Source: Candidatus Sumerlaeota bacterium (GTDB lineage Bacteria > Sumerlaeota > Sumerlaeia > JAFGJS01). Taken from it: a stretch of DNA of 64,000 nt. Made by a program: the position numbers and the translations under genes. The notes beneath the pieces were generated by a model that worked only from the letters and a program-made list of their open reading frames with translations, was not told where the DNA came from and searched no databases. Below, in pieces: positions 1 through 64,000 of this stretch. The stretch spans positions 1 to 64,000 of the forward strand of contig JAFGJS010000110.1 of assembly GCA_016928995.1 (NCBI GenBank). The letters run 5' to 3'. The first letter of the stretch is position 1. Each line of letters starts with the position of its first letter.

Positions 1-2
1 AA

Positions 3-1340
3 ACGTTAAAAAACTGCGATTCCGGAGGCAAGAAAAACCACCTTAAAAAATCGATTTTTTGTCTAGACAGAGGGGACAAGCTCAGTGTGAGTGGAATTGA
101 AGATTATTTTGAAATTGAGGGGAAGATAATTGGCAATGCAATTATGAATAATTTATCTACTGGTGTCGGGAGCAGCGATATACTTATCATAAACAATATT
201 ATCTGTTTTAACAATCTGGGGGGTGGGGAGTCTTATGGGGGGGGCATAAAATATTGCGATGGTCTGATCCTGCATAATGTAGTAGCTTTCAATTATGCAT
301 CGTCGATGGGGGGAGGGATTGATTGTTCAAATACCCAAATCAAAAATACTATTGTATGGGGCAATAGTACCGGGAATAAGTATCCACAGATTACACCGGC
401 AATAAACACAACTGCTACCTTTTGTATTATACAGGATTGGATGTATGGAGGCGAGGGCAATATCACATCCACACCGCTCTTTGCCAATCCCTGGGCGCTG
501 GATTTCCGGTTGCTGCCGGGATCGCCGGGGATCGACGAGGGGACGAGCGTGGGAGTGACATTGGATTTTCTCGGTAATTCGCGTCCGCTGGATGGCGATG
601 GTCTAGGCGCAGGCTCCACGGGCGATGGCCTGGACTTCGACATCGGGCCATATGAAACAATCAACCAGCTTGCAACGTTGCAGAACTATATTCTGGGGCG
701 ACAGACGACGACCGATACGCTGAATATAATTGACTCGCCTTGGCCTGATGAGTGGCCAGAGGAATGGATCGCGGAACTGCAATCCATCGAACTGCCCACC
801 ACTGCCGTGGCGATGCTGACTTCCTACGCCCTGCAAACCGGCGATGTAACAACGACCACCGCGCTGGACGCCAACGCCGATGGCCGCCTCGATGTCGCCG
901 ACATCGTGTTGGCCATCACCGGCCAAACCTCATCGACCGCCACGCAGAAGGGCTCGCTCGCGCCGGATTCGCGCAGCGCCGGTAGGGGCGATTGTCCCCA
1001 ATCGCCCGCGCCCCGTACTGTGGGCTTTCAGCGCGCAGCTGACACGGACGTCACGGACAGCAGTACGGACGTCATGGATAGCAGCATGGACATCATGGAT
1101 AGCAGCATGGACGGCGCGGACAGAATCGGGCCAGCTGACCGCAGCGCGGATGTCGCCGCGCAACGCTACCCCACGCGCTGGCGACCGCCCACGGCCAAGC
1201 CCATGCCCCCGCGCCGACCGTTCCCCATGGAATCCTATCGCGCCCGCTACGGTAAATACGCCGAAGCGATGTGGAAACTCGACAACACCCCGCACCCCGG
1301 CAACGGTCCGATCATCATCGACCTGCGGGAATACGAATAA
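3..1340 (+). CDS. Secreted beta-helix protein with dockerin-like repeat, 5' partial
   Basis: The frame is open to the left edge of the window, so the N-terminus (with any signal peptide) lies outside; the first possible start inside is a GTG at 87. The N-terminal half is rich in N-N and I-I-x-N-N-I repeats typical of right-handed parallel beta-helix domains. It is followed by a block with LLPGSPGID, RPLDGDG and DIGPYE, the hallmark of choice-of-anchor/beta-helix surface proteins of PVC-type bacteria. A DANADGRLDVADIV segment matches a dockerin/EF-hand calcium loop. After it comes an unusual tail of about 120 residues with Asp/Ser heptads and a Pro/Arg-rich stretch. It overlaps the next gene by one base (TAATG), so the two are probably translationally coupled. 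Substrate unknown; extracellular glycan binding or cleavage is inference. The beta-helix half is AT-rich, the C-terminal half GC-rich. Confidence 0.8.
   Translation, partial: TLKNCDSGGKKNHLKKSIFCLDRGDKLSVSGIEDYFEIEGKIIGNAIMNNLSTGVGSSDILIINNIICFNNLGGGESYGGGIKYCDGLILHNVVAFNYASSMGGGIDCSNTQIKNTIVWGNSTGNKYPQITPAINTTATFCIIQDWMYGGEGNITSTPLFANPWALDFRLLPGSPGIDEGTSVGVTLDFLGNSRPLDGDGLGAGSTGDGLDFDIGPYETINQLATLQNYILGRQTTTDTLNIIDSPWPDEWPEEWIAELQSIELPTTAVAMLTSYALQTGDVTTTTALDANADGRLDVADIVLAITGQTSSTATQKGSLAPDSRSAGRGDCPQSPAPRTVGFQRAADTDVTDSSTDVMDSSMDIMDSSMDGADRIGPADRSADVAAQRYPTRWRPPTAKPMPPRRPFPMESYRARYGKYAEAMWKLDNTPHPGNGPIIIDLREYE
1044..1127 (+). repeat. 21-bp tandem repeat, four units, inside coding sequence
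   Basis: Four consecutive 21-bp units start at 1044, 1065, 1086 and 1107. The second and third differ at only two positions and the fourth has drifted. They encode heptads TDVTDSS, TDVMDSS, MDIMDSS and MDGADRI in the C-terminal tail of the beta-helix protein. In-frame units suggest slippage-driven expansion of an acidic, possibly calcium-binding or linker segment. Confidence 0.85.
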
Positions 1341-2902
1341 TGAAAAGCCACACCCTGATCGTGGCATTGCTGCTTTTCTTGTTGGGGGGAGACCTTGCGT
1401 CTCCCTCCACGCTTATCGTTGGAGGGGGCGGATATTCTTCTATTCAGAATGCCATCGATGCGGCAGTGGACGGCGATGAGATTGTCGTTGCGCCAGGATA
1501 TTATACTGAAAATCTTGTGATGCCTGGCATCAACATTATACTTCGTTCCGAAGAGCCGGACAATGTGTCCGTAGTCGAGCAAACCGTCATTGACGGCGGC
1601 GAGGCTCCTTTTTCATTTACCGGAGGATTCCAATCGGTTGTCACGTTTTCGGGCGATGAAGGCTCAACATGCGTGCTAAGCGGATTTACGTTGGTTTATG
1701 GTGAAGGCGAAGCATATCCTACTGCGGGTAATCCAGCAATCGCATTTCGTGGGGGCAGTGGAATCTATGGCAGGGGAACACTTGCGACAATTTCACATAA
1801 CGTTATTACCTTAAATGGCGAAGAGCATGAAAGACCGGCGATAGAGCAGTGCCATGGTAGAATCGAAGGGAACAGAATTATATCGAATTATGGCACAGGC
1901 TTAATCGATTGCGATGGGGAAATACGGTCAAATGAAATATCATTTAACAAAAACGGTTGCTATCAATGCGATGGACTGATGACAAATAATATTATACATG
2001 GCAATTCGTATTTTGGTATTTCTCATACTTATGGACAATGCAATTCAAATGTGATTTCAGGAAATAAGACCGGCGCAATTTCAGGTCTCTTTAGTGAAGA
2101 TGCGATATTCAATAATTTAATCATTGGCAATGGATCAATATCAGGCGCTTCGGTAATAATGGCCGAAAGTGCTTTGATTGCAAATAATACAATCGTATTT
2201 AACACCTCTGGTACTGATGAACCTTTAATAGACGTCAATGGCAGCACAACGATATCAAACAATATTATCTGGGGCAATTCGTATGGAGATGAACCGTTAT
2301 TTTTGCCTTACGTAGTGCCTACATATTGTATCATTGAAAATTGGAATGGCGGTCCTACAGAAGTTTGGGGCGAAGGCAATCTGACTACGGAACCGTTGTT
2401 TGTGGACGCTGAGAACTGGGATTTTCGGCTATTGCCCGGTTCTCCGGGGATCGACATGGGCAAACAGGTTGCCGGAGTGACGAATGATATACTCGGTGTT
2501 CTCCGGCCGTTCGATGGCGACTTGCAGGGCGCGGGCGGCACGGGCGACGGTTCGGATTATGACATCGGGGCGTATGAGTTCACCACCACGACGCTGGCGG
2601 CGGCGATCCGCAGCCACATCCTGGGCCAGCCGACGACCGCCGTGCTTTCGACGTCGCCATTCCCGTTTCCATTCGATCTCGACACCTCCGGTTCGCTGAC
2701 CACCACCGGCACGCTGCAAACCACAACCACCCTGACCACCGCCGCGCTGGATGTGAATCAAGACAGTTTCATCGACGTCGCCGACATCCTCCAGGTTCTC
2801 GGCTGCCAGTTCCAGGCGCTTCCCGCGCCCTTCGCCGATTTCGCCCGTCAATACTTCATCGCCTCGCCCGTTGCGGATCATCGCTGGAGGAAAAAGCGCT
2901 GA
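1340..2902 (+). CDS. Secreted beta-helix protein with dockerin-like C-terminus
   Basis: I choose the ATG at 1340, which overlaps the stop of the previous gene (TAATG) and gives a clear signal peptide (MKSHTLIVALLLFLLGG, then ASPS); a longer frame starts upstream but has no signal. The 520-residue product holds an asparagine-rich right-handed beta-helix, roughly residues 40-330. Next comes the same block as in the upstream paralogue (LLPGSPGIDMG, RPFDGD, DIGAYEF). The C-terminal region has a degenerate DLDTSGSLT loop and a good DVNQDSFIDVADIL loop, together resembling a dockerin type I duplication. The protein is probably exported and surface bound; polysaccharide binding or lyase activity is inferred from the fold only. 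The middle (about 1800-2350) is markedly AT-rich compared with the GC-rich C-terminus. Confidence 0.85.
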   Translation: MKSHTLIVALLLFLLGGDLASPSTLIVGGGGYSSIQNAIDAAVDGDEIVVAPGYYTENLVMPGINIILRSEEPDNVSVVEQTVIDGGEAPFSFTGGFQSVVTFSGDEGSTCVLSGFTLVYGEGEAYPTAGNPAIAFRGGSGIYGRGTLATISHNVITLNGEEHERPAIEQCHGRIEGNRIISNYGTGLIDCDGEIRSNEISFNKNGCYQCDGLMTNNIIHGNSYFGISHTYGQCNSNVISGNKTGAISGLFSEDAIFNNLIIGNGSISGASVIMAESALIANNTIVFNTSGTDEPLIDVNGSTTISNNIIWGNSYGDEPLFLPYVVPTYCIIENWNGGPTEVWGEGNLTTEPLFVDAENWDFRLLPGSPGIDMGKQVAGVTNDILGVLRPFDGDLQGAGGTGDGSDYDIGAYEFTTTTLAAAIRSHILGQPTTAVLSTSPFPFPFDLDTSGSLTTTGTLQTTTTLTTAALDVNQDSFIDVADILQVLGCQFQALPAPFADFARQYFIASPVADHRWRKKR

Positions 2903-2907
2903 TATAA

Positions 2908-3051
2908 ATTTCCCCCAAAGTCTCCGGAACCTGCGCGATCGCCAATGACGACCTGCCCGTCGCTACATACGAAGGAAGCGTCAAAGGCGTGCATTTCACG
3001 GTGCTGGGTCAATTGGAGCTCGGCCGGCGCTATGCAATGCCTTCGACTTGA
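2908..3051 (+). pseudogene. Possible C-terminal remnant of a lost gene
   Basis: Six bases after the beta-helix gene a frame without a start codon reads like protein (CAIANDDLPVATYEGSVKG, then GQLELGRRYAMPST, stop at 3049-3051). Codon choice is GC-rich like the neighbours. No family recognised. It may be the tail of a deleted gene or a chance frame. The remainder up to 3253 has only a GAT-rich repeat and the toxin-antitoxin promoter region. Confidence 0.25.
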
Positions 3052-3103
3052 TTTGCGGAGCAGCATTCGCTATTCTCTGCATTCGTTCTGTCCGTAAAAT
3101 ATT

Positions 3104-3139
3104 CGATCCCGATACCGATCCCGATTTCGATAGCGATGA
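3104..3139. repeat. Intergenic CGATCCCGAT-type repeat
   Basis: A 36-bp run made of degenerate hexamers (cgatcc, cgatac, cgatcc, cgattt, cgatag, cgatga). A very similar block occurs in the intergenic region at 9804-9843. It lies outside any supported gene. Its role is unknown. Confidence 0.6.
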
Positions 3140-3253
3140 ATGACTTACGCTGAGGGTATTCTGGATTGATTTCATTTACACCCAAATCACAATTGACAGA
3201 TATTGTATTCTATCGTATTCTATTGGCAGACATTTGATTCACTGGAGGGCATT

Positions 3254-3493
3254 ATGTCAAAAACAGTGACATTGCGGCTGGCGGATGAGCTTTACGAGCG
3301 CTTCCGGCGGCTGGCGGAGCGTGAGAATCGTCCGTTGTCGAATTTCATCGAAACCGCGGCATCCCGATACGTGGAGGCCGGGCAATTTGTGGATGAATTC
3401 GAGATGAGTGAGATTGAGGGCAATGCGGAGCTCAACCGAAGCCTGAAGCGCGGAGTGAAAGATGCCAAAGCGGGCCGTGGACGATTCGTCTAA
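3254..3493 (+). CDS. Ribbon-helix-helix type antitoxin
   Basis: A 79-residue protein starting at ATG 3254 behind GGAGGG at 3244-3249; the frame extends upstream to 3203 but that part lacks a ribosome site. The N-terminus MSKTVTLRLADELYERF and the following SNFIETAASRYVE fit a ribbon-helix-helix DNA-binding domain (beta strand with alternating T/L/R, then two helices). The C-terminal part is acidic then basic, as in antitoxin tails that wrap the toxin. The gene overlaps the downstream RelE-like gene by 32 bases, the usual arrangement of a type II toxin-antitoxin operon. It should neutralise the toxin and repress its own promoter (known for such families). Confidence 0.75.
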   Translation: MSKTVTLRLADELYERFRRLAERENRPLSNFIETAASRYVEAGQFVDEFEMSEIEGNAELNRSLKRGVKDAKAGRGRFV

Positions 3494-3767
3494 ATTCCGG
3501 ATTTTCGAGACCGATGAATTCCAGAAAAGGCTGGTGAAACTCCCGGCGCGGGATGCGCGTTTTATCCAGCGCAAGCTCGCTGAATACGTTTATCCGCAAC
3601 TGCGCGCCGATCCTTTCCTTGGTCCCAACATCAAGAAACTACGAGGATATCAGCCTGATACATGGAGATATCGTGTGGGAAGATTTCGCATATTCTACAT
3701 TGTGGATCAAGAAGAACTGATCGTATCCATGCTGACAGTCGATGACCGCAAGGATGCATACAGATAG
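3462..3767 (+). CDS. RelE/ParE superfamily toxin
   Basis: A 101-residue basic protein. FRIFETDEFQKRLVKLP at the start, KKLRGYQPDTWRYRVGRFRIFY in the middle and a C-terminal VDDRKDAYR match the RelE/ParE fold (KLRG...YRvR.G.yRi.Y pattern). Members either cleave mRNA on the ribosome or inhibit gyrase; the sequence does not tell which. It overlaps the antitoxin gene by 32 bases and is likely translated by coupling, since no clear ribosome site precedes it. Second gene of the pair; the next gene is a frameshifted membrane gene. Confidence 0.8.
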   Translation: MPKRAVDDSSKFRIFETDEFQKRLVKLPARDARFIQRKLAEYVYPQLRADPFLGPNIKKLRGYQPDTWRYRVGRFRIFYIVDQEELIVSMLTVDDRKDAYR

Positions 3768-3781
3768 AGAAAGGTACAACT

Positions 3782-4152
3782 ATGAACTGGCAGCTTTTGG
3801 TACCTCTCCTGATAACCACTATTGTGGCTATTCTTGGTTGGCTTGTGGGGCATGCATTAAATGTGCGCGTCGCGATCGTCGGAACAAGCAGCGTGATATC
3901 CGGGTACAGTACCTGATTGAGGCGTATAGGCATCTGGAGTCCGGAACATGTCGTGGTCCAATTCATGGAACGGAATTCGCGGCGCCATTTGAGTCGGCAA
4001 TTGTCGATATTCAGTTTTTTGGATCACCAGACCAAGTGCGAATGGCAAAAGAACTCACAATTGCTATCGCCTCCAAACATCCCGATGTAAGTGCTGGATC
4101 TTTACTTATGTCTTTACGCGATGATCTGCGTGAAGAATTGGACTTGGAATAA
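3782..4152 (+). pseudogene. Frameshifted small membrane protein gene
   Basis: From ATG 3782 (AGAAAGG upstream) the frame encodes one membrane segment, MNWQLLVPLLITTIVAILGW then LVGHALN, but soon runs into a stop at 3914. In the next frame, from about 3868, comes RRDRRNKQRDIRVQYLIEAYR and about 80 further residues to the stop at 4152. Joined, the two parts give a typical protein with an N-terminal anchor and a cytoplasmic helical domain (xxLIEAYRxLE motif seen in many short hypothetical membrane proteins). The break falls in gtgcgcgtcgcg (3863-3874), a run of short GC repeats, so a one-base indel is the simplest cause. It may be a true mutation, a sequencing error or, less likely, programmed frameshifting. 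Function unknown. Confidence 0.65.
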
Positions 4153-4228
4153 ATAAGCGAGGAGCCGCTACATTTCCGTCTCCAACGGGAAGGCCAACAA
4201 GATCAATCCAGATCAAGTGGAAGATAAC

Positions 4229-4257
4229 AAGTTGCGCCTGATGTTTATGTGCAACTT
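4229..4257. terminator. Hairpin between convergent genes
   Basis: AAGTTGC at 4229-4235 pairs with GCAACTT at 4251-4257, followed on the plus strand by GCTTTGATTTT. It sits between the frameshifted plus-strand gene and the minus-strand VOC gene, where a transcription stop would be expected. The stem is only seven pairs, so this is tentative. Confidence 0.35.
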
Positions 4258-4303
4258 GCTTTGATTTTAAATGAGGCATTTTTGCTTGATCTGCTGCAAA
4301 TAC

Positions 4304-4696
4304 TCAATCATCGAGCAGCAATTTTTTACTACGCTTGCATAGTTGGATGCAAAGGCCCCAGGGATCGCGGAGCATGACGATGTGCGAACCGTCTTCCAAA
4401 ACGTCATCGGAAACCGGCGTTGCACCAGCCTGGATCAATCGCATTTTATCTGCGGCCGGGTCAGCGGAGACGAAAGCGAAATGCAGCAAGAGCGGATCCA
4501 TCGCGGCATAATCGGGAACCTGGTCCGCCGGATTGTGATAAATCTCCAGCATCATCTTCCCGCCGCTGTCGCGAAGGAAACATGTGTGCGGCGGCCGGTC
4601 CAACTGAAATGCGATCTGCATTCCATGGTGTTCCACATACCATTCTGCCAAGGCCACGGGATCGGCGACATTCACAGCGACATGTTCAAGTTTCAT
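4304..4696 (-). CDS. VOC (glyoxalase/bleomycin resistance) family protein
   Basis: A 130-residue protein with MKLEHVAVNVADPVALAEWY at the start, the usual first beta-alpha-beta of a vicinal oxygen chelate module with its metal-ligand His5. LLLHFAFVSADP gives the second-half histidine (about residue 72), and MLEIYHNPAD and DPWGLCIQL supply the glutamate-type positions. The fold binds a divalent metal and acts on small electrophiles or as an isomerase; the substrate cannot be told. It lies 13 bases after aceF, so it is probably cotranscribed with the pyruvate dehydrogenase genes; whether it has a linked job, such as detoxifying a by-product, is speculation. Confidence 0.8.
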   Translation of the reverse strand: MKLEHVAVNVADPVALAEWYVEHHGMQIAFQLDRPPHTCFLRDSGGKMMLEIYHNPADQVPDYAAMDPLLLHFAFVSADPAADKMRLIQAGATPVSDDVLEDGSHIVMLRDPWGLCIQLCKRSKKLLLDD

Positions 4697-4709
4697 CGGG
4701 CGCCTGTCC

Positions 4710-6386
4710 TCAGGTTTCCAGCAGCAGTTGGAACGGATCGCAGAGCGAGGCGGCGATCATGCGCAGGAAACGGGCGCCATCGGCGCCGTCGATCACGCGA
4801 TGGTCGTAGCTCAGGCAAACCGGCATAATCAGGCGGTCTTCGACCTCGCCGTTGTTCCATTGTTGCTGTTTTTTTGCGCGGCAGAGGCCGAGGATTGCCA
4901 CCTCGGGATAATTGACGATGGGCGTGAAGGCCGTGCCGCCGATGCCGCCGAGGTTGGTGATGGTGAACGTGCCGCCCTTCATCTCGTCGGGGGAGAGCTT
5001 GCGGTCGCGCGCCTTGAGCGCCGCTTCGTTCAGCTCAACAGCCAGCTGATGGATGTTTTTCTGATCCACGTCGCGGATCACAGGCACCATCAGGCCGTGC
5101 GGCGTGTCCACGGCGATGCCGATGTGATAATACATTTTATAGATCAACTCATGCGTCTCGGGATCGAGCGAGGCGTTGAACTGCGGAAACTGCTTCAGCG
5201 CGGCGACGACGGCCTTGAGCGCCAGCACGGTGATGGTGATTTTAACCTGGTCCGTCACGCCGTATTTGCGGCGCGCCGCTTCCATCTCCGTAATATCGGT
5301 TTCATCGAACTGCGTGACGTGCGGCACGAGCGCCCAGGACACGCTCATGTTGCGTGCGATGGCCTTGCGGATGCCGGTCAGCGGTTTGCGCTCAACCGGC
5401 CCCCATTGGCTGAAATCGGGGAGCAGCGGTATTTCGACGCCTGCTCCCAATCGCCGGCCTTGACCGGACATCGCGCCATGCACGAATGTTTTCACATCGT
5501 CGCGGCGAATGCGGCCTTCCGCTCCGGAGCCCTGCACCTGATTCAAGTTCACTCCCAGATCGCGCGCCATTTTGCGCACGCTGGGCACGGCCGGCGGCGG
5601 AACGTCGTTGTCGCTGCTGGGCTTGATCATGCCCTGCATTTTCGGCAAATCGTGGTTGTACGGCACTTTATGGGTGCGGCCTTGCTGCGCCTGCGGCACG
5701 ATCTCGCGTTGCGATTCCACGGGCTTGATAGGCGGTCCGGGTTTGGACGCTTTGCTTTTCGTCGCCGACGATTCGGCGCCGGTCTGCACCGTCAGCAGTC
5801 TGGCGCCCACGGCGACCTTGTCGCCGCTCTTCACCGCGACATCCAGTACTTGCCCGCTATAGGGACAGGGGACTTCCACGACGGCCTTGTCGGTTTCGAG
5901 TTCGATCACGCTCTGATCCGCCTCGATGGTGTCGCCCGGTTTCACCAGCACGTTCACCACATCGCCAGCCTCGATACCTTCGCCCAGTTCGGGAAGGTTG
6001 AAGCCTATCGGGCCGCTCGCGATTTTTTGTGCAGTGGGCAGCGGAGTGGATTCAACCGGTTCAGGAGGCGGCGCGGGTTGCGTTGCCGATGGAGGCGGGA
6101 TGGTTTGTTTTTTTGTTTCAGTTTTGGCTTTGCCGGCGGCTGGAGCGCCATTGTCATTGAGCGTCAGGACGACAGCGCCGACCGCGACCTTGTCACCGGA
6201 TTTAACGTTGACGGTTTCGATGACGCCGGCGTGAGGGGAGGGGATCTCCACCACTGCCTTGTCGGTTTCGAGTTCGAGCACGCTCTGCTCCGCCTCGATG
6301 ACGTCGCCGGGCTTGACCAGCACGTTCACCACGTCGCCGGCCTCGATGCCTTCGCCCAATTCGGGCAGTTTGAATTCAATCGCCAT
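4710..6386 (-). CDS. aceF: Pyruvate dehydrogenase E2, dihydrolipoyl acetyltransferase
   Basis: 558 residues with, in order, two lipoyl domains (lipoyl lysines in ETDKA at K43 and K167), each followed by a Pro/Ala/Thr-rich linker, a peripheral subunit-binding domain at about 270-305 (VPSVRKMARDLGVNLNQVQG then RIRRDD) and a catalytic core of about 230 residues ending in SYDHRVIDGADGARF with the HxxxD active-site His529. It transfers acetyl from lipoamide to CoA in the cytoplasmic pyruvate dehydrogenase complex. Two lipoyl domains rather than one or three is within the family range. It is downstream of aceE on the same strand but separated by a GxxExxY gene. No E3 (lipoamide dehydrogenase) gene is in the window. 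Confidence 0.95.
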   Translation of the reverse strand: MAIEFKLPELGEGIEAGDVVNVLVKPGDVIEAEQSVLELETDKAVVEIPSPHAGVIETVNVKSGDKVAVGAVVLTLNDNGAPAAGKAKTETKKQTIPPPSATQPAPPPEPVESTPLPTAQKIASGPIGFNLPELGEGIEAGDVVNVLVKPGDTIEADQSVIELETDKAVVEVPCPYSGQVLDVAVKSGDKVAVGARLLTVQTGAESSATKSKASKPGPPIKPVESQREIVPQAQQGRTHKVPYNHDLPKMQGMIKPSSDNDVPPPAVPSVRKMARDLGVNLNQVQGSGAEGRIRRDDVKTFVHGAMSGQGRRLGAGVEIPLLPDFSQWGPVERKPLTGIRKAIARNMSVSWALVPHVTQFDETDITEMEAARRKYGVTDQVKITITVLALKAVVAALKQFPQFNASLDPETHELIYKMYYHIGIAVDTPHGLMVPVIRDVDQKNIHQLAVELNEAALKARDRKLSPDEMKGGTFTITNLGGIGGTAFTPIVNYPEVAILGLCRAKKQQQWNNGEVEDRLIMPVCLSYDHRVIDGADGARFLRMIAASLCDPFQLLLET

Positions 6387-6429
6387 GTGATTATTTCCAA
6401 CCCAGTGATAAGTAATTATCTTATTTAAA

Positions 6430-6457
6430 CCACAGAGAGCACAGAGGACACAGAGAA
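6430..6457. repeat. CACAGAG repeat, downstream flank of the GxxExxY gene
   Basis: A stretch of CACAGAG-like units (ccacagagagcacagagg, acacagagaa) abuts the stop codon of the GxxExxY gene. It is an inverted, slightly rearranged copy of the block at 6830-6861 on the other side of the gene. Confidence 0.8.
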
Positions 6458-6829
6458 TTATAACTTAAAACGCTGTATACCATCGACCAACCTTTGAACA
6501 TTGAAATTAATTAATAAGCCTGTGGAAACTTTGGCGAGCTTCATGTAAGTTAATAATTGTGCTTTGTGAATATTTTTTATTTCTTCCACAGCTTTTAATT
6601 CAAGGATTAATCGTTCTTCAATGAGCAAATCAAGCCTGTAGCCGCAATCTAATCGTATATTCTTGTAAACAACTGGCATCGGACATTCAATTTGAAACTG
6701 AATCTCATGCAGTTTTAGTTCATGTGCAAGGCATTGCCGATAAGTGGATTCCAACAATCCAGGTCCTAAATTGCGATGGACTTCAATTGCGCAACCGATG
6801 ACTTTCTCCGTAAACGGATCCTTTTCCAT
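6458..6829 (-). CDS. GxxExxY family protein
   Basis: A 123-residue protein with the name-giving motif GLLESTY in VHRNLGPGLLESTYRQCLAHE (as two parts, residues about 17-37), then YRLDLLIEERLILELKAVE, which holds the D-x(n)-E-x-K pattern of a PD-(D/E)xK nuclease-like fold. The rest (HKAQLLTYMKL, GLLINFN) fits the family well. The biochemical role of this family is not established. The gene sits inside the aceE-aceF operon in the same orientation and is tightly framed by inverted CACAGAG repeats; the upstream block runs right to the start codon and would supply the only ribosome site (AGAGAAG). This arrangement looks like an inserted cassette. Codon use is more AT-rich than that of aceE and aceF. 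Confidence 0.9.
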   Translation of the reverse strand: MEKDPFTEKVIGCAIEVHRNLGPGLLESTYRQCLAHELKLHEIQFQIECPMPVVYKNIRLDCGYRLDLLIEERLILELKAVEEIKNIHKAQLLTYMKLAKVSTGLLINFNVQRLVDGIQRFKL

Positions 6830-6861
6830 CTTCTCTGTGCTCTCTGTGTCCTCTGTGGTGA
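6830..6861. repeat. CTCTGTG repeat, upstream flank of the GxxExxY gene
   Basis: cttctctgtgctctctgtg followed by tcctctgtggtga, the reverse complement of a CACAGAG array. It pairs with the block at 6430-6457, so the gene lies between inverted repeats of about 28-32 bp. It touches the start codon of the gene. Confidence 0.8.
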
Positions 6862-6874
6862 AATGCTGTAATAA

Positions 6875-9553
6875 TTACGCCTTCAATGGATTCGGCTTGT
6901 CTGGGTCGATGTTAAAATCTTGAATTGCTTTGGCCACGACTTTCGTGTCGATGACGCCATCCTTGGAGAGTTCATACAGCGCTGCGACCACAATGCTCTC
7001 CGCGTCCACTTCGAAGAATCGCCGCAAGGCCGGCCGGGTGTCGCTGCGGCCGAAGCCGTCCGTGCCCAGCACGGCGTAGCGCCCCGGAATCCAAGGGCTG
7101 ATCTGATCCGCCACGAGTTTCATATAATCCGACGCCGCGATGAACGGCCCTTCCACCTTCTCCAGCGTTTTTTCCAGATATGAGACTTTCGGATTTTTCG
7201 CCGGATTCAACCGGTTCCAGCGTTCGCATTCCTGCGCGTCGCGGCGCAGCTCGTTGTAGCTCGTCACGCTCCACAGGTCGCTGGCGACGCCGAAATCTTC
7301 GGCCAGGATTACCTGCGCGCGCATGGCCTGCTGCATGATCACCCCGCTGCCGAAGAGCTGCACCGTTGCTTTGGCCTTCGCCGGTTTTTTGCTGCGAAAT
7401 TTGTACAATCCCTTCAGGACGCCGTCCGCAATCTCTTTGCCCTTGGGCATTTCCGGGTGTTCGTGGTTTTCGTTGTAGAGCGTGATGTAGAAAATCAAAT
7501 CCTCGTTCTGATTGTACATCCGGTGCATGCCGTTTTGCACGATGACAGCGATCTCATAGGAAAACGCCGGATCATACGCCACGCAGTTCGGCATCGTGGA
7601 AGCCAGCAGAAGGCTATGGCCGTCTTCATGCTGCAGGCCCTCGCCGTTCAGCGTGGTCCGCCCGGCCGTTGCGCCCAGCAGAAATCCGCGCGTCCGCATG
7701 TCGCAGGCCGCCCAGATCAGATCGCCCACGCGCTGGAAGCCGAACATCGAGTAGAACGCGAAGAACGGGATCATCGGCGTGCCGTGCGTGGCGTATGAAG
7801 TTCCGGCGGCGATAAACGATGAGAGCGATCCGGCTTCGCTGATGCCTTCCTCGAGAACCTGACCGTTTTGCGATTCCTTGTACCACAGGATGTTCTCCTT
7901 ATCCACCGGCTCGTAAATCTGGCCGCAATAGGAATAGATGCCGCACTGGCGGAAGAGCGCCTCCATGCCGAAGGTGCGGGCCTCGTCGGAGACGATCGGC
8001 GTGAGCTGCTGCCCGATATCCTTGTCGCGCAGCAATTTCGAAAGGATGCGCACAAACGCCATCGTGGTGGACGCTTCGCGTTCGCCGCTGCCCGCCAGTG
8101 ATTCCGCGAAGATCTCGTGATCCATCGCGGGAATTTTGATCGGCTTGTATTCCGATTCGCGCGTTGGAACGTATCCGCCTAACGCCTCGCGCCGTTGGCG
8201 CAGGTATTTCATCTCCGCGCTGTCTTCGGGCAATTTGACGTACGGTGTGTGTTCCAGTTCCTCGTCCGGGACGGGCAGGCTGAAGCGGTTGCGGAATTGA
8301 CGCAGCGCCTCCAGGTTGAGTTTCTTTTGCTGATGACTGACGTTCGTTCCTTCCGCCGCTTCGCCGGCGCCGTAGCCTTTGACCGTATGCGCCAGGATCA
8401 CCGTGGGCTGGCCGGCATGCTCCACGGCTTCCTTGTACGCCGCGTAGACTTTTTCCGGATCGTGTCCGCCGCGACCAAGATTTTCCAACTCCTCGTCGGT
8501 CATGTGATCCACCATCGCCAGCAGTTCCGGCGACTGACTGAAGAAATGCTCGCGGATATACGCCCCGCCGGAAGAGGCGTACTTCTGCATTTGCCCGTCC
8601 ACCGCGTTGTTCAGCGCGCGCGCCAGATGACCTTCCGTATCCTGCGCCAGCAGCGGATCCCAATCGCTGCCCCACAGCGCCTTGATCACGTTCCAGCCTG
8701 CGCCGCGGAACACCGCCTCCAGTTCCTGCACGATTTTGCCGTTGCCATACACTGGCCCGTCAAGGCGTTGCAGGTTGCAATTGATTACGAAGGTCAGGTT
8801 GTCCAGTTTTTCGCGCGAGGCCATGCGGATGGCGCCGAGCGATTCCGGTTCGTCGCATTCGCCGTCGCCGATGAACGCCCAGACGCGCGATTGCGACGTG
8901 TCTTTCAAGCCGCGATGCAGCAGGTAGCGGTTGTAGCGCGCCTGATAGATTGCCGTGATCGGCCCCAGACCCATCGACACGGTGGGGAAGCGCCAGAAGT
9001 TCGGCATCAGCCACGGATGCGGATACGACGAGAGGCCGCCGCCCTCCTGTAATTCCTGGCGGAAGTTATCCAGTTGTTGTTCGGTCAGGCGGCCTTCAAC
9101 GAACGCGCGGGCGTACATGCCCGGCGAAGCGTGGCCCTGGAAATAAATCTGATCCTCTTTGCGGAAAAAGTGATTCATGCCGACTTCGTACAGCGTGGCG
9201 GACGAGGCGAACGATGAGATATGCCCGCCGATGCCGGGATTCTTCTTGTTCGCGCGCTGCACCATCGCCATGGCGTTCCATCGCACGAAACTTTTGATCC
9301 GCCGTTCAATTTCCCGGTTGCCCGGATACATCGGTTGCTGGCTGATGTGGATTGTATTCACGTACGGCGTATTGGCCGTGAAGGCGAAGTCCACGCCGCG
9401 TTCCAGCGCGTATTCCTGCAGCAGCGCCACCAGGTTGCGCGCGCGATGCGGACCGCCGCGGTGAATCACATCCTCCAGAGACTCCAGCCAATCGTGGATT
9501 TCCTCCGGATCCATATTATTCAACTGATCGCGAATTACAGCGTCAAATGTCAT
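6875..9553 (-). CDS. aceE: Pyruvate dehydrogenase E1, homodimeric type
   Basis: 892 residues, the usual length of the single-chain AceE. It has the thiamine diphosphate motif GDGECDEPESLGAIRMASRE with the later NCNLQRLDGPVYGNGKI, the N-terminal GHISSFASSATLYEVG, and FAFYSMFGFQRVGD and DGHSLLLAS in the second half, all typical of AceE and not of the alpha/beta type. It decarboxylates pyruvate and reductively acetylates the lipoyl groups of AceF. It is first in a minus-strand operon with the GxxExxY gene, aceF and the VOC gene. Start taken at ATG 9553; the C-terminus ends 45 bases before the GxxExxY gene. Confidence 0.96.
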   Translation of the reverse strand: MTFDAVIRDQLNNMDPEEIHDWLESLEDVIHRGGPHRARNLVALLQEYALERGVDFAFTANTPYVNTIHISQQPMYPGNREIERRIKSFVRWNAMAMVQRANKKNPGIGGHISSFASSATLYEVGMNHFFRKEDQIYFQGHASPGMYARAFVEGRLTEQQLDNFRQELQEGGGLSSYPHPWLMPNFWRFPTVSMGLGPITAIYQARYNRYLLHRGLKDTSQSRVWAFIGDGECDEPESLGAIRMASREKLDNLTFVINCNLQRLDGPVYGNGKIVQELEAVFRGAGWNVIKALWGSDWDPLLAQDTEGHLARALNNAVDGQMQKYASSGGAYIREHFFSQSPELLAMVDHMTDEELENLGRGGHDPEKVYAAYKEAVEHAGQPTVILAHTVKGYGAGEAAEGTNVSHQQKKLNLEALRQFRNRFSLPVPDEELEHTPYVKLPEDSAEMKYLRQRREALGGYVPTRESEYKPIKIPAMDHEIFAESLAGSGEREASTTMAFVRILSKLLRDKDIGQQLTPIVSDEARTFGMEALFRQCGIYSYCGQIYEPVDKENILWYKESQNGQVLEEGISEAGSLSSFIAAGTSYATHGTPMIPFFAFYSMFGFQRVGDLIWAACDMRTRGFLLGATAGRTTLNGEGLQHEDGHSLLLASTMPNCVAYDPAFSYEIAVIVQNGMHRMYNQNEDLIFYITLYNENHEHPEMPKGKEIADGVLKGLYKFRSKKPAKAKATVQLFGSGVIMQQAMRAQVILAEDFGVASDLWSVTSYNELRRDAQECERWNRLNPAKNPKVSYLEKTLEKVEGPFIAASDYMKLVADQISPWIPGRYAVLGTDGFGRSDTRPALRRFFEVDAESIVVAALYELSKDGVIDTKVVAKAIQDFNIDPDKPNPLKA

Positions 9554-9982
9554 GTGCTCGAATGATCCTGTGATTAAATTTTAGCTCTTACCCATCGATC
9601 CGGATGGTTGGAATTCAGTCACGGTTTATCGCATGTCCCGCCGTATTTCATCCAGACGAAGATCCTATACTGTATGCGCCGTGTTCAAATCTGTCAAGAT
9701 GGAAGGGCGGGATGCCTATTCCGGCCAAGAGCTCCTTAAAGTTTCTTTCTATTTCGATCGAAATCGCTTCGGAAGCGGTATCGTTATCGAATAAACAAGG
9801 CAACGACGATTGCGATTCCGATCCCGATCCCGAGCGATAGCGGAAGGATAGCGCCTCGAACGATCTTAGAAAGCTCATGCTATCCCGGCCGAATCCCGGC
9901 CGGATGCCATTGACAGACGTATTCAGATTGCTTAAATATAATCGGTCGAAATTGAAAATGGATTAAAGGGAAGAAGAACTCC
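9554..9982. other. Intergenic region between aceE and the AI-2E gene
   Basis: Divergent region of 429 bases expected to hold both promoters. Apart from the GAT repeat at 9804-9843 it has a cgcttcggaagcg small hairpin near 9765 and a doubled cccggccg motif near 9885-9900. A short open frame at 9604-9840 has no family resemblance, no convincing ribosome site and is shared with a frame on the other strand; I do not call it a gene. Confidence 0.5.
9804..9843. repeat. Second CGATCCCGAT-type intergenic repeat
   Basis: cgacgattgcgattccgat followed by cccgatcccgagcgatagcgg, the same degenerate GAT-hexamer pattern as at 3104-3139, including the closing cgatagcg. Two copies in separate intergenic regions suggest a dispersed family. 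Confidence 0.6.
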
Positions 9983-11071
9983 ATGTCGCAGCCAACGGCT
10001 CCCAAGCCAAGTTTAGTGGATCGCAAATCATCCGGACGGTCTTTCACGCGCGAGCAGTCGTGGCTGATCACCGCGTCATGCGTGGTGCTGGCGGCCGTGG
10101 CGCTGGCGTTCGGCCTGCATTACACGCGCCAGATCCTGATCCCGTTTGTGCTGGCGGCTTTCGCGGTCTCGCTCGTCGCGCCAGTGCACGATCAGCTCGT
10201 GCTTAAATTCAAGTGTCCGCGAATGATCGGCGTGGCCGTCGCTATGCTTGTTGTTCTTGTTTTTCTCACTGTGCTGACGTTGCTGATCGCCACTGCGGTG
10301 AACCAGATCGTCGAGCGGGTCGGCGCATATACGGATGATTTCACCGCGCTCGCTCGCAAGGGATTAGAGCGAGTCAATCAGATGGGATTCAAGGTGGATC
10401 AAGCCAGCATCCTGGAGGATTTACGCGGCTCGATCCCAGGCATGGTGCGCGACACCTTCGGCACGATGTTCAGCCTCGCTGGACGGGTTGTATTCGTGCT
10501 GGTCTTCACATTATTTCTGCTTATTGGACGGAATCCAAAAATCATCCGCAGCGGCATCTATGCCGAGGTGGATCGCAAGATCCGCAAATATATCGGCATC
10601 AAATTTATCGCTTCAGCCGTCACCGGCCTGTTGGTTTGGGCCGCATTGTCCGCCATCGGCCTCGAATTGGCTTTTGTTTTCGGCGTGCTTGCGTTTCTGC
10701 TGAACTTCATTCCCTCCGTCGGCTCGATCATCGCCGTGCTATTGCCGGTTCCGTTGGCCTTCGCCCAGTTCTCGACATGGCCGCCGATTATTCTTGTCAT
10801 TGTGATTCCCACGGCGATTCAGTTCACCATCGGCAACGTCCTTGAGCCGCAATTTCTCGGCGAGGGGCTTGACATTCATCCCGCCGTTGTTTTGTTGGCA
10901 TTGGCTATTTGGGGATTGCTCTGGGGAGTGGTCGGCGCGTTGCTCTCGGTGCCAATGACCGCGATCATCAAAATCATCCTGATGCAGACCAAGACGTTGC
11001 GTCCTATCGGCCTGGCGATGGAAGGAAAATTGCCCGGCTACAAGGATCGCAATGCATCCGGTTCCACCTGA
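9983..11071 (+). CDS. AI-2E family transporter / PerM-like permease
   Basis: 362 residues with an N-terminal pair of membrane helices (about 27-80), a central soluble part (about 110-160) and five or more C-terminal helices including FVFGVLAFLLNFIPSVGSII and LEPQFLGEGLDIHPAVVLLA, both signature segments of the AI-2E transporter family. The family name comes from TqsA; many members transport other solutes or act as Na/H antiporters, so the substrate is open. Start at ATG 9983 behind GGGAAGAAG. It is a single gene converging on the glycosyltransferase gene. Confidence 0.88.
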   Translation: MSQPTAPKPSLVDRKSSGRSFTREQSWLITASCVVLAAVALAFGLHYTRQILIPFVLAAFAVSLVAPVHDQLVLKFKCPRMIGVAVAMLVVLVFLTVLTLLIATAVNQIVERVGAYTDDFTALARKGLERVNQMGFKVDQASILEDLRGSIPGMVRDTFGTMFSLAGRVVFVLVFTLFLLIGRNPKIIRSGIYAEVDRKIRKYIGIKFIASAVTGLLVWAALSAIGLELAFVFGVLAFLLNFIPSVGSIIAVLLPVPLAFAQFSTWPPIILVIVIPTAIQFTIGNVLEPQFLGEGLDIHPAVVLLALAIWGLLWGVVGALLSVPMTAIIKIILMQTKTLRPIGLAMEGKLPGYKDRNASGST

Positions 11072-11082
11072 GCGCGAAAGTT

Positions 11083-12141
11083 TTATCGAGACTTCTTTTC
11101 GGGCCACGCGAAATCCGGCGGCTGGTCACGTCCCAGGAAGATCATACCGAGCGACTTGACGGCGACGAACAGATTGATCGCCGTCCAGCGCAAGCCCATG
11201 CGCCATGGAGCGAAATGCGTGAGCAGATAGGCCGCATGGCGCAGCGCCCCGGCATAAACGCCATTGGTGAACATAGGGTACATCAAGCCGCGGCGGTAAT
11301 TGAATTCGGCGTCAAGCAACGACGGATCATTGCCCGCCCGCAGGCGATAATCATCCAACGCCTTTGCGGCGTCCCATGATGCATAATCATCCGTTCCGCT
11401 TTCCTGGCGTTGCCGGTGAAAGCGCATGCATTGCTCGGCATGCAGCGCTTGTTCGATTTTGCGCGTGGCTGTGATGTGTGTGCGTGAAATTCGATATTGA
11501 TAGAGGATCTCCGGCAGAACAGTGAGCCGATGCCCTGCGCCGAATAACCGTAGAAACAAATCCACTTCCTCGCAGAAAATTTTTCCACGGTATCGCACAT
11601 TCAAGCGCCTGCGGAACATCGTCGAACCGTTGGTGATCCAATTGCGCTTTTCCTGCAATTCGGCGTAGAGCGCCTGTTCCTCCGTCACCAGGCGCGCCGG
11701 AGCGACCGGGGCGCCTTCCGCGTCGATCACGTACGCTCGCGCCCCGATCAAATCGAACTCCGGATGGCTGTCCAAAAACTCAACTTGTTGTTTCAGCCGT
11801 TCAGGGAAGGAAACATCGTCCGCGTCCTGGCGCGCGATGTATTCCCCCTGTGCGCGTTCCAGTCCGCGATTCGCCGCTTCGCCCTGGCCCGTGCGCCGAT
11901 CGTTGCGCAGCACGATCATGCGGCGGTCGTGCTCCGCGTATTCTGCCAGGATCGCAGGTGTTTCGTCCGTGGATGCGTCATCGATTACGATTAGCTCGAA
12001 GTCCGCGAAGGTTTGTCCCAGAATGGAATTCAGCGCGGACTGCAGATAGGGCGTCGCGTTGCGTGCGGCCATCACGACGCTCACTCGCGGTGTTTGGCTC
12101 ATCGGCATTGGATTTTCGATTCGGTTTGATTCATACGTCAT
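11083..12141 (-). CDS. Family 2 glycosyltransferase
   Basis: 352 residues. After a short leader, PRVSVVMAARNATPYLQSAL, LGQTFADFELIVIDDASTDET and ARQDADDVSFPERLKQQVEF show a GT-A fold family 2 transferase, with the DDAS nucleotide-binding segment and QDADD as the metal-binding DxD. The C-terminal third is a variable acceptor domain, and helices near the end (WRMGLRWTAINLFVAVKSL) may touch the membrane. Expected to add a sugar from a nucleotide donor to a surface glycan. Starts at 12141 or at the internal ATGs at 12105 or 12099 (before SQTPRVSV) are all possible; no clear ribosome site decides. Confidence 0.88.
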   Translation of the reverse strand: MTYESNRIENPMPMSQTPRVSVVMAARNATPYLQSALNSILGQTFADFELIVIDDASTDETPAILAEYAEHDRRMIVLRNDRRTGQGEAANRGLERAQGEYIARQDADDVSFPERLKQQVEFLDSHPEFDLIGARAYVIDAEGAPVAPARLVTEEQALYAELQEKRNWITNGSTMFRRRLNVRYRGKIFCEEVDLFLRLFGAGHRLTVLPEILYQYRISRTHITATRKIEQALHAEQCMRFHRQRQESGTDDYASWDAAKALDDYRLRAGNDPSLLDAEFNYRRGLMYPMFTNGVYAGALRHAAYLLTHFAPWRMGLRWTAINLFVAVKSLGMIFLGRDQPPDFAWPEKKSR

Positions 12142-12259
12142 GCCAATGCTTGCCTGCCTGATCGCGATTTGTCAAACGGAACGGCGCGCGTCTTGTACAG
12201 ATCGCATACCCTAAGGCGATCATAATGCGAATCCTGCATGGTTCGCTTCGCTATGAAAA

Positions 12260-12288
12260 AGCGCCGGGAGGATTTTCTCCCGGCGCTT
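12260..12288 (-). terminator. Rho-independent terminator of the arabinose operon
   Basis: AGCGCCGGGAG at 12260-12270 pairs perfectly with CTCCCGGCGCT at 12277-12287, with a six-base loop. On the minus strand the stem is followed by TTTTT. It lies 38 bases after the isomerase stop and ends the nine-gene minus-strand operon. Confidence 0.9.
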
Positions 12289-12325
12289 ATGCGTTGTTGA
12301 CTTGATTGAACAACTTTGGGTGTGA

Positions 12326-13753
<1,428 letters not shown>

Positions 13754-13816
13754 TTTTTTGCTCCATTCTATATATGTTGTTTCTTTCGTTAAATTTCGAA
13801 TGTATGATCTATTTTT

Positions 13817-14518
13817 TTAATTTTTTTGCCCGTAATACGCTCCCGGCCCATGTTTGCGCAGGAAGTGCTTGTCCAGGATGTGGCGCGGAAGCTCCGCTTT
13901 GGGATTCAACTGCCAGGTCATCAGCGCCATGCGCGCGCATTCCTCCAGCACGATTGCATTCTCCAGCGCCTTGGCCGGGGTGGCGCCCCAGGCGAATGGA
14001 GCATGTCCATTCTGCAGCACGGCGGGAACCTGGGCGGGATCGATGCCCAATTCCTCAAAGGCCTCGACAATCGCCACCCCCGTGTTGTGTTCATAGGCCT
14101 CGCGCACTTCGTCCTCGGTCAGGGCGCGGACGCAAGGCACGGTTCCAAAAAAATGATCGGCGTGCGTCGTGCCGAGACACGGCAGCTTCATGCCCGCCTG
14201 ACAGAAGGAGGTGGCGCAGGTGGAATGCGTGTGGACGATGCCATTGGATTCGGGAAATTTTTGCGCAAGGTATAGATGCGTCGGCGTATCGGAGGACGGC
14301 TTGAGCGTTCCTTCGAGGATCTCGCCGCTTGCCAGGCTCAGCACCACGATGTCGTCCGGCGCGAGCTGGTCGTAATCCACGCCGCTCGGTTTGATCGCCA
14401 GCACGCCCGCGTCGCGATCCACGCCGCTGGCGTTGCCCCATGTCAGCGTGACCAGGCCCGCTTTGACGATTTCCTTGTTGACTCGGCAGACTTCTCTTTT
14501 CAGCGCGTCATGCGCCAT
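13817..14518 (-). CDS. araD: L-ribulose-5-phosphate 4-epimerase
   Basis: 233 residues from ATG 14518, chosen because AAGGAG lies eight bases upstream; an in-frame ATG at 14533 overlaps that site. Class II aldolase/epimerase family: TWGNASGVDRDAGVLAIKPS binds phosphate, zinc ligands come from IVHTHSTCATSF (two histidines) and NGHAPFAWG (third), and the C-terminal HGPGAYYGQ carries the catalytic tyrosine, as in AraD. It converts L-ribulose 5-phosphate to D-xylulose 5-phosphate in the cytoplasm, the last arabinose-specific step. It lies 47 bases after the arabinofuranosidase gene. Confidence 0.93.
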   Translation of the reverse strand: MAHDALKREVCRVNKEIVKAGLVTLTWGNASGVDRDAGVLAIKPSGVDYDQLAPDDIVVLSLASGEILEGTLKPSSDTPTHLYLAQKFPESNGIVHTHSTCATSFCQAGMKLPCLGTTHADHFFGTVPCVRALTEDEVREAYEHNTGVAIVEAFEELGIDPAQVPAVLQNGHAPFAWGATPAKALENAIVLEECARMALMTWQLNPKAELPRHILDKHFLRKHGPGAYYGQKN

Positions 14519-14565
14519 GTTACGCTCCTTCATCGATATTATGCGCGGGATCTCCCTGCGCGTGA

Positions 14566-16956
14566 TTATTCTTCACGCTCGAAGCAATGGATCGTGGCGC
14601 TCAACGGCGGCAATGTCAACTTGCCGTTTTCCATGCTTGCCGGCTCTTGCATGATGCCGATTTTTTCCGGTTGACCCGGCTCGTTGTACGCCATGACATC
14701 CGGACCGGTCAAAATCCAACATGTGCCGCTGGATTTCAGATTGGCGCCTTGGATTTCCAACTGCAAATCAACCGAAGTGGAAAGCGGATTCACAGCCCCG
14801 ATCGTCAGCGTCTTGCCGTCGCCGGTCCAGGCCGCCATCACATCCAGTTGATCGGAGTCGTAGAGCGCTTCCACCGGGATTTCGCCGAAATACGCGCGAT
14901 ACATTTTCAGCGCGTTCCCCGTGGCGGCCAGGCAAGAATCGGTTTTCGTCGCTTTAATCGCGCCGATCACGTTCACCGTTTGCGCGTAGTTGGCCATGAA
15001 GATGACATCCGTGCTGCGGAAATACTCATGCAGGCCGGCCGCGATGCCCAGGGCGTCTTTCAGGAAATAGCGCGTGCCCAATTCGCCGAACACGTGCGGT
15101 CCGTACCAGTAGTTCCATTCATCCAGCGCAACCTTGATGTCTTTGCCTTGCAGTTCTTCGATTTGTTCTTGATACTGGCGGTGGGCGTTGGCGATGCGGC
15201 GGATTTGATCGGGCATCTGCCGTATATGCTGCGCCGTATCATTGTTTTCCTGACAATAGAAATGTTCGCTGATTAAATCCATCGTGTCCGTGCAGCGCCG
15301 CAGCATGCCGCGCGTCCAATGGCCCACGTTGCCGCAGCCGATGACGGTGATGTCCGGATCGGCCGATTTCATGCGTTCGACAAACAGGTTGTGTTTGACG
15401 GTGTAATGTTGCAGGTCCATGTGGCCGAGCTGCCAGGGACCATACATCTCATTGCCCACGCACCACCACTTGACGTCGAAGGGCTTTTTGTCGCCGTTCC
15501 CGGCGCGCAGCTGGCCCATGCGTGTGTCTGTGGAGCCGTTGCAATATTCGACTTCCTCCATCGCCGACCACGCGTCGCCAAAGCCGTTGTTCACGGCGAT
15601 CATTGGCTCGGTGCCGATCAACCGGCAGAGGCGAATATATTCATGCACTCCCACATCGTTGGTCTCGATGCCCGACCAGGCGGGATTGCGATACGACGGA
15701 CGCTTGTCCGGATCGCCGATGCCTTCGCGCCATTCATAGCCGCTGACGAAATTGCCGCCGGGCCAGCGATAAACCGGCGCGTCCAGTTCCTTCAGCAACG
15801 CGACGACATCCGGCCGGAAGCCGTCGATGTTGTCCGCAGGCATCAAGGAAACCGCCGCGATTTGAAACGAGCCTTTTCCCTGCCCTACGATCTGCAGGCG
15901 TCCATTCAGCGTTTGAGCGCCGGCTTTGAAACGCAGCGTGTGTGTTTTGAATTTGCTTTTGATGGATTTGATCGTCACAACGTCGCGGTCTTCGGGACCG
16001 TCGCCCCAAATCAGGCGGACTTCAATCGGATCAGCCTTCGTATCTCCGGCCAGCACGATGCGCCCGGTGTATTCTTTCCCTGGCAGCAGCGACAGTTCGA
16101 GCTGCTCGACGCCGCCTTCCTCTTCACCATTCAGGTTCACCTGCGGAATCGGCGTTTTCACCCAGTCATTCTCCGCTTGCATGACGATTCCGTCCGCAGG
16201 ACCGGCAATGCGCCAGGGAGAGCCGGTCAAACGCGGATAAGGCAGTTCCGAGCCGGGTTCGCGTTTATCTTCATTATAAGGCTTGTATTCCACGGTCACC
16301 GGATAGAGAAACTTCCGGTCTTCGAGCATTTCGGACCAGATGCCTCCGTAGATGCATCGCCCCATATGCTCGATAAACTGCCCGTAGATATACTTTGAAA
16401 TCGGATCATACTTTTTTTCAGCGTTAATCGTCACTTGAGTGTTCATCGTCGCACCTTCAATCAGTGTTAATTCTAAATCGTCGAATAAAACCGCGCCGGT
16501 CGCGGTTCCCCAACCGCCCAGCAGGCAGTTGATCTTGACCGATGACGCCGAAAGCGTCTCAAACTCCATCCGCACCTCGGTCCAGTCCTTGTCGCCGGTG
16601 AGCTCGGCCGTGCGCCCATCCCGGCCGTACAAGTTAATCAAGGCGCCCAGGCCGGTTTGCGCTTGCACGTCCTCTGTCTTGATCCATCCCGTCAGTCGAT
16701 AATGGGAAAGCGGATGGACCGGAATCGTGAAAACCCAGCCGGAGTCCACGGGCGTGTTCGCCGCGATGCGCAAACAACGGCCGCCTCCCCGTCCGTTTTC
16801 GCTCAATGAGAAATCCGCCTTGCCCCACCAGTTTTCCTTGGTCCACTGATCGTTGTTGGGATCGGAGGTCTCAAACGTGAACCGCGTCGACGTTTGACTC
16901 CATGCCAACATGGGCAGAATGAGCATTGCGATCAGCAAAGCATGGAATTTATGCAT
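14566..16956 (-). CDS. Secreted alpha-L-arabinofuranosidase, GH51
   Basis: 796 residues. A signal peptide (residues 1-20, MLILPMLAWS before Q21) is followed by a beta-sandwich module of about 145 residues like CBM4/9-type carbohydrate-binding domains, then the GH51 catalytic domain from about 172 (YIYGQFIEHMGRCIYGGIW). The acid/base Glu is in WWCVGNEMYGPW (E503) and the nucleophile in VALDEWNYWYG (E613), followed by the C-terminal beta domain. It releases terminal arabinofuranosyl units from arabinan or arabinoxylan outside the cytoplasm. Many GH51 enzymes are intracellular, so the signal peptide and added binding module matter. It sits between the kinase and araD in the operon, with a 97-base gap on the kinase side that holds a hairpin. 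Confidence 0.93.
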   Translation of the reverse strand: MHKFHALLIAMLILPMLAWSQTSTRFTFETSDPNNDQWTKENWWGKADFSLSENGRGGGRCLRIAANTPVDSGWVFTIPVHPLSHYRLTGWIKTEDVQAQTGLGALINLYGRDGRTAELTGDKDWTEVRMEFETLSASSVKINCLLGGWGTATGAVLFDDLELTLIEGATMNTQVTINAEKKYDPISKYIYGQFIEHMGRCIYGGIWSEMLEDRKFLYPVTVEYKPYNEDKREPGSELPYPRLTGSPWRIAGPADGIVMQAENDWVKTPIPQVNLNGEEEGGVEQLELSLLPGKEYTGRIVLAGDTKADPIEVRLIWGDGPEDRDVVTIKSIKSKFKTHTLRFKAGAQTLNGRLQIVGQGKGSFQIAAVSLMPADNIDGFRPDVVALLKELDAPVYRWPGGNFVSGYEWREGIGDPDKRPSYRNPAWSGIETNDVGVHEYIRLCRLIGTEPMIAVNNGFGDAWSAMEEVEYCNGSTDTRMGQLRAGNGDKKPFDVKWWCVGNEMYGPWQLGHMDLQHYTVKHNLFVERMKSADPDITVIGCGNVGHWTRGMLRRCTDTMDLISEHFYCQENNDTAQHIRQMPDQIRRIANAHRQYQEQIEELQGKDIKVALDEWNYWYGPHVFGELGTRYFLKDALGIAAGLHEYFRSTDVIFMANYAQTVNVIGAIKATKTDSCLAATGNALKMYRAYFGEIPVEALYDSDQLDVMAAWTGDGKTLTIGAVNPLSTSVDLQLEIQGANLKSSGTCWILTGPDVMAYNEPGQPEKIGIMQEPASMENGKLTLPPLSATIHCFEREE

Positions 16957-17024
16957 TGGCCCGCTCCTCGCAAAAGATATTTTTTACGATGGCCAGTCAA
17001 ATGGCATTTGCGACTCGCCCGCGG

Positions 17025-17051
17025 AGTCCGCGGTCGAAAAACACGCGGACT
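17025..17051 (-). other. Intercistronic hairpin in the arabinose operon
   Basis: AGTCCGCG at 17025-17032 pairs with CGCGGACT at 17044-17051, directly after the kinase coding region; a competing CCGCGGAGTCCGCGG stem lies beside it at 17019-17033. There is no T-run after it on the minus strand, so it looks more like an RNA stabiliser or partial attenuator than a full stop. Confidence 0.4.
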
Positions 17052-17053
17052 GA

Positions 17054-18733
17054 TTATGCGTTACGGGCGGAATCGCGGATTTCCAACAACTCCTTCATGA
17101 CATCATATTGATTGGCGGCGTAATCCTTCGTGCCGAAGAGATCATGCAGCCGTTTATAAAGCTGGTACAGCCGCTCGTAGACCGCGACGTTTTCCGGAAT
17201 CGGTTCGAACCGCTCCGGCAGGGTAGAGGTCATCGCGGCCATGGCGTCCGCATAGTTGTCATAGCCGCCGTTGGCCTTCCCAGCGGCCACAGCTCCGCAG
17301 ATCGCCGAACCCAGCGCGCAGGTCTGCGCGCTGCTGCTGATCTCCATCGGCACATTGGCCACGTCGGCGTAAATCTGCATCACCATTTTGTTCTTCGCGG
17401 AGATTCCGCCGCAGCAGACGATGCGTTCCACCTTGACGCCGTATTCCTCGAAGCGCTCGATGATCGCGCGTGCGCCGTAGGCCGTGGCCTCCACCAGCGC
17501 GCGGAAGATCTCCGCCGGCGTGGTATGCAGCGTCGTGCCCATCAGCAGGCCCGTCAGGCGCTGATCGACCAGGATTGTGCGGTTGCCGTTGTTCCAGTCC
17601 AGCGCCAGCAAGCCGCTTGCGCCCGGTTTCAGGTTTTCCGCTCCGGCGGTCAGCGACGCATGATCCATGTGGTCCGGCTTGATTGAATGCACGTACCAGT
17701 TGAAGATGTCGCCCACGGCCGATTGCCCGGCTTCCAGGCCGTAATGCTCCGGCAGGACGGATTCGGGCACGATGCCGCAGATGCCCGGCACGTCGGGCAG
17801 GTCGCGGTCCATCGGCGCGACGAGAATGTCGCAGGTCGAGGTGCCCATGATTTTCACCAGCGTGCCCGCGCCGATGCCGCAGCCCACGCCGCCCAGGTGC
17901 GCGTCAAAGGCGCCGATGCCGACGGCGATGCCGGCCGGCAGACCCAGGCGTTCCGCCCATTCCGGGCAGAGCTGGCCGGCGGCTTGCGCGATCGACTGGC
18001 AGGATTCCGGCAGCGTTTGGCGGATGCGCGCCAGGCGAGGATCCAGTTTGGACAGAAATTTTTCGTCGGGATATCCGCCCCAGGACGGATTATACATTGC
18101 CTTGTGCCCCGCCGCGCAGACGCCGCGCGGAATGTCCGCCGCGCTCTTCATGCCGCACAGCACGGCCGGCATCCAGTCCGTATGCTCCACGAAGCTGTGA
18201 ATCTTTTCAAACAGATCCGGCGACGTGCGGGCGCAATGCAAAATCTTCGCCCAGAACCATTCCGAGGAGTAGATCCCGCCGCATTTCGCCAGAAACTGCG
18301 GTCGCATTTTCGCCGCGAGTTTTGTGATCTCCGCCGCTTCGGCGTGACTGGTGTGATCCTTCCACAACCAAGCCATCAGCGCCGGCTCGTTTTCATATTC
18401 CGGAAGCAGCGCCAGGGCCTGTCCGGATTCATCCACCGGGATCGGCGTGCTGCCTGTCGTGTCTACGCCAATGCCGATGACTTTGTCCGGCGCGAAGCCG
18501 CTGGTTTTCGCCGCATCGGCCAAGGCGTCCTTCACGGCTTTGGTCATGCCGTCCACGTACTCGCGCGGATGCTGACGCGCCACGTTCGGATCCTTGGCGT
18601 CGATGATCACTCCCGCCTGGCCCATGCGGTAATTATACACGCTTGTGGCGATTTCGTTGCCGTTTGCCGCGTCCACGATCAGCGCGCGCACGGAGTTCGT
18701 TCCAAAATCCAATCCCAAGGCATATGCGCTCAC
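17054..18733 (-). CDS. araB: Ribulokinase (FGGY family)
   Basis: 559 residues from GTG 18733, chosen because AGGAGG stands eight bases upstream; the open frame continues further up without a site. ALGLDFGTNSVRALIVDAAN is the phosphate-1 loop of FGGY kinases. ADIPRGVCAAGHKAMYNPSWG, VGIGAFDAHLGGVGCGI and the C-terminal VCCGGISAKNKMVMQIYADV match ribulokinase AraB and not xylulokinase. It phosphorylates L-ribulose in the cytoplasm using ATP. It follows the permease gene by 43 bases and is followed by the GH51 gene. Confidence 0.93.
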   Translation of the reverse strand: MSAYALGLDFGTNSVRALIVDAANGNEIATSVYNYRMGQAGVIIDAKDPNVARQHPREYVDGMTKAVKDALADAAKTSGFAPDKVIGIGVDTTGSTPIPVDESGQALALLPEYENEPALMAWLWKDHTSHAEAAEITKLAAKMRPQFLAKCGGIYSSEWFWAKILHCARTSPDLFEKIHSFVEHTDWMPAVLCGMKSAADIPRGVCAAGHKAMYNPSWGGYPDEKFLSKLDPRLARIRQTLPESCQSIAQAAGQLCPEWAERLGLPAGIAVGIGAFDAHLGGVGCGIGAGTLVKIMGTSTCDILVAPMDRDLPDVPGICGIVPESVLPEHYGLEAGQSAVGDIFNWYVHSIKPDHMDHASLTAGAENLKPGASGLLALDWNNGNRTILVDQRLTGLLMGTTLHTTPAEIFRALVEATAYGARAIIERFEEYGVKVERIVCCGGISAKNKMVMQIYADVANVPMEISSSAQTCALGSAICGAVAAGKANGGYDNYADAMAAMTSTLPERFEPIPENVAVYERLYQLYKRLHDLFGTKDYAANQYDVMKELLEIRDSARNA

Positions 18734-18776
18734 AACAATACCCTCCTGAATATGATGTAATATGTTATTGTTCCTA

Positions 18777-20000
18777 TTAATTCGCCGCCGCGCCGCTTTC
18801 CCATTCATCCTGCGCCGGCGCCGTAATATACCAAGTCAGCACGCCTAATCCCGCCAATAAGAATCCGCAGAAGAAATACACGGACAATTCCTTCGTGCTG
18901 CGGAACTGGATCGCGTAGAAGATAATCAATCCCAGACCGGCGAGAATCAATATCCAACTGCCCCAGCGCATTCCTTGCCAGAGGGCCAGATTTTTGCTTA
19001 AAGACTTGGCCAACTTCGTTTTTCGCAGCAGCCGGATGAAATCGCCGGATTGCTCGCCCATCACGCCGAGCAGAATCACCGCGCCCATCACCGCGAAGTT
19101 CAGCGAGCTGGGGATGCCAAGCAGGTTGACGAAGTTCTGCAGGATTTGGATCAGCGCCGCGCCGATGATGATGCCGATCACGGAGCCTTCGCCGCCGCGC
19201 AGGCTGCATCCGCCCAGCACCGCCGCGGCGATGCCGTAAAGTTCGTAGAAATTGCCATGCGTCGATGGCGTGACGGAGTTCGTGTAAAAGGCGAATAATA
19301 CCGCCGAAATTCCGGTCAGCACGCCTGCGATGATATAGGTGCTGGCGATCACCAGACGCGTGGAGATGCCGGAGTAACGCGCAGCCTCTTCATTGCGCCC
19401 AACGGCCATCACGTAGCGGCCGTAAACCGAACGGTGCAGCACGATCCACATGATCACGGCGATGATGATCAGCAGGATGAATGAATTGGGGACGCCGGGA
19501 AATACGAGTTTTCCGGATTCGTCCATGACTTCATACAGGCGGCCGCTGGCCAGATGCTTGAGCGTCTCAAAGCCTTCGCAGCTGCCGAAGCCTTTGGTCA
19601 TATTGCCCGCGACATATTGCGCCAATCCGCGATAGAGCAGCAGGCCGCACAGCGTGACAATAAAGGCCTGCATTTTGACCACCGTGACGAGGAAACCGTG
19701 AATCGCGCCCAGCGTCATCGGAAAAAGCACGATCAGAATCGTCGCCACCGGCCACGGAACGTTCCACTCGCGCAGGGCCATGGCCAGCAGCACGCCGGCC
19801 AGCGCGAAGGTGGAGCCGACGGACAGATCGATGCCGCCGGTGATGATGACCAGCCCGACGCCGATACTGAAGATGCCGAACATGCCGACCAGGTTGGCGA
19901 TATTCGAGAGATTGATCCCGGAGATGAATCGCGGATTCATGATCGACACGAGCGTGCATAGCACGACCAATAAAATGAAAATACCAAGTTCCTTCCGCAT
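18777..20000 (-). CDS. Sugar ABC transporter permease
   Basis: 407 residues, RbsC/AraH-type permease: the N-terminal helices, GGIDLSVGSTFALAGVLLAM, GRNEEAARYSGISTRLVIAS (the cytoplasmic EAA-like loop) and GGCSLRGGEGSVIGIIIGAA are diagnostic. The family usually has about 320-340 residues; this one carries an extra C-terminal part with two more hydrophobic segments (WGSWILILAGLGLIIFYAI and VYFFCGFLLAGLGVLTWYI). Start ATG is immediately next to the stop of the ATPase gene (TAAATG). Together with the ATPase and binding protein it should import arabinose or a related pentose. Confidence 0.92.
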   Translation of the reverse strand: MRKELGIFILLVVLCTLVSIMNPRFISGINLSNIANLVGMFGIFSIGVGLVIITGGIDLSVGSTFALAGVLLAMALREWNVPWPVATILIVLFPMTLGAIHGFLVTVVKMQAFIVTLCGLLLYRGLAQYVAGNMTKGFGSCEGFETLKHLASGRLYEVMDESGKLVFPGVPNSFILLIIIAVIMWIVLHRSVYGRYVMAVGRNEEAARYSGISTRLVIASTYIIAGVLTGISAVLFAFYTNSVTPSTHGNFYELYGIAAAVLGGCSLRGGEGSVIGIIIGAALIQILQNFVNLLGIPSSLNFAVMGAVILLGVMGEQSGDFIRLLRKTKLAKSLSKNLALWQGMRWGSWILILAGLGLIIFYAIQFRSTKELSVYFFCGFLLAGLGVLTWYITAPAQDEWESGAAAN

Positions 20001-21605
20001 TTAAGCCGCTTCCCCCTTGTCTTGTTTGAATGGCGGCAGCGCGCCTTCGACCTGATTGCCTACCGCCAGCTGCATGATGTTTTCCTCCGAGCAATGCTCG
20101 CGGGTGAGCACGCCCGTGATGCGGCCCTCGCACATCACGGCGACGCGGTCGCTGACGTGCAGAATTTCTTCCATGTCGCTGCTGATCATGATCACCACGA
20201 CTCCGGCTTTGGCCAGGTCGCGCATGATACGGTAAATCTCCGCCTTCGCGCCCACGTCGATGCCGCGGGTCGGTTCGTCGAAAATAATCACATGAGGTTC
20301 CAGCGAAAGCCATTTGCCCAGCACGACCTTCTGCTGATTTCCGCCGCTGAGGTTCACGACTTCGGTTTCGACGCTGGGCGTTTTGATGTCCAGCGATTCC
20401 CGCTGCTCTTCGGATGTTTTCGTTTCCAGGCGCCGGGAGATCAGGCATCCCATTTTAGCGTAGCGCCCTTGCGCGGGCAGCGGGATATTCTCCCTGATCG
20501 CCATCCGCGTGATCAGGCCGCTGCCGCGCCGGTCCTCCGGCACCAGGTAAATGCCGTGGCGGATCGCGTCGCGCACAGAGCGAATCTTGAGTTGTTCCTC
20601 GCCCATATAGATCTGGGCGGCGGGTTGCCGGTCGATGCCGAAGATCGCTTCCATCACTTCCGACCGTCCGGCGCCCACCAGCCCGGCGAATCCGAAAATT
20701 TCGCCGCGCGAGGCGTCGAACGAAACTTGATACTGTGGATAGGATCGCGACCGGATGCCGCGCACCCGCAGGTGCGCCTGGGTCACTTCGGCGTGCGATT
20801 CCACATAGAAACTTTTAATATCGCGCCCCACCATCATGCGCACCATCGCGTCGTGGCTGATTTCATCTTTTGTCAGTTCGCCCGCGTTTTTGCCGTCGCG
20901 TAAACCAACAACGCGGTCCGCGATGTCGTTCAGCTCCGCGAGACGATGCGAGATATAAATCACGCTGACGCCTTGATGCTTCAGTTCCAGCACGACCTTC
21001 AGCAGCTGCTCGGTCTCATGCAGCGTCAGGCTGGAGGTCGGTTCGTCCATGATGATCAGCCGCGCATCGAGCGAGAGCGCCTTGGCGATCTCCACCATCT
21101 GGCGCTGCGCGATCGGCAGGTCTTTGAGCAAGGTTTTGCTGGAGATATCCAGCCCCAGGCGCTTCAGATAAGGCCGTGTGTTTTCATGGATTCGTTTCCG
21201 GTCAATCAATAGCAATGGGCCGCCACGCCTGGGTTCGCGCCCGAGAAACACATTGCCAGCCACGTCGATGTTGTCGAGCACATTGAGTTCCTGGTGGATA
21301 AACGCGACTCCCAATTTCATCGAAGCTGTCACGTCGGGCACATGAACCACGCGCCCGTCCATCCGGATCTCGCCGCCATCGGGTTGGTAAATTCCTCCCA
21401 GGATGTTCATCAAGGTGGATTTTCCGGCGCCGTTTTCGCCGATCAATCCCAGCACTTCCTGGGCGCCGATGCTAAAATCGACGCGATCCAATGCGATCAC
21501 GCCGGGAAATCGCTTGCAGATGCCTTGCATTTCCAGCAGCGGGGCTGGAGCAGCCCCGCCGCCGGAATTTGTTTCAACTTCATTTCGAACTTGTTGATCC
21601 GACAT
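20001..21605 (-). CDS. Sugar ABC transporter ATPase, tandem domains
   Basis: 534 residues with two ABC modules, as in RbsA/AraG/MglA. Module 1 has Walker A GLIGENGAGKSTLMNIL, a signature-region KDLPIAQRQMVEIAKAL and Walker B LIIMDEPTSSLT. Module 2 has the usual degenerate Walker A (GFAGLVGAGRSEVMEAIFG), the signature LSGGNQQKVVLGKWL and IIFDEPTRGIDVG. It powers pentose import at the inner membrane. The first Met overlaps the stop of the binding-protein gene (TAATG) and its stop touches the permease start, so the three are translationally coupled. Confidence 0.94.
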   Translation of the reverse strand: MSDQQVRNEVETNSGGGAAPAPLLEMQGICKRFPGVIALDRVDFSIGAQEVLGLIGENGAGKSTLMNILGGIYQPDGGEIRMDGRVVHVPDVTASMKLGVAFIHQELNVLDNIDVAGNVFLGREPRRGGPLLLIDRKRIHENTRPYLKRLGLDISSKTLLKDLPIAQRQMVEIAKALSLDARLIIMDEPTSSLTLHETEQLLKVVLELKHQGVSVIYISHRLAELNDIADRVVGLRDGKNAGELTKDEISHDAMVRMMVGRDIKSFYVESHAEVTQAHLRVRGIRSRSYPQYQVSFDASRGEIFGFAGLVGAGRSEVMEAIFGIDRQPAAQIYMGEEQLKIRSVRDAIRHGIYLVPEDRRGSGLITRMAIRENIPLPAQGRYAKMGCLISRRLETKTSEEQRESLDIKTPSVETEVVNLSGGNQQKVVLGKWLSLEPHVIIFDEPTRGIDVGAKAEIYRIMRDLAKAGVVVIMISSDMEEILHVSDRVAVMCEGRITGVLTREHCSEENIMQLAVGNQVEGALPPFKQDKGEAA

Positions 21606-22591
21606 TATTTGCCCAGCATTTCTTTCAGTTGCGCGCTGAATTCCGCGACGTTGTCTTTCATGATGTTTTTCGTGGGGATGATCACGATTTTGCCTTCCGG
21701 AATCGCGTCCGCGTCGCCGCGCAGATGATTCGCCATGCGCGTGATCGCCTGATAGCCGAATTCAAACGGCTGCTGCACCACGGTGCCGTAAATCGTGCCT
21801 TCCTCGACGCCCATCAGCACTTCCTCTTCCTCGTCGAAGCAGACGATCTGGACCTTGCCGGCCAATCCTTTTTCCTTCACGGCGTTGTAAATCGCCGGGC
21901 CGTTGTAACTCCACAGGCCGACCAGGCACGCCAGGTCGTCATATTTCACCAGTGCGTCTTCGACGTTTTTCTTCGCGCGAACCGTGTCTGTGTCGTCCGT
22001 GCGCACGTCGATGATCTCAACGTTCGAGCCTTCGATCGCTTCCTTGATGCCCTGAAAGCGCTCCTTGGCGTTTTGCGCGTCGATCTTGCCTACGAAGACC
22101 ATGATTTTGCCGCCTTCCGGCAGGCACTCTTTGATCAGTTTGCCGGCTTCGCGGCCCGCCGCGACGTTGTCCGTGCCCACGTAGCAGGCGCGGTTGCTTT
22201 TGGGTGCGTCGCTGTCATGGCAGATCAGCAGCGTCTGGCTGGCGATCATGTTCAGCATATCGGTCTGATTTTCCGGATCAATCGGGCTCACCGCGATGCC
22301 GTCGATCCCCATCGCCAACAGGTCGTCGAGATATTGTTTTTGCTGTGTGGCGCTGCCTTCCGACGGAATGCGGAATTCCAGCTTCACGTTTTCCAGTTCG
22401 GCTTCCGCCTTTTCGCAGCCCCGTTGCGCGATCGTCCAGAAGTTCGCCGCGTTGTTTGTCACGAAAGCCAGCGTCAGTTTCTTGGCCGGTTCTTTCGCCG
22501 CTTCTTCCTGCCCCATCGCCTGCCGCCCATTTGAAAACACCATTGCCGCCAGAATGCAAACCATTGTCAGGTGGATCATGCGTTGCTTCAT
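21605..22591 (-). CDS. Periplasmic sugar-binding protein of the ABC importer
   Basis: 328 residues with a signal peptide (MKQRMIHLTMVCILAAMVFS, then NGRQAMGQ) and a type I periplasmic-binding fold: LTLAFVTNNAANFWTIAQRG, GIDGIAVSPIDPENQ, CYVGTDNVAAGREAGKLIKE and GTVVQQPFEFGYQAITRM are RbsB-like. It binds a monosaccharide and delivers it to the permease; arabinose is inferred from the operon. Ends one base into the ATPase gene; starts 29 bases after the epimerase gene. Confidence 0.92.
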   Translation of the reverse strand: MKQRMIHLTMVCILAAMVFSNGRQAMGQEEAAKEPAKKLTLAFVTNNAANFWTIAQRGCEKAEAELENVKLEFRIPSEGSATQQKQYLDDLLAMGIDGIAVSPIDPENQTDMLNMIASQTLLICHDSDAPKSNRACYVGTDNVAAGREAGKLIKECLPEGGKIMVFVGKIDAQNAKERFQGIKEAIEGSNVEIIDVRTDDTDTVRAKKNVEDALVKYDDLACLVGLWSYNGPAIYNAVKEKGLAGKVQIVCFDEEEEVLMGVEEGTIYGTVVQQPFEFGYQAITRMANHLRGDADAIPEGKIVIIPTKNIMKDNVAEFSAQLKEMLGK

Positions 22592-22620
22592 CGTTTCACT
22601 CCTCGCTTTCTCAAGAAAGA

Positions 22621-23766
22621 TTAAAGGGTGGAAAATTTATATACGATCGTGTTGCGATACGTATCGCCAGGATTCAGCACGGTCGAGGGAAACTCCGGCT
22701 TGTTCGGAGAATCGGGATAGTGCTGAGGCTCCAGACAGAACGCCGAGCGGCGCTGATAAACCACTCCGCCTTTGCCGGTGAGCGTGCCGTCCAGGAAATT
22801 CCCGGAGTAGAGCTGCATCCCCGGTTCAGTGGTGTAGACTTCCATCACGCGGCCGGTCTCCGGCTCGGTCACTCTCGCGGCGAAGGATAATTCGCCCGGC
22901 GCGTCTTTCTTGAGCACGAACGTATGGTCGTAGCCCGCGCCGAACTTGAGCTGCTCGTTGTCGGCTTCGATGCGTTCGCCAATGGTGTGGGACGTGGTGA
23001 AATCGAACGGCGTCCCCGCCACAGGCATCAATTCGCCCGTCGGAATCAGCGTTCCATCGACCGGAACGATGTTGTCGCTGTTGATCATGATGGAATGTCC
23101 CAGCATGTCCGTTTTGCCGGCGTCTTTCAGATTGAAGTATGAGTGGTGTGTGAGGTTGCAGATGGTTTTCTGATCGGTGGTGGCGGTGTAGTCGACTTTA
23201 AGGCTGTTGTCATTGGTCAACGTGTAAACCGCGGTCACGCTCAGCGTGCCTGGATAGCCCTCTTCGCCGTCGGGGCTGACGTATTTCAGTTCCAGCGCCG
23301 GGCCTTCCTCGGTTTCCATCGGCTTGGCGTCCCAGACTTTTTTATCAAAGCCTTTGTCGCCGCCGTGCAGATGATTCTCATCGTTGTTTTGCGCCAACGT
23401 ATATTCCTTGCCGTCCAGCGTGAATTTACCCTTGCCGATCCGGTTGCCGAAACGTCCGATCAGGCAGCCGAAATACGGGCTGTGGTTCACGTAATCCTCG
23501 ACGCTTTCGAAGCCCAGCACAACGTCGCCCATTTCGCCGTTCTTATCCGGCACTTTCAATGAGACGACCGTTCCGCCGTAATTCGTGATCCGTGCTTCCG
23601 CGCCTTGCGAGTTCGTCAATGTGTAAATATCCACGTCTTGTTCTCCTACCGTGCCGTATTTTTCGCAACGAATGCTTGATTCCGAATCCTCAGCGGCCCA
23701 TCCCGAAACCGCCAACGTTATTACCGCGTACAAAACCAGCCACATGATAGACCTGATTGGACGCAT
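22621..23766 (-). CDS. galM: Aldose 1-epimerase (mutarotase), exported
   Basis: 381 residues from ATG 23766, which has AAAGGAGG upstream and gives a signal peptide (MRPIRSIMWLVLYAVITLAV, then SGWAAE); the frame runs further up but that part looks non-coding. NYGGTVVSLKVPDKNGEM, FGCLIGRFGNRIGKGKF, NDENHLHGGDKGFDKKVWD and LTHHSYFNLKDAGKTDMLGH are the GalM signatures, with the catalytic His in NLTHHSYFNL and the C-terminal Glu in SAFCLEPQHYPDSPN. It interconverts sugar anomers, here in the periplasm, which would help capture of arabinose released by the GH51 enzyme. First structural gene after the regulator. Confidence 0.93.
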   Translation of the reverse strand: MRPIRSIMWLVLYAVITLAVSGWAAEDSESSIRCEKYGTVGEQDVDIYTLTNSQGAEARITNYGGTVVSLKVPDKNGEMGDVVLGFESVEDYVNHSPYFGCLIGRFGNRIGKGKFTLDGKEYTLAQNNDENHLHGGDKGFDKKVWDAKPMETEEGPALELKYVSPDGEEGYPGTLSVTAVYTLTNDNSLKVDYTATTDQKTICNLTHHSYFNLKDAGKTDMLGHSIMINSDNIVPVDGTLIPTGELMPVAGTPFDFTTSHTIGERIEADNEQLKFGAGYDHTFVLKKDAPGELSFAARVTEPETGRVMEVYTTEPGMQLYSGNFLDGTLTGKGGVVYQRRSAFCLEPQHYPDSPNKPEFPSTVLNPGDTYRNTIVYKFSTL

Positions 23767-23803
23767 ACGACTGCCTCCTTTGTGATGTTTTTGATTCCAG
23801 TTA

Positions 23804-24811
23804 TTATATTTTCTGAACGGAATCGCGTTCAAATAGTCTGGGTTTGATGATTTGGGACCAGCCGCTGGTGCGTCTGCCCGATCCAATCGTTTGCAACATC
23901 TGTTCGCCGACCAGGCGTCCGACGTTGCGGATTCCATAACCGACCGTGGTCAGCGCCGGCCCCAGCACCGACGCCAAATCAATATCGTCGAATCCGACGA
24001 TGCTCACATCCTGCGGGATGTGAAGGCGCAATTGCTGCGCCGCTTTATAAACGCCGATCGCCACCAGGTCGCTGAAACAGAAAATCGCCGTCGGCCGTTT
24101 TTCCTGTCGGCGCAGCACGTCGAATCCGGAATGAAAACCATCCAGCGACGACGATCCGCATTCCACCCTCATCCAATCCTGGCACTGAATGCCGTGTTCG
24201 CTTAACGCCTGCAGAAACCCCGCAAAACGGTCGGCCGAGGCTTTCAGATTAGACGGACCCGCGAAATAACAAATGTCTTGATGCCCCTTTTCAATCAAAT
24301 GCGTAGTCGCAATATAGCCTCCCTGCACATTTTGAAAATCAATGCAATCGAACTGGTGATCCTGAATTCGCTCCACGGTGATCATCGGCCGCTCCATGCG
24401 GCCGAAAATCTCGAGATGGCGCTGATCCGCGGAGCGCGTCAACGAACACAGGATCAAGCCGTCCACACGATACGCCGCCAGCGTCCTGACCGCCTGAATT
24501 TCCCGCTGCAGATCCTCATGTGTGCTGATCGTCAGCAGCGTAAAGCCATCCGGCGCCACGGCGTTCTCGATCCCCTCGACCATATGCGTGAAATACGGAT
24601 TGCCGATGTCGCGCACCACAACCCCGATCAACTTGCTCGGTTTGCCCCGCAGCGAAACGGCAATCTGGTCTTGCACGTAGTGATGCTCCTGGGCGACTTC
24701 CAGGATGCGAGCGCGAGCCTTTTCCGACACTCCAGGTTTGTTGCGCAAGGCCGCCGATACGGTGACGCGGGAGTAGCCGCTCAACCGGGCAATGTCATTC
24801 ATGGTGATCAT
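23804..24811 (-). CDS. LacI family transcriptional regulator
   Basis: 335 residues: helix-turn-helix at about 4-25 (MNDIARLSGYSRVTVSAALR), hinge helix (QIAVSLRGKPSKLIGVVV) and a sugar-binding effector domain (GVVVRDIGNPYFTHMVEGIE, AIFCFSDLVAIGVYKAAQQL, VSIVGFDDIDLASVLGPALT). ATG 24811 has AAGG seven bases upstream; a second ATG at 24802 is possible. It heads the arabinose operon, only 37 bases from galM, and its own promoter overlaps palindromes suited to a LacI-type repressor, so it probably represses the whole operon including itself, released by arabinose or a derivative. Confidence 0.92.
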   Translation of the reverse strand: MITMNDIARLSGYSRVTVSAALRNKPGVSEKARARILEVAQEHHYVQDQIAVSLRGKPSKLIGVVVRDIGNPYFTHMVEGIENAVAPDGFTLLTISTHEDLQREIQAVRTLAAYRVDGLILCSLTRSADQRHLEIFGRMERPMITVERIQDHQFDCIDFQNVQGGYIATTHLIEKGHQDICYFAGPSNLKASADRFAGFLQALSEHGIQCQDWMRVECGSSSLDGFHSGFDVLRRQEKRPTAIFCFSDLVAIGVYKAAQQLRLHIPQDVSIVGFDDIDLASVLGPALTTVGYGIRNVGRLVGEQMLQTIGSGRRTSGWSQIIKPRLFERDSVQKI

Positions 24812-24905
24812 AATGGCGCCTTTGGCCTGAAGTCAAAAAAATCGTTGTGGCAATAATAGTTAAGATAAGCGTTTTGGCAAATGTGATGCAGCCATCAGAT
24901 TTGGA

Positions 24906-24934
24906 CTCATAGAGAATCCTGTAAACGTTGTCAA
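24906..24934 (-). promoter_or_regulatory. Promoter of the arabinose operon
   Basis: Read on the minus strand there is a perfect TTGACA (-35, at 24929-24934), a 17-base spacer and TATGAG (-10, at 24906-24911), about 95 bases before the LacI start codon. This is a good housekeeping-sigma promoter. No other promoter of this quality is seen between the genes downstream, fitting one long transcript. Confidence 0.65.
24920..24933. promoter_or_regulatory. LacI-type operator overlapping the promoter
   Basis: tgtaaacgttgtca is a near-palindrome centred on the AACGTT typical of LacI family sites (a perfect site would be tgtaaacgtttaca). It overlaps the -35 box and the spacer, so a bound repressor would block RNA polymerase. 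Confidence 0.55.
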
Positions 24935-24940
24935 TCAAAT

Positions 24941-24956
24941 TTGTACACGTGTAAAA
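24941..24956. promoter_or_regulatory. Second operator-like palindrome
   Basis: ttgtacacgtgtaaaa: the half-sites TTGTACAC and TTTTACAC differ at one position around a central CACGTG. It lies 21 bases (two helical turns) from the first palindrome, centre to centre about 22 bases, consistent with paired binding of a LacI family dimer or a second regulator. Confidence 0.5.
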
Positions 24957-25196
24957 AAAAGATTGGGTGAAAATTTGCGACAACAGGAAAACACTAATCG
25001 ATAAACGCCACTCATGATGTCATTTTTCCTTATGCAAAAAAAAGTAAAAATTTGTATAAAGTACTGATATTCAGAAACTTATTTTGGAGTATGGCGCATC
25101 GGATTGAGTCGGCCGCCTTGAAAAAGGAATATGCTGACTCTCGAAGCATAGTGAACATCCTATTATTTTGATGCGGCAAGGCTTCTTTATTAGATT

Positions 25197-26249
25197 TCAT
25201 TGAACGTTTTTGAGTTTCTTTTGTATTTCACGGATCGCTTTATGCATTTCGGGCAGTTTGCGCAATAAGGCGATTTGCCGCATTTCATCATTAAGCGGCT
25301 GGGCTGGATACCCGAACCAGGTTTCGCCAGCCGGCACGTTGTGCATGAGTCCGGATTGAGCGGCCAGGATGGCGCGATCGCCGATTTTGATATTATCCTT
25401 GCAGCCGACCTGACCCGCCAGGATGCAGCCGTCGCCCACCGTGGTCGAGCCGGCCAATCCCACCTGGGAGATGATCAGGCAATAACGTCCGATTTTGCAG
25501 TTATGCGCGATCTGCACCAGGTTGTCGATCTTGGTTCCCCGGCCGATGCGCGTTTCCGTGAACGAGGCGCGATCAATCGTTGTGTTTGCGCCGATCTCCA
25601 CTTCGTCCTCGATGATTACGACGCCTACTTGTGGAATTTTGGCCGGCACGCCGCCAATCGCTTCGTATTTATAACCATCAGCGCCGATCACGGCCCCCGG
25701 ATGCAGAATGCAATTCGCGCCGATTTCGCAGAAATCCATCACGATGCAATTGGGATGCAGGACCGTGTGATTGCCGATTTGGGCGCCTTTGCCGATATAG
25801 CATCCCGCGCCAATGCGGACATTGTCGCCCAGCGTTGCGCCGGACTCGATCACGGCGTTGTGGCCGGCGCTCAGATTGGCGCCGCGTTTCACGTCATCCG
25901 CAATCATGGCGCTTGGTGCGATGCCAGCGGAATCCGCCTGCGGACGATACAGGTGTTCCAGGATGGCTTTCACCGCCGCCCATACATCGTCGCAGCGCAC
26001 CAGCGACATCGCCGACGTTTCAAGTTCCAGCGAGTGCGGGACCAGCGCCAGTCCGGCGCGAGTTTCGCTGAGTTGCGCCGCGTACTTCTCCGATGAAATG
26101 AATGTCGCATCCTCTGGACGGGCGTCCGCCAGCGAGGTTAGCCGTTCGATGTTCTGATCCTCTTTCGCGCCCTTGCATAGCGCTAATTCCCCCTTCGCCA
26201 GCTGAGCGGCTTCGCGATAGGTGAGTGTCGTTTCGGTGGGTATGGGCAT
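25197..26249 (-). CDS. lpxD: UDP-3-O-acylglucosamine N-acyltransferase
   Basis: 350 residues from ATG 26249; a longer frame to 26423 lacks homology in its first part. An N-terminal uridine-binding domain (about 1-100) is followed by a left-handed beta-helix of hexapeptide repeats. It includes [40 protein letters not shown] and QIAHNCKIG with the catalytic histidine, then a C-terminal helix ending [19 protein letters not shown]. It adds an acyl chain in lipid A synthesis, showing that the organism makes lipopolysaccharide. The gene stands alone here rather than with lpxA or fabZ. Confidence 0.93.
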
Positions 26250-26440
26250 CGTTTCATCTCGCTTTAGCTCCGGCGGCCGGAGGCCGGTGTTTGCAATGAT
26301 TGAAAAATGAAATTGCATCGAGCCGTTTGTTGCCCTAGAACAGGCCGGCAGATGCGACAGCATGCTTAATTTTTGGATTTCCAGCGCAAATGTCAAGCAG
26401 ACTTGGGTTTTAATGAAACGCAAAAACGAGAGGATTGCCG

Positions 26441-27916
26441 ATGAGCGGCCGGTTGGGTCTTTTCGATAAATATGGCGGTGTCCTGCGGCAAAACATCGAC
26501 GCCGCGCAGGAACAGGCCGCGTATGACCTTTCGCGCATCCTGCGCTTCGAGACCGTTAACGGCGCGGAACCGGCCGAGCGCGCGAAGTTCGAACAGCAGC
26601 GCGACGCTTGTTTCGCGTTCCTGGGCGAACTGTCTGCGAGACTCGGCTTTGCTTTCCGCATGCCCACCCCTCGCGTCGGCGTGATCGAATGCGGCGAGGG
26701 CGCTGAAACACTCGGCGTCCTGACGCACATCGACGTCGTTCCAGCGGGCAAAGGTTGGACGTATCCGCCGTTCAGCGGCGAGATCGCCGATGGTTGCATC
26801 TGGGGGCGAGGCGCGCAGGACGACAAAGGTCCGCTGATTCAATTTCTGTACGCCCTGGCTGCCGTGCGCGATGCGGGCGCGCCGGTCCAGCGCCGTGTGC
26901 GCATCATCATCGGCAGCGAGGAGGAAGGCGGCGTTTGGAGCGACATCGAGGAATATCTCGCTCTGGAGAGCGCCCCGGACATCAGCATTGTGCCCGATTC
27001 GCAGTTCCCGATCATCAACGGTGAAAAAGGCATCGTCACAACGCGGCTGGGCCTGCCGGGATTGAGTTTCTCCGTGTGCGAATCCAGCATTCGTTTCGTC
27101 TTGCTGGAAGCCGGAGTGGCGGCCAATGTCGTGCCTGACGAAGCCACGCTTGTCTTCGAAATCGAAATTGACGATACGCAGGAGGAATTCGAGCGGTTGA
27201 TGGCTGAGTTCGATGAACGCACGGGCATGAAGCGCCCAGCGAATATTGAGCGCGACGCTGACGGCAAGGTGTGCTCGACCTTTGTGTTTAAGGGGCACAG
27301 CGCCCATGCCTCGTTGCCGCACGCTGGCCGCAACGCCGCCGCCATTGCGCTGGACTTCCTCGCCGGAATCACGCGGGCTGAGGGCGGAACGCCGCCGCTG
27401 ATTTCGGCATTGCAGCAAGGCGCGAAGGATCTAAAAGGCGAGTGCTTCGGTATCCATCGCATTCACGAGCGACTGGGCGAGACGACATGCAGCCTGACTA
27501 TGCTCAAGCTGACGCCCGAAGCAGGTTCCGCCGTCTTCAACGTCCGGCAACCCTTTAGCATCGAACCGGAAGAAATCCTCAACGGCATCGCATCCAAATT
27601 CGACGGCGCCACAGCGGAATTCATCGGCAAGCCGCTGCGCCCGATCTGGATCGATCCGGCGCTGCATCCCGATTTCATCGAAGCACTGCAAGCGGCGTAT
27701 CGTTGCGTCACCGGACGCGAGCCGAAACTGATGTCTATTGGCGGCACTACCTACGCCAAGGCGCTGCCGAACGCGTTGAACTTCGGTCCATGCGATGAGG
27801 CCGATGGCGAGGAAGAACTCGCGCATCAGCCCAATGAGCGCATTACGCTTGAACATCTCCGGCGCAACCTGCTCATCTACGCCCATGCGTTAGCCGCGCT
27901 CATCGTCGACGAATAA
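26441..27916 (+). CDS. M20 family metallopeptidase, PepV-like dipeptidase
   Basis: 491 residues from ATG 26441 with GAGAGG upstream; an in-frame TTG lies six bases earlier. Zinc-binding residues are seen in [14 protein letters not shown] (H, D), [15 protein letters not shown] (D) and GSEEEGG (catalytic and metal glutamates); the lid domain follows ([20 protein letters not shown]) and the last ligand is in the C-terminal [15 protein letters not shown]. The length and the large lid match PepV/Xaa-His dipeptidases, which cleave N-terminal residues from dipeptides in the cytoplasm. Divergent from lpxD. Confidence 0.9.
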
Positions 27917-27953
27917 GCAAAGATTAATGTGATTATGGCAACCTTGATAAATT

Positions 27954-28046
27954 CACCACAAAGACACGAAGACACAAAGGATTGATTTTCTATACCATGT
28001 AAATACAATTATTGAATCTCAGTGCGCTCCGTGTGCTCTGTGCGAG
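27954..28046. repeat. Vacant CACAAAG/CTCTGTG inverted repeat pair
   Basis: caccacaaagacacgaagac continuing to acaaagg (27954-27980) is followed, 44 bases later, by ctccgtgtgctctgtgcgag (28027-28046), the inverse orientation of the same repeat type. The layout copies the flanks of the GxxExxY gene at 6430-6861 but without any gene between, so it may be an empty or deleted copy of that cassette. It lies between the dipeptidase gene and engB. Confidence 0.55.
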
Positions 28047-28094
28047 AATAGTTTTTATAGGTTCCCTAACTACGGAATGTTGAAGGATATTTCC

Positions 28095-28736
28095 ATGACA
28101 GAAACACCATACATCATTAAAACCGCCGAATGGCTCAAGGCTTGCGTCGCGCCCGATCACTGGCCGGAGACCGGATTGCCCGAATTCGCCTTTTCCGGCC
28201 GCAGCAACGCCGGGAAATCGAGCCTGCTGAATTCGCTCGCTCAGCGCAACAAGCTGGCGCGTGTCAGCAAAACCCCCGGTTGCACGCAGAAGATCAATTT
28301 TTTTACGATCAATGATGAATGCTACTTCGTCGATCTTCCCGGCTACGGCTACGCCAAGGCCCCGCCCCAGGAAAAAGCGAACTGGGGCAAGATGATCGAA
28401 ACATACTTGAAGCAAAGCCCGAATTTGATCGGTCTGCTGCAATTGCTCGACGTACGCCGCACGCCGAACGCCGACGATCTGCAGATGATCGAATGGGCCG
28501 TTGCTTTTGAGATTCCGCTGCTGCTGGTTTTGACGAAGGTGGATAAAGTAAGCAAAAACGAGCGTCAGAAAAACATCGCCGCCATCCGCAAGGCCGTTCG
28601 CCCCATTGTCGGCGAGGTTGATCCGCTTTTACATCTATTCAGCGCCCAGACGAACGAAGGCCGCGAGGAAATTCTCCAACAAATCGCCCTCGCGCTGACA
28701 GCGATTAAGCAGGGGCGCGATGGCGACTCGGATTAG
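28095..28736 (+). CDS. engB: Ribosome biogenesis GTPase EngB (YsxC/YihA)
   Basis: 213 residues from ATG 28095 with AAGGA upstream (a frame start at 28077 would overlap that site). TRAFAC-class GTPase motifs: G1 FSGRSNAGKSSLLNSL, G3 FVDLPGYGYAKAP, G4 LTKVDKVSK, with the EngB-type TPGCTQKINFF as G2. It is needed for assembly of the large ribosomal subunit. Single gene, convergent with the membrane protein gene that follows. Confidence 0.95.
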   Translation: MTETPYIIKTAEWLKACVAPDHWPETGLPEFAFSGRSNAGKSSLLNSLAQRNKLARVSKTPGCTQKINFFTINDECYFVDLPGYGYAKAPPQEKANWGKMIETYLKQSPNLIGLLQLLDVRRTPNADDLQMIEWAVAFEIPLLLVLTKVDKVSKNERQKNIAAIRKAVRPIVGEVDPLLHLFSAQTNEGREEILQQIALALTAIKQGRDGDSD

Positions 28737-28746
28737 TAATAAGTAG

Positions 28747-29727
28747 TTATCCTTTAATTGCGCCGGGGCTGGAATTCTTAATCGCCTGCTCGCATAAATC
28801 CGCAACGCCAGCCATCACGATCGGCGTCATTTCAAGATAGATGCGGTTTTCGTTCACAACACCAACGCATAACATGCCAAGGATATATACCGGCAATACC
28901 CAGATGATTCGTTTAATCATGGGGTGTGAGAGGCCGTTGTAATATAGCAGTAGAAAAAGCCCCAAAAAACCGAAGATGCTGAGAAATTCGCTCATGACCT
29001 GAAAGTCGCATAAATAGTGCAGATTGCGGAATAGGGTAAATACAAACGCGCCGCGCTCGGCATTGGCGCTGAAATGCAAGTATAAAAACGTTTTGATCGC
29101 AACCCACAGCGCAATTTGCACCGCGACATGGAGCGCAAGCTTCCGATGCGGAATATCCCGGAAATAGAGGCAAATGCAGTATAAACTTAGAAAACAAGTC
29201 GTCTCTTTGTTGAATGTGCCGGGAATAAATACGATGTAGAATAACAACCACTTTTTGCGGTGCAGCGCCAGGCATCCCGCGAGCATGACCGTCAACGACG
29301 TCATGTCATATGGGAATAGCATCGGCAATTCTTGCGGTATCACCAGATTATACGCCAATAGCGAATAGCCGATGAGCGACATGAGCATGCAAAATAAAAG
29401 CGATTGATAAAACACCCTGAGGTAATGCACGAGTAAAAACATGCCGATGAATGTGATCGCCACGTCCCAGCGGAACCAGAGATTTTTACCGGTTTCGCCC
29501 GTCAAGTTTTCCAGCCCCAGCAATATCGCAGGAACTAAGATCCGGTACTGAAAAGGCGTGGGGCCTTCGCCTTTTTGGAGCGGCTCCAAGTGCTCGAAGC
29601 TTTCGGGCAAATTCAAGTTGAAGCGAATTTCCGTAAAGAAGATCGATGCGATCAAGGCAAGCAGCAGAAACGGATACCACATGCGGCGAACATGATGCGG
29701 CGTTTGCGAAGGATGCGTGGGATTCAT
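28747..29727 (-). CDS. Polytopic membrane protein, unknown function
   Basis: 326 residues with about eight hydrophobic segments, the first at 16-33 after a His/Arg-rich N-terminus. PTPFQYRILVPAIL between segments 1 and 2 is a motif I associate with membrane proteins resembling GT-C glycosyltransferases and with uncharacterised families; a large periplasmic loop with catalytic Asp is not obvious. Probably in the inner membrane. Its neighbours do not indicate a role. It ends 10 bases from engB (convergent). Codon use is more AT-rich than that of engB. Confidence 0.7.
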   Translation of the reverse strand: MNPTHPSQTPHHVRRMWYPFLLLALIASIFFTEIRFNLNLPESFEHLEPLQKGEGPTPFQYRILVPAILLGLENLTGETGKNLWFRWDVAITFIGMFLLVHYLRVFYQSLLFCMLMSLIGYSLLAYNLVIPQELPMLFPYDMTSLTVMLAGCLALHRKKWLLFYIVFIPGTFNKETTCFLSLYCICLYFRDIPHRKLALHVAVQIALWVAIKTFLYLHFSANAERGAFVFTLFRNLHYLCDFQVMSEFLSIFGFLGLFLLLYYNGLSHPMIKRIIWVLPVYILGMLCVGVVNENRIYLEMTPIVMAGVADLCEQAIKNSSPGAIKG

Positions 29728-29820
29728 TCCATATCGCCTTGATGGTTTTATTAACCTCCTGAATAATCCATGTTACAAACTGAATATTGTCTGTTTATAA
29801 TTACTGACTATGCGGAGTAT

Positions 29821-30286
<466 letters not shown>

Positions 30287-30388
30287 CTAAACCTTCTCCG
30301 CGTGTCTTTTGCGTATATAGTAAAACATCTTTTCGATCATTGCAATCAATACATGCATAACACGCAAAATATCATTCGAAAGATACAT

Positions 30389-31327
30389 TTATGCTTTTTT
30401 GTTCTTAAAAAACAAGTGCACCATGATGCCTTTCTGCACGTGCAGACGATTTTCCGCCTGGTCGAAGACGATGCTGCGCGGGCTGTCGATCACGTCGTCG
30501 GTGATCTCCTCGCCGCGGTGCGCTGGCAGGTCGTGCATGATTAACGCGTCCGCTTCGGCTTGAGCCATCAGCGCGGTGTTTACCTGGTACGGCATGAAGA
30601 TCGTCTTGCGCTGTTCCGCTTCCGCTTCCTGGCCCATGCTGGCCCACACATCGGTGTAGATCATATTAGCGCCCTTGACCGCCGCTGCCGGATCGTCCGT
30701 GTACTCCACTGTCGCGCCGGATGCCTGCGCCAATTTTTGCGCTGCGGTGAATATGTGGGGCTTCAACTGAAACTGCGAAGGTCCGCAATGGCGAAAGTTC
30801 ACGCCGAGCATCGGGCAAAGCTGCGCCAGCGACGCGCAGATGTTGTTGCCGTCGCCCATGAAGGTCAGCGTCAATCCCTTCAACGCGCCCATGTGTTCGC
30901 GCACGGTGAAAAGGTCGGCCAGCGCCTGGCAAGGATGATAATCGTCAGTCAGCGCGTTGATCACGGGGATGTTCGCATGCTGCGCGAGCTCCTCCACGAT
31001 TCGCTGCTGATAAGTGCGGATCATGATCAGATCGAACCAGCGCTCCAGGTTCTTCGCCACGTCGTAGACGGACTCCCGGCGTCCGATGCCGACTGTGTTC
31101 CCTTCGAGCTGGATCGCATGGCCGCCCAGGTCGAACATACCCGCTTCGAATGTGCAGCGCGTGCGCAGCGAGGGCTTTTCGAAGTACATCGCCAGCAACT
31201 TGCCGCGCAGCAGGTGATGCTCGCGCTCGTTTTTCACGTCGTCTTTGGTCTCGGCGGAGATGCGATAGATCTCCTCGACGTCTTCAAGGCTCAAGTCGGT
31301 CATGCGAGTTAAGTTGTACTTGCCCAT
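30389..31327 (-). CDS. argF: Ornithine carbamoyltransferase family, HDLP variant
   Basis: 312 residues. The carbamoyl-phosphate site FEKPSLRTRCTFEAGMFDLG, the HPCQALAD segment (YHPCQALADLFTV) and the ornithine-site loop TDVWASMGQEAEAEQR are typical of anabolic ornithine carbamoyltransferase, which makes citrulline. The normally invariant HCLP motif is HDLPAHRGEE here (Asp266, codon 30530-30532), replacing the cysteine that contacts the amino-acid substrate. It could still be ArgF or prefer a modified ornithine. It follows argD by 55 bases on the same strand, so the two form an arginine biosynthesis operon. Cytoplasmic trimer by family. Confidence 0.9.
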   Translation of the reverse strand: MGKYNLTRMTDLSLEDVEEIYRISAETKDDVKNEREHHLLRGKLLAMYFEKPSLRTRCTFEAGMFDLGGHAIQLEGNTVGIGRRESVYDVAKNLERWFDLIMIRTYQQRIVEELAQHANIPVINALTDDYHPCQALADLFTVREHMGALKGLTLTFMGDGNNICASLAQLCPMLGVNFRHCGPSQFQLKPHIFTAAQKLAQASGATVEYTDDPAAAVKGANMIYTDVWASMGQEAEAEQRKTIFMPYQVNTALMAQAEADALIMHDLPAHRGEEITDDVIDSPRSIVFDQAENRLHVQKGIMVHLFFKNKKA

Positions 31328-31382
31328 GCCCAGTTCCTTCCTTCCGGTGTAATCGCCAACTTACAGAAAATGACTATCCATA

Positions 31383-32591
31383 TCACGCCTTTACGGCGTC
31401 GTCCTTTACGTCATTCAAACACTCATGCAATATTTCCACTGCGCGGTCGCATTCCTCGCGCGTGATGATGAACGGCGGCAGCAACCGGATCACTCGCTCC
31501 GCTGTATCATTGACCAGCAGCCCGTGTTCCAGCGCTTTGCGCACGACCGGCGCGGCCTCGCGATCCAGCACGATGCCGAGCATCAGACCGAGTCCGCGCA
31601 CTTCCTTCACGCATTGCATCGGCTTCAGCGTCTCGCGCAACTTGCCGGTCAAATACTCGCCCAGTTCCGCTGCGCGCTCCCAGAGCCGCTTGTCGAAGAG
31701 CTCGCCAAGATACGCCAGAGCCGCGCTCGCGGAGAGGGGATTGCCGCCGAACGTCGCGCCATGCTGGCCGGGCTGGAACGTCGCGGACCAATCGCCGCGC
31801 GCCAGGATCGCTCCCATCGGCAGACCGCCCGCCAGCCCCTTGGCCAGCGTCACGATGTCCGGCTCCACGCCGAAATGCTCGTATGCGAACGGCCAGCCGA
31901 TGCGTCCCAGTCCGCACTGAACTTCATCGAAAATCAGCGCCATGCCGCGTGCATCGCACAGCTCGCGCAACGCCTGCAGGAATTCGCGCGTGGCCGGAAT
32001 CACGCCGCCCTCGCCGATCACCGGCTCCACAACTACTGCGCAGATCGAGTCGTCCGCCAATTCCGCCGCATGCGCCGCATCGTTGAATCGAGCAAAGCGC
32101 GCCTCGGCCGGTAGCGGTTCGAAACCCTCGCGTACCTTTCGCGGCGAGGTGACCGACATCGCGCCGAACGTGCGGCCGTGAAACGAGCCTTCCATCGCCA
32201 GGAACCCTGTACGCTTTCGTTCGCCGCGATTCCAGGCATGCAGCCGGGCGAGTTTCAACGCGCCATCCATCGCCTCGGCGCCGGAATTGCAGAAGAACAC
32301 CTTGTCGAAAATCGACCGGCGGCACAGTTCCTCGGCCAGGCGTAACTGCAGCTCGATGCCGTAAAGATTGCAGGCGTGGATCAGCGTCGCTGCCTGCCGC
32401 TGCACCGCCTCCACAATCGCCGGATGGCAGTGGCCCAGGTTGTTGACGCCCAGCCCGCTCAGAAAATCGAGATACTCCCGGCCATCTTGATCGTACAAAC
32501 GCGTTCCTGCGCCGCGCACCATGATCCGGCTATACGCCCGGTACGTGCGCATCAAGCAGGATGTATCCGTTGTTCTTTCCGCTGCGTTCAT
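31383..32591 (-). CDS. argD: Acetylornithine aminotransferase
   Basis: 402 residues, class III PLP aminotransferase. DFLSGLGVNNLGHCHPAIVE, FCNSGAEAMDGALKLARLH (phosphate binding), EGSFHGRTFGAMSVTSPRK, LIFDEVQCGLGRIGWPFAYE (Asp to pyridine N) and VTLAKGLAGGLPMGAILARG with the PLP lysine. It transfers an amino group to N-acetylglutamate semialdehyde in arginine synthesis; related enzymes for putrescine or ornithine differ in length and ends. Upstream of argF in the same operon; divergent from mtnA. Confidence 0.92.
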   Translation of the reverse strand: MNAAERTTDTSCLMRTYRAYSRIMVRGAGTRLYDQDGREYLDFLSGLGVNNLGHCHPAIVEAVQRQAATLIHACNLYGIELQLRLAEELCRRSIFDKVFFCNSGAEAMDGALKLARLHAWNRGERKRTGFLAMEGSFHGRTFGAMSVTSPRKVREGFEPLPAEARFARFNDAAHAAELADDSICAVVVEPVIGEGGVIPATREFLQALRELCDARGMALIFDEVQCGLGRIGWPFAYEHFGVEPDIVTLAKGLAGGLPMGAILARGDWSATFQPGQHGATFGGNPLSASAALAYLGELFDKRLWERAAELGEYLTGKLRETLKPMQCVKEVRGLGLMLGIVLDREAAPVVRKALEHGLLVNDTAERVIRLLPPFIITREECDRAVEILHECLNDVKDDAVKA

Positions 32592-32768
32592 TCAAAAACG
32601 ATCCTTGTGAAGTGCCGGAAAAAACTACCACGAAGCCAGTAAGCGCGTCTGAAATCAAGGAAAATCGGCGCCTGTGCCGCCTTGAAAATCCAGTGAAAGT
32701 AAATTGAAGATTGCATTCGCGGGAACTCGTCCCTATCGTCACAACAGCTGAAAAGGAGCATGAAACAT

Positions 32769-33806
32769 ATGCCTGTGCGGACGATTTATTGGGAAGATGA
32801 CTGTTGTAAAATTGTGGATCAGACGCTTTTGCCTACGGAGTTCAAAACCATCGAACTCCGGTCGGCCGAGGAGGCGTGGGAAGCGATCAAGGCCTTGCGT
32901 GTGAGGGGAGCGCCGGCCATCGGGATCGCTGCGGCGTTCGGTGTGTATCTTGGCGTGCGTGATGCGGACGGCGACGCGGCCGGACTCATCGCCAAGGTGA
33001 AGACCGTCGCGGATTATTTGGCGTCATCGCGCCCCACGGCCGTGAATTTATTCTGGGCGCTGGACCGGGTCGTCGCCAAGGCCGCATCGATGCAGGACGC
33101 CGAGTCGCATGCATTCAAGGCGGCCTTGCTGGAACTGGCCCAGACGATGATCGACGAGGACAACGCAGTCTGCCGGGCGATCGGCGAGTACGGCACGGCA
33201 CTGCTGAATGACGGCGACACGATCCTCACGCATTGCAACGCCGGCGGACTAGCCACGGCGTCGTATGGCACGGCGCTCGCGCCCGTGCTCGTGGCCATGG
33301 AGCAGGGCAAAACGATCTCCGTGATCGCCGACGAGACGCGGCCGCTGCTGCAGGGCGCGCGCTTGACGGCGTGGGAATGCCGGGAGAACGGCGTGCCGGT
33401 CACGTTGATTTGCGACGTGGCCAGCGGCACGGTGATGCAGCAGGGGAGAGTGCAGGCCGTGATCGTCGGCACGGATCGCACTACGGCCAACGGCGACGTG
33501 TGCAACAAAATCGGCACGTACAACGTGGCTGTGCTCGCCGCGCGGCACGGCATTCCATTTTACGTGGCGGCGCCGCTTTCCTCCATCGACATGTCGCTCG
33601 CTTCGGGCGATGAGATTCCAATCGAAGAGCGCGACGCGGACGAGGTGCGCAACGGCTTCGGCAAGCAGACCGCGCCGGACGGTGTCAAGATTTTCAATCC
33701 CGCGTTCGACGTGACTCCGGCGGAACTCGTAACGGCGCTGATCACCGAAAAGGGCGTTGTCCGTCCGCCGTACAAGGAAAATCTGAAGCGGCTTTTTTCA
33801 GCATAG
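32769..33806 (+). CDS. mtnA: Methylthioribose-1-phosphate isomerase
   Basis: 345 residues from ATG 32769, ten bases after AAGGAG; the ATG at 32760 is only one base from that site and less likely. VRGAPAIGIAAAFGVYLG, SSRPTAVNLFWALDR, ILTHCNAGGLATASYGTALA (with the active-site Cys) and VGTDRTTANGDVCNKIGTYN (with the active-site Asp) are the signatures of MtnA and its eIF2B-like relatives. It isomerises 5-methylthioribose 1-phosphate in methionine salvage; no other salvage gene lies close by, and the nucleotidase two genes downstream may or may not be linked. Confidence 0.93.
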   Translation: MPVRTIYWEDDCCKIVDQTLLPTEFKTIELRSAEEAWEAIKALRVRGAPAIGIAAAFGVYLGVRDADGDAAGLIAKVKTVADYLASSRPTAVNLFWALDRVVAKAASMQDAESHAFKAALLELAQTMIDEDNAVCRAIGEYGTALLNDGDTILTHCNAGGLATASYGTALAPVLVAMEQGKTISVIADETRPLLQGARLTAWECRENGVPVTLICDVASGTVMQQGRVQAVIVGTDRTTANGDVCNKIGTYNVAVLAARHGIPFYVAAPLSSIDMSLASGDEIPIEERDADEVRNGFGKQTAPDGVKIFNPAFDVTPAELVTALITEKGVVRPPYKENLKRLFSA

Positions 33807-33850
33807 GATGAGCGGAAAACATTGGAATATCATTGAGTCAGGAGATTCTG

Positions 33851-34351
33851 ATGTCCCAAAAAACATTTCTGAAATTAATATTGGTTGTTATTGGCCTGAT
33901 CGTATGTGCGGGTCTGGGAGAGATTATATGGAAAATCCATCTCAAGCTGCGCGAGCAACGGATCGCACGTCAGGCGATTGAGAAACTTGAAGGCGCCTTG
34001 CCGATGCATGAAGACGTGCGACAGGCGCTGCGTAATATGCGCGAAAAAAGATCTCCTGACGGCTACGATGAAGTTCTGGAGAGCTGGCTGCAATCAATCA
34101 ATTACAGTGACAAGCACCTGAAGAAAAGCGACATCATCTGTCTGCTGGGAGAGCCATTCTCCATGACGGGCGATGCAGATGGGGATTATATGACTTATGG
34201 CTATGGCGTCAACTCAGACAAAGTTGACGGGGAATATCGAAACATGACGCGAGTGGACATCACCTTCCGCTTGAACAGGGAAACGGGAGAAGTGTCGTCA
34301 TGTGACGTGGATTACGAGCGCACTGTCAGGAAAGTCACCACTGTGTTTTAA
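33851..34351 (+). CDS. Hypothetical membrane-anchored protein
   Basis: 166 residues from ATG 33851 with AGGAG upstream. One N-terminal membrane segment (FLKLILVVIGLIVCAGLGEI, residues 6-25) is followed by a charged helical stretch and a soluble C-terminal domain in which SDIICLLGEPFSMTGDADGD and YMTYGYG resemble SmpA/BamE-like or other small lipoprotein folds; that is a weak likeness. No family assigned. It lies between mtnA and the nucleotidase, probably separately transcribed or read through. Confidence 0.6.
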   Translation: MSQKTFLKLILVVIGLIVCAGLGEIIWKIHLKLREQRIARQAIEKLEGALPMHEDVRQALRNMREKRSPDGYDEVLESWLQSINYSDKHLKKSDIICLLGEPFSMTGDADGDYMTYGYGVNSDKVDGEYRNMTRVDITFRLNRETGEVSSCDVDYERTVRKVTTVF

Positions 34352-34415
34352 GACGCATGTCGCGGTGGTAGTTAATGCATGTTTGTATCAATGAAGAATG
34401 AAAGGAAAACGAATC

Positions 34416-35747
34416 ATGCTACGCGGATTCTCATATTGGATCGCATTGCTGGCTTTGCTCTGCACTATGCCGGCCAAAGCTACGACAGACACCTTAGTGA
34501 TTCTGCATACGAACGACGTGCATGCGCACCTATTGCCTGACGATCAGGGACGCGGCGGCTGGGACAACATCGCGGCCTACGTCCATCGCCTGCGCGGCGA
34601 ACGTCCGGACGTGCTCGTGCTCGACGCCGGCGACATGACCCAGGGCACGCCGGTCAGCTCGATCTATAACGGCGCCCCGATCTTTCATGTGATGAATGCC
34701 ATCGGCTACGACTGCGCCGTGCTGGGCAATCATGAATTCGACAATGGCGTAAACTACATTCAGACGTTCAAGGATATCGCCAATTTTCCAATTCTTTCCG
34801 CCACGGCGGTCTATGAGGGGCAACTGATCGCCGACGCGCCCACAGCCCTGCTCGACATGGATGGCGTGCGCGTGGGCATCATCGGCCTGACCACCAGCCA
34901 CGCCGTGGATCAGCCCGGTCTGATCATCCGCGATCCCGCCGAGACATTGCTCGAATACGCGGAGCAGCTGCGGCCGCAATGCGACCTGCTGATCGCCCTG
35001 ACGCACCTGGGCGTGCAGGAAGACCGGCGCCTCGCCGCGGCTGTGGAAGGCTGCGGCCTGAACGTGATCGTCGGCGGCCACTCACACACCGCGCTCGATG
35101 AACCGGTTCGCGTCGGCGACACCTGGATCGTGCAGTCTGGACAGCACGGCCGCAACCTTGGCCGCGTGGACATCGTGCTGGACAAAGAATCGCAGAAGAT
35201 CGTCTCCATCGACGCAAAGTTGATCCCCGTGCCGGTTGAAGGCATGGCGCCTCTAGCCTCGGTCAAGGCAGTGATCGACGAATGGGAAGGCAAAGTCTCC
35301 GGCGAGATGGACGTTGTCATCGGACAAAATCCGCAACTCCAAACCAAGGCGGAGTTCAAGCAAAACGTCGAGCGCGTCTGGCAGCAAAAGTATGGCGTCG
35401 ATTTCGCCTTTCACAACCCCGGAGGCACGCGCGAGAACCTGCCCGCCGGCGACATCACCATCCGTAAAATCTGGCAAATCCTGCCTTTCGACAACACACT
35501 CTATCGCATGGAACTGACGCAGGAGCAGGTCAAGGTTCTGCTCCCCGACGCGGCATTTGAAGAGACCAAGCCGCTCTATACGCTGATCACGAATAGTTAC
35601 GTCGGCGACAGGTTTATTGAAGAGCATAACATTCCTGCAGAGCGCTGGAAAGAGCTCCCCGAAAATTTCCGCGACCCCGTCCTGGAATACATCCAGCGCG
35701 AAGGCCGCTTCAACCCCCAGTCCATCGAGGCTGTGCCCATGCCGTGA
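34416..35747 (+). CDS. Secreted 5'-nucleotidase / metallophosphatase
   Basis: 443 residues from ATG 34416 with AAGGA nine bases upstream. A signal peptide (YWIALLALLCTMPAKA) precedes a calcineurin-like metallophosphatase domain: LVILHTNDVHAHLLP, VLDAGDMTQGTPVSSIYNG, AVLGNHEFDNG, LLIALTHLGV and VIVGGHSHTALD provide the dimetal ligands. The C-terminal 5'-nucleotidase domain follows, with the substrate-stacking region FAFHNPGGTRENLPAGDIT and LPFDNTLYRMELTQEQVK. It hydrolyses nucleotides or 2',3'-cyclic nucleotides in the periplasm for phosphate and nucleoside salvage. Confidence 0.92.
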   Translation: MLRGFSYWIALLALLCTMPAKATTDTLVILHTNDVHAHLLPDDQGRGGWDNIAAYVHRLRGERPDVLVLDAGDMTQGTPVSSIYNGAPIFHVMNAIGYDCAVLGNHEFDNGVNYIQTFKDIANFPILSATAVYEGQLIADAPTALLDMDGVRVGIIGLTTSHAVDQPGLIIRDPAETLLEYAEQLRPQCDLLIALTHLGVQEDRRLAAAVEGCGLNVIVGGHSHTALDEPVRVGDTWIVQSGQHGRNLGRVDIVLDKESQKIVSIDAKLIPVPVEGMAPLASVKAVIDEWEGKVSGEMDVVIGQNPQLQTKAEFKQNVERVWQQKYGVDFAFHNPGGTRENLPAGDITIRKIWQILPFDNTLYRMELTQEQVKVLLPDAAFEETKPLYTLITNSYVGDRFIEEHNIPAERWKELPENFRDPVLEYIQREGRFNPQSIEAVPMP

Positions 35748-35832
35748 ATATTGCATTTTCTTCCGCCTTCTTGACACACAAGGCAGTATGTGCTTATTTC
35801 GATGAAGAGTTGATAATATATGGCGGATTAAC

Positions 35833-36516
35833 ATGACACGAGACAGATTGATCCAAAGAGTTGAAGAACTGATCGAACAGGGCAAAAAGGTTACAGAAGC
35901 ATGGTTTACTCATAAGATAGAAGGACGTCCTGGAGGTAGAATCTATACAGCCAAATTTGTTGAAGCCGGAAAACTTATGGGGTTTAAGACTGCTGCTCTT
36001 TCGTTTATAGAACGGGTATATGGCAGCACTCATCCTCATTTTAATGAATTTCAAAAAGGAGTTAAAAGCCATCGACTTGAACATGCTGAGATTGGAATTG
36101 CTATCTTGGAATCGATTCGTGATGAAATTCAAGGCGATTGGCTTTTTACGATAAAAGGTCTTATAACCGCCGAGGTCTTCGCGGATTTTATAGAGATGGC
36201 GAATTATTTGCTCGAATCGAAATATAAAGATCCTGCGGCGGTTGTGGCGGGCAGTGTGCTCGAAGAACATTTGCGTCAATTATGTCAAGCACACGGAATC
36301 GATGTGGAACTTGGAGGCAAACCCAAAAAAGCCGATCGCTTAAATTCTGATCTTGCTAAAGCGAATATATATTTAAGCAGTGATCAAAAATTTATAACGG
36401 CATGGCTTGGACTTCGCAACAATGCCGCGCACGGGAAATATGATAAATACAACGAGGCGCAGGTCAAGAGCCTGATTGATGGAGTCACCGAATTTATGTC
36501 CCGGATTCCTGTATAA
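35833..36516 (+). CDS. HEPN-motif protein of unknown function
   Basis: 227 residues. The C-terminal part, ITAWLGLRNNAAHGKYDKYN, carries RNNAAH at 195-200, the R-x(4)-H motif of HEPN domains, which are often metal-independent ribonucleases in toxins and defence systems. Upstream lie AAVVAGSVLEEHLRQLCQ and KKADRLNSDLAKANIYLS, a helical arrangement common in HEPN-like hypothetical proteins, and an N-terminal region of about 130 residues without recognised domain. No partner gene such as a MNT nucleotidyltransferase is adjacent. AT-rich compared with the surroundings and next to a RAYT transposase, so horizontal acquisition is plausible. It may equally be a non-catalytic member. Confidence 0.65.
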   Translation: MTRDRLIQRVEELIEQGKKVTEAWFTHKIEGRPGGRIYTAKFVEAGKLMGFKTAALSFIERVYGSTHPHFNEFQKGVKSHRLEHAEIGIAILESIRDEIQGDWLFTIKGLITAEVFADFIEMANYLLESKYKDPAAVVAGSVLEEHLRQLCQAHGIDVELGGKPKKADRLNSDLAKANIYLSSDQKFITAWLGLRNNAAHGKYDKYNEAQVKSLIDGVTEFMSRIPV

Positions 36517-36554
36517 TACTGGGGTATGGATAGGATAGCGACCCGTTAAAATGC

Positions 36555-36609
36555 GTAGCGCCAGCGTCTCGCTGGCATATTGAAGCCGCTGGAACGACGG
36601 CGCTACGAT
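36555..36609. repeat. REP pair upstream of the RAYT gene
   Basis: gtagcgccagcgtctcgctgg (hairpin gccagcg/cgctggc) and, inverted, a second unit ending ccgctggaacgacggcgctac. It is an inverted copy of the composite at 37302-37360. Confidence 0.85.
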
Positions 36610-37293
36610 ATGGGATACATGATGCAACCACAATCCCAAAATCCTGATCCCGAAGCTATCAATATCCGTTCGCGAGGTTATCTACCGCACTGGACAGCGC
36701 AAGACGGAACGTACTTCGTGACATTCCGACTTTTTGATTCGTTGCCTCGGAGCGTTTTGGACGACTATAAATTTGAACGTGAAAACATTATCATAACAGC
36801 CAAGCAAATTAAGCGTAAGCTGACTGATGCGGAGAAGCAAAGGGTTAAAGAATTATACGAAGAGAAGATTGAGCGCTCATTGGATGCTAGGGCGGGAGCG
36901 TGTTATTTGCACAATCCCAAAATCGCCGGTTTAATAGCGGATGCGTTGCGTCATTTTCACGGGACGCGCTATCAACTGTTCGCATGGTGCGTAATGCCTA
37001 ATCATGTGCATGTTCTTGTTCAACCTGCGGCAGGCCATGAATTGGAGGATATTTTGCATACATGGAAATCGTACACTGCTCATGAAGCCAACAAGATATT
37101 GAAGCGGACGGGGGCTTTTTGGCAAAGGGAATACTATGATCATTTGATTCGAAATGAAGAGGATTTTGTCAATCACATCGATTATGTGTTGAAAAATCCT
37201 TCCGTGGCAAGACTGAAGGATTGGAAATGGATTTGGAGTGCTTTCAGTGATTGCAAAGACGATTTTCAATTGCAGCGCCGTCAAATATCGTAA
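36610..37293 (+). CDS. REP-associated tyrosine transposase (RAYT)
   Basis: 227 residues from ATG 36610, just after the REP pair; an earlier frame start at 36580 falls inside the repeat. Y1 transposase family: YLPHWTAQDGTYFVTFRLFD at the start, the HUH metal motif in WCVMPNHVHVLVQP and the tyrosine region QREYYDHLIRNEEDFVNHID followed by YVLKNPSVARL. RAYTs are single-copy domesticated transposases that cut and spread REP hairpins. Here inverted REP composites flank the gene on both sides as expected. The coding sequence is more AT-rich than most genes in the window. Confidence 0.92.
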   Translation: MGYMMQPQSQNPDPEAINIRSRGYLPHWTAQDGTYFVTFRLFDSLPRSVLDDYKFERENIIITAKQIKRKLTDAEKQRVKELYEEKIERSLDARAGACYLHNPKIAGLIADALRHFHGTRYQLFAWCVMPNHVHVLVQPAAGHELEDILHTWKSYTAHEANKILKRTGAFWQREYYDHLIRNEEDFVNHIDYVLKNPSVARLKDWKWIWSAFSDCKDDFQLQRRQIS

Positions 37294-37301
37294 TGCAGAT
37301 T

Positions 37302-37360
37302 ATCGTAGCGCCGCCGTCTCGGCGGCTTGCTTGAATATGCCAGCGGGACGCTGGCGCTAC
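37302..37360. repeat. REP pair downstream of the RAYT gene
   Basis: atcgtagcgccgccgtctcgg, then cggcttgcttgaatatgcc and agcgggacgctggcgctac. Reverse complemented it aligns with 36555-36609 almost base for base, apart from a four-base indel (caag), giving inverted flanks. Confidence 0.85.
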
Positions 37361-37393
37361 ACATTATCAACGGATTATTAATATAATGTGTGA

Positions 37394-37430
37394 CCCGCAG
37401 GGCGGAGTTTGTTCCGCCCTGCGGGGCTTT
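37394..37430 (+). terminator. Strong hairpin terminator
   Basis: CCCGCAGGGCGGA (37394-37406) pairs perfectly with TCCGCCCTGCGGG (37413-37425), loop of six, followed on the plus strand by GCTTTTGG. It sits between the plus-strand RAYT and the minus-strand glnB stop. The U-run favours the plus strand, but the stem may stop both. Confidence 0.75.
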
Positions 37431-37440
37431 TGGTTGGATA

Positions 37441-37779
37441 CTATAGGGCGTCAGCGCCGGTTTCGCCGGTGCGGATGCGCATGGCTTGCTCCACGTCGAT
37501 GACGAAAATTTTGCCGTCGCCGATGCTGTCGGTGTGCGCCGCTTGACGGATGGCTTCCATGGCGGTTTCCGCCTGATCATCCGTGACGACGATTTCGACT
37601 GCGAGCTTGGGAATGAAATCCACCTGGTATTCGCTGCCGCGATAGATTTCCTTGTGCCCTTTCTGGCGGCCGAAGCCTTTCACTTCGTAGATCGTCATGC
37701 GCGCCAGATCCTTGCTGGACAGGGCCTCTTTCACATCGTTCAGTTTGTAGGGTTTGATGATCGCCTTGATCAGTTTCAT
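37441..37779 (-). CDS. glnB: Nitrogen regulatory protein P-II
   Basis: 112 residues, standard P-II length. The T-loop GFGRQKGHKEIYRGSEYQVD holds Tyr51, the uridylylation site of proteobacterial GlnB, and the B-loop region TDSIGDGKIFVIDVEQAMRI and the C-terminal RIRTGETG are intact. It senses ATP/ADP and 2-oxoglutarate and controls AmtB and nitrogen enzymes. It lies 58 bases after amtB in the same direction; glnK-amtB order is more usual. GlnB and GlnK cannot be told apart by sequence alone; the location favours a GlnK-like role. Confidence 0.94.
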   Translation of the reverse strand: MKLIKAIIKPYKLNDVKEALSSKDLARMTIYEVKGFGRQKGHKEIYRGSEYQVDFIPKLAVEIVVTDDQAETAMEAIRQAAHTDSIGDGKIFVIDVEQAMRIRTGETGADAL

Positions 37780-37837
37780 CAGCGTTCAATCCTTTCGTGG
37801 GTTTATCATTTTTCTAGTTCCATTGAATCGTCTTGGC

Positions 37838-39178
37838 TCATGACGCGTCAACGTTAATCATGCCGTAGCCATGTTCGCCGTGAAGCGTGTAGTCCAATCC
37901 CGCCAGCTCGCCTTCCTCATCAATGCGAAAGCCGATGGTTTTTTCAACGATGAAATAGATGATCGTCGTGCCGATGGCCGCGAGGGCGATAGTCGATCCC
38001 AGGCCCTGCAGTTGCACGAAGAACTGGTTGATCGCCGACCAGCTGCCCGCGTCGGTGTTGGCGGCGGCGCTTGCCATCCAGCTCTTGCGAATGAAGAAGG
38101 ACAGCAAGATCACGCCCAGCCCGCTACCCACGCCGTGAATGCCGAAGCAGTCCAGGCTGTCGTCATAACCGAATTTATCTTTGAGTTTGAGCGCGTAGAA
38201 ACAGACGCAGGCCGAGCATGCTCCCAGCAGAAGCGCGCCGCTGGGCAAGACGACGCCCGCCGCGGGAGTGATGACGACAAGACCCGCCAGCACGCCAGAG
38301 GCGAAGCCCAGCGATGTCGCCTTGCGGAAAAACACAGCTTCGATCACGATCCAGGTCAGTGCGCCGCTTGCCGCGGAAATCTGCGTCATGGTCAACGCTC
38401 GCGCGGTGTCCAGGTTGCTATGCACGGTCGATCCGGCATTAAAGCCGAACCAGCCCACCCACAGCAGACCGGCGCCCATCAGGGTCATCACCAGGTTGTT
38501 CGGGTGGATGGCGGTTTTCGGATATCCCCGTCGCGCGCCCAGCAGCAGTGCGATCACCAAAGCGCTCGTGCCAGCCGAGACATGGATCACCGTGCCGCCG
38601 GCGAGGTCGATCACGCCATTGGCGCCCGCGTTGAACAGCCAGCCGTCGCTCGCCCAGATCCAATGGCACAACGGGCAATAAATCAGCAGAAACCATAACG
38701 CGATGAACAGACAATACCCGCGAAAATACACCCGCTCAGCCAGGGCGCCGCTGATCAGCGCCGGGGTGATGATCGCAAACTTGCCCTGAAACATCGCCAG
38801 CACGTATTCCGGCACTCCGTTGGTGATCGACTCATCGATTCCTCGCAGCATGAAATAATCGCTGTTCCATCCGATGAAGCCGCCGAGGACATTGCTGCCG
38901 AAGCATAACGCATAACCGCAAACCATCCATAGGACGCCGATCAGCGCCATGGCCACAAAGGAATGCATCATGGTTCCCAGCACATTTTTCGTTCGCACCA
39001 ATCCGCCGTAAAACATAGCCAGGCCGGGCACCATGAGCAGCACGAGCGCCGTCGATGTGAGCATCCAGGCCGTATCGCCGGTGTCAGTCGTCTGGCTTGC
39101 GCCTTCCGCGCACCAGGCGGCTGATGCCATCAGCGTCATACCCGCGACGACGGCCTTTTGTTTGTACTTGTACAGCAT
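37838..39178 (-). CDS. amtB: Ammonium transporter
   Basis: 446 residues from ATG 39178 with GGAGG eight bases upstream. A signal-like first helix ending AWCAEGA is followed by eleven membrane helices of the Amt/Rh/MEP family: ALVLLMVPGLAMFYGGLVR, CPLCHWIWASDGWLF, DLAGGTVIHVSAGTSALVIA (first twin histidine) and CFGIHGVGSGLGVILLSFF (second histidine region). The C-terminal tail EEGELAGLDYTLHGEHGYGM is the P-II contact region. It conducts ammonium inward across the inner membrane under control of the downstream P-II gene. Confidence 0.95.
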   Translation of the reverse strand: MLYKYKQKAVVAGMTLMASAAWCAEGASQTTDTGDTAWMLTSTALVLLMVPGLAMFYGGLVRTKNVLGTMMHSFVAMALIGVLWMVCGYALCFGSNVLGGFIGWNSDYFMLRGIDESITNGVPEYVLAMFQGKFAIITPALISGALAERVYFRGYCLFIALWFLLIYCPLCHWIWASDGWLFNAGANGVIDLAGGTVIHVSAGTSALVIALLLGARRGYPKTAIHPNNLVMTLMGAGLLWVGWFGFNAGSTVHSNLDTARALTMTQISAASGALTWIVIEAVFFRKATSLGFASGVLAGLVVITPAAGVVLPSGALLLGACSACVCFYALKLKDKFGYDDSLDCFGIHGVGSGLGVILLSFFIRKSWMASAAANTDAGSWSAINQFFVQLQGLGSTIALAAIGTTIIYFIVEKTIGFRIDEEGELAGLDYTLHGEHGYGMINVDAS

Positions 39179-39733
39179 TGCTTCCGCCTCCAATCCTTGC
39201 CAAAAAATGAAATTGTAAATAACTATATATCGGTGATGTGGCGATATTCATCGTATAGTATTTCAAGGCGTGAATATGCACGCCGTAGCGACAGATAAAT
39301 ACATATCTGCCGGGCATGTCATTAATCGCAAATTGAATAGTTATTTATTGTTGGAGATCCATGAGTCACATACAAAACACAAACGCCGTAAAATACAGTT
39401 ACGGCATTTGAACAATAAACAGCTCATGGGTCTTTCGGTGATAGGCGAATAACATTTAACAGAATGAAAATGGATTGCAAGAAAATTAACGCTTTGGCAT
39501 AAGCGCCGCTTCAGCGCTGTATTAGCGCGGATGATCGTTCGCTGCAGGCAAGTATCATCATCAGTTGATACACCAAAGTTTAAGCGGTTACAAAAATGTG
39601 ATATAATTTATTGTTGGAATATAATTCATGCGGCATGCATCATTTTGTCATGGACGCCGAGAGGCCAGAACTGTCAAACTCATCAGTTGATTGGCTGATC
39701 ACACCAGCAAACGTTGAAACTGAAGGATGAACC
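39179..39733. other. Intergenic region amtB / PEP-synthase-like fusion gene
   Basis: Divergent 555-base region, AT-rich. Seen in it: a GGCGTG-aatatg-CACGCC hairpin at 39267-39284, a REP-like run of agcgcc/agcgct half-sites at about 39501-39530, and two TATAAT boxes (39602-39607 and 39620-39625) that could serve the plus-strand fusion gene, though with poor -35 boxes. I see no good sigma-54 site before amtB. A 60-codon frame at 39270-39452 is not supported as a gene. Confidence 0.45.
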
Positions 39734-42364
39734 ATGGATGGCGTGGAAATCAGCACAGGTTTGCCCGGATTGGATCGGGTGCTGCGAAGGATTCTGGCTG
39801 GCGACAACATCGTATGGCATACGAACAGCATCGAAGATTATAAGTTGTTTGTGCAGCCCTATGCCGATTGGGTGCGGGATCAGGGATCGGAGATTATTTA
39901 TTTCCGTTTCGCCCAGCATGAGCCGCTGCTGGAAGCCGGACCGGGCGTGGAAGTCATTCCGCTCAGTTCGAAGGAAGGTCTGGAGCATTTCCTGATCACC
40001 ATGCACCGGCATATCGAGATGGGCGGACGCGGCGCTTATTACGTGTTCGATTGCCTGACGGACCTGGCCATCGATTGGTACAGCGACACGATGCTCGGTA
40101 ATTTCTTTCAGCTGACGTGTCCGTATCTTTACGACATCGAAGCAGTGGCATATTTTTGCCTGCTGCGCAACCAGCATTCATTCTACGCCACAACTCCGAT
40201 CACCGATACGGCGCAAGTGGTGATCGATGTGCATAATCATCGGGATAAGATCTACATCCATCCGTTGAAAGTGCAACAGCGCCATTCGCCGACGATGTAC
40301 ATGTTGCATGTCTGGGATGGCGATGAGTTCGCGCCGGCCACGGAGAGCGTGATCATCTCCGAAATCATGGCGTCGGTCGGCCGGCCGGAACTGGCTTCGG
40401 CCAGCACGACGCGCGATGTTTGGCAGCGCAGTTTCACGCGGCTGCAACAGCTGTGGGAAGACAAAAAACGCGGCCTGGCAAGCAAAGATGAGATCGAACA
40501 ATGCAAGGAGCGCGTCCTGCGCATGGCCGTTTCGCGCGATGATCGCCTGCTGCAATTAGCGCGGAAATATTTCACGGTGGAAGATCTGCTGGACATCAGC
40601 CATCGCACGATCGGCACCGGCATGCTGGGCGGCAAGGCGGTCGGTATGCTGCTTGCGCGCGCCATTCTGAAAAAGGAGGATCCGCGCTGGCAGGATCTGC
40701 TGGAAGTGCAGGACTCCTTCTACATCGCCTCGGACGTGTTCTACACCTTCCTGGTGCGCAACGGCTGCTGGTGGATCCGTCAGCAGCAATACGATCATGA
40801 AAAATACCTGGAAGGCGCCGAGCGCGGCCGGCATCGCATTCTGCAGGGCGAGTTTCCCGATTACATCGTCCAGCAGTTCTCCGACTTGCTGGATTACTAC
40901 GGCCAGTCGCCGATCATCGTGCGTTCCTCGAGTTTGCTGGAGGACGCCTTCGGCAACGCCTTCGCCGGAAAATACATCAGTGTCTTTTGCCCCAATCAGG
41001 GTTCGCGTAAACAGCGCCTCGACGATTTCATCGCCGCGGTGCGCCAGGTATACGCCAGCACGATGAGCGAGCGCGCGCTGAGCTACCGCGCTCGCCGTAA
41101 TGTGCTGCATCAGGATGAGCAGATGAGCCTGCTGGTCATGCGCGTGTCAGGCGCGCTGTACGGCAATTATTTCTTTCCGCAGATCGCCGGCGTCGGTTTC
41201 TCATTCAATCCGTACGTCTGGCACGAGGACATCGATCCGAATGCCGGGATGTTGCGTCTGGTCTATGGGCTGGGCACTCGCGCTGTTGATCGCACCGATG
41301 ACGATTATACGCGTCTTGTGGCGCTTAATGCGCCAATGCGCAGGCCGGAGAGCAACATCGAGGAAATCACCCAGTTCGCCCAACACAAGGTGGACGTGCT
41401 CGACCTTGAAGTCAATCAGCTGCTTTCGTACCGCTTTGAAAACGTCGCGGCCAAACCGGGATTGAAACCGCCGTTGAGCATCTTCGCCTCCCGCGACGAG
41501 CAACTGCTTCGTGAGAGCCGTGATCGCGGCGGTGAAGTCTTCTCCTGGTTTTTAACGTTCGATAATCTGCTCTCCGAAACGGAATTCGTTCAGGACATGC
41601 GGCAGATGATGCGCTTGTTGCATGACGCCTATGATTATCCCGTGGATGTTGAATTCACGGCTAATTTCCTGGACGAAAAGTCGTATCGGATCAACCTGGT
41701 GCAATGCCGGCCGCTCCAGGTGATCGGCGTCGGCGAAGCGCCGGAAACGCCGGTCAATCTTTCGCGCGAGGAAACGATTCTCGAAGCGCATGGCGCCGTG
41801 ATCGGACATAGCCGGCAAATCCCGATCCATCGTTTCATCTATGTCGTTCCGTCGATCTACAGCCGCATGCCGCAGACCGAGCGATACAGCGTGGCGCGGC
41901 TGATCGGCCGCATCACGCAAGCGCCGCTGGACGACAAAGACGGCAAGATTTTCCTGATCGGTCCCGGACGCTGGGGCACGACGACGCCTTCGCTTGGCGT
42001 CCCAGTTTCCTTCGCGGAGATCAATCGGGTCGCGGTGATTTGCGAGATCGTCGGCATGGACAAAGACATCGTGCCGGACGTGTCGCTGGGCACGCATTTC
42101 TTCAGCGAGCTGGTGGAATTGGATATTTTATACCTGGCGTACTTTCCGCAAAAAGAGCACAACTTTCTCAATGAGCAGTTCTTGCTGGAGACGCCGAACA
42201 AACTGGCGGAACTCCTCCCGGACGTGACGATCAAGATGGAGGATGCCATCCGCGTGATCGACACGGAGGATTTGCCTGGGGGCCGGCCGATCTTTCTCAA
42301 CGCCGCCACGACCGAGCAGAAGGCGGTGTGTTTCGTTGAAACACAGCAGACCGGTTCCGAGTAA
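39734..42364 (+). CDS. Fusion of a KaiC-like domain with a PEP-synthase-like ATP-grasp domain
   Basis: 876 residues, GAAGGA upstream of ATG 39734. The first 240 residues begin STGLPGLDRVLRRILAGDNI, the start of KaiC/RadA ATPases, but the Walker A lysine loop is replaced (VWHTNSIEDYKLFV), so this part probably does not hydrolyse ATP. From about 290 comes a PPDK/PEP-synthase N-terminal domain: GTGMLGGKAVGMLLARAI, SPIIVRSSSLLEDAFGNAFA (ATP-grasp) and VEFTANFL...INLVQCRPLQ. The C-terminal part has LIGPGRWGTTTPSLGVPVSF and PDVSLGTHFFSELVELDILY, a module seen in PPDK-like proteins of Bacteroidetes-type bacteria. No swivelling phosphohistidine or PEP-binding barrel is visible, so it is not a normal PEP synthase. 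A phosphotransfer or nucleotide-sensing role is a guess. Confidence 0.8.
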   Translation: MDGVEISTGLPGLDRVLRRILAGDNIVWHTNSIEDYKLFVQPYADWVRDQGSEIIYFRFAQHEPLLEAGPGVEVIPLSSKEGLEHFLITMHRHIEMGGRGAYYVFDCLTDLAIDWYSDTMLGNFFQLTCPYLYDIEAVAYFCLLRNQHSFYATTPITDTAQVVIDVHNHRDKIYIHPLKVQQRHSPTMYMLHVWDGDEFAPATESVIISEIMASVGRPELASASTTRDVWQRSFTRLQQLWEDKKRGLASKDEIEQCKERVLRMAVSRDDRLLQLARKYFTVEDLLDISHRTIGTGMLGGKAVGMLLARAILKKEDPRWQDLLEVQDSFYIASDVFYTFLVRNGCWWIRQQQYDHEKYLEGAERGRHRILQGEFPDYIVQQFSDLLDYYGQSPIIVRSSSLLEDAFGNAFAGKYISVFCPNQGSRKQRLDDFIAAVRQVYASTMSERALSYRARRNVLHQDEQMSLLVMRVSGALYGNYFFPQIAGVGFSFNPYVWHEDIDPNAGMLRLVYGLGTRAVDRTDDDYTRLVALNAPMRRPESNIEEITQFAQHKVDVLDLEVNQLLSYRFENVAAKPGLKPPLSIFASRDEQLLRESRDRGGEVFSWFLTFDNLLSETEFVQDMRQMMRLLHDAYDYPVDVEFTANFLDEKSYRINLVQCRPLQVIGVGEAPETPVNLSREETILEAHGAVIGHSRQIPIHRFIYVVPSIYSRMPQTERYSVARLIGRITQAPLDDKDGKIFLIGPGRWGTTTPSLGVPVSFAEINRVAVICEIVGMDKDIVPDVSLGTHFFSELVELDILYLAYFPQKEHNFLNEQFLLETPNKLAELLPDVTIKMEDAIRVIDTEDLPGGRPIFLNAATTEQKAVCFVETQQTGSE

Positions 42365-42403
42365 TAAAGCGAACGCATGAATGAATTTGCGCGGAGTGAA
42401 AAC

Positions 42404-43093
42404 ATGAAGCGATTCGGATGGATTGCGCTGCTGATCGCGCTGGTTTTTAGCGGTTGCGCACGACAGCAGAACGCCTTGGTCGCGTATTGGATTTATGACG
42501 AGGCTATGGAACTGGATCCGACGATCGTCACCGAAACACGCAAGGTTTATACGGAGTACGAGGCGCAATTGCGCGAACAGCCGACCTCCGCCACGCTGGG
42601 GGAGCCGGTGATCCGCAATGAATTCGGCGCATTCTATGGGCAGCCGGAGGCCGTATGGGAGCCGGACGGCGTCTGGATGAAGTTGACCAGGACGGTCTAT
42701 TATGAAGATCCGTCCGGTGTGATCTGGACCGCGCCGCGCGGGACGTATGTGAACGGTTCGTCCATCCCTCAGGGCTTCTGGTCGACGGTCGGCTCGCCTT
42801 ATCGCGGACGGCACAGGTATGCGAGCGTGTTTCACGATGTGGCGTGTTTGCTGGGACCGCAGCCAGGACGGGACTGGAAGACGATCCATCGGATGTACTA
42901 CAACGCCTGCCGTTGCGGGGGGATGCCGGAAAACGAGGCGAAACTGCTCTACACCTCGGTCTATCATTTCGGTCCGCCTCGATTCGGCGGGGACTTCGAC
43001 GCGAAGCAAAAATTGAATCTCGCGCGCAATGCCGAGGAATATATCAGTGAGAAAGATCGCTCGCTTGAGCAGTTGGAGCAATTGCCGTATTGA
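42404..43093 (+). CDS. DUF1353 lipoprotein
   Basis: 229 residues from ATG 42404 with GGAG upstream. A lipoprotein signal (MKRFGWIALLIALVFSGC, lipobox cysteine at 18) is followed by a DUF1353 domain: GVIWTAPRGTYVNGSSIPQG, FWSTVGSPYRGRHRYASVFH, DVACLL and MYYNACRCGGMPENEAKLLY. The domain resembles phage and secreted proteins of unknown activity; the conserved HD pair (FHDVAC) hints at a hydrolase. It is 39 bases after the fusion gene on the same strand and may be cotranscribed with it. Confidence 0.8.
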   Translation: MKRFGWIALLIALVFSGCARQQNALVAYWIYDEAMELDPTIVTETRKVYTEYEAQLREQPTSATLGEPVIRNEFGAFYGQPEAVWEPDGVWMKLTRTVYYEDPSGVIWTAPRGTYVNGSSIPQGFWSTVGSPYRGRHRYASVFHDVACLLGPQPGRDWKTIHRMYYNACRCGGMPENEAKLLYTSVYHFGPPRFGGDFDAKQKLNLARNAEEYISEKDRSLEQLEQLPY

Positions 43094-43129
43094 GCGCAGC
43101 CGTCCCGGCCGCCTTGTCGCGCAGGATCA

Positions 43130-44878
43130 TTACAAGTTGCTCATCAGCTGATACAGGTTCTCCCGATCTTGATCAAACCTGGCGAAGGTGAACGCCCTGA
43201 CGATCTGCCCCTGTTTGTTCTGCAGCATCAACGTCGGAACTCGATACACGGTGAATTTATTATTGTCGCAACAATACGACACTCCTTTGCCTGGAGTGAT
43301 CTCCTCGCGATAGCAGACGAAATTTTCCGCAAGCGTCTGGAAGGAAGCGGAAGCGATAATCCCTTCATCCACCTTTTTGCAGATCCCTATGTCATTTTGG
43401 TAGAAATAGAGGATTCGCGGTTTGTTTTGCGCCTGAGCCTTGGTCTGCGCCTCCTTGAAGTCAGGCATCCAGGAGACTAAACTTGGATTTTGCAATTGCG
43501 GTTGCTGCAACCCTATCGGCGTCGCGGATGTATAGGATGGATTCACTTTCCGTCCGGCCAGCATTTCAATCTCCGATTGCGTCAACGCGTAGCTGAAGAT
43601 GTAAAAATCATCGATCCGGCCGTTGAACAGCGGATCATAAGGCCACTGGCTCTTGCCAAGATAGTTCAGATAGGGCTTGATGTCGAAGGGATCCAGCTCG
43701 ATGGAGCCTGTGATCGCGAGGTTTCCATTGGTGTACATTTTGCCGACGTCATCTTTGATCGAAACGGCCACATGGGTCCATTGACCGGCGAGCAGCGGAT
43801 CGGTTTCCAGGATGTTCTCGACATTTCCCTTTCTAATCACGAAACGCAGCGTATCGCCGCCTGAACGCGGCGTCAGGAGGAAGTACGCATCCGTTCCTGC
43901 GCCGAAATCGAAGATGCGCTGCCAGGGTCCGCCGCCATCCCAGTTAACCCACGCGGCGACGGTGATGTCATGCGAATCGATCAATACCGCGGGCAGCATC
44001 ACATAATCATTGGATCCATCTAGAAAGATGGCCTGTCCAGCGTGGCCCATGATAAAGGATATATCGCCGGAGTTGATCCCGTTTTTCGAGTTGATGCTGT
44101 CCAACAGGTTGCCTTCGAAAGCATAGCACGCCACGATGGATTTCAATCCGCCGCTCTGAGACAACGCCGCGACTTCCGATGCCGACAGCGCGTAGTTGTA
44201 TACTCTAAAGTCATCAATGCGGCCATTGAACAGCGGATCGCCCCATTGGCTTTTGCCGATATAATTGTGCACCGGATAAATTGTAGACGGATCCAGCGTG
44301 ATCGGCTTGGAGTCGGCGATGGCGCCATTGACATACAGCGTGCCCGTGTCGCCTTCGAGTGTCACCGCGATATGCGTCCATTCGCCGACGGTCAATTCCG
44401 GCGCTTCGAGCCTTTCCTCTTCTTCATAACTGTCGGATGTAATCGCAAAACGCAGCGTTCGCGAAGCGGAACTCGGCGTGAGAAACAGGTATAGAGTCTT
44501 GTTGTTCCCGAAATCAAAGACACGTTGCCAAGTCCTCTCCCGGCCTTTGCCTCCGTCCCAGTTGATCCATGCCGCGATTGTGATGTCATCCGAATTGGCC
44601 ACACTGGCCGGCAGTTGAATATAATCGTCCAAGCCGTCCAGTTCGATTGACTGTCCGATTCGTCCCACGGCATAAACCGGACTGCCAATCGCATTGCCGT
44701 TGGCCGATCCGGCGGCGTCGAACATGTTTTGATCGAATTGATAATGCACAACCAGCTTCATGCTGTTTGCGCCGCCGCTCATGTTTCCTTCGGCGTGGCT
44801 GGATGGACATGCTCCAACCATGATCACTGACGTCAGCATAATCAGCCATGCCTGACGTTCACGGACGGTGTTCCACAT
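43130..44878 (-). CDS. Secreted protein with two LamG domains and a thioredoxin-like end
   Basis: 582 residues with GAGGA before ATG 44878. A signal peptide (IMLTSVIMVGACPSSHA) is followed by two concanavalin-like LamG domains, about 40-240 and 245-440. Each has the ITIAAWINWDGG / ITVAAWVNWDGG, GEWTHIAVTL / GQWTHVAVSI and NGRIDDFRVYNYALS / NGRIDDFYIFSYALT motifs. The last 130 residues (NKPRILYFYQNDIGICKKVD, YRVPTLMLQNKQGQIVRAFT) resemble a thioredoxin fold, with the cis-proline region VPT but only a single cysteine, IGICKKV, instead of CxxC. Likely periplasmic or surface; function unknown. The LamG domains are close relatives of each other. Confidence 0.82.
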   Translation of the reverse strand: MWNTVRERQAWLIMLTSVIMVGACPSSHAEGNMSGGANSMKLVVHYQFDQNMFDAAGSANGNAIGSPVYAVGRIGQSIELDGLDDYIQLPASVANSDDITIAAWINWDGGKGRERTWQRVFDFGNNKTLYLFLTPSSASRTLRFAITSDSYEEEERLEAPELTVGEWTHIAVTLEGDTGTLYVNGAIADSKPITLDPSTIYPVHNYIGKSQWGDPLFNGRIDDFRVYNYALSASEVAALSQSGGLKSIVACYAFEGNLLDSINSKNGINSGDISFIMGHAGQAIFLDGSNDYVMLPAVLIDSHDITVAAWVNWDGGGPWQRIFDFGAGTDAYFLLTPRSGGDTLRFVIRKGNVENILETDPLLAGQWTHVAVSIKDDVGKMYTNGNLAITGSIELDPFDIKPYLNYLGKSQWPYDPLFNGRIDDFYIFSYALTQSEIEMLAGRKVNPSYTSATPIGLQQPQLQNPSLVSWMPDFKEAQTKAQAQNKPRILYFYQNDIGICKKVDEGIIASASFQTLAENFVCYREEITPGKGVSYCCDNNKFTVYRVPTLMLQNKQGQIVRAFTFARFDQDRENLYQLMSNL

Positions 44879-45140
44879 TGTTCTCTTGTCCTCTTATGGC
44901 AAATGTCTCTATGTCGAACAGTTTTGGAAAGCCACTCGCACACCTCGACTTCGATAATGTAATAATAGCCTCTTGGCAGAACCTTTCTCGTAATCAACCG
45001 GATCAGTGGAAACTGGAAGATGCAGACGCGAGGCATATTCATACGCATGCCCCTCTGCTATCATGATCGGCAGAGTGATGAAAAATTTGAATTTTTTTTA
45101 CGGCTTGATCTCTATGGTTGGTTTTTTGAAGCGCAGGCGG

Positions 45141-45653
45141 CTAGGAATCCGTCAGGTCCGTTTTGATGGTTTTGACGATTCTGTTCCATTTTCGAGCGTC
45201 GAATCGCAACGCGAGGAACTGGTCGAATAAAGCGAGAAAAACCTGGCTGAAGCGTTCGAATTGATTCAAACGCAGCGAACAGGCTTCTTCGAAAAACATC
45301 GCGCCGGGCACAGGAATCTTGATGCCGCCCAGCGACCATTTGCGCGAATCGAGAGTCAAAGCCCAATCCGCGCCGTCGATTTTCATCAGCAGTTTCACTT
45401 TTTGCGGCGTCTTGTTTTCCTGCAATGCGGTGTGAAATTCGCTCGATTGCGCGGGCATTTCGCCCTTCATCTGCACACGGCTGGCGTTGCCCATTTCGCC
45501 TTCAAGCACCATCTGCTCGCCCAGGCGCACCTCCAGCTCCTCGCAGCCTTCCACGTTGAATTTGCCGTCGTTTTTCAAGCCATGATGCCAGAGCCACATC
45601 AGAAATTCCGGCCCCAAGTGTTCGTATTTTGTAATTGATTCCAGCGTGCCCAT
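45141..45653 (-). CDS. RdgC-like protein, short
   Basis: 170 residues from ATG 45653 (a longer frame to 45719 exists; neither has a strong ribosome site, GGAAAA is closest). YEHLGPEFLMWLWHHG is the segment that in RdgC-type proteins reads LGREFLTWLW, and ALTLDSRKWSLGGIKIP matches the later RdgC-like region; FLALFDQFLALRFDARKW closes it. RdgC binds DNA in E. coli and is about 300 residues, so this is only the C-terminal-like half. The role is unknown. It lies between two secreted-protein genes on the same strand; the 262 bases on its 3' side (44879-45140) hold nothing I can assign. Confidence 0.5.
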   Translation of the reverse strand: MGTLESITKYEHLGPEFLMWLWHHGLKNDGKFNVEGCEELEVRLGEQMVLEGEMGNASRVQMKGEMPAQSSEFHTALQENKTPQKVKLLMKIDGADWALTLDSRKWSLGGIKIPVPGAMFFEEACSLRLNQFERFSQVFLALFDQFLALRFDARKWNRIVKTIKTDLTDS

Positions 45654-45765
45654 GATTTTCGTGTTTTCCAAACTTGGTTGATTCCGGCGAGTGCGTCTCA
45701 TCGCCAGGGCGATCCTCATTCACCATGAACGGGAACGCAACCGGAATCGAAAAAATTTGCGCGTC

Positions 45766-47769
45766 TTATTCCAGAATTTCCCAATGCCTGGCTCGCGACA
45801 ACTCCGCCGGCGCCGGATCTGGCGGATTCGTTTCCGCGCATTCCAGGATTTCCAGTTCCGCCAGGCAGGTGAATGTGTTCTGCGAACCCCATTCCGAGAT
45901 GGCGCGCAGCATGACATACCGCCCCCGCGTGCAGTCGAAATCCACACATTGATAATCCTGTTCCTGCGGGAATTGGCCCGAGGCTACGACCGTGTCCAGA
46001 GTGTCCGGATCGGCGCCAATGTAAAACTCAAAATCCTTAATCATTCCATCCGTTTCGCCGTCGGTGCGCGGCAGATAGACAAAACCGTTGAGTCGACGCT
46101 CCCGTCCCAGGTCGATCACGATTTCATGCGGCAGCGGATCCGGCGACGGACTGGCGCTCGTGCTCCACCACGTCGTTTCATCGCCGTCGAACGCGCTTGT
46201 CGCATCTTCGCCGTCCGTTTTGCTTTCGCTGTCCACGCGCACCAGCGTCCAACCCGACTTTTCCAATGCGCGCGGGCGCCAGGCCTCGTATCCCTCTAAA
46301 TCCGGAAAGGGAAAATCTTCCGAAACTGTCCGGGCCGCTCCAACGATCTGCTTGATCTGCTCGATCACATCGGGTTGTAACAGCGCGACATTGTTTATTT
46401 CCGCAGGATCCGTGCATAAGTCGTAGAGCTCGAATTCCGCCTCTGGATTGTTTAACACATCGGATCGCACAGCCTTCCAGTCGCCCATGCGCACCGCCTG
46501 CAATCCGCCATCGTGGGAATTCAACTCCCAATATAAATATGCATGCTCCGCCTGCGTATCCGCTTCCGTCAGCGCGGGCATGAGGCTGATCCCGTCGCTC
46601 TCTTCCTGCATCACGGCGCCGCAAGCCTCCGCGATGGTCGGCAGCAGATCCCACGCCGCGCAGATATGGCCGCACACTGTTCCTGCTTTCACGCAGCCGG
46701 GCCATTTGACGATCAGCGGCGCGCGGATGCCTCCCTCGTATAGTTCCTGTTTGCCTCCGCGCAAGCCGCCCGAGCTGTCGAAATAGCCGCGATCCACGCC
46801 GCCCTCGTTCGCCGGCCCGTTGTCGCTGGTGAAAATCACGATCGTGTCATCGCTCAAGGCCAAGTCGTCGATCTTCTGCAGGATTTCCCCGATGTCCGAA
46901 TCCAGCCGCGTGATCATCGCCGCATAGGCCGCGCGCGGCTTTGACTGCGGGCTGAAATCGCCGCCGGAGTACACCTGCTCTGGCTCGAACGCCGAACTGA
47001 CGGCGTCAAGCATGTAGTAGTTCAACGAGTCTTGCGGAACTTGCAGCGAAGCATGCGGCGCCGGCGCCGCGTAATAGAGCAACCACGGCTCGCTGGCATG
47101 CGCATCGATGAAATCGATGGCTTGCTGTTTCATCGAATCCGGCGCATAGAGCGCGCCGCCATTGTAAGGATCCGTATTGCCGGTCTGCGCCTCGCGCGCC
47201 ATGTCGCTCCAGAGGTGCGTAGGATAATAAAAACGTCCGACGCGCAGATCCAGATAGCCGTGCCACGCATCCCAGCCCTGGTTGTTCGGCATGGCCTCCG
47301 TATTCACCGCTTGCCCGGCGGCATCATCCCAGCCGCCGCCCAAGCCCCACTTGCCGATCAGGCACGTGGCATAGCCGGCGTCGCTCAGCATGAAGCCCAG
47401 GTTCCACTGGCCGGCCGGAAGCGGGTGCTGTCCAAGGCCGGCCGTTGTCGCGTAATCCATGTCCGCGCGGATGCATGCATGTCCGGTATGCAGTCCTGTC
47501 AGCATCGTGCAACGCGCGGGAGCATCTTCCGCGCTTCCGGAGTAGAACTGGGTGAACCGCATTCCGTCGGCCGCCAGCTGATTCAGAAAAGGAGTGCTGA
47601 TTTTGGGCTGGCCATAGCAGCCGAGATCGCCGATTCCTAAATCATCCGCCTGGATGAGGAGAACATTCGGCTGTGTCGCCGCGTTGCATTGCGAGCCGAA
47701 TTGCAGTGGCAATACGCAGAACACCACGCAGCTGACCAGCGCCAATCTTAAAAATTTTTGACTTTGCAT
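45766..47769 (-). CDS. Sulfatase-fold protein with discoidin domain, catalytic Cys missing
   Basis: 667 residues from ATG 47769 (an upstream TTG at 47772 is less likely). A signal peptide ends near CNAATQPN; the alkaline phosphatase/sulfatase fold follows with metal residues in NVLLIQADDLGIGDLGCYGQ, DDTIVIFTSDNGPANEGG and a GGKQELYEGGIRAPLIVKWP strand. At the place of the C-x-P-S-R signature the sequence is SAEDAPARCTMLTGLHTGH: Asp82 stands where the formylglycine cysteine should be. The C-terminal 140 residues (SAFDGDETTWWSTSASPSPD and following) are an F5/8 type C domain that binds sugars. So it is a relative of secreted arylsulfatases that may not be a sulfatase. Substrate unknown. Confidence 0.9.
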   Translation of the reverse strand: MQSQKFLRLALVSCVVFCVLPLQFGSQCNAATQPNVLLIQADDLGIGDLGCYGQPKISTPFLNQLAADGMRFTQFYSGSAEDAPARCTMLTGLHTGHACIRADMDYATTAGLGQHPLPAGQWNLGFMLSDAGYATCLIGKWGLGGGWDDAAGQAVNTEAMPNNQGWDAWHGYLDLRVGRFYYPTHLWSDMAREAQTGNTDPYNGGALYAPDSMKQQAIDFIDAHASEPWLLYYAAPAPHASLQVPQDSLNYYMLDAVSSAFEPEQVYSGGDFSPQSKPRAAYAAMITRLDSDIGEILQKIDDLALSDDTIVIFTSDNGPANEGGVDRGYFDSSGGLRGGKQELYEGGIRAPLIVKWPGCVKAGTVCGHICAAWDLLPTIAEACGAVMQEESDGISLMPALTEADTQAEHAYLYWELNSHDGGLQAVRMGDWKAVRSDVLNNPEAEFELYDLCTDPAEINNVALLQPDVIEQIKQIVGAARTVSEDFPFPDLEGYEAWRPRALEKSGWTLVRVDSESKTDGEDATSAFDGDETTWWSTSASPSPDPLPHEIVIDLGRERRLNGFVYLPRTDGETDGMIKDFEFYIGADPDTLDTVVASGQFPQEQDYQCVDFDCTRGRYVMLRAISEWGSQNTFTCLAELEILECAETNPPDPAPAELSRARHWEILE

Positions 47770-48051
47770 CAAACAACTCTTTAATTAACACGGCATGGCC
47801 AAACCATCACTGCTTTCAGGTTGATTGACCGGAAAACTCATCGCCGGAACTCAAGACGCAGCTAGAATCGGATGCAACTGGGAGTTTTTTGATCGTGGGA
47901 ATTGCAATCAACGCCACAGAATTTCACCTAACTCAACAAACGCGGCGATTGTTTCATAGCGTCGATTCCAACGCAACTATAATGGCTGTGGAAATTTCTT
48001 TTTTTTTCTTGAAATCGTGGGATGTTTTAAGACAAAGTGATAAGGTCCGGT

Positions 48052-48155
48052 GTACGACAAGCGCACTCATGCTTGTTAACCGTACATAGTCCCGCTGGAA
48101 GTCTCCCCCCTTCTTCGGCGGGACTCTTGTATTCCGGGCGCATTGAAAACCGGAA
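48052..48155. ncRNA. Candidate structured RNA or leader, three hairpins
   Basis: Hairpin 1: GTACG + ACAAGC (48052-48062) with GCTTGT + CGTAC (48071-48085). Hairpin 2: AGTCCCGC (48088-48095) with GCGGGACT (48118-48125). Hairpin 3: TTCCGG (48132-48137) with CCGGAA (48150-48155). Three consecutive perfect stems are unlikely by chance. It may be a small RNA from the plus strand or part of the long 5' leader of the minus-strand sulfatase-like gene. It does not match tRNA, tmRNA, SRP RNA or another family I know. Confidence 0.35.
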
Positions 48156-48204
48156 GGCGAACACGTTCTATTTCATAGAAACTCAATTACATAGCGTTGT
48201 AAAT

Positions 48205-48244
48205 TAAAAAACACGCCCGGCATCGGCAGGATGCACGGGCGTGT
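48205..48244 (-). terminator. Terminator of carD
   Basis: ACACGCCCG + GCATC (48211-48224) pairs with GATGC + CGGGCGTGT (48230-48244) with one bulged base; on the minus strand it is followed by TTTTTTAATTT. It lies about 35 bases after the carD stop. Confidence 0.9.
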
Positions 48245-48278
48245 CTTTCTATACTGGATATGTCGGGCTAATGCGTGA

Positions 48279-48827
48279 TTATTGGTCTTCTTCTTTTTTT
48301 GTCGATTTCTTTGTGATTTTATCTTTTTGCTGTTTTTTCTTGAACATGGTCTTCAGCGCGTCGTGAATCTGCTCCGTCACTTGGCTCTTCGAGGCGTCCT
48401 TGACGTAGGATATCTCGTTCACCAGGAACTTCATCGCTTGTTCCATGATCTCTTTTTCTTTGCCTTTCAGGTCGTCCTGCTGCTCAAGGATGTAAAGATC
48501 GCGCAGCAACTTGCAGATCGTGACCGGATCGCCTGATTTCATGATGTCGCGGTAATGCAGGTATTGCGTCCGCAGGTCCGTGCGTTGCGGAGTCACCGGC
48601 ACCTTCAGCAGATTGATGATCTTCTTGATTTCTTCCGACGTCATCGGCTTGCGCACGCCGCGCTCGATGATTTTCGATTTCGCGATGTAAACTCGCGTGC
48701 TGTTCGAATTGAACAGGTAATACAAGTCGGTTTTGCCGTCGATTGTCTTCTGAACCACGCCTTCGATGTTGCAGATGCCGATGGTCGGCTCTACGACAAT
48801 GTCGCCGGTTTTAAACTCAGCGTTCAT
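48279..48827 (-). CDS. carD: CarD/CdnL-type transcription regulator
   Basis: 182 residues. The N-terminal MNAEFKTGDIVVEPTIGICN and IEGVVQKTIDGKTDLYYLFN form the Tudor-like domain that binds the RNA polymerase beta subunit, and KVPVTPQRTDLRTQYLHYRD onward form the helical DNA-contacting domain (with the LLRDLYILEQQDDLKGKEKE region common in CdnL). The lysine/glutamate-rich tail (KKKQQKDKITKKSTKKEEDQ) is longer than usual. It stabilises open complexes at rRNA and other promoters. Single gene with its own terminator. Confidence 0.88.
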   Translation of the reverse strand: MNAEFKTGDIVVEPTIGICNIEGVVQKTIDGKTDLYYLFNSNSTRVYIAKSKIIERGVRKPMTSEEIKKIINLLKVPVTPQRTDLRTQYLHYRDIMKSGDPVTICKLLRDLYILEQQDDLKGKEKEIMEQAMKFLVNEISYVKDASKSQVTEQIHDALKTMFKKKQQKDKITKKSTKKEEDQ

Positions 48828-48956
48828 AATAGCCCTCTTTCAGTTTCCCCGGATCAAAATAATACGACTTGCACGAGCGGCATTAATCGCATTGGATTGA
48901 CGCGCAATGTGCAAGCGTGTAGGAAAATTGCCCACCTTTTTTAAAGAGTCAAGACT

Positions 48957-49361
48957 TTAATTCGCGCTCGCGGAGGCCCTGGAATCCTCCTCTTCAGGAG
49001 CCCATTCCACCGCTTCCGCGTCGGCCCAAAGCCGCTCCAGCGCGTAAAATCCCCGCGTTTCTTCCGTGAAGATGTGCACGACAATGTCGCTGAAATCCAG
49101 CACAACCCAATCCGTATCGCGATAACCGGCCGAGTTGAAACATTTGTGCCCGCGATCTTTGAGCGCTTTTTCGATCGCATTGCCGATTCGACGCTGATGC
49201 GTCCGCGTATGGCCGTTGCACAGCACGAAAAAATCCGTGAAGTTCACCAGGCCCCGCATGTCTAAAATCATAACATCTTCCGCTTTTTCCTGATCCGCGA
49301 TCCGCGCCATCTCGATCGCGTCGTTTGATGTCAATTGGTTCTCCCGGGTTTTTTCCGTCAT
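48957..49361 (-). CDS. rsfS: Ribosomal silencing factor RsfS
   Basis: 134 residues: EDVMILDMRGLVNFTDFFVL, CNGHTRTHQRRIGNAIEKAL, DTDWVVLDFSDIVVHIFTEE and TRGFYALERLWADAEAVEW are diagnostic of RsfS/Iojap, which binds uL14 and keeps ribosomal subunits apart when nutrients are low. The start overlaps the stop of yqeK by four bases (ATGA), giving a yqeK-rsfS operon as in many bacteria. The C-terminus adds an acidic EEEDSRASASAN tail. Confidence 0.93.
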   Translation of the reverse strand: MTEKTRENQLTSNDAIEMARIADQEKAEDVMILDMRGLVNFTDFFVLCNGHTRTHQRRIGNAIEKALKDRGHKCFNSAGYRDTDWVVLDFSDIVVHIFTEETRGFYALERLWADAEAVEWAPEEEDSRASASAN

Positions 49362-49957
49362 AAATAGGCCTCGACCATCTCTCGTGTTCTGGGATTCAGG
49401 GCGCCGCCGCTCTTGATCTCGCTCAAACGGGCTTTGTAACGCAATGCCATCGGCGTTGCGAGGCGTAAATCGCGGCAGGCCGTCCGTCGAATCTCCTGGA
49501 TCGTTTCCTCCTGCGCATACGGCCGCGTGGGCTCAACCAAATCTGCGATAAATACCGACTGTTGCAACGGTGAAAGGTTTGCCCCTCCTGTGCTGTGCGT
49601 CCGAATCGCTGCCAGGGCATCCGGATCGTGCAGTCCAAATTCGTGCTCCGCGGTCCATGCGCCGCAGTAGGTGTGATACACATACGGCAGTTCCGCTTCA
49701 TCTTCGGGCAATTCCACGCCGTTCGCCTGAATTTTGCGCAGCAGTACGTCCGTCGGGGCGCAACGCTCGCAATCATGCAACAAACCGGCCGCTGCAGCAC
49801 TGGTTGTATTCAGGCCATTGCCCTCCGCAATCGCCACGGCAGTCTGCATCGTCCCGATGCAGTGCCAATATCGCTGCTGAGTAAGCCGCTCCCGCAACAT
49901 CTGATCCCATTTGTCGAATGCAGCAGCATTCGTGCCAATCTGGCAAACGTTCTCCAT
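49358..49957 (-). CDS. yqeK: YqeK-like HD-domain hydrolase
   Basis: 199 residues from ATG 49957, eight bases after GGAG; GTG/ATG codons at 49966 and 49963 are too close to that site. HCIGTMQTAVAIAEGNGL supplies the first His, AGLLHDCERCAP the HD pair and AIRTHSTGGANLSPLQQSVF, IADLVEPTRPY the remaining ligands, as in the YqeK family, which splits diadenosine tetraphosphate. Cytoplasmic. nadD, its frequent neighbour, is not next to it here. Confidence 0.9.
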   Translation of the reverse strand: MENVCQIGTNAAAFDKWDQMLRERLTQQRYWHCIGTMQTAVAIAEGNGLNTTSAAAAGLLHDCERCAPTDVLLRKIQANGVELPEDEAELPYVYHTYCGAWTAEHEFGLHDPDALAAIRTHSTGGANLSPLQQSVFIADLVEPTRPYAQEETIQEIRRTACRDLRLATPMALRYKARLSEIKSGGALNPRTREMVEAYL

Positions 49958-50162
49958 ATCCATCACTCCATCTGTCTTAAGCAGATGATTATCCTACTTA
50001 AAAACGATAAAATCAACTGAAACTTTTATCGGATCACGGCGCGCTGTCCGGCTCTTTCGCCGTGTTTTTTTCGCTGTTTTCACTCGGATTATCTTTGCTG
50101 TTGCCTCTCGGAGGGCGGTATGTATACTCAGGCGATGCTTCGATGAAAAGGATCGATTGCGC

Positions 50163-50684
50163 ATGCTGTCACAGTTGATGCACACAGTATGGTTTGTCGG
50201 CGCGACAATCAGTCTGAGCGCGCTGGTGATTTATTTTTGCATCCCCGCGTTCTATTATGCCGGTCTTTTCCGGTGGTTTCTCTGGGGCGTCTGCATCTAT
50301 GGCTGCTACCTGGTTTTAGCCAATGCCGGGCCTTGGCTGGGATTGTTCTGGACTTTATTGATGGTGGGCGTCTTCGCCTATTGCAGCACGAGCGGATGGT
50401 ATCGCAGGATGGTGCTCAAACGCACATATGAAGAATGGAAGCGCTACGGTGCGGATCAGAACATCGCGCCGGAAGGCGAAGAGGATCGCTCCGCCGGAGA
50501 AATGCCGCAGGAAAAACTCCTCGGCCGCGTGGCCGAGTCCTGGAATCCGCAATGGACCCACGGGGAACTTCAGCGTCTTGTGGACGGGATTGAAACTCTG
50601 GAGCAGCTGGACCAACGCATCGTTCAGCGTGCCTGGATCGATCGCAGCGCTCAAGGTGGCGATGAGCCGAAAGACGCCTCGTGA
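50163..50684 (+). CDS. Hypothetical membrane protein
   Basis: 173 or so residues from ATG 50163 (TTG at 50157 also in frame). Three hydrophobic segments (about 8-30, 35-55 and 60-78) are followed by a cytoplasmic helical tail of about 90 residues rich in charged residues (EEWKRYGADQ, QWTHGELQRLVDGIETLEQL). No family recognised. It precedes tatA by about 140 bases. Confidence 0.6.
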   Translation: MLSQLMHTVWFVGATISLSALVIYFCIPAFYYAGLFRWFLWGVCIYGCYLVLANAGPWLGLFWTLLMVGVFAYCSTSGWYRRMVLKRTYEEWKRYGADQNIAPEGEEDRSAGEMPQEKLLGRVAESWNPQWTHGELQRLVDGIETLEQLDQRIVQRAWIDRSAQGGDEPKDAS

Positions 50685-50828
50685 ATCCGGCTATTGCTCA
50701 CGTAAACTGGATGATGCGCCATAAGGCTATTCATTCTTTAGGCTGGACAAGCTCAGGCGCGTAAACCTAAAATCACCATGTAAATCGGCAAATCAGGCAT
50801 ATTGAACGGATAAGAAACGGCTGCTATC

Positions 50829-51026
50829 ATGTTTCGTTTCGGCGTTTGGGAAATAATCGCGATTATCGCCGTCATTTTGCTTATCTTTGGGCATCGCTTG
50901 ATCCCATGGGGCTTCAGGCAGGCGCTGGAATTATTCAAGGGCGCCAGGGCCTTCAAGGAATCGGTGCAATCCGAGTCAAAATTGGACGAAGATGGGAACA
51001 AGCGTCAGCCGCCTCCCGAGTCATAA
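50829..51026 (+). CDS. tatA: TatA/TatE-type translocase subunit
   Basis: 65 residues. FRFGVWEIIAIIAVILLIFG is the single short TatA membrane helix and the conserved FGxxxxP hinge appears as FGHRLIPWG; the following amphipathic helix is RQALELFKGARAFKESVQSE and the tail is charged and proline-rich. TatA forms the pore for folded twin-arginine proteins. Family members usually have a KKLP/RRLP hinge, here HRLIPW, so it is a divergent member. No tatB or tatC adjacent. Start ATG 50829. Confidence 0.8.
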   Translation: MFRFGVWEIIAIIAVILLIFGHRLIPWGFRQALELFKGARAFKESVQSESKLDEDGNKRQPPPES

Positions 51027-51305
51027 TCACTGCTCAGAATTTCCTGTGATCTAACTTCAATATAGTTGTGAATTCACAATTGGTGGACCGCGATTTTCCG
51101 ATTGGAGAACATGCGGTTGATCACCGCGCCTTGAACGGCTTCATCCTGTATTGGATCCTAAATTCATTTATCACAATCATCAACATGGATTATTCGGCTT
51201 TCCCGTTGGCCGGGATTATTTTATGACGGAACGATTCAATCTGGCATGCTACTGGCCTATATTTATTAGCTTTGATGGAGATATAATATTGGGGCGGATC
51301 GAATC

Positions 51306-53033
51306 ATGATCAATGTCGGCACAAAACGGATTGGCGAGATTCTGCTGGATGAAGGCAAGCTGAACGAGCGCGACCTGGATCTGGCTCTGCACGAGCATGA
51401 GAAAACCGGCGATCAATTGGGCCGGGTGATCATCAACATGGGGCTGCTGAGCGAAGAGGACGTGATGCGCGCCCTGGCCACGCAGCTGCACATCCCCTTT
51501 ATCCGGCTTTCCGCCACGGAACTCAGCCCGGAAATCATCCAGCGCATACCGGCCAAGATCGCCAGCCACTATCACGTGGTGCCGCTGGGCGAAGACAACG
51601 GCATGCTGAAAATCGCCACGGACGATCCGCACAACATCGAAACGCTGGACAGCCTGAACCGTTTGCTGGACATGGAGGTCGAACCGGTCGCGGCCACGCG
51701 GCGCGACATCGACGAAGCGATCAAGGTGCACTACGGCATCGGCGCGGCCACGATGGAGCAGATGATGGACAACCGCGAACAATCGCGGCTGGCCGTCGAT
51801 GAAGCCAACGTCACCGCCGACGTCGATGAAATGGCCGAGGACGCCACCATCGTCCGCTTCGTGAACCAGGTCGTCCGTGAGGCGTTCAACGACCGCGCCA
51901 CGGACATCCACATCGAGCCGATGGAGAAAGACCTGCGCATCCGCTACCGCATCGACGGCATGCTCTACGAAGCCGCCGTGCCCCCTACGATTAAGCGCTT
52001 CCAATCCGCGATCATCTCGCGCGTAAAAATCATGAGCGACATGAACATCGCCGAGCGCCGCTTGCCGCAGGACGGCAAGATCAAGATCACGATGAAGGGC
52101 GAGGAATACGACCTGCGCGTTTCAACGGTGCCTACGCCCTATGGCGAGAGCGTCGCCATCCGCATCCTACGCCGCGAGGAATCCCTGATCAAACTGGAAA
52201 ACCAGGGTCTCGACGAACACAACATCGCCATCATTCGTGACATGATCAGCAAGCCGCATGGCATCTTTCTCGTCACCGGTCCGACGGGCTCGGGTAAATC
52301 GACCACGCTTTACGGCGCGATCAGCGAGATCAACGCCATCGAGCGCAAGATCATCACGATTGAAGATCCTATCGAGTACCGCATCGAGGGCGTCACGCAG
52401 ATTCAGGTGCACTCCGATATCGGCCTGACCTTCGCCTCTGTGCTGCGCACGATTCTGCGTCAGGATCCGGACGTGATCATGGTCGGCGAGATCCGCGACA
52501 CGGAAACTGCGCAAATTTCAATCCGCACCGCGCTCACGGGCCACTTGGTGTTCAGCACGCTGCACACCAACGACTCCTGCGGCGCCGTGGCGCGTCTGAT
52601 CGACATGGGCATCGAGCCGTTCCTCGTCTCTTCCTCGGTCGAGGGGATCGTGGCGCAGCGTCTGGTGCGGCTCCTCTGCCATGAATGCAAACAGGTTTAT
52701 CAGCCGGAGACGGCCATCCTCGACCGGCTGAATCTGCAAAAGAAAGTCAACTTCAGCGACGTGGATTTCTTCAAGCCAGTCGGCTGCAAGCGCTGCCGCT
52801 ACACCGGGCATTACGGCCGCACGGCGATCTACGAGATCGTGCGGATCGATGAGGACATCAAACGTCACATCGTCAACCGCGACAGCGCGAACCTGATCCG
52901 GAAGACCGCGCTGAAAAACGGCATGCGCACGATCCGCGACGATGGCTTCCTGAAAATCCAGCGAGGCATCACCACGATCGACGAAGTGATGCGCATGACC
53001 ATGGAAGATGAGTTCGCGCATCAACCGGCATAA
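51306..53033 (+). CDS. gspE: Type II secretion / type IV pilus assembly ATPase
   Basis: 575 residues. N-terminal GspE/PilB domain (RIGEILLDEGKLNERDLDLA, about 7-150), then Asp and Walker motifs: TDIHIEPMEKDLRIRYRIDG, Walker A LVTGPTGSGKSTTLYGAISE (near 325), Asp box, Walker B RTILRQDPDVIMVGEIRDTE and the His box SIRTALTGHLVFSTLHTNDS. The zinc tetracysteine is present (LLCHECKQ and GCKRCRYTG). It powers pseudopilus assembly from the cytoplasm. First gene of a twelve-gene plus-strand cluster. Confidence 0.93.
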   Translation: MINVGTKRIGEILLDEGKLNERDLDLALHEHEKTGDQLGRVIINMGLLSEEDVMRALATQLHIPFIRLSATELSPEIIQRIPAKIASHYHVVPLGEDNGMLKIATDDPHNIETLDSLNRLLDMEVEPVAATRRDIDEAIKVHYGIGAATMEQMMDNREQSRLAVDEANVTADVDEMAEDATIVRFVNQVVREAFNDRATDIHIEPMEKDLRIRYRIDGMLYEAAVPPTIKRFQSAIISRVKIMSDMNIAERRLPQDGKIKITMKGEEYDLRVSTVPTPYGESVAIRILRREESLIKLENQGLDEHNIAIIRDMISKPHGIFLVTGPTGSGKSTTLYGAISEINAIERKIITIEDPIEYRIEGVTQIQVHSDIGLTFASVLRTILRQDPDVIMVGEIRDTETAQISIRTALTGHLVFSTLHTNDSCGAVARLIDMGIEPFLVSSSVEGIVAQRLVRLLCHECKQVYQPETAILDRLNLQKKVNFSDVDFFKPVGCKRCRYTGHYGRTAIYEIVRIDEDIKRHIVNRDSANLIRKTALKNGMRTIRDDGFLKIQRGITTIDEVMRMTMEDEFAHQPA

Positions 53034-53084
53034 ATCGGCCGGGATAGATTGTTGTCTAATATTTTTTGAAGAAGGGAGCCAGCC

Positions 53085-53684
53085 ATGAATATGAATCGCG
53101 TTATGTTTTATGTGAGAAGCCTCTGTCTCGTTGCGTTGATCGCCAGTGGATTTGCCTGCGAATCAGTCAGCGTCAAGGCTCCGCTTGGCGAGCCGGTCAA
53201 GGAAGACTTGAGCGAAAAACTGGAAGGCGTCTGGCTGACCGACGCGACCAGCGATGAGCCTAATCGTCACGCCATTCAAACCAAATGGCGCGAAGGTGGG
53301 ATTTTGGAGATCGCCATCACAGACTTCAAAGAGGATCAGTTCAAACTGACCACCGACACGGTCTATGTCACCGCCACTCAGAAATACGGTCTCTTCAACG
53401 TTCAGGATGGTTTTTTGGTTATACCGCAAGAAGAACGCGCTGAGGAATACTATTTCATACGCTATGAATGCAAAGACGACGTGATGACTTTGTGGCCAGC
53501 GCGAGTGCAAGGCTATTCCGATGCGGTTGGAGCCGGACAGTTGAGCGGCACAACCGGATCTGAAGTGGAAATCGAAACCGATCCGACCGAGACCGTTCGA
53601 TGGCTTGACGATCAGGAGACCTCGATAGTCTTCAAACTGAACGAGCCATCCGTGCTTCGCCGCATCCAAAAAGGCTTTCAATAA
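53085..53684 (+). CDS. Hypothetical lipoprotein in the secretion cluster
   Basis: 199 residues behind GAAGGGAG. Lipoprotein signal (VRSLCLVALIASGFAC, lipobox cysteine near residue 25). The mature part is predicted beta-rich and ends near VVFKLNEPSVLRRIQKGF-like text (true sequence SIVFKLNEPSVLRRIQKGFQ). No family. It sits between gspE and gspF with about 50 and 10 bases, so it is in the operon and may be a pilotin-like or accessory lipoprotein; this is inference. Confidence 0.65.
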   Translation: MNMNRVMFYVRSLCLVALIASGFACESVSVKAPLGEPVKEDLSEKLEGVWLTDATSDEPNRHAIQTKWREGGILEIAITDFKEDQFKLTTDTVYVTATQKYGLFNVQDGFLVIPQEERAEEYYFIRYECKDDVMTLWPARVQGYSDAVGAGQLSGTTGSEVEIETDPTETVRWLDDQETSIVFKLNEPSVLRRIQKGFQ

Positions 53685-53693
53685 TCAAACGAT

Positions 53694-54914
53694 ATGGCAA
53701 CTTTCACTTACAACGCAAAAGACACCAAGGGCGCGGTGGTGCAGGGCACGATGGAAGCCGATCATTCTTCCGCCGTAGTGCAACGCTTGCAGTCCATGGG
53801 CTATTTCCCGCTCGATATCGTGGACACGTCGCCCAGGCAGAATTGGCTGACCGACCTGCCGATCTTCAAGAAACGCGTCTCGACCAACGATCTGACGACC
53901 TTTACGCGCCAGCTGAGCGATTTGATCAGCGCGGGCGTGACGCTCGTGCGCAGCCTGGGCGTGCTGGAGAAGCAAGCCACGCAGGAAGCGTTGCGGCAGG
54001 TGATCCATGACGTGCGCAGCGACGTTGAGCGCGGAGACTCGCTGGCCAAGGCCTTCGCGCAGCATCCGGAGACCTTCCCGCCGATCTACTGCGCCATGGT
54101 GAAGGCCGGCGAGACGGGCGGTCTGCTCAGCGAGGTGCTCAACCGTCTGGCCGACTTCGGCGAGGCGGAAAGCGAACTGAAGGCCAAGATCAAATCCGCG
54201 ATGATTTACCCCATGATCATGACCGGCTTCGGGACCATTGTTTTCATTGTGCTGATGACCTACGTGATCCCGAAGATGACGGCGATTTTCGATGACATTG
54301 GCAAATCCCTGCCCGCCGTCACGCAGTTCCTCGTCACGTTCAGCAATGTCTTCACGCATTACTTTCCGTTCATCATCGGCGGCGCGGTCGTGGGCGTTTT
54401 CCTCTTCCGGAGATACATGAAGATGGAGCAAGGCCGCTACCGCATTCATAGCGGGTTGCTGAAAGTGCCAGTGCTGGGCAGCCTGCTGGTGAAGCGCGAA
54501 ATCGCGCGTTTTTCCCGCACGCTCGGTTCGTTGCTGCACAACGGCGTGAACATCCTGCCAGCGCTCGAGATCGTGGCGGATGTCGTAGGCAACGCCGTGC
54601 TTCAACGCGAAGTGAAAGACATGCCCGAACAAGTGACGCAAGGCTCCGGCGTGGCCAAGGCTCTGGATGGGAGCAAGACCTTCCCTGACGTGGTGATCAG
54701 CATGATGGCCGTCGGCGAGGAAACGGGCAACCTGGACGAAGTGCTGATAAAAATCGCCGACTCGTATGAGAAGGAGGTCAACCGCAGCATCAAGACGCTC
54801 ACGGCGCTGATCGAGCCGCTGATCATTCTCATCATCGCGGCGTTTGTCGGCTTTATCGTGATGGCGATTCTGCTGCCGATCTTCAACATCGACCTGACGG
54901 AAATGGGAGGCTGA
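53694..54914 (+). CDS. gspF: Type II secretion inner-membrane platform protein
   Basis: 406 residues with two GspF domains: FTRQLSDLISAGVTLVRSLG and FPPIYCAMVKAGETGGLLSE in the first, FSRTLGSLLHNGVNILPALE and MMAVGEETGNLDEVLIKIAD in the second; three membrane helices (about 175-200, 218-240 and 375-398). It connects ATPase and pseudopilus in the inner membrane. Ten bases after the lipoprotein gene and six before the next gene. Confidence 0.94.
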   Translation: MATFTYNAKDTKGAVVQGTMEADHSSAVVQRLQSMGYFPLDIVDTSPRQNWLTDLPIFKKRVSTNDLTTFTRQLSDLISAGVTLVRSLGVLEKQATQEALRQVIHDVRSDVERGDSLAKAFAQHPETFPPIYCAMVKAGETGGLLSEVLNRLADFGEAESELKAKIKSAMIYPMIMTGFGTIVFIVLMTYVIPKMTAIFDDIGKSLPAVTQFLVTFSNVFTHYFPFIIGGAVVGVFLFRRYMKMEQGRYRIHSGLLKVPVLGSLLVKREIARFSRTLGSLLHNGVNILPALEIVADVVGNAVLQREVKDMPEQVTQGSGVAKALDGSKTFPDVVISMMAVGEETGNLDEVLIKIADSYEKEVNRSIKTLTALIEPLIILIIAAFVGFIVMAILLPIFNIDLTEMGG

Positions 54915-54919
54915 CGGCG

Positions 54920-55645
54920 ATGCACGGCGCGCGCAACAGAACCGGCCGATCCGCATCGCGCGGCATGACGATGATCGAAATCGTCGTTGTCGTCGTGATC
55001 CTGGGCATGCTGCTCGCGGTCGCCGCGCCGTCAATGAAGCACATGTTGCACAGAGGGCAGCTGCGCGGCGAAGCGCGTAATCTTGTTTCGCTGCTGAAGT
55101 ACGCGCGCAACGAGGCTGTCTCGCGCAATCAACTCGTGGAGTTGCATTTCGATCTGCGCGAGCATGTCTATCGGCTCGATTTGATGCTGGACGGCATTCC
55201 GGCCAATGTGCGGGAAGAAGATGAGATGCGGGTGGAGTCCGAGGAGCGCGTGATCGAACTGCCGAGCAACGACGTGCAGTTCACCGCCGTCGTGACATAC
55301 GAGATGGAGCGCAACCGCCGCTATAAGGAGCAGGATCCTTACTTGAAGAAACGCAACCGCCGCTCCTCCAGCCGCGACGACGAGGATGACGCCGATATCG
55401 TCACGTTGCGTTTTTACCCGCGCGGAACGGCCACTGGAGCCTCGATCGTGCTGCAATCCGTGAAGGAAAATCGCGACGAGGAGAAATTCATGACAGTTGA
55501 GCTGTATAGCACCACGGGTCGTGTGGAGGTGCACAACGGCAAACCCGACGTAAAGACGGACGAAGATATTTCGCAGTTAGCGGATGAAAACGGCAGCGGA
55601 TGGGATCAAAGCAATGTCCCGTATTACCGCCGCAAGAATCGATGA
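54920..55645 (+). CDS. gspH: Pseudopilin, GspH/FimT-like
   Basis: 241 residues. Leader with cleavage after G15 in SASRGMTMIEIVVVVVILGM, giving a mature end MTMIE with Glu5, followed by the hydrophobic helix. GEARNLVSLLKYARNEAVSR is typical of GspH/FimT. The body is longer and more charged than usual, with an acidic C-terminal tail. It is a minor pseudopilin; no GspG is near. Six bases after gspF. Confidence 0.85.
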   Translation: MHGARNRTGRSASRGMTMIEIVVVVVILGMLLAVAAPSMKHMLHRGQLRGEARNLVSLLKYARNEAVSRNQLVELHFDLREHVYRLDLMLDGIPANVREEDEMRVESEERVIELPSNDVQFTAVVTYEMERNRRYKEQDPYLKKRNRRSSSRDDEDDADIVTLRFYPRGTATGASIVLQSVKENRDEEKFMTVELYSTTGRVEVHNGKPDVKTDEDISQLADENGSGWDQSNVPYYRRKNR

Positions 55646-55667
55646 CGATGGAAAGCGTTCGAAAACC

Positions 55668-56177
55668 ATGCCGCGCACAAACAACATCATGATCCGCAAG
55701 CGCCGCGCCCGCTCCAGCTTTATTCTGCTGGAAGTGATGGTCTCGTTGCTGATCCTCAGCATTGGCTTCACCGCCGTGATGCAGTCGTTTTCCATGGCGC
55801 TGAAGGCTCTGCGGCGTCAGGAGATCATCACTACCTCCGTGATGCTGGCCAACTCGTTCATCGAGGATCTGGAGCACAATCCCGCTCTGGCGCGAGAGGG
55901 CACTGGCTCCTGGGAAGCTTACCCGAACTACGAATATGAAATTATGATTGAAGAGGAAGAGCCGCGTTACGATGTGAAGTCGGATCAGCTCAATGATTTT
56001 CATACGAACCTCACCTGGGTTTCGATCCGGGTGGAGTATTACGATCCGAACCGTCCGCAGCGCCGGCCGTATATCGGAGCGGAACTCGCCACGTGCCTGA
56101 TCAACTTCGAACGCTTCGCGCGCGACACGAGGATGGAAAAGCTGCGCCAGGAAGGCGGATGGGAGAAATACAAATGA
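55668..56177 (+). CDS. gspI: Pseudopilin, GspI-like
   Basis: 169 residues from ATG 55668, chosen because it gives a short basic leader and follows the gspH stop; longer frames overlap gspH. The hydrophobic helix FILLEVMVSLLILSIGFTAV has Glu5, but the residue before the cleavage point is Ser (RARSS), not the usual Gly. The rest fits minor pseudopilin GspI. It overlaps gspJ by four bases. Confidence 0.78.
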   Translation: MPRTNNIMIRKRRARSSFILLEVMVSLLILSIGFTAVMQSFSMALKALRRQEIITTSVMLANSFIEDLEHNPALAREGTGSWEAYPNYEYEIMIEEEEPRYDVKSDQLNDFHTNLTWVSIRVEYYDPNRPQRRPYIGAELATCLINFERFARDTRMEKLRQEGGWEKYK

Positions 56178-57163
56178 CGACCGCCATCATCCATCGCCGC
56201 CGCGCCATGACCCTCTTTGAAGTGATGGCCGCAGTCGCCATCTTCAGCCTGACGGCCGTGACGATCTTCTCCGTCTTTCGCGTCGCGGTGCGCTCAATGC
56301 AGCGTTATCATCGCGACGCGGTCGCCTTCCAGTCCTCGCGCGTGACGCTGGATTTGCTGATGCGCGACCTGCGGGCCGTGGCTTATAAAAGGCCGGAACA
56401 AGTCAATGAGCACTTCATCAACAAGGAGCGCGCCCTGCGCAACCAGATGGAAGTGGACCGGCAGCGCGTGTTGCAGACTGGAGCCGATCCGGTTTTCAAG
56501 GATCCGAGCGATCCGGCGTTCAAGGACATTTGGGGCGAGCTCAATGAACAGGGCCTGCCGATCGATTTGACCTTTCAATGCAACAATGCCGGCGACTCGG
56601 ACAAGCTGTCTTTTGTCCGCTATTACGCCAGCGGGCGCGAGCCATTGCCCGGCGCCGGACCATATCGCCATTTGGGTCGCATCGAATACAGCTTGCGCGG
56701 CGGCGTGCTGTATCGCTCCGAGGGAACGGTGCGTTTGCCGGATTTCGACATCTTCGGCGAATACCTGGACATGCCCGAAGCGCAGGACGAAATCATCGCG
56801 GAAAACGTTGAGGTTTTCGACCTGCAATTCGGCTATTGGCATAACGACTATTGGGCGGTCGCGCAGGATTGGAATTCCGCCGAATCCTTCTATCGCAATC
56901 CATACAAGGATTTTGATTTTCTGCGCGACGATCCGGCGATGGAGACGTTTTTTCTTTTTGACAACAATGTGGATCCAGACGGCATTCCGGGATATGTGGA
57001 CGTGACGCTGGGCGTGCGTGAAGGCGCCTCTGCCAAGTCGGGCGCGGCGGGTTCGATCCGCTATTTCTCGACGCGCATCATGCTGCCGTCCAGCATTGAG
57101 AGCTTTCGTCCATTGGGCGTTAAAGAGAAGATGTATCTGGAAGAGGCGATGGTCTCATGGTGA
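56174..57163 (+). CDS. gspJ: Pseudopilin, GspJ-like
   Basis: 329 residues from ATG 56174, overlapping the gspI stop (ATGA). Leader MTTAIIHRRRA then MTLFEVMAAVAIFSLTAVTI; Glu5 is in place but the residue before cleavage is Ala. Followed by SVFRVAVRSMQRYHRDAV and a long soluble domain with IEYSLRGGVLYRSEG, characteristic of GspJ. Longer than typical (about 200), with an extra C-terminal portion. Minor pseudopilin. Confidence 0.82.
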   Translation: MTTAIIHRRRAMTLFEVMAAVAIFSLTAVTIFSVFRVAVRSMQRYHRDAVAFQSSRVTLDLLMRDLRAVAYKRPEQVNEHFINKERALRNQMEVDRQRVLQTGADPVFKDPSDPAFKDIWGELNEQGLPIDLTFQCNNAGDSDKLSFVRYYASGREPLPGAGPYRHLGRIEYSLRGGVLYRSEGTVRLPDFDIFGEYLDMPEAQDEIIAENVEVFDLQFGYWHNDYWAVAQDWNSAESFYRNPYKDFDFLRDDPAMETFFLFDNNVDPDGIPGYVDVTLGVREGASAKSGAAGSIRYFSTRIMLPSSIESFRPLGVKEKMYLEEAMVSW

Positions 57164-58521
57164 CGATTCCGCGCACAAAACACCGGCGGCAAAGGGGATT
57201 CATCCTCGTGCTCACACTCGGCATGCTGCTGATGCTGAGCATGATGGCCGTGCGTCTGATCACCGACGTCAGCCGCGAGCTGCACATCGCGCGCTCCCAG
57301 CGCGACAGTCAGGCGGCTTTCAACCTGGCTCGCGCCGGCATTGGACGGGCGGTCAATGATCTGCAGAACGATATGTTGCTGCACACGGACAAGGAACTTT
57401 TGCAGGAGCATCCGGCCACGGACTCCCTGAACGACTTCTGGGCCGACCATCCCAGCAAGGATGAGCCGGAGCAGCTGAATGACGGCGTTTTCTGGTATAT
57501 CACCGTGGACGAGGAAAGCAAGCTGAGCATCAACCTTTGTTCTCCGGAAATCATCAAGGCCGCGCTGTTGTATCTCGGCATGGAGGATGAAATGGACGCT
57601 GAACGCCTGGCCGGCGCGATCTATGATTGGCGCGACGACAACGGCGTGGTGCAATTCCTCTCCGAGGAAAGCAAAGAGAGCATTATGGACGAATACGAAG
57701 AAATCCGCGACTACGTGGAGACCGAAGAGGAGCAGGAAGCGCTTGAGGATAACAAACAACGCGCGGATCAAATCAGCGAAGTGCGCTATTACGGGTATCG
57801 CAACCGGAACGAGAACATATTATTCATGGATGAATTGCTGGAGGTCAATGGCGTCACGCCCGAATTGCTTTATGGATACGATCCTGAAAAGGAATACCGC
57901 GAAAATCCTTTTCCGCTTCCTGATGACGACGAGGAATCCGCGCCTTGGCGTTTTGACATTGATGAGCGTCAGCTGGGGCTGGCGCAGCTCTTCACCGCCT
58001 CGCCCGTTGCGTGCATCAACATGAACACGGCGAATTTCGACTCGCTGGCGGTGCTGTTTATGCTGCACACGGATTATGACATCGATAAAGCTCAAAACTT
58101 GGCCGAGGATGTCGTCAAATGGCGGGAAGATCGCGGCTATCGCCGGTTTAATGACGCGAATATTTTTTATCAACTGGAGGATCTCGGCCAGGTGCCCGAA
58201 TTGACGACTGCTATCGATAAGGCGAACGGGAAACATCCGGTCGGATTCAAATCGTCTTATTTCACTATTTATGCTTTTGGCCAATACGCTAACAGCCGGT
58301 CGTTTATTTCTGCGACGGTGAACCGCCAGCTGTACCGGTTCCCCATCGCTTTGCTGGAAGTCGACGAATACGATTTGGAACAACAGCAGATCCTGAAGGA
58401 CCAACTGGCGTCGCGCGTTATGAGAGAAGGCGCACTCTCAGAAGAAGAGGCGCAACAAGACATCAGCACTGATTTTTATGAGTCGCCCGCGGTCATCTGC
58501 GAGCACTGGGTGGAATGGTGA
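57157..58521 (+). CDS. gspK: Minor pseudopilin GspK
   Basis: 454 residues, overlapping gspJ by seven bases. Leader RTKHRRQRG then FILVLTLGMLLMLSMMAVRL, without Glu5, which is normal for GspK, the tip pseudopilin. FNLARAGIGRAVNDLQND, DEESKLSINLCSPEIIKAAL, DWRDDNG and two helix-hairpin-helix-like segments (INMNTANFDSLAVLFML and the ERLAGAIYDWRD region) match the family. It is larger than usual because of an acidic insert around 185-270. Confidence 0.88.
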   Translation: MVTIPRTKHRRQRGFILVLTLGMLLMLSMMAVRLITDVSRELHIARSQRDSQAAFNLARAGIGRAVNDLQNDMLLHTDKELLQEHPATDSLNDFWADHPSKDEPEQLNDGVFWYITVDEESKLSINLCSPEIIKAALLYLGMEDEMDAERLAGAIYDWRDDNGVVQFLSEESKESIMDEYEEIRDYVETEEEQEALEDNKQRADQISEVRYYGYRNRNENILFMDELLEVNGVTPELLYGYDPEKEYRENPFPLPDDDEESAPWRFDIDERQLGLAQLFTASPVACINMNTANFDSLAVLFMLHTDYDIDKAQNLAEDVVKWREDRGYRRFNDANIFYQLEDLGQVPELTTAIDKANGKHPVGFKSSYFTIYAFGQYANSRSFISATVNRQLYRFPIALLEVDEYDLEQQQILKDQLASRVMREGALSEEEAQQDISTDFYESPAVICEHWVEW

Positions 58522-58590
58522 CGGCCGGCCTGCTCCAAGGCGGCGATATTCTGGAGAATCGACATTACACGGAAAGCGGAAAGAACAACT

Positions 58591-60243
58591 ATGGCACGTA
58601 AGATCACAGCATCGAAACTCAAAACCGCGCTCACGGTCGAGGCCAAGGAAAACGAATTGCATTTTGTTTTCTGGATCAACGGCGGCGATGGATGGAACGC
58701 GGATCATGAGAGCCGGATCAACGTCGAACTGGAAAACGGCGAGATGGACGCGGCCGCGGAAACAGCCCTTGTTGAGCAGATCCAAACCTCCATCAAGACC
58801 GTGCGCATCAAACCGCAATACAAGGTTTTGATTCTGCCGAAGCAACATGTGACATTGCGTGAAACGCGTCTGCCGACGATCAACGACGACGAAGTGGCGA
58901 AGATGGCCCGCTTTGAAGCGGAAAAGCAGATCCCCTTCAATCCGGAGCGCTATGGATTTTCCCATCACATTTCCAAGCACCTCGGCATCGAGGGCTCCGA
59001 AGTGCTGATCGCCGCCATTGAGAGCGAATATTTACAACGCCATTTGATGCTGTTGAAGCGCGCGGGAATCGAGTTCCACACGGCGATCTGCACTTCGCAA
59101 TGCCTGGCCAACCTGATGCCGCGCGAGCGGATCGATCCCGAAACGCCTGGCACATTGATGCTGGTCAACGTCGACCGGTGCGCCACGGACCTGGTATTGT
59201 TCGCCGACGGCCGCTTGAAATACGCGCGCAGCGTCAAATCCGGGTGGGAGTCGCTGTTCGTTGATTTGCGGAACATCGCTCCGGATTTCGATGTCTCCTT
59301 GCTCGAAAGCATCGACGTGTTGAATCCGCAAGCGGCGTTTGTGGACGCGTCCCGTTCCGCCGACGCCGGCGCGCCAGACGCGAGCGGCTTGGACTTCGAA
59401 GAGCATGAGCCTCCTGGCGAGGCATCCGCGGCGCTGGATGAATGGATGCGCCGTTTCTTCGGAGAGATGCACCGCACCTGGAACTTCGCCCGGCGCGAAG
59501 CGAACTATCCCCCCTTGCGCGCGGTGATCATCGGCGGATTGCCCTGCCGCTGGCAAAATCTTCAGCAGGCTGTGGCCGAGACCTTCTCTTGCGAATGCGT
59601 CAGCCTGGACGAGGGCTGGAATCAATATCATGCTTCCAAGACCAGGGACGCCGCGAAAACCGAGCTTTTGCACATCCATTTCGGCGCGCTGGCCCAGGCC
59701 CTGAATCCCAAGCCGATCTCCATCAACCTGCTGCCGGACGATTATCTCAAGCAGCAAACCACGCAGCAGAAAATCCGCACCTGGTCGATCATCGGGGCCG
59801 AGGTTTTCGTGCTGCTGATTCTTTGCTTCCTGGCTTACAACAAGCACCAGCGGATCAATCGCACGGAATACCAATGGTATGTCAGTCAGAACAAGAAAAT
59901 GGAGAAGGAAATCGATCAGCTCCAGAAGATGAAGACGCACCTGGATATTCTGGAAACCAACGTAAACGACAAAGTTTCCGCGCTGGCGATTCTCAACGCC
60001 CTCAATTCGGAAGAAGTGAAATCGATCCCGGAATCCGTCACGCTGACGATGGTGGAGTTTCAGCGCCAGAAGGAGCTGAAACTGCGCGGCCACTCGCGTT
60101 CCATTCCAGAGATCACCGAATTTCGCAAGGAATTGAAGGATACGAATCTCTTCATCAATGTGGAGATCGTCACGCAATCGAAAACGCATCTGCCGCGCAG
60201 ACCCGATCCCATTTATGAATTCACCATCGACTGCGAATTCTGA
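58591..60243 (+). CDS. gspL: GspL-like protein, PilM-PilN fusion type
   Basis: 550 residues. The first 340 form a PilM-like actin fold (VLILPKQHVTLRETRLPTIN, FEAEKQIPFNPERYGFSHHI, GTLMLVNVDRCATDLVLFAD). NPKPISINLLPDDYLKQQTT leads into one membrane helix (IIGAEVFVLLILCFLAYNKH, about 407-426), then a coiled coil and a PilN-like ferredoxin domain (VTLTMVEFQRQKELKLRGHS). In type IV pili PilM and PilN are separate; the fusion is the GspL arrangement. It links ATPase and platform at the inner membrane. Confidence 0.85.
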   Translation: MARKITASKLKTALTVEAKENELHFVFWINGGDGWNADHESRINVELENGEMDAAAETALVEQIQTSIKTVRIKPQYKVLILPKQHVTLRETRLPTINDDEVAKMARFEAEKQIPFNPERYGFSHHISKHLGIEGSEVLIAAIESEYLQRHLMLLKRAGIEFHTAICTSQCLANLMPRERIDPETPGTLMLVNVDRCATDLVLFADGRLKYARSVKSGWESLFVDLRNIAPDFDVSLLESIDVLNPQAAFVDASRSADAGAPDASGLDFEEHEPPGEASAALDEWMRRFFGEMHRTWNFARREANYPPLRAVIIGGLPCRWQNLQQAVAETFSCECVSLDEGWNQYHASKTRDAAKTELLHIHFGALAQALNPKPISINLLPDDYLKQQTTQQKIRTWSIIGAEVFVLLILCFLAYNKHQRINRTEYQWYVSQNKKMEKEIDQLQKMKTHLDILETNVNDKVSALAILNALNSEEVKSIPESVTLTMVEFQRQKELKLRGHSRSIPEITEFRKELKDTNLFINVEIVTQSKTHLPRRPDPIYEFTIDCEF

Positions 60244-60262
60244 CGGCATAAGGAGAACTCGA

Positions 60263-60880
60263 GTGAAAATAAGCGAACGTGAAAAGAAATTGCTGATGCT
60301 CTGCGCCGTGGTTGTCTTCATCTGCGGCGTGGGCATCCTGATGATGGTCGGCGGCGGCGAAGAAGGAAAATCGTCCGGATTCGACGCACACAGTTTAGAC
60401 AAGGCCAAGAGCGAATACGAAGGCAATCTGCGGCTGATCGACGACGCTGAGAAACTGGCGATGCGGCTCAAGAAAATCAGGGAATTCATCCCCAAAAGCC
60501 TTGAAAGAGGCGAGAATTCTGAAGATCCGCGTGATCTGCTGCCATTGGAAGTGACCAGCATCTACCAGGACTTCGGCATCGCCGCCCCGCGGATCGAACC
60601 GCCGCGTTCGACCTCCATCGCCGGAAGCGACCAGTACAAGTGGCTTGAATTGCAAACGAACTTTCAAGGGCCGTACGAGCAGGTATGCAATCTGCTGAAG
60701 GCTTTCGACCGCAACGGTTTTTTCATCGAAGATATGCGCATTAACAACACTATTGATCAGGACGCTTTGACCGTGAAACTGACGCTGCAAAAACTCGTGC
60801 CGCTCACACCGGCGGAACAGCGGCGGCGGCAGGAGATGATGGATCGCAAGCGTCAAATCCGTGGAGGGGGAGTGCGATAA
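60263..60880 (+). CDS. gspM: GspM/PilO-like protein
   Basis: 205 residues from GTG 60263 with AAGGAG seven bases upstream. A cytoplasmic basic start (KISEREKKLL), membrane helix (MLCAVVVFICGVGILMMVGG), coiled coil and a ferredoxin-like domain (WLELQTNFQGPYEQVCNLLK, LTVKLTLQKL) match the PilO/GspM type. Overlaps the next gene by one base (TAATG). Confidence 0.8.
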   Translation: MKISEREKKLLMLCAVVVFICGVGILMMVGGGEEGKSSGFDAHSLDKAKSEYEGNLRLIDDAEKLAMRLKKIREFIPKSLERGENSEDPRDLLPLEVTSIYQDFGIAAPRIEPPRSTSIAGSDQYKWLELQTNFQGPYEQVCNLLKAFDRNGFFIEDMRINNTIDQDALTVKLTLQKLVPLTPAEQRRRQEMMDRKRQIRGGGVR

Positions 60881-61392
60881 TGAGCAACATGAAGGAAACC
60901 ATCGTCATCATGATTCTGCTGGCCTGCATCTGCGGAACGGGATTTCTATATTTTATTCTCAGACCCCAGTTGCCGCCGCCGCAGCAGATTGGCGTCGAGG
61001 AAATCATCAAAAACGCAATGGAAAAAGCGAAGACCAGCGACACTGTGCGTGTTTATGCCTCCGTGGGCGAGAAGGAGGTCTTCCGCACGCTGATCGCCAC
61101 GCCAACGCCTCCGCCGCCAACGCCTGAACCGCCTAAGCCTTTTCCGAACATCGACGCGGCGTTGCAGCATTGGAAATTCGTCGGACCCGACAGCGAGACG
61201 CAGGCCATCTTCGATATTAACGGCGATTATGTCTATTTGACCGTCGGCCAGCCCTATTCAGCGCCGATCGGCGGTACGAATCTCGTCGTGATCCTGGACT
61301 CCGTGAACACGGAAAATCCTGCTTGCACGATCAAGGCGCAGGCTAACAACGAGGACGAGGAATGGACGCAACGCAAGCAGTTCAGCTTCTAG
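60880..61392 (+). CDS. PilP/GspC-like inner-membrane protein
   Basis: 170 residues. One N-terminal membrane helix (TIVIMILLACICGTGFLYFI), a short helix, a proline-rich linker (TPTPPPPTPEPPKPFPNIDA) and a small beta domain (TQAIFDINGDYVYLTVGQPY, GGTNLVVILDSVN). The order fits the PilP or GspC homology-region protein that joins the inner-membrane platform to the secretin; there is no PDZ domain. Coupled to gspM by TAATG. Confidence 0.68.
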   Translation: MSNMKETIVIMILLACICGTGFLYFILRPQLPPPQQIGVEEIIKNAMEKAKTSDTVRVYASVGEKEVFRTLIATPTPPPPTPEPPKPFPNIDAALQHWKFVGPDSETQAIFDINGDYVYLTVGQPYSAPIGGTNLVVILDSVNTENPACTIKAQANNEDEEWTQRKQFSF

Positions 61393-61472
61393 CGTTGCCG
61401 CAGAAAGGCTTAAAGATCTTGAATCATATTACGCGCGCCAGAAGGACGCGCAATCCCGAGGAGAAGATTCGA

Positions 61473-64000
61473 ATGCTAACGCCGACGAACACACAATCAT
61501 CCCGCGACGCATGCTCCACGCGCGGCAATTCGCGCCGTGCGCTTTGCCTGTGCGCCCTGGCGATGGGCGCGCTTCTGCTGCTTTCTGCCGGCCGGGCCGC
61601 CGCGCAGGGCGACATCAAGACCGACGAGCGGGGAGAGCCCCTGATCACCTTGATCCGCAACGAAGCCCCCGCCGAAATGATCCTGGGCGACATCACCAAA
61701 CAGTCCGGTTATTCCGTTTCCGCGGAAGGCACAGCCACTGGCATGAAATTCAGCGTCAATGCAAAAGAAGAACCGCTGATGTCCGTGCTGGAAAAACTCG
61801 CCGCGGGATCCAACCTGGTGCTCTACTCTCCGCCTGGCGAAGCGCGCTACATCCTGATGGATGAGCCGACGTACAAAACCAAATATCTGAGCAACCAGGT
61901 GCAGCGGAAAATCTATCAGCTGGATAATATTCCCCCGGCGGAATTCTCGAACTACATTCAATCCATCCTTACTCCGGAAATCGGCTCCTCATCGCCCAAT
62001 CCGGTGGACGGCACTGTCGTGGTCGTGGACCTGCCGCAGGTGCTCGCTGAAATCGACTGGGTCATCAGCTGGCTCGATGTCAAACCCACCATCCGCCGTT
62101 TTCAGATCGCGCGCGGCAACGCGGACTTTATCTACGACGCCGTGCAGAACGAATCCAAGCGGCTGCTGGGCCAGCCGGCGGAGATCCTGTTCGACAAGCC
62201 CAACCGCAGCATCGTCGTGATGGCCACGCCCAGCCACATCAAGCGGCTGGAGACGATCGTGGCGCTGCTCGACATCCGCCCGGTGATCCGCAGCTACCCG
62301 ATTTATTCCGTCGGCATGGAGGGCGATGATTTCACTCGCATCGAAGAAGCCGTCGAGCCGCTGCTCTCCGAAGACGCTTACTGGCATTTCGACTACGAAA
62401 ATCACATCATGATCCTGCGCGACATTCCCCCGGTGCACGAGGATGTGGAGCAGATACTGGCTCAGATCGACCGCACTCCGGCGGAAGTGCTGATCCAGGC
62501 CGAAATCATCGAGACCCAGATGCAGCACGGCATGAGCTACGGCACAGATATTACCTGGAGCGAGGATCTTTTCAGTGCTACCCGTGATGGTCTGTTTACA
62601 GGTCTTCCACATAGTTTGAGTCCCTCAATCCCAGAAGGCAGCGATATAGCCAATACACCGGAAAATCTTGGTTTTCTGAATCTGCGCGATGAATTCCCAA
62701 CAGTCACTCTCGGCAGCGGAGGCATCACGCTGGACAACCTGAGCCGTCACGCGCGCATCACATTCACAGCCGCGATGAGCGACACCCGCACGCAAGTGTT
62801 GCAACAGCCGCGTCTTTTTGTGCGCAATCATGGCAAGGCCACGATGGACATCGGCGCCGAAGTGCCGTTCATCACCACGCGCTACACCGACAGCACATCA
62901 AGCAACTACTCTAATCGCACTTTCACGCAGGAAACGAAAAACGAGGGCATCGAGATGGACATCGAAGTCGCCATCCAGGCTGGCGACTTAATCCGCATCA
63001 ATGTCAGTTTAAAAAACAACAAAGCCTATTTCGACTCGCGCGTTGTCGAGGGCTATGACTACGACGTGGTGGGTCTGAACACACAGGAAATCGAAACCGA
63101 GATGATCATCCCGAACGGCAACACGCGAGTCATTGGCGGTCTGCTTTCCAAAGGCAGCGGCGAATCGAAGAACGGGATTCCTTTCCTCAAAGACATTCCG
63201 CTCATTGGCGGGGTGCTCTTCGGTTCGACGAATCGTCCCTCGGAAAGCAACTATAACCGCATGCTGATGATTTTCGTCACGCCATACGTGATCCGTCCTG
63301 AAGAGTCCGTGCTGGCGCCGGAGCCGCTTAAGGAATACCACGATCGCCGCATCGAAGTGCTGCCGCAAGCTGACAACGCATGGGGTCAGGGCAGTCTTCG
63401 CGAACAGCTATCCCGTCAGTGGGATGAAGGTCCGCAAATCGCGGATCGTGAACCGAGCCAGCCTGATATTCCGGATTACGCCGGGCTGGATGATTTGACC
63501 AGCAATTCGCTGGCCTCCGCCGCCTCCGTCGAACGAGCCCGTTTCCGTTTCACCTGGGCGAATGTCAGCGACGTCGCGCAAGGCGTCAAGCAGCGCCTCA
63601 CATCGCAGGGGAGCCTGGACTTCATGAGCGACGACTTGCACTTCCTCATTCTCCAGGACACGCCCGAATCTGTGGAGAAAATCCATCGCTACCTGGTGGA
63701 AGAAGAGCGCCGGGCCGCCCGAGCGCATGGGTATCTGTTGGACGACATCGACAGCCTCGATGTTGATCTTTCCGTGATCGAGCAAGCCCAGGTTGCTGCT
63801 GCGGACGATCGTTTTGATCCCTACAAGGCTTACACGAATTATAAAGTCAACGTCGGAGCGCCGAAAGGGGAGATCGCGATACAACCGAGCCATATCTATT
63901 CGATCAACCAGGGCCGATCGCAAGATAATGCTCCCAGCACCGATCCCAGCATGTCGATTTCCGCCATGCGAGACGCCAGGATCAGGGCTGAGCAAGCGAG
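61473..64000 (+). CDS. gspD: Secretin GspD, 3' partial
   Basis: At least 842 residues, still open at the window's end. ATG 61473 has GAGGAG nine bases upstream. A signal peptide (about 25-50, ALCLCALAMGALLLLSAGRA then AAQG) is followed by repeated N-domains (about 55-330), the secretin core with EVLIQAEIIETQMQHGMSYG, RTQVLQQPRLFVRNHGKATM, VPFITTRYTD, NVSLKNNKAYFDSR, NTRVIGGLLSKGSGESKNGI, PFLKDIPLIGGVLFG and LMIFVTPYVIRPEES. The core forms the outer-membrane gate. After it an extension of 200 or more residues, with a helical YLVEEERRAARAHGYLLDD part, is unusual and unassigned. Last gene of the cluster seen. Confidence 0.92.
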   Translation, partial: MLTPTNTQSSRDACSTRGNSRRALCLCALAMGALLLLSAGRAAAQGDIKTDERGEPLITLIRNEAPAEMILGDITKQSGYSVSAEGTATGMKFSVNAKEEPLMSVLEKLAAGSNLVLYSPPGEARYILMDEPTYKTKYLSNQVQRKIYQLDNIPPAEFSNYIQSILTPEIGSSSPNPVDGTVVVVDLPQVLAEIDWVISWLDVKPTIRRFQIARGNADFIYDAVQNESKRLLGQPAEILFDKPNRSIVVMATPSHIKRLETIVALLDIRPVIRSYPIYSVGMEGDDFTRIEEAVEPLLSEDAYWHFDYENHIMILRDIPPVHEDVEQILAQIDRTPAEVLIQAEIIETQMQHGMSYGTDITWSEDLFSATRDGLFTGLPHSLSPSIPEGSDIANTPENLGFLNLRDEFPTVTLGSGGITLDNLSRHARITFTAAMSDTRTQVLQQPRLFVRNHGKATMDIGAEVPFITTRYTDSTSSNYSNRTFTQETKNEGIEMDIEVAIQAGDLIRINVSLKNNKAYFDSRVVEGYDYDVVGLNTQEIETEMIIPNGNTRVIGGLLSKGSGESKNGIPFLKDIPLIGGVLFGSTNRPSESNYNRMLMIFVTPYVIRPEESVLAPEPLKEYHDRRIEVLPQADNAWGQGSLREQLSRQWDEGPQIADREPSQPDIPDYAGLDDLTSNSLASAASVERARFRFTWANVSDVAQGVKQRLTSQGSLDFMSDDLHFLILQDTPESVEKIHRYLVEEERRAARAHGYLLDDIDSLDVDLSVIEQAQVAAADDRFDPYKAYTNYKVNVGAPKGEIAIQPSHIYSINQGRSQDNAPSTDPSMSISAMRDARIRAEQA

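What the first reader, a model, noticed from the sequence alone, without database searches (positions are those of the whole stretch)
47515..47535. Sulfatase-fold protein with Asp in place of the formylglycine cysteine
Seen: the signature region reads EDAPARC, with GAT (47524-47526) where a Cys codon (or Ser) is expected (C-x-P-S/A-R). The metal-binding DD and the rest of the fold are intact, and a discoidin domain follows. Known: type I sulfatases need the Cys or Ser converted to formylglycine. Inference: either an inactive, sugar-binding member or an enzyme of altered chemistry, for example a phosphodiesterase-like or binding role. A Cys (C87) lies five residues later but not at the signature position.
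Basis: partly seen in the sequence, partly recalled or inferred. Interest (0 to 1): 0.6.

Follow-up and report, generated by a model that had tools for sequence, protein, structure and literature searches.

The report
Lone pseudo-sulfatase with aspartate at nucleophile
This exported bacterial protein has the full shape of a sugar-sulfatase but carries an aspartate where every relative examined has the cysteine or serine needed for catalysis, in a genome with no other sulfatase and no recognisable sulfatase-activating enzyme, so it is most likely a retired enzyme kept as a sugar-binding protein.

Summary
The protein at 45766-47772 (- strand; 667 aa from the ATG at 47769) is an S1-type sulfatase fold plus a discoidin (F5/8C) domain. 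GAT at 47524-47526 puts Asp on the formylglycine position. More than 50 relatives have Cys or Ser there, including a same-class protein with the same two domains (L007, 42% identical, SPVCAPSRC). The Cys five residues later is an ordinary family residue. Metal and sulfate-cage residues (D43, D44, R87, K141, H240, D317, N318, K341) are kept. A strict D-x-P-x-R motif search of about 1,166 genomes found no second case. It is the only PF00884 protein in its 92%-complete genome, which has no anSME and only FGE-like proteins lacking the catalytic Cys pair. It also lost near-invariant residues (N104D, A179G, H180R), and its catalytic domain evolves faster than the Cys sister's. Best reading: a secreted pseudo-sulfatase that lost formylglycine chemistry together with the maturation system; its discoidin domain points to glycan binding. 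Loss of formylglycine catalysis follows from sequence; the binding role is inferred. An Asp-dependent hydrolase is not excluded but unsupported. A new variant of a known kind, of modest interest.

The parts
45766..47769 (-). Pseudo-sulfatase gene, 667 aa from ATG (668 aa if TTG at 47772 is used)
   Evidence: open frame without stops, coding-like GC by codon position
47680..47769 (-). N-terminal hydrophobic export signal (residues about 2-31)
   Evidence: read directly from sequence; cleavage site not predicted with a dedicated tool
46618..47670 (-). Sulfatase (PF00884) domain, residues 35-385
   Evidence: AlphaFold model with catalytic core mostly pLDDT above 90; best PDB match 7ANB, TM 0.88 by target
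47509..47529 (-). Signature EDAPARC, counterpart of VCAPSRC in relatives
47524..47526 (-). GAT, Asp83 (Asp82 from ATG) on the formylglycine position
47641..47646 (-). Metal ligands D43, D44 (kept)
   Evidence: alignments; family ligands Asp13/Asp14 of AtsA listed in PMC6388578
47512..47514 (-). R87, conserved Arg of the signature (kept)
   Evidence: invariant column; Arg55 of AtsA
47461..47463 (-). D104 in place of near-invariant Asn
47350..47352 (-). K141 of the GKW motif (kept)
   Evidence: invariant column
47233..47238 (-). G179-R180 in place of near-invariant Ala-His; the His is probably the one that reads galactose O4 in BT1636
   Evidence: equivalence to the BT1636 His is inferred from alignment and the review PMC10154612
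47053..47055 (-). H240 (kept)
   Evidence: invariant column
46819..46824 (-). D317, N318 metal ligands (kept)
46750..46752 (-). K341 (kept)
   Evidence: invariant column
45856..46227 (-). Discoidin / F5-8 type C domain, residues 516-639, related to galactose-binding NedA-like domains
   Evidence: shared with L007 and with another exported-looking protein in the genome, L002

Best explanation
An exported pseudo-sulfatase. It descends from a Cys-type carbohydrate sulfatase fused to a discoidin domain (S1_4/S1_20 neighbourhood). The lineage has no recognisable formylglycine-maturation enzyme and no other sulfatase, and the nucleophile is now Asp. Because formylglycine cannot be made from Asp, the known S1 mechanism (gem-diol attack on sulfur, then elimination) is impossible. 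The fold, the Ca2+ ligands and the anion-cage residues are kept; the Asp carboxylate probably sits in or next to the cage (inferred). The protein most likely persists as a secreted glycan-binding protein that works through the discoidin domain and possibly the old sugar cleft. Shown: the substitution, kept metal/cage residues, other changed near-invariant residues, absence of maturases and of other sulfatases in this assembly, faster evolution of the catalytic domain. Inferred: absence of all catalysis and the binding role.
For: Asp at the FGly position while 50+ relatives have C/S. L007, same class and same full-length architecture, has Cys. Only one PF00884 protein in the genome. No anSME over cut-off, although in this phylum anSME accompanies the C-type motif (9 of 12 genomes with the motif against 4 of 27 without, Fisher p=0.0005). 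The four PF03781 proteins lack the FGE Cys pair. 9 of 74 near-invariant positions departed, including C83D, N104D, A179G, H180R; most relatives depart at 0-7, and only two of the more divergent ones reach 8 and 10. Long end branch, 1.55 against median 0.68. Relative-rate excess in the catalytic domain against all seven reference rows used (67-96 private changes against 29-56 in L007), with no clear excess in the discoidin domain (17 against 10). No other D-type in about 1,166 genomes by strict motif. Intact long ORF and confident sulfatase fold.
Against: Eight catalytic-site residues other than the nucleophile are kept, more than a decayed site needs, which could mean retained or altered catalysis. 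The genome is about 92% complete, so a maturase or another sulfatase could be missing. Some genomes of the phylum have C-type motifs without detected anSME (G028, G035, G038), so absence of a known maturase is not conclusive. No close relative carrying Asp is known, so purifying selection on the Asp form cannot be measured. Binding is not demonstrated, and no polysaccharide-utilisation genes lie next to it.
Confidence: 0.57

Rival explanations
1. A functionless relic: the sulfatase became useless when the maturation enzyme was lost, the nucleophile drifted to Asp, and the gene is on its way out without a current role.
For: Single copy, no maturase found, accelerated catalytic domain, other near-invariant residues lost, no family of Asp-type relatives.
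Against: No stop or frameshift in 668 codons, most invariant residues kept (65 of 74), export signal and discoidin domain intact, coding-like codon composition.
Confidence: 0.26
2. An active hydrolase with changed chemistry: Asp83 acts as the nucleophile (acyl-enzyme) or as a base that activates water beside the metal, giving a phosphodiesterase-, phosphatase- or sulfatase-like activity without formylglycine.
For: All metal ligands and the Arg/Lys/His cage are kept; the alkaline phosphatase superfamily is catalytically promiscuous (title and abstract of PMC12421950).
Against: Asp is longer and already charged and would repel an anionic sulfate or phosphate (chemical reasoning); the near-invariant His and Asn are lost; no second case in about 1,166 genomes; I know of no Asp nucleophile in this superfamily (own knowledge).
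Confidence: 0.11
3. Sequencing or assembly error; the true codon is Cys or Ser.
For: Single fragmented assembly (161 contigs), no reads available.
Against: At least two substitutions needed in the codon; the neighbouring residue and other near-invariant residues are changed too; no maturase found in the same genome.
Confidence: 0.03
4. An active sulfatase that uses the nearby C88 as relocated formylglycine.
For: C88 lies five residues after the Asp.
Against: Cys at that position is common in relatives that also carry the catalytic Cys (PSRC/PARC); no C-x-P-x-R context around it; no maturase found.
Confidence: 0.01

Closest known systems
BT4683 (S1_4, 3S-Gal endo-sulfatase; PDB 7ANA/7ANB)
   Same: Best sequence (8.8e-95) and fold match (TM 0.88 by target, 37% identity); shares metal ligands, signature frame xAPARC, GKWGLG and HEGGIR/YEGGIR motifs.
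   Different: Has Ser (SPVSAPARC), the residue that becomes formylglycine in such enzymes; keeps the pocket His; no discoidin domain in the solved chain.
BT1636 (S1_20, 3S-Gal sulfatase; PDB 7AN1/7OQD)
   Same: Second best match (2.8e-87; TM 0.84).
   Different: Active formylglycine enzyme with the Gal-O4-reading His (PMC10154612); the window has Arg at the probable equivalent.
L007, discoidin-fused Cys-type sulfatase of the same class (genome G005)
   Same: 42% identity over 626 residues including the discoidin domain.
   Different: SPVCAPSRC nucleophile and VHAHNHYP pocket motif intact; its genome carries an anSME fragment at a contig edge.
S1 members of Lentisphaerae/Planctomycetes with the signature Arg replaced by Ile/Leu (SulfAtlas paper)
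   Same: Precedent for putatively inactive S1 homologues in sulfatase-rich bacteria (PMC5066984).
   Different: There the Arg, not the nucleophile, is changed; that alignment reported only Cys or Ser at the nucleophile.
YejM/PbgA/LapC periplasmic domain
   Same: Alkaline-phosphatase-superfamily fold reported as a pseudo-hydrolase that works by binding (PMC13125744).
   Different: Not closely related by sequence; membrane-anchored LPS sensor, reported there without a metal site, whereas the window protein keeps its metal ligands. A separate paper (PMC7576196, title only read) calls YejM a metalloenzyme.

Membership tests
S1 (FGly) sulfatase, as a fold/sequence family | PF00884 domain and S1 sulfatase fold | tested here: met
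   PF00884 1.1e-43 over cut-off; TM 0.88 to 7ANB
S1 (FGly) sulfatase, as an active enzyme | Cys or Ser in C/S-x-P/A-x-R that becomes formylglycine | tested here: not met
   D-A-P-A-R at the aligned position
S1 (FGly) sulfatase, as an active enzyme | Ca2+ ligands (Asp13, Asp14, Asp317, Asn318 in AtsA) | tested here: met
   D43, D44, D317, N318 present in the alignment; metal content itself not testable
S1 (FGly) sulfatase, as an active enzyme | Arg55, His211, Lys375 (AtsA) and the GKW Lys | tested here: met
   R87, H240, K341, K141 in invariant columns; AtsA list from PMC6388578 and PMC5066984
S1 (FGly) sulfatase, as an active enzyme | A maturation enzyme (FGE with Cys pair, or anSME) in the genome | tested here: not met
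   No anSME over cut-off; four FGE-like proteins lack the Cys pair; assembly 92% complete, and unknown maturases cannot be ruled out
S1_4 / S1_20 subfamilies | Subfamily assignment by SulfAtlas | not testable with these tools
   SulfAtlas profiles not on hand; nearest characterised members are S1_4 and S1_20
S1_20 | His that reads the axial O4 of galactose | tested here: inconclusive
   R180 stands at the near-invariant A-H position, but equivalence of that His to the BT1636 residue is inferred, as the primary paper is not held
Discoidin / F5-8 type C carbohydrate-binding domain | PF00754 over cut-off | tested here: met
   59 bits against cut-off 28.2; also PF22633 NedA-like 33.2 against 27.8
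AP-superfamily pseudo-hydrolase used for binding (YejM-like in mode) | Demonstrated ligand binding without catalysis | not testable with these tools
   needs purified protein

The most novel reading that the evidence does not exclude
A formylglycine-independent hydrolase in which Asp83, beside the retained metal site and Arg/Lys/His cage, serves as nucleophile or general base, allowing an S1-fold enzyme to work in a cell without sulfatase-maturation machinery.
Probability: 0.09. Interest if true: 0.75.

Novelty: new variant of a known kind. Interest (0 to 1): 0.33.

Why it matters
It is a clean natural case of an S1 sulfatase losing its unique catalytic residue in a genome where the whole formylglycine system appears to be gone, while the fold, metal ligands and an appended sugar-binding domain are kept. 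It warns that PF00884 annotation alone overstates sulfatase capacity, and gives a simple test of whether the formylglycine pocket can be reused for binding or for other chemistry.

Tried and rejected
Search for a moved nucleophile: C88 is a normal family Cys. Search for a family of D-type sulfatases by the strict DNA motif F-x9-D-x-P-[SA]-R-x4-T-G in the window's phylum (40 genomes), a planctomycete-centred phylum set (392), an Opitutales-centred phylum set (388) and a domain-wide sample (386, of which 346 new): besides the window itself only non-sulfatase chance matches, at about the rate of the reversed control. The same motif with Cys gave 91 hits in 12 of 40 genomes and no reversed-control hit, so the motif works but is strict: it samples only a fraction of all sulfatases and cannot prove absence. 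Search for FGE in the genome: four PF03781 proteins found, the one searched against the PDB nearest to PvdO, none with the Cys pair. Literature search for an Asp-type S1 sulfatase found none; the library misses most subscription papers. The tree does not place the window protein with support. The primary paper on BT1636/BT4683 is not held.

Full report
Observation. The minus-strand ORF 45766-47772 encodes 668 residues from TTG or 667 from the better-placed ATG at 47769. Pfam finds Sulfatase (PF00884, 1.1e-43), SGSH_C and a discoidin domain (F5_F8_type_C, 7e-16). The signature region reads FTQFYSGSAEDAPARCTMLTG; the GAT at 47524-47526 is the Asp.

Is it really the formylglycine position? Yes. 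Against PDB 7ANA/7ANB (BT4683, a 3S-Gal sulfatase, E 8.8e-95) and 7AN1 (BT1636, 2.8e-87) the alignment is ungapped here, and the Asp pairs with the Ser of SPVSAPARC. Among all pairwise-aligned homologous ORFs spanning the site in the fetched loci (more than 50), every clear sulfatase has Cys or Ser; the one weak match without them (L035) is a remote superfamily member. The Cys five residues downstream occurs in many relatives that also have the catalytic Cys, so it is not a moved nucleophile. GAT is two or three substitutions from any Cys or Ser codon.

What is kept. The residues listed for AtsA in the literature (Asp13, Asp14, Asp317, Asn318, Arg55, His211, Lys375; PMC6388578; PMC5066984) correspond to D43, D44, D317, N318, R87, H240 and K341, all present, as is the GKW lysine K141. 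An AlphaFold model built on an alignment of 20 sequences gives a catalytic domain largely above pLDDT 90; its best PDB match is 7ANB with TM 0.88 by target length and 37% identity. The discoidin domain was modelled poorly.

What is lost besides the nucleophile. In an alignment of 30 family members the window protein departs from 9 of 74 near-invariant columns: D64N, C83D, N104D, F167W, A179G, H180R, F230W, F231L, F373A. Most other members depart at 0 to 7; only two more divergent ones reach 8 and 10. The A-H motif at 179-180 (HAHxYYP in the family) probably contains the His that reads galactose O4 in S1_20 enzymes (review PMC10154612); that identity is inferred because the primary paper is not held.

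Evolution. L007, from another family of the same class, has the same architecture over its full length, with 42% identity, Cys at the nucleophile and the pocket His intact, so the Asp form is probably derived from a Cys-type discoidin-fused sulfatase. The window branch is long (1.55 against a median of 0.68) and its place in the tree is unresolved. In three-way comparisons the window catalytic domain has 67-96 private changes against 29-56 in L007, depending on the reference row (p from below 0.0001 to 0.10; not all reference rows are assured outgroups), whereas the discoidin domain has 17 against 10. Window and L007 are more alike in the discoidin domain (48%) than in the catalytic domain (42%), the reverse of L007 against L053 (37% and 48%). 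This fits relaxed but not absent constraint on the catalytic part.

Genome context. The window's genome (4.55 Mb, 92.5% complete) contains exactly one detected PF00884 protein, this one. No anSME reaches the TIGR03942 cut-off. In the other 39 genomes of the phylum held, anSME is found in 9 of 12 genomes with the C-type signature motif and in 4 of 27 without (Fisher p = 0.0005), so anSME is the usual companion here. Four PF03781 proteins exist, but none has the two active-site cysteines of FGE (alignment to human FGE); the one searched against the PDB is nearest to PvdO. The genome therefore appears unable to make formylglycine by either known route, with the caveats of completeness and unknown maturases. 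Neighbouring genes are housekeeping upstream (CarD, RsfS, HD) and, downstream, an unknown 192-aa ORF and a LamG-LamG-thioredoxin protein; no polysaccharide-utilisation cluster adjoins it.

Singleton status. The strict DNA motif for F-x9-D-x-P-[SA]-R-x4-T-G, searched in about 1,166 distinct genomes, returned only the window as a sulfatase (candidates checked with a family HMM). The Cys version of the motif gave 91 hits in the 40 genomes of the phylum. The motif is strict, so rarer D-type members elsewhere remain possible.

Mechanism. Formylglycine cannot be made from Asp, so the standard mechanism is excluded by sequence. Asp reaches one carbon further than formylglycine and carries a negative charge, so it would compete with a substrate sulfate for the Arg/Lys/His cage (inference). 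With other near-invariant residues changed as well, loss of sulfatase function is the simplest reading. The kept export signal, fold and discoidin domain suggest retention as a secreted glycan-binding protein; the same discoidin type is attached to another exported-looking protein in this genome (L002), consistent with a general carbohydrate-binding module (inference). A relic without function is the main rival; an Asp-dependent hydrolase is the novel but unsupported one.

Known or new. S1 homologues thought inactive are on record (nine with the signature Arg lost, PMC5066984), and pseudo-hydrolases of the wider superfamily that work by binding are known (YejM, PMC13125744). A native Asp at the formylglycine position was not found in the papers searched, but the literature library is partial. 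I rate it a new variant of a known kind with modest interest.

Noticed in passing
window 43130-44878 (-): A fusion of two LamG (concanavalin-like) domains with a C-terminal thioredoxin-like domain, just downstream of the pseudo-sulfatase.
   Followed up: no
L002 / G000:C26:591-1073: A 400-aa exported-looking protein with an unrelated N-terminal part carries the same W-x-LVRVDSES discoidin domain (43% identity), suggesting the module is shuffled among exported proteins.
   Followed up: partly
L061-L064 (G000 contigs C70, C33, C69): Four FGE-domain proteins without the FGE Cys pair; two adjacent ones on C69 share a long C-terminal extension.
   Followed up: partly
window 12326-23937 (-): Likely arabinose-utilisation cluster: fucose/arabinose isomerase-like protein, alpha-L-arabinofuranosidase, FGGY kinase, ABC ATPase, aldose epimerase.
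   Followed up: no
window 39734-42364 (+): An 876-aa protein whose central part matches the PPDK ATP-binding domain, in an otherwise unassigned frame.
   Followed up: no
window 45141-45719 (-): A 192-aa ORF 46 bases downstream of the pseudo-sulfatase with no Pfam match; possibly in the same transcript.
   Followed up: no
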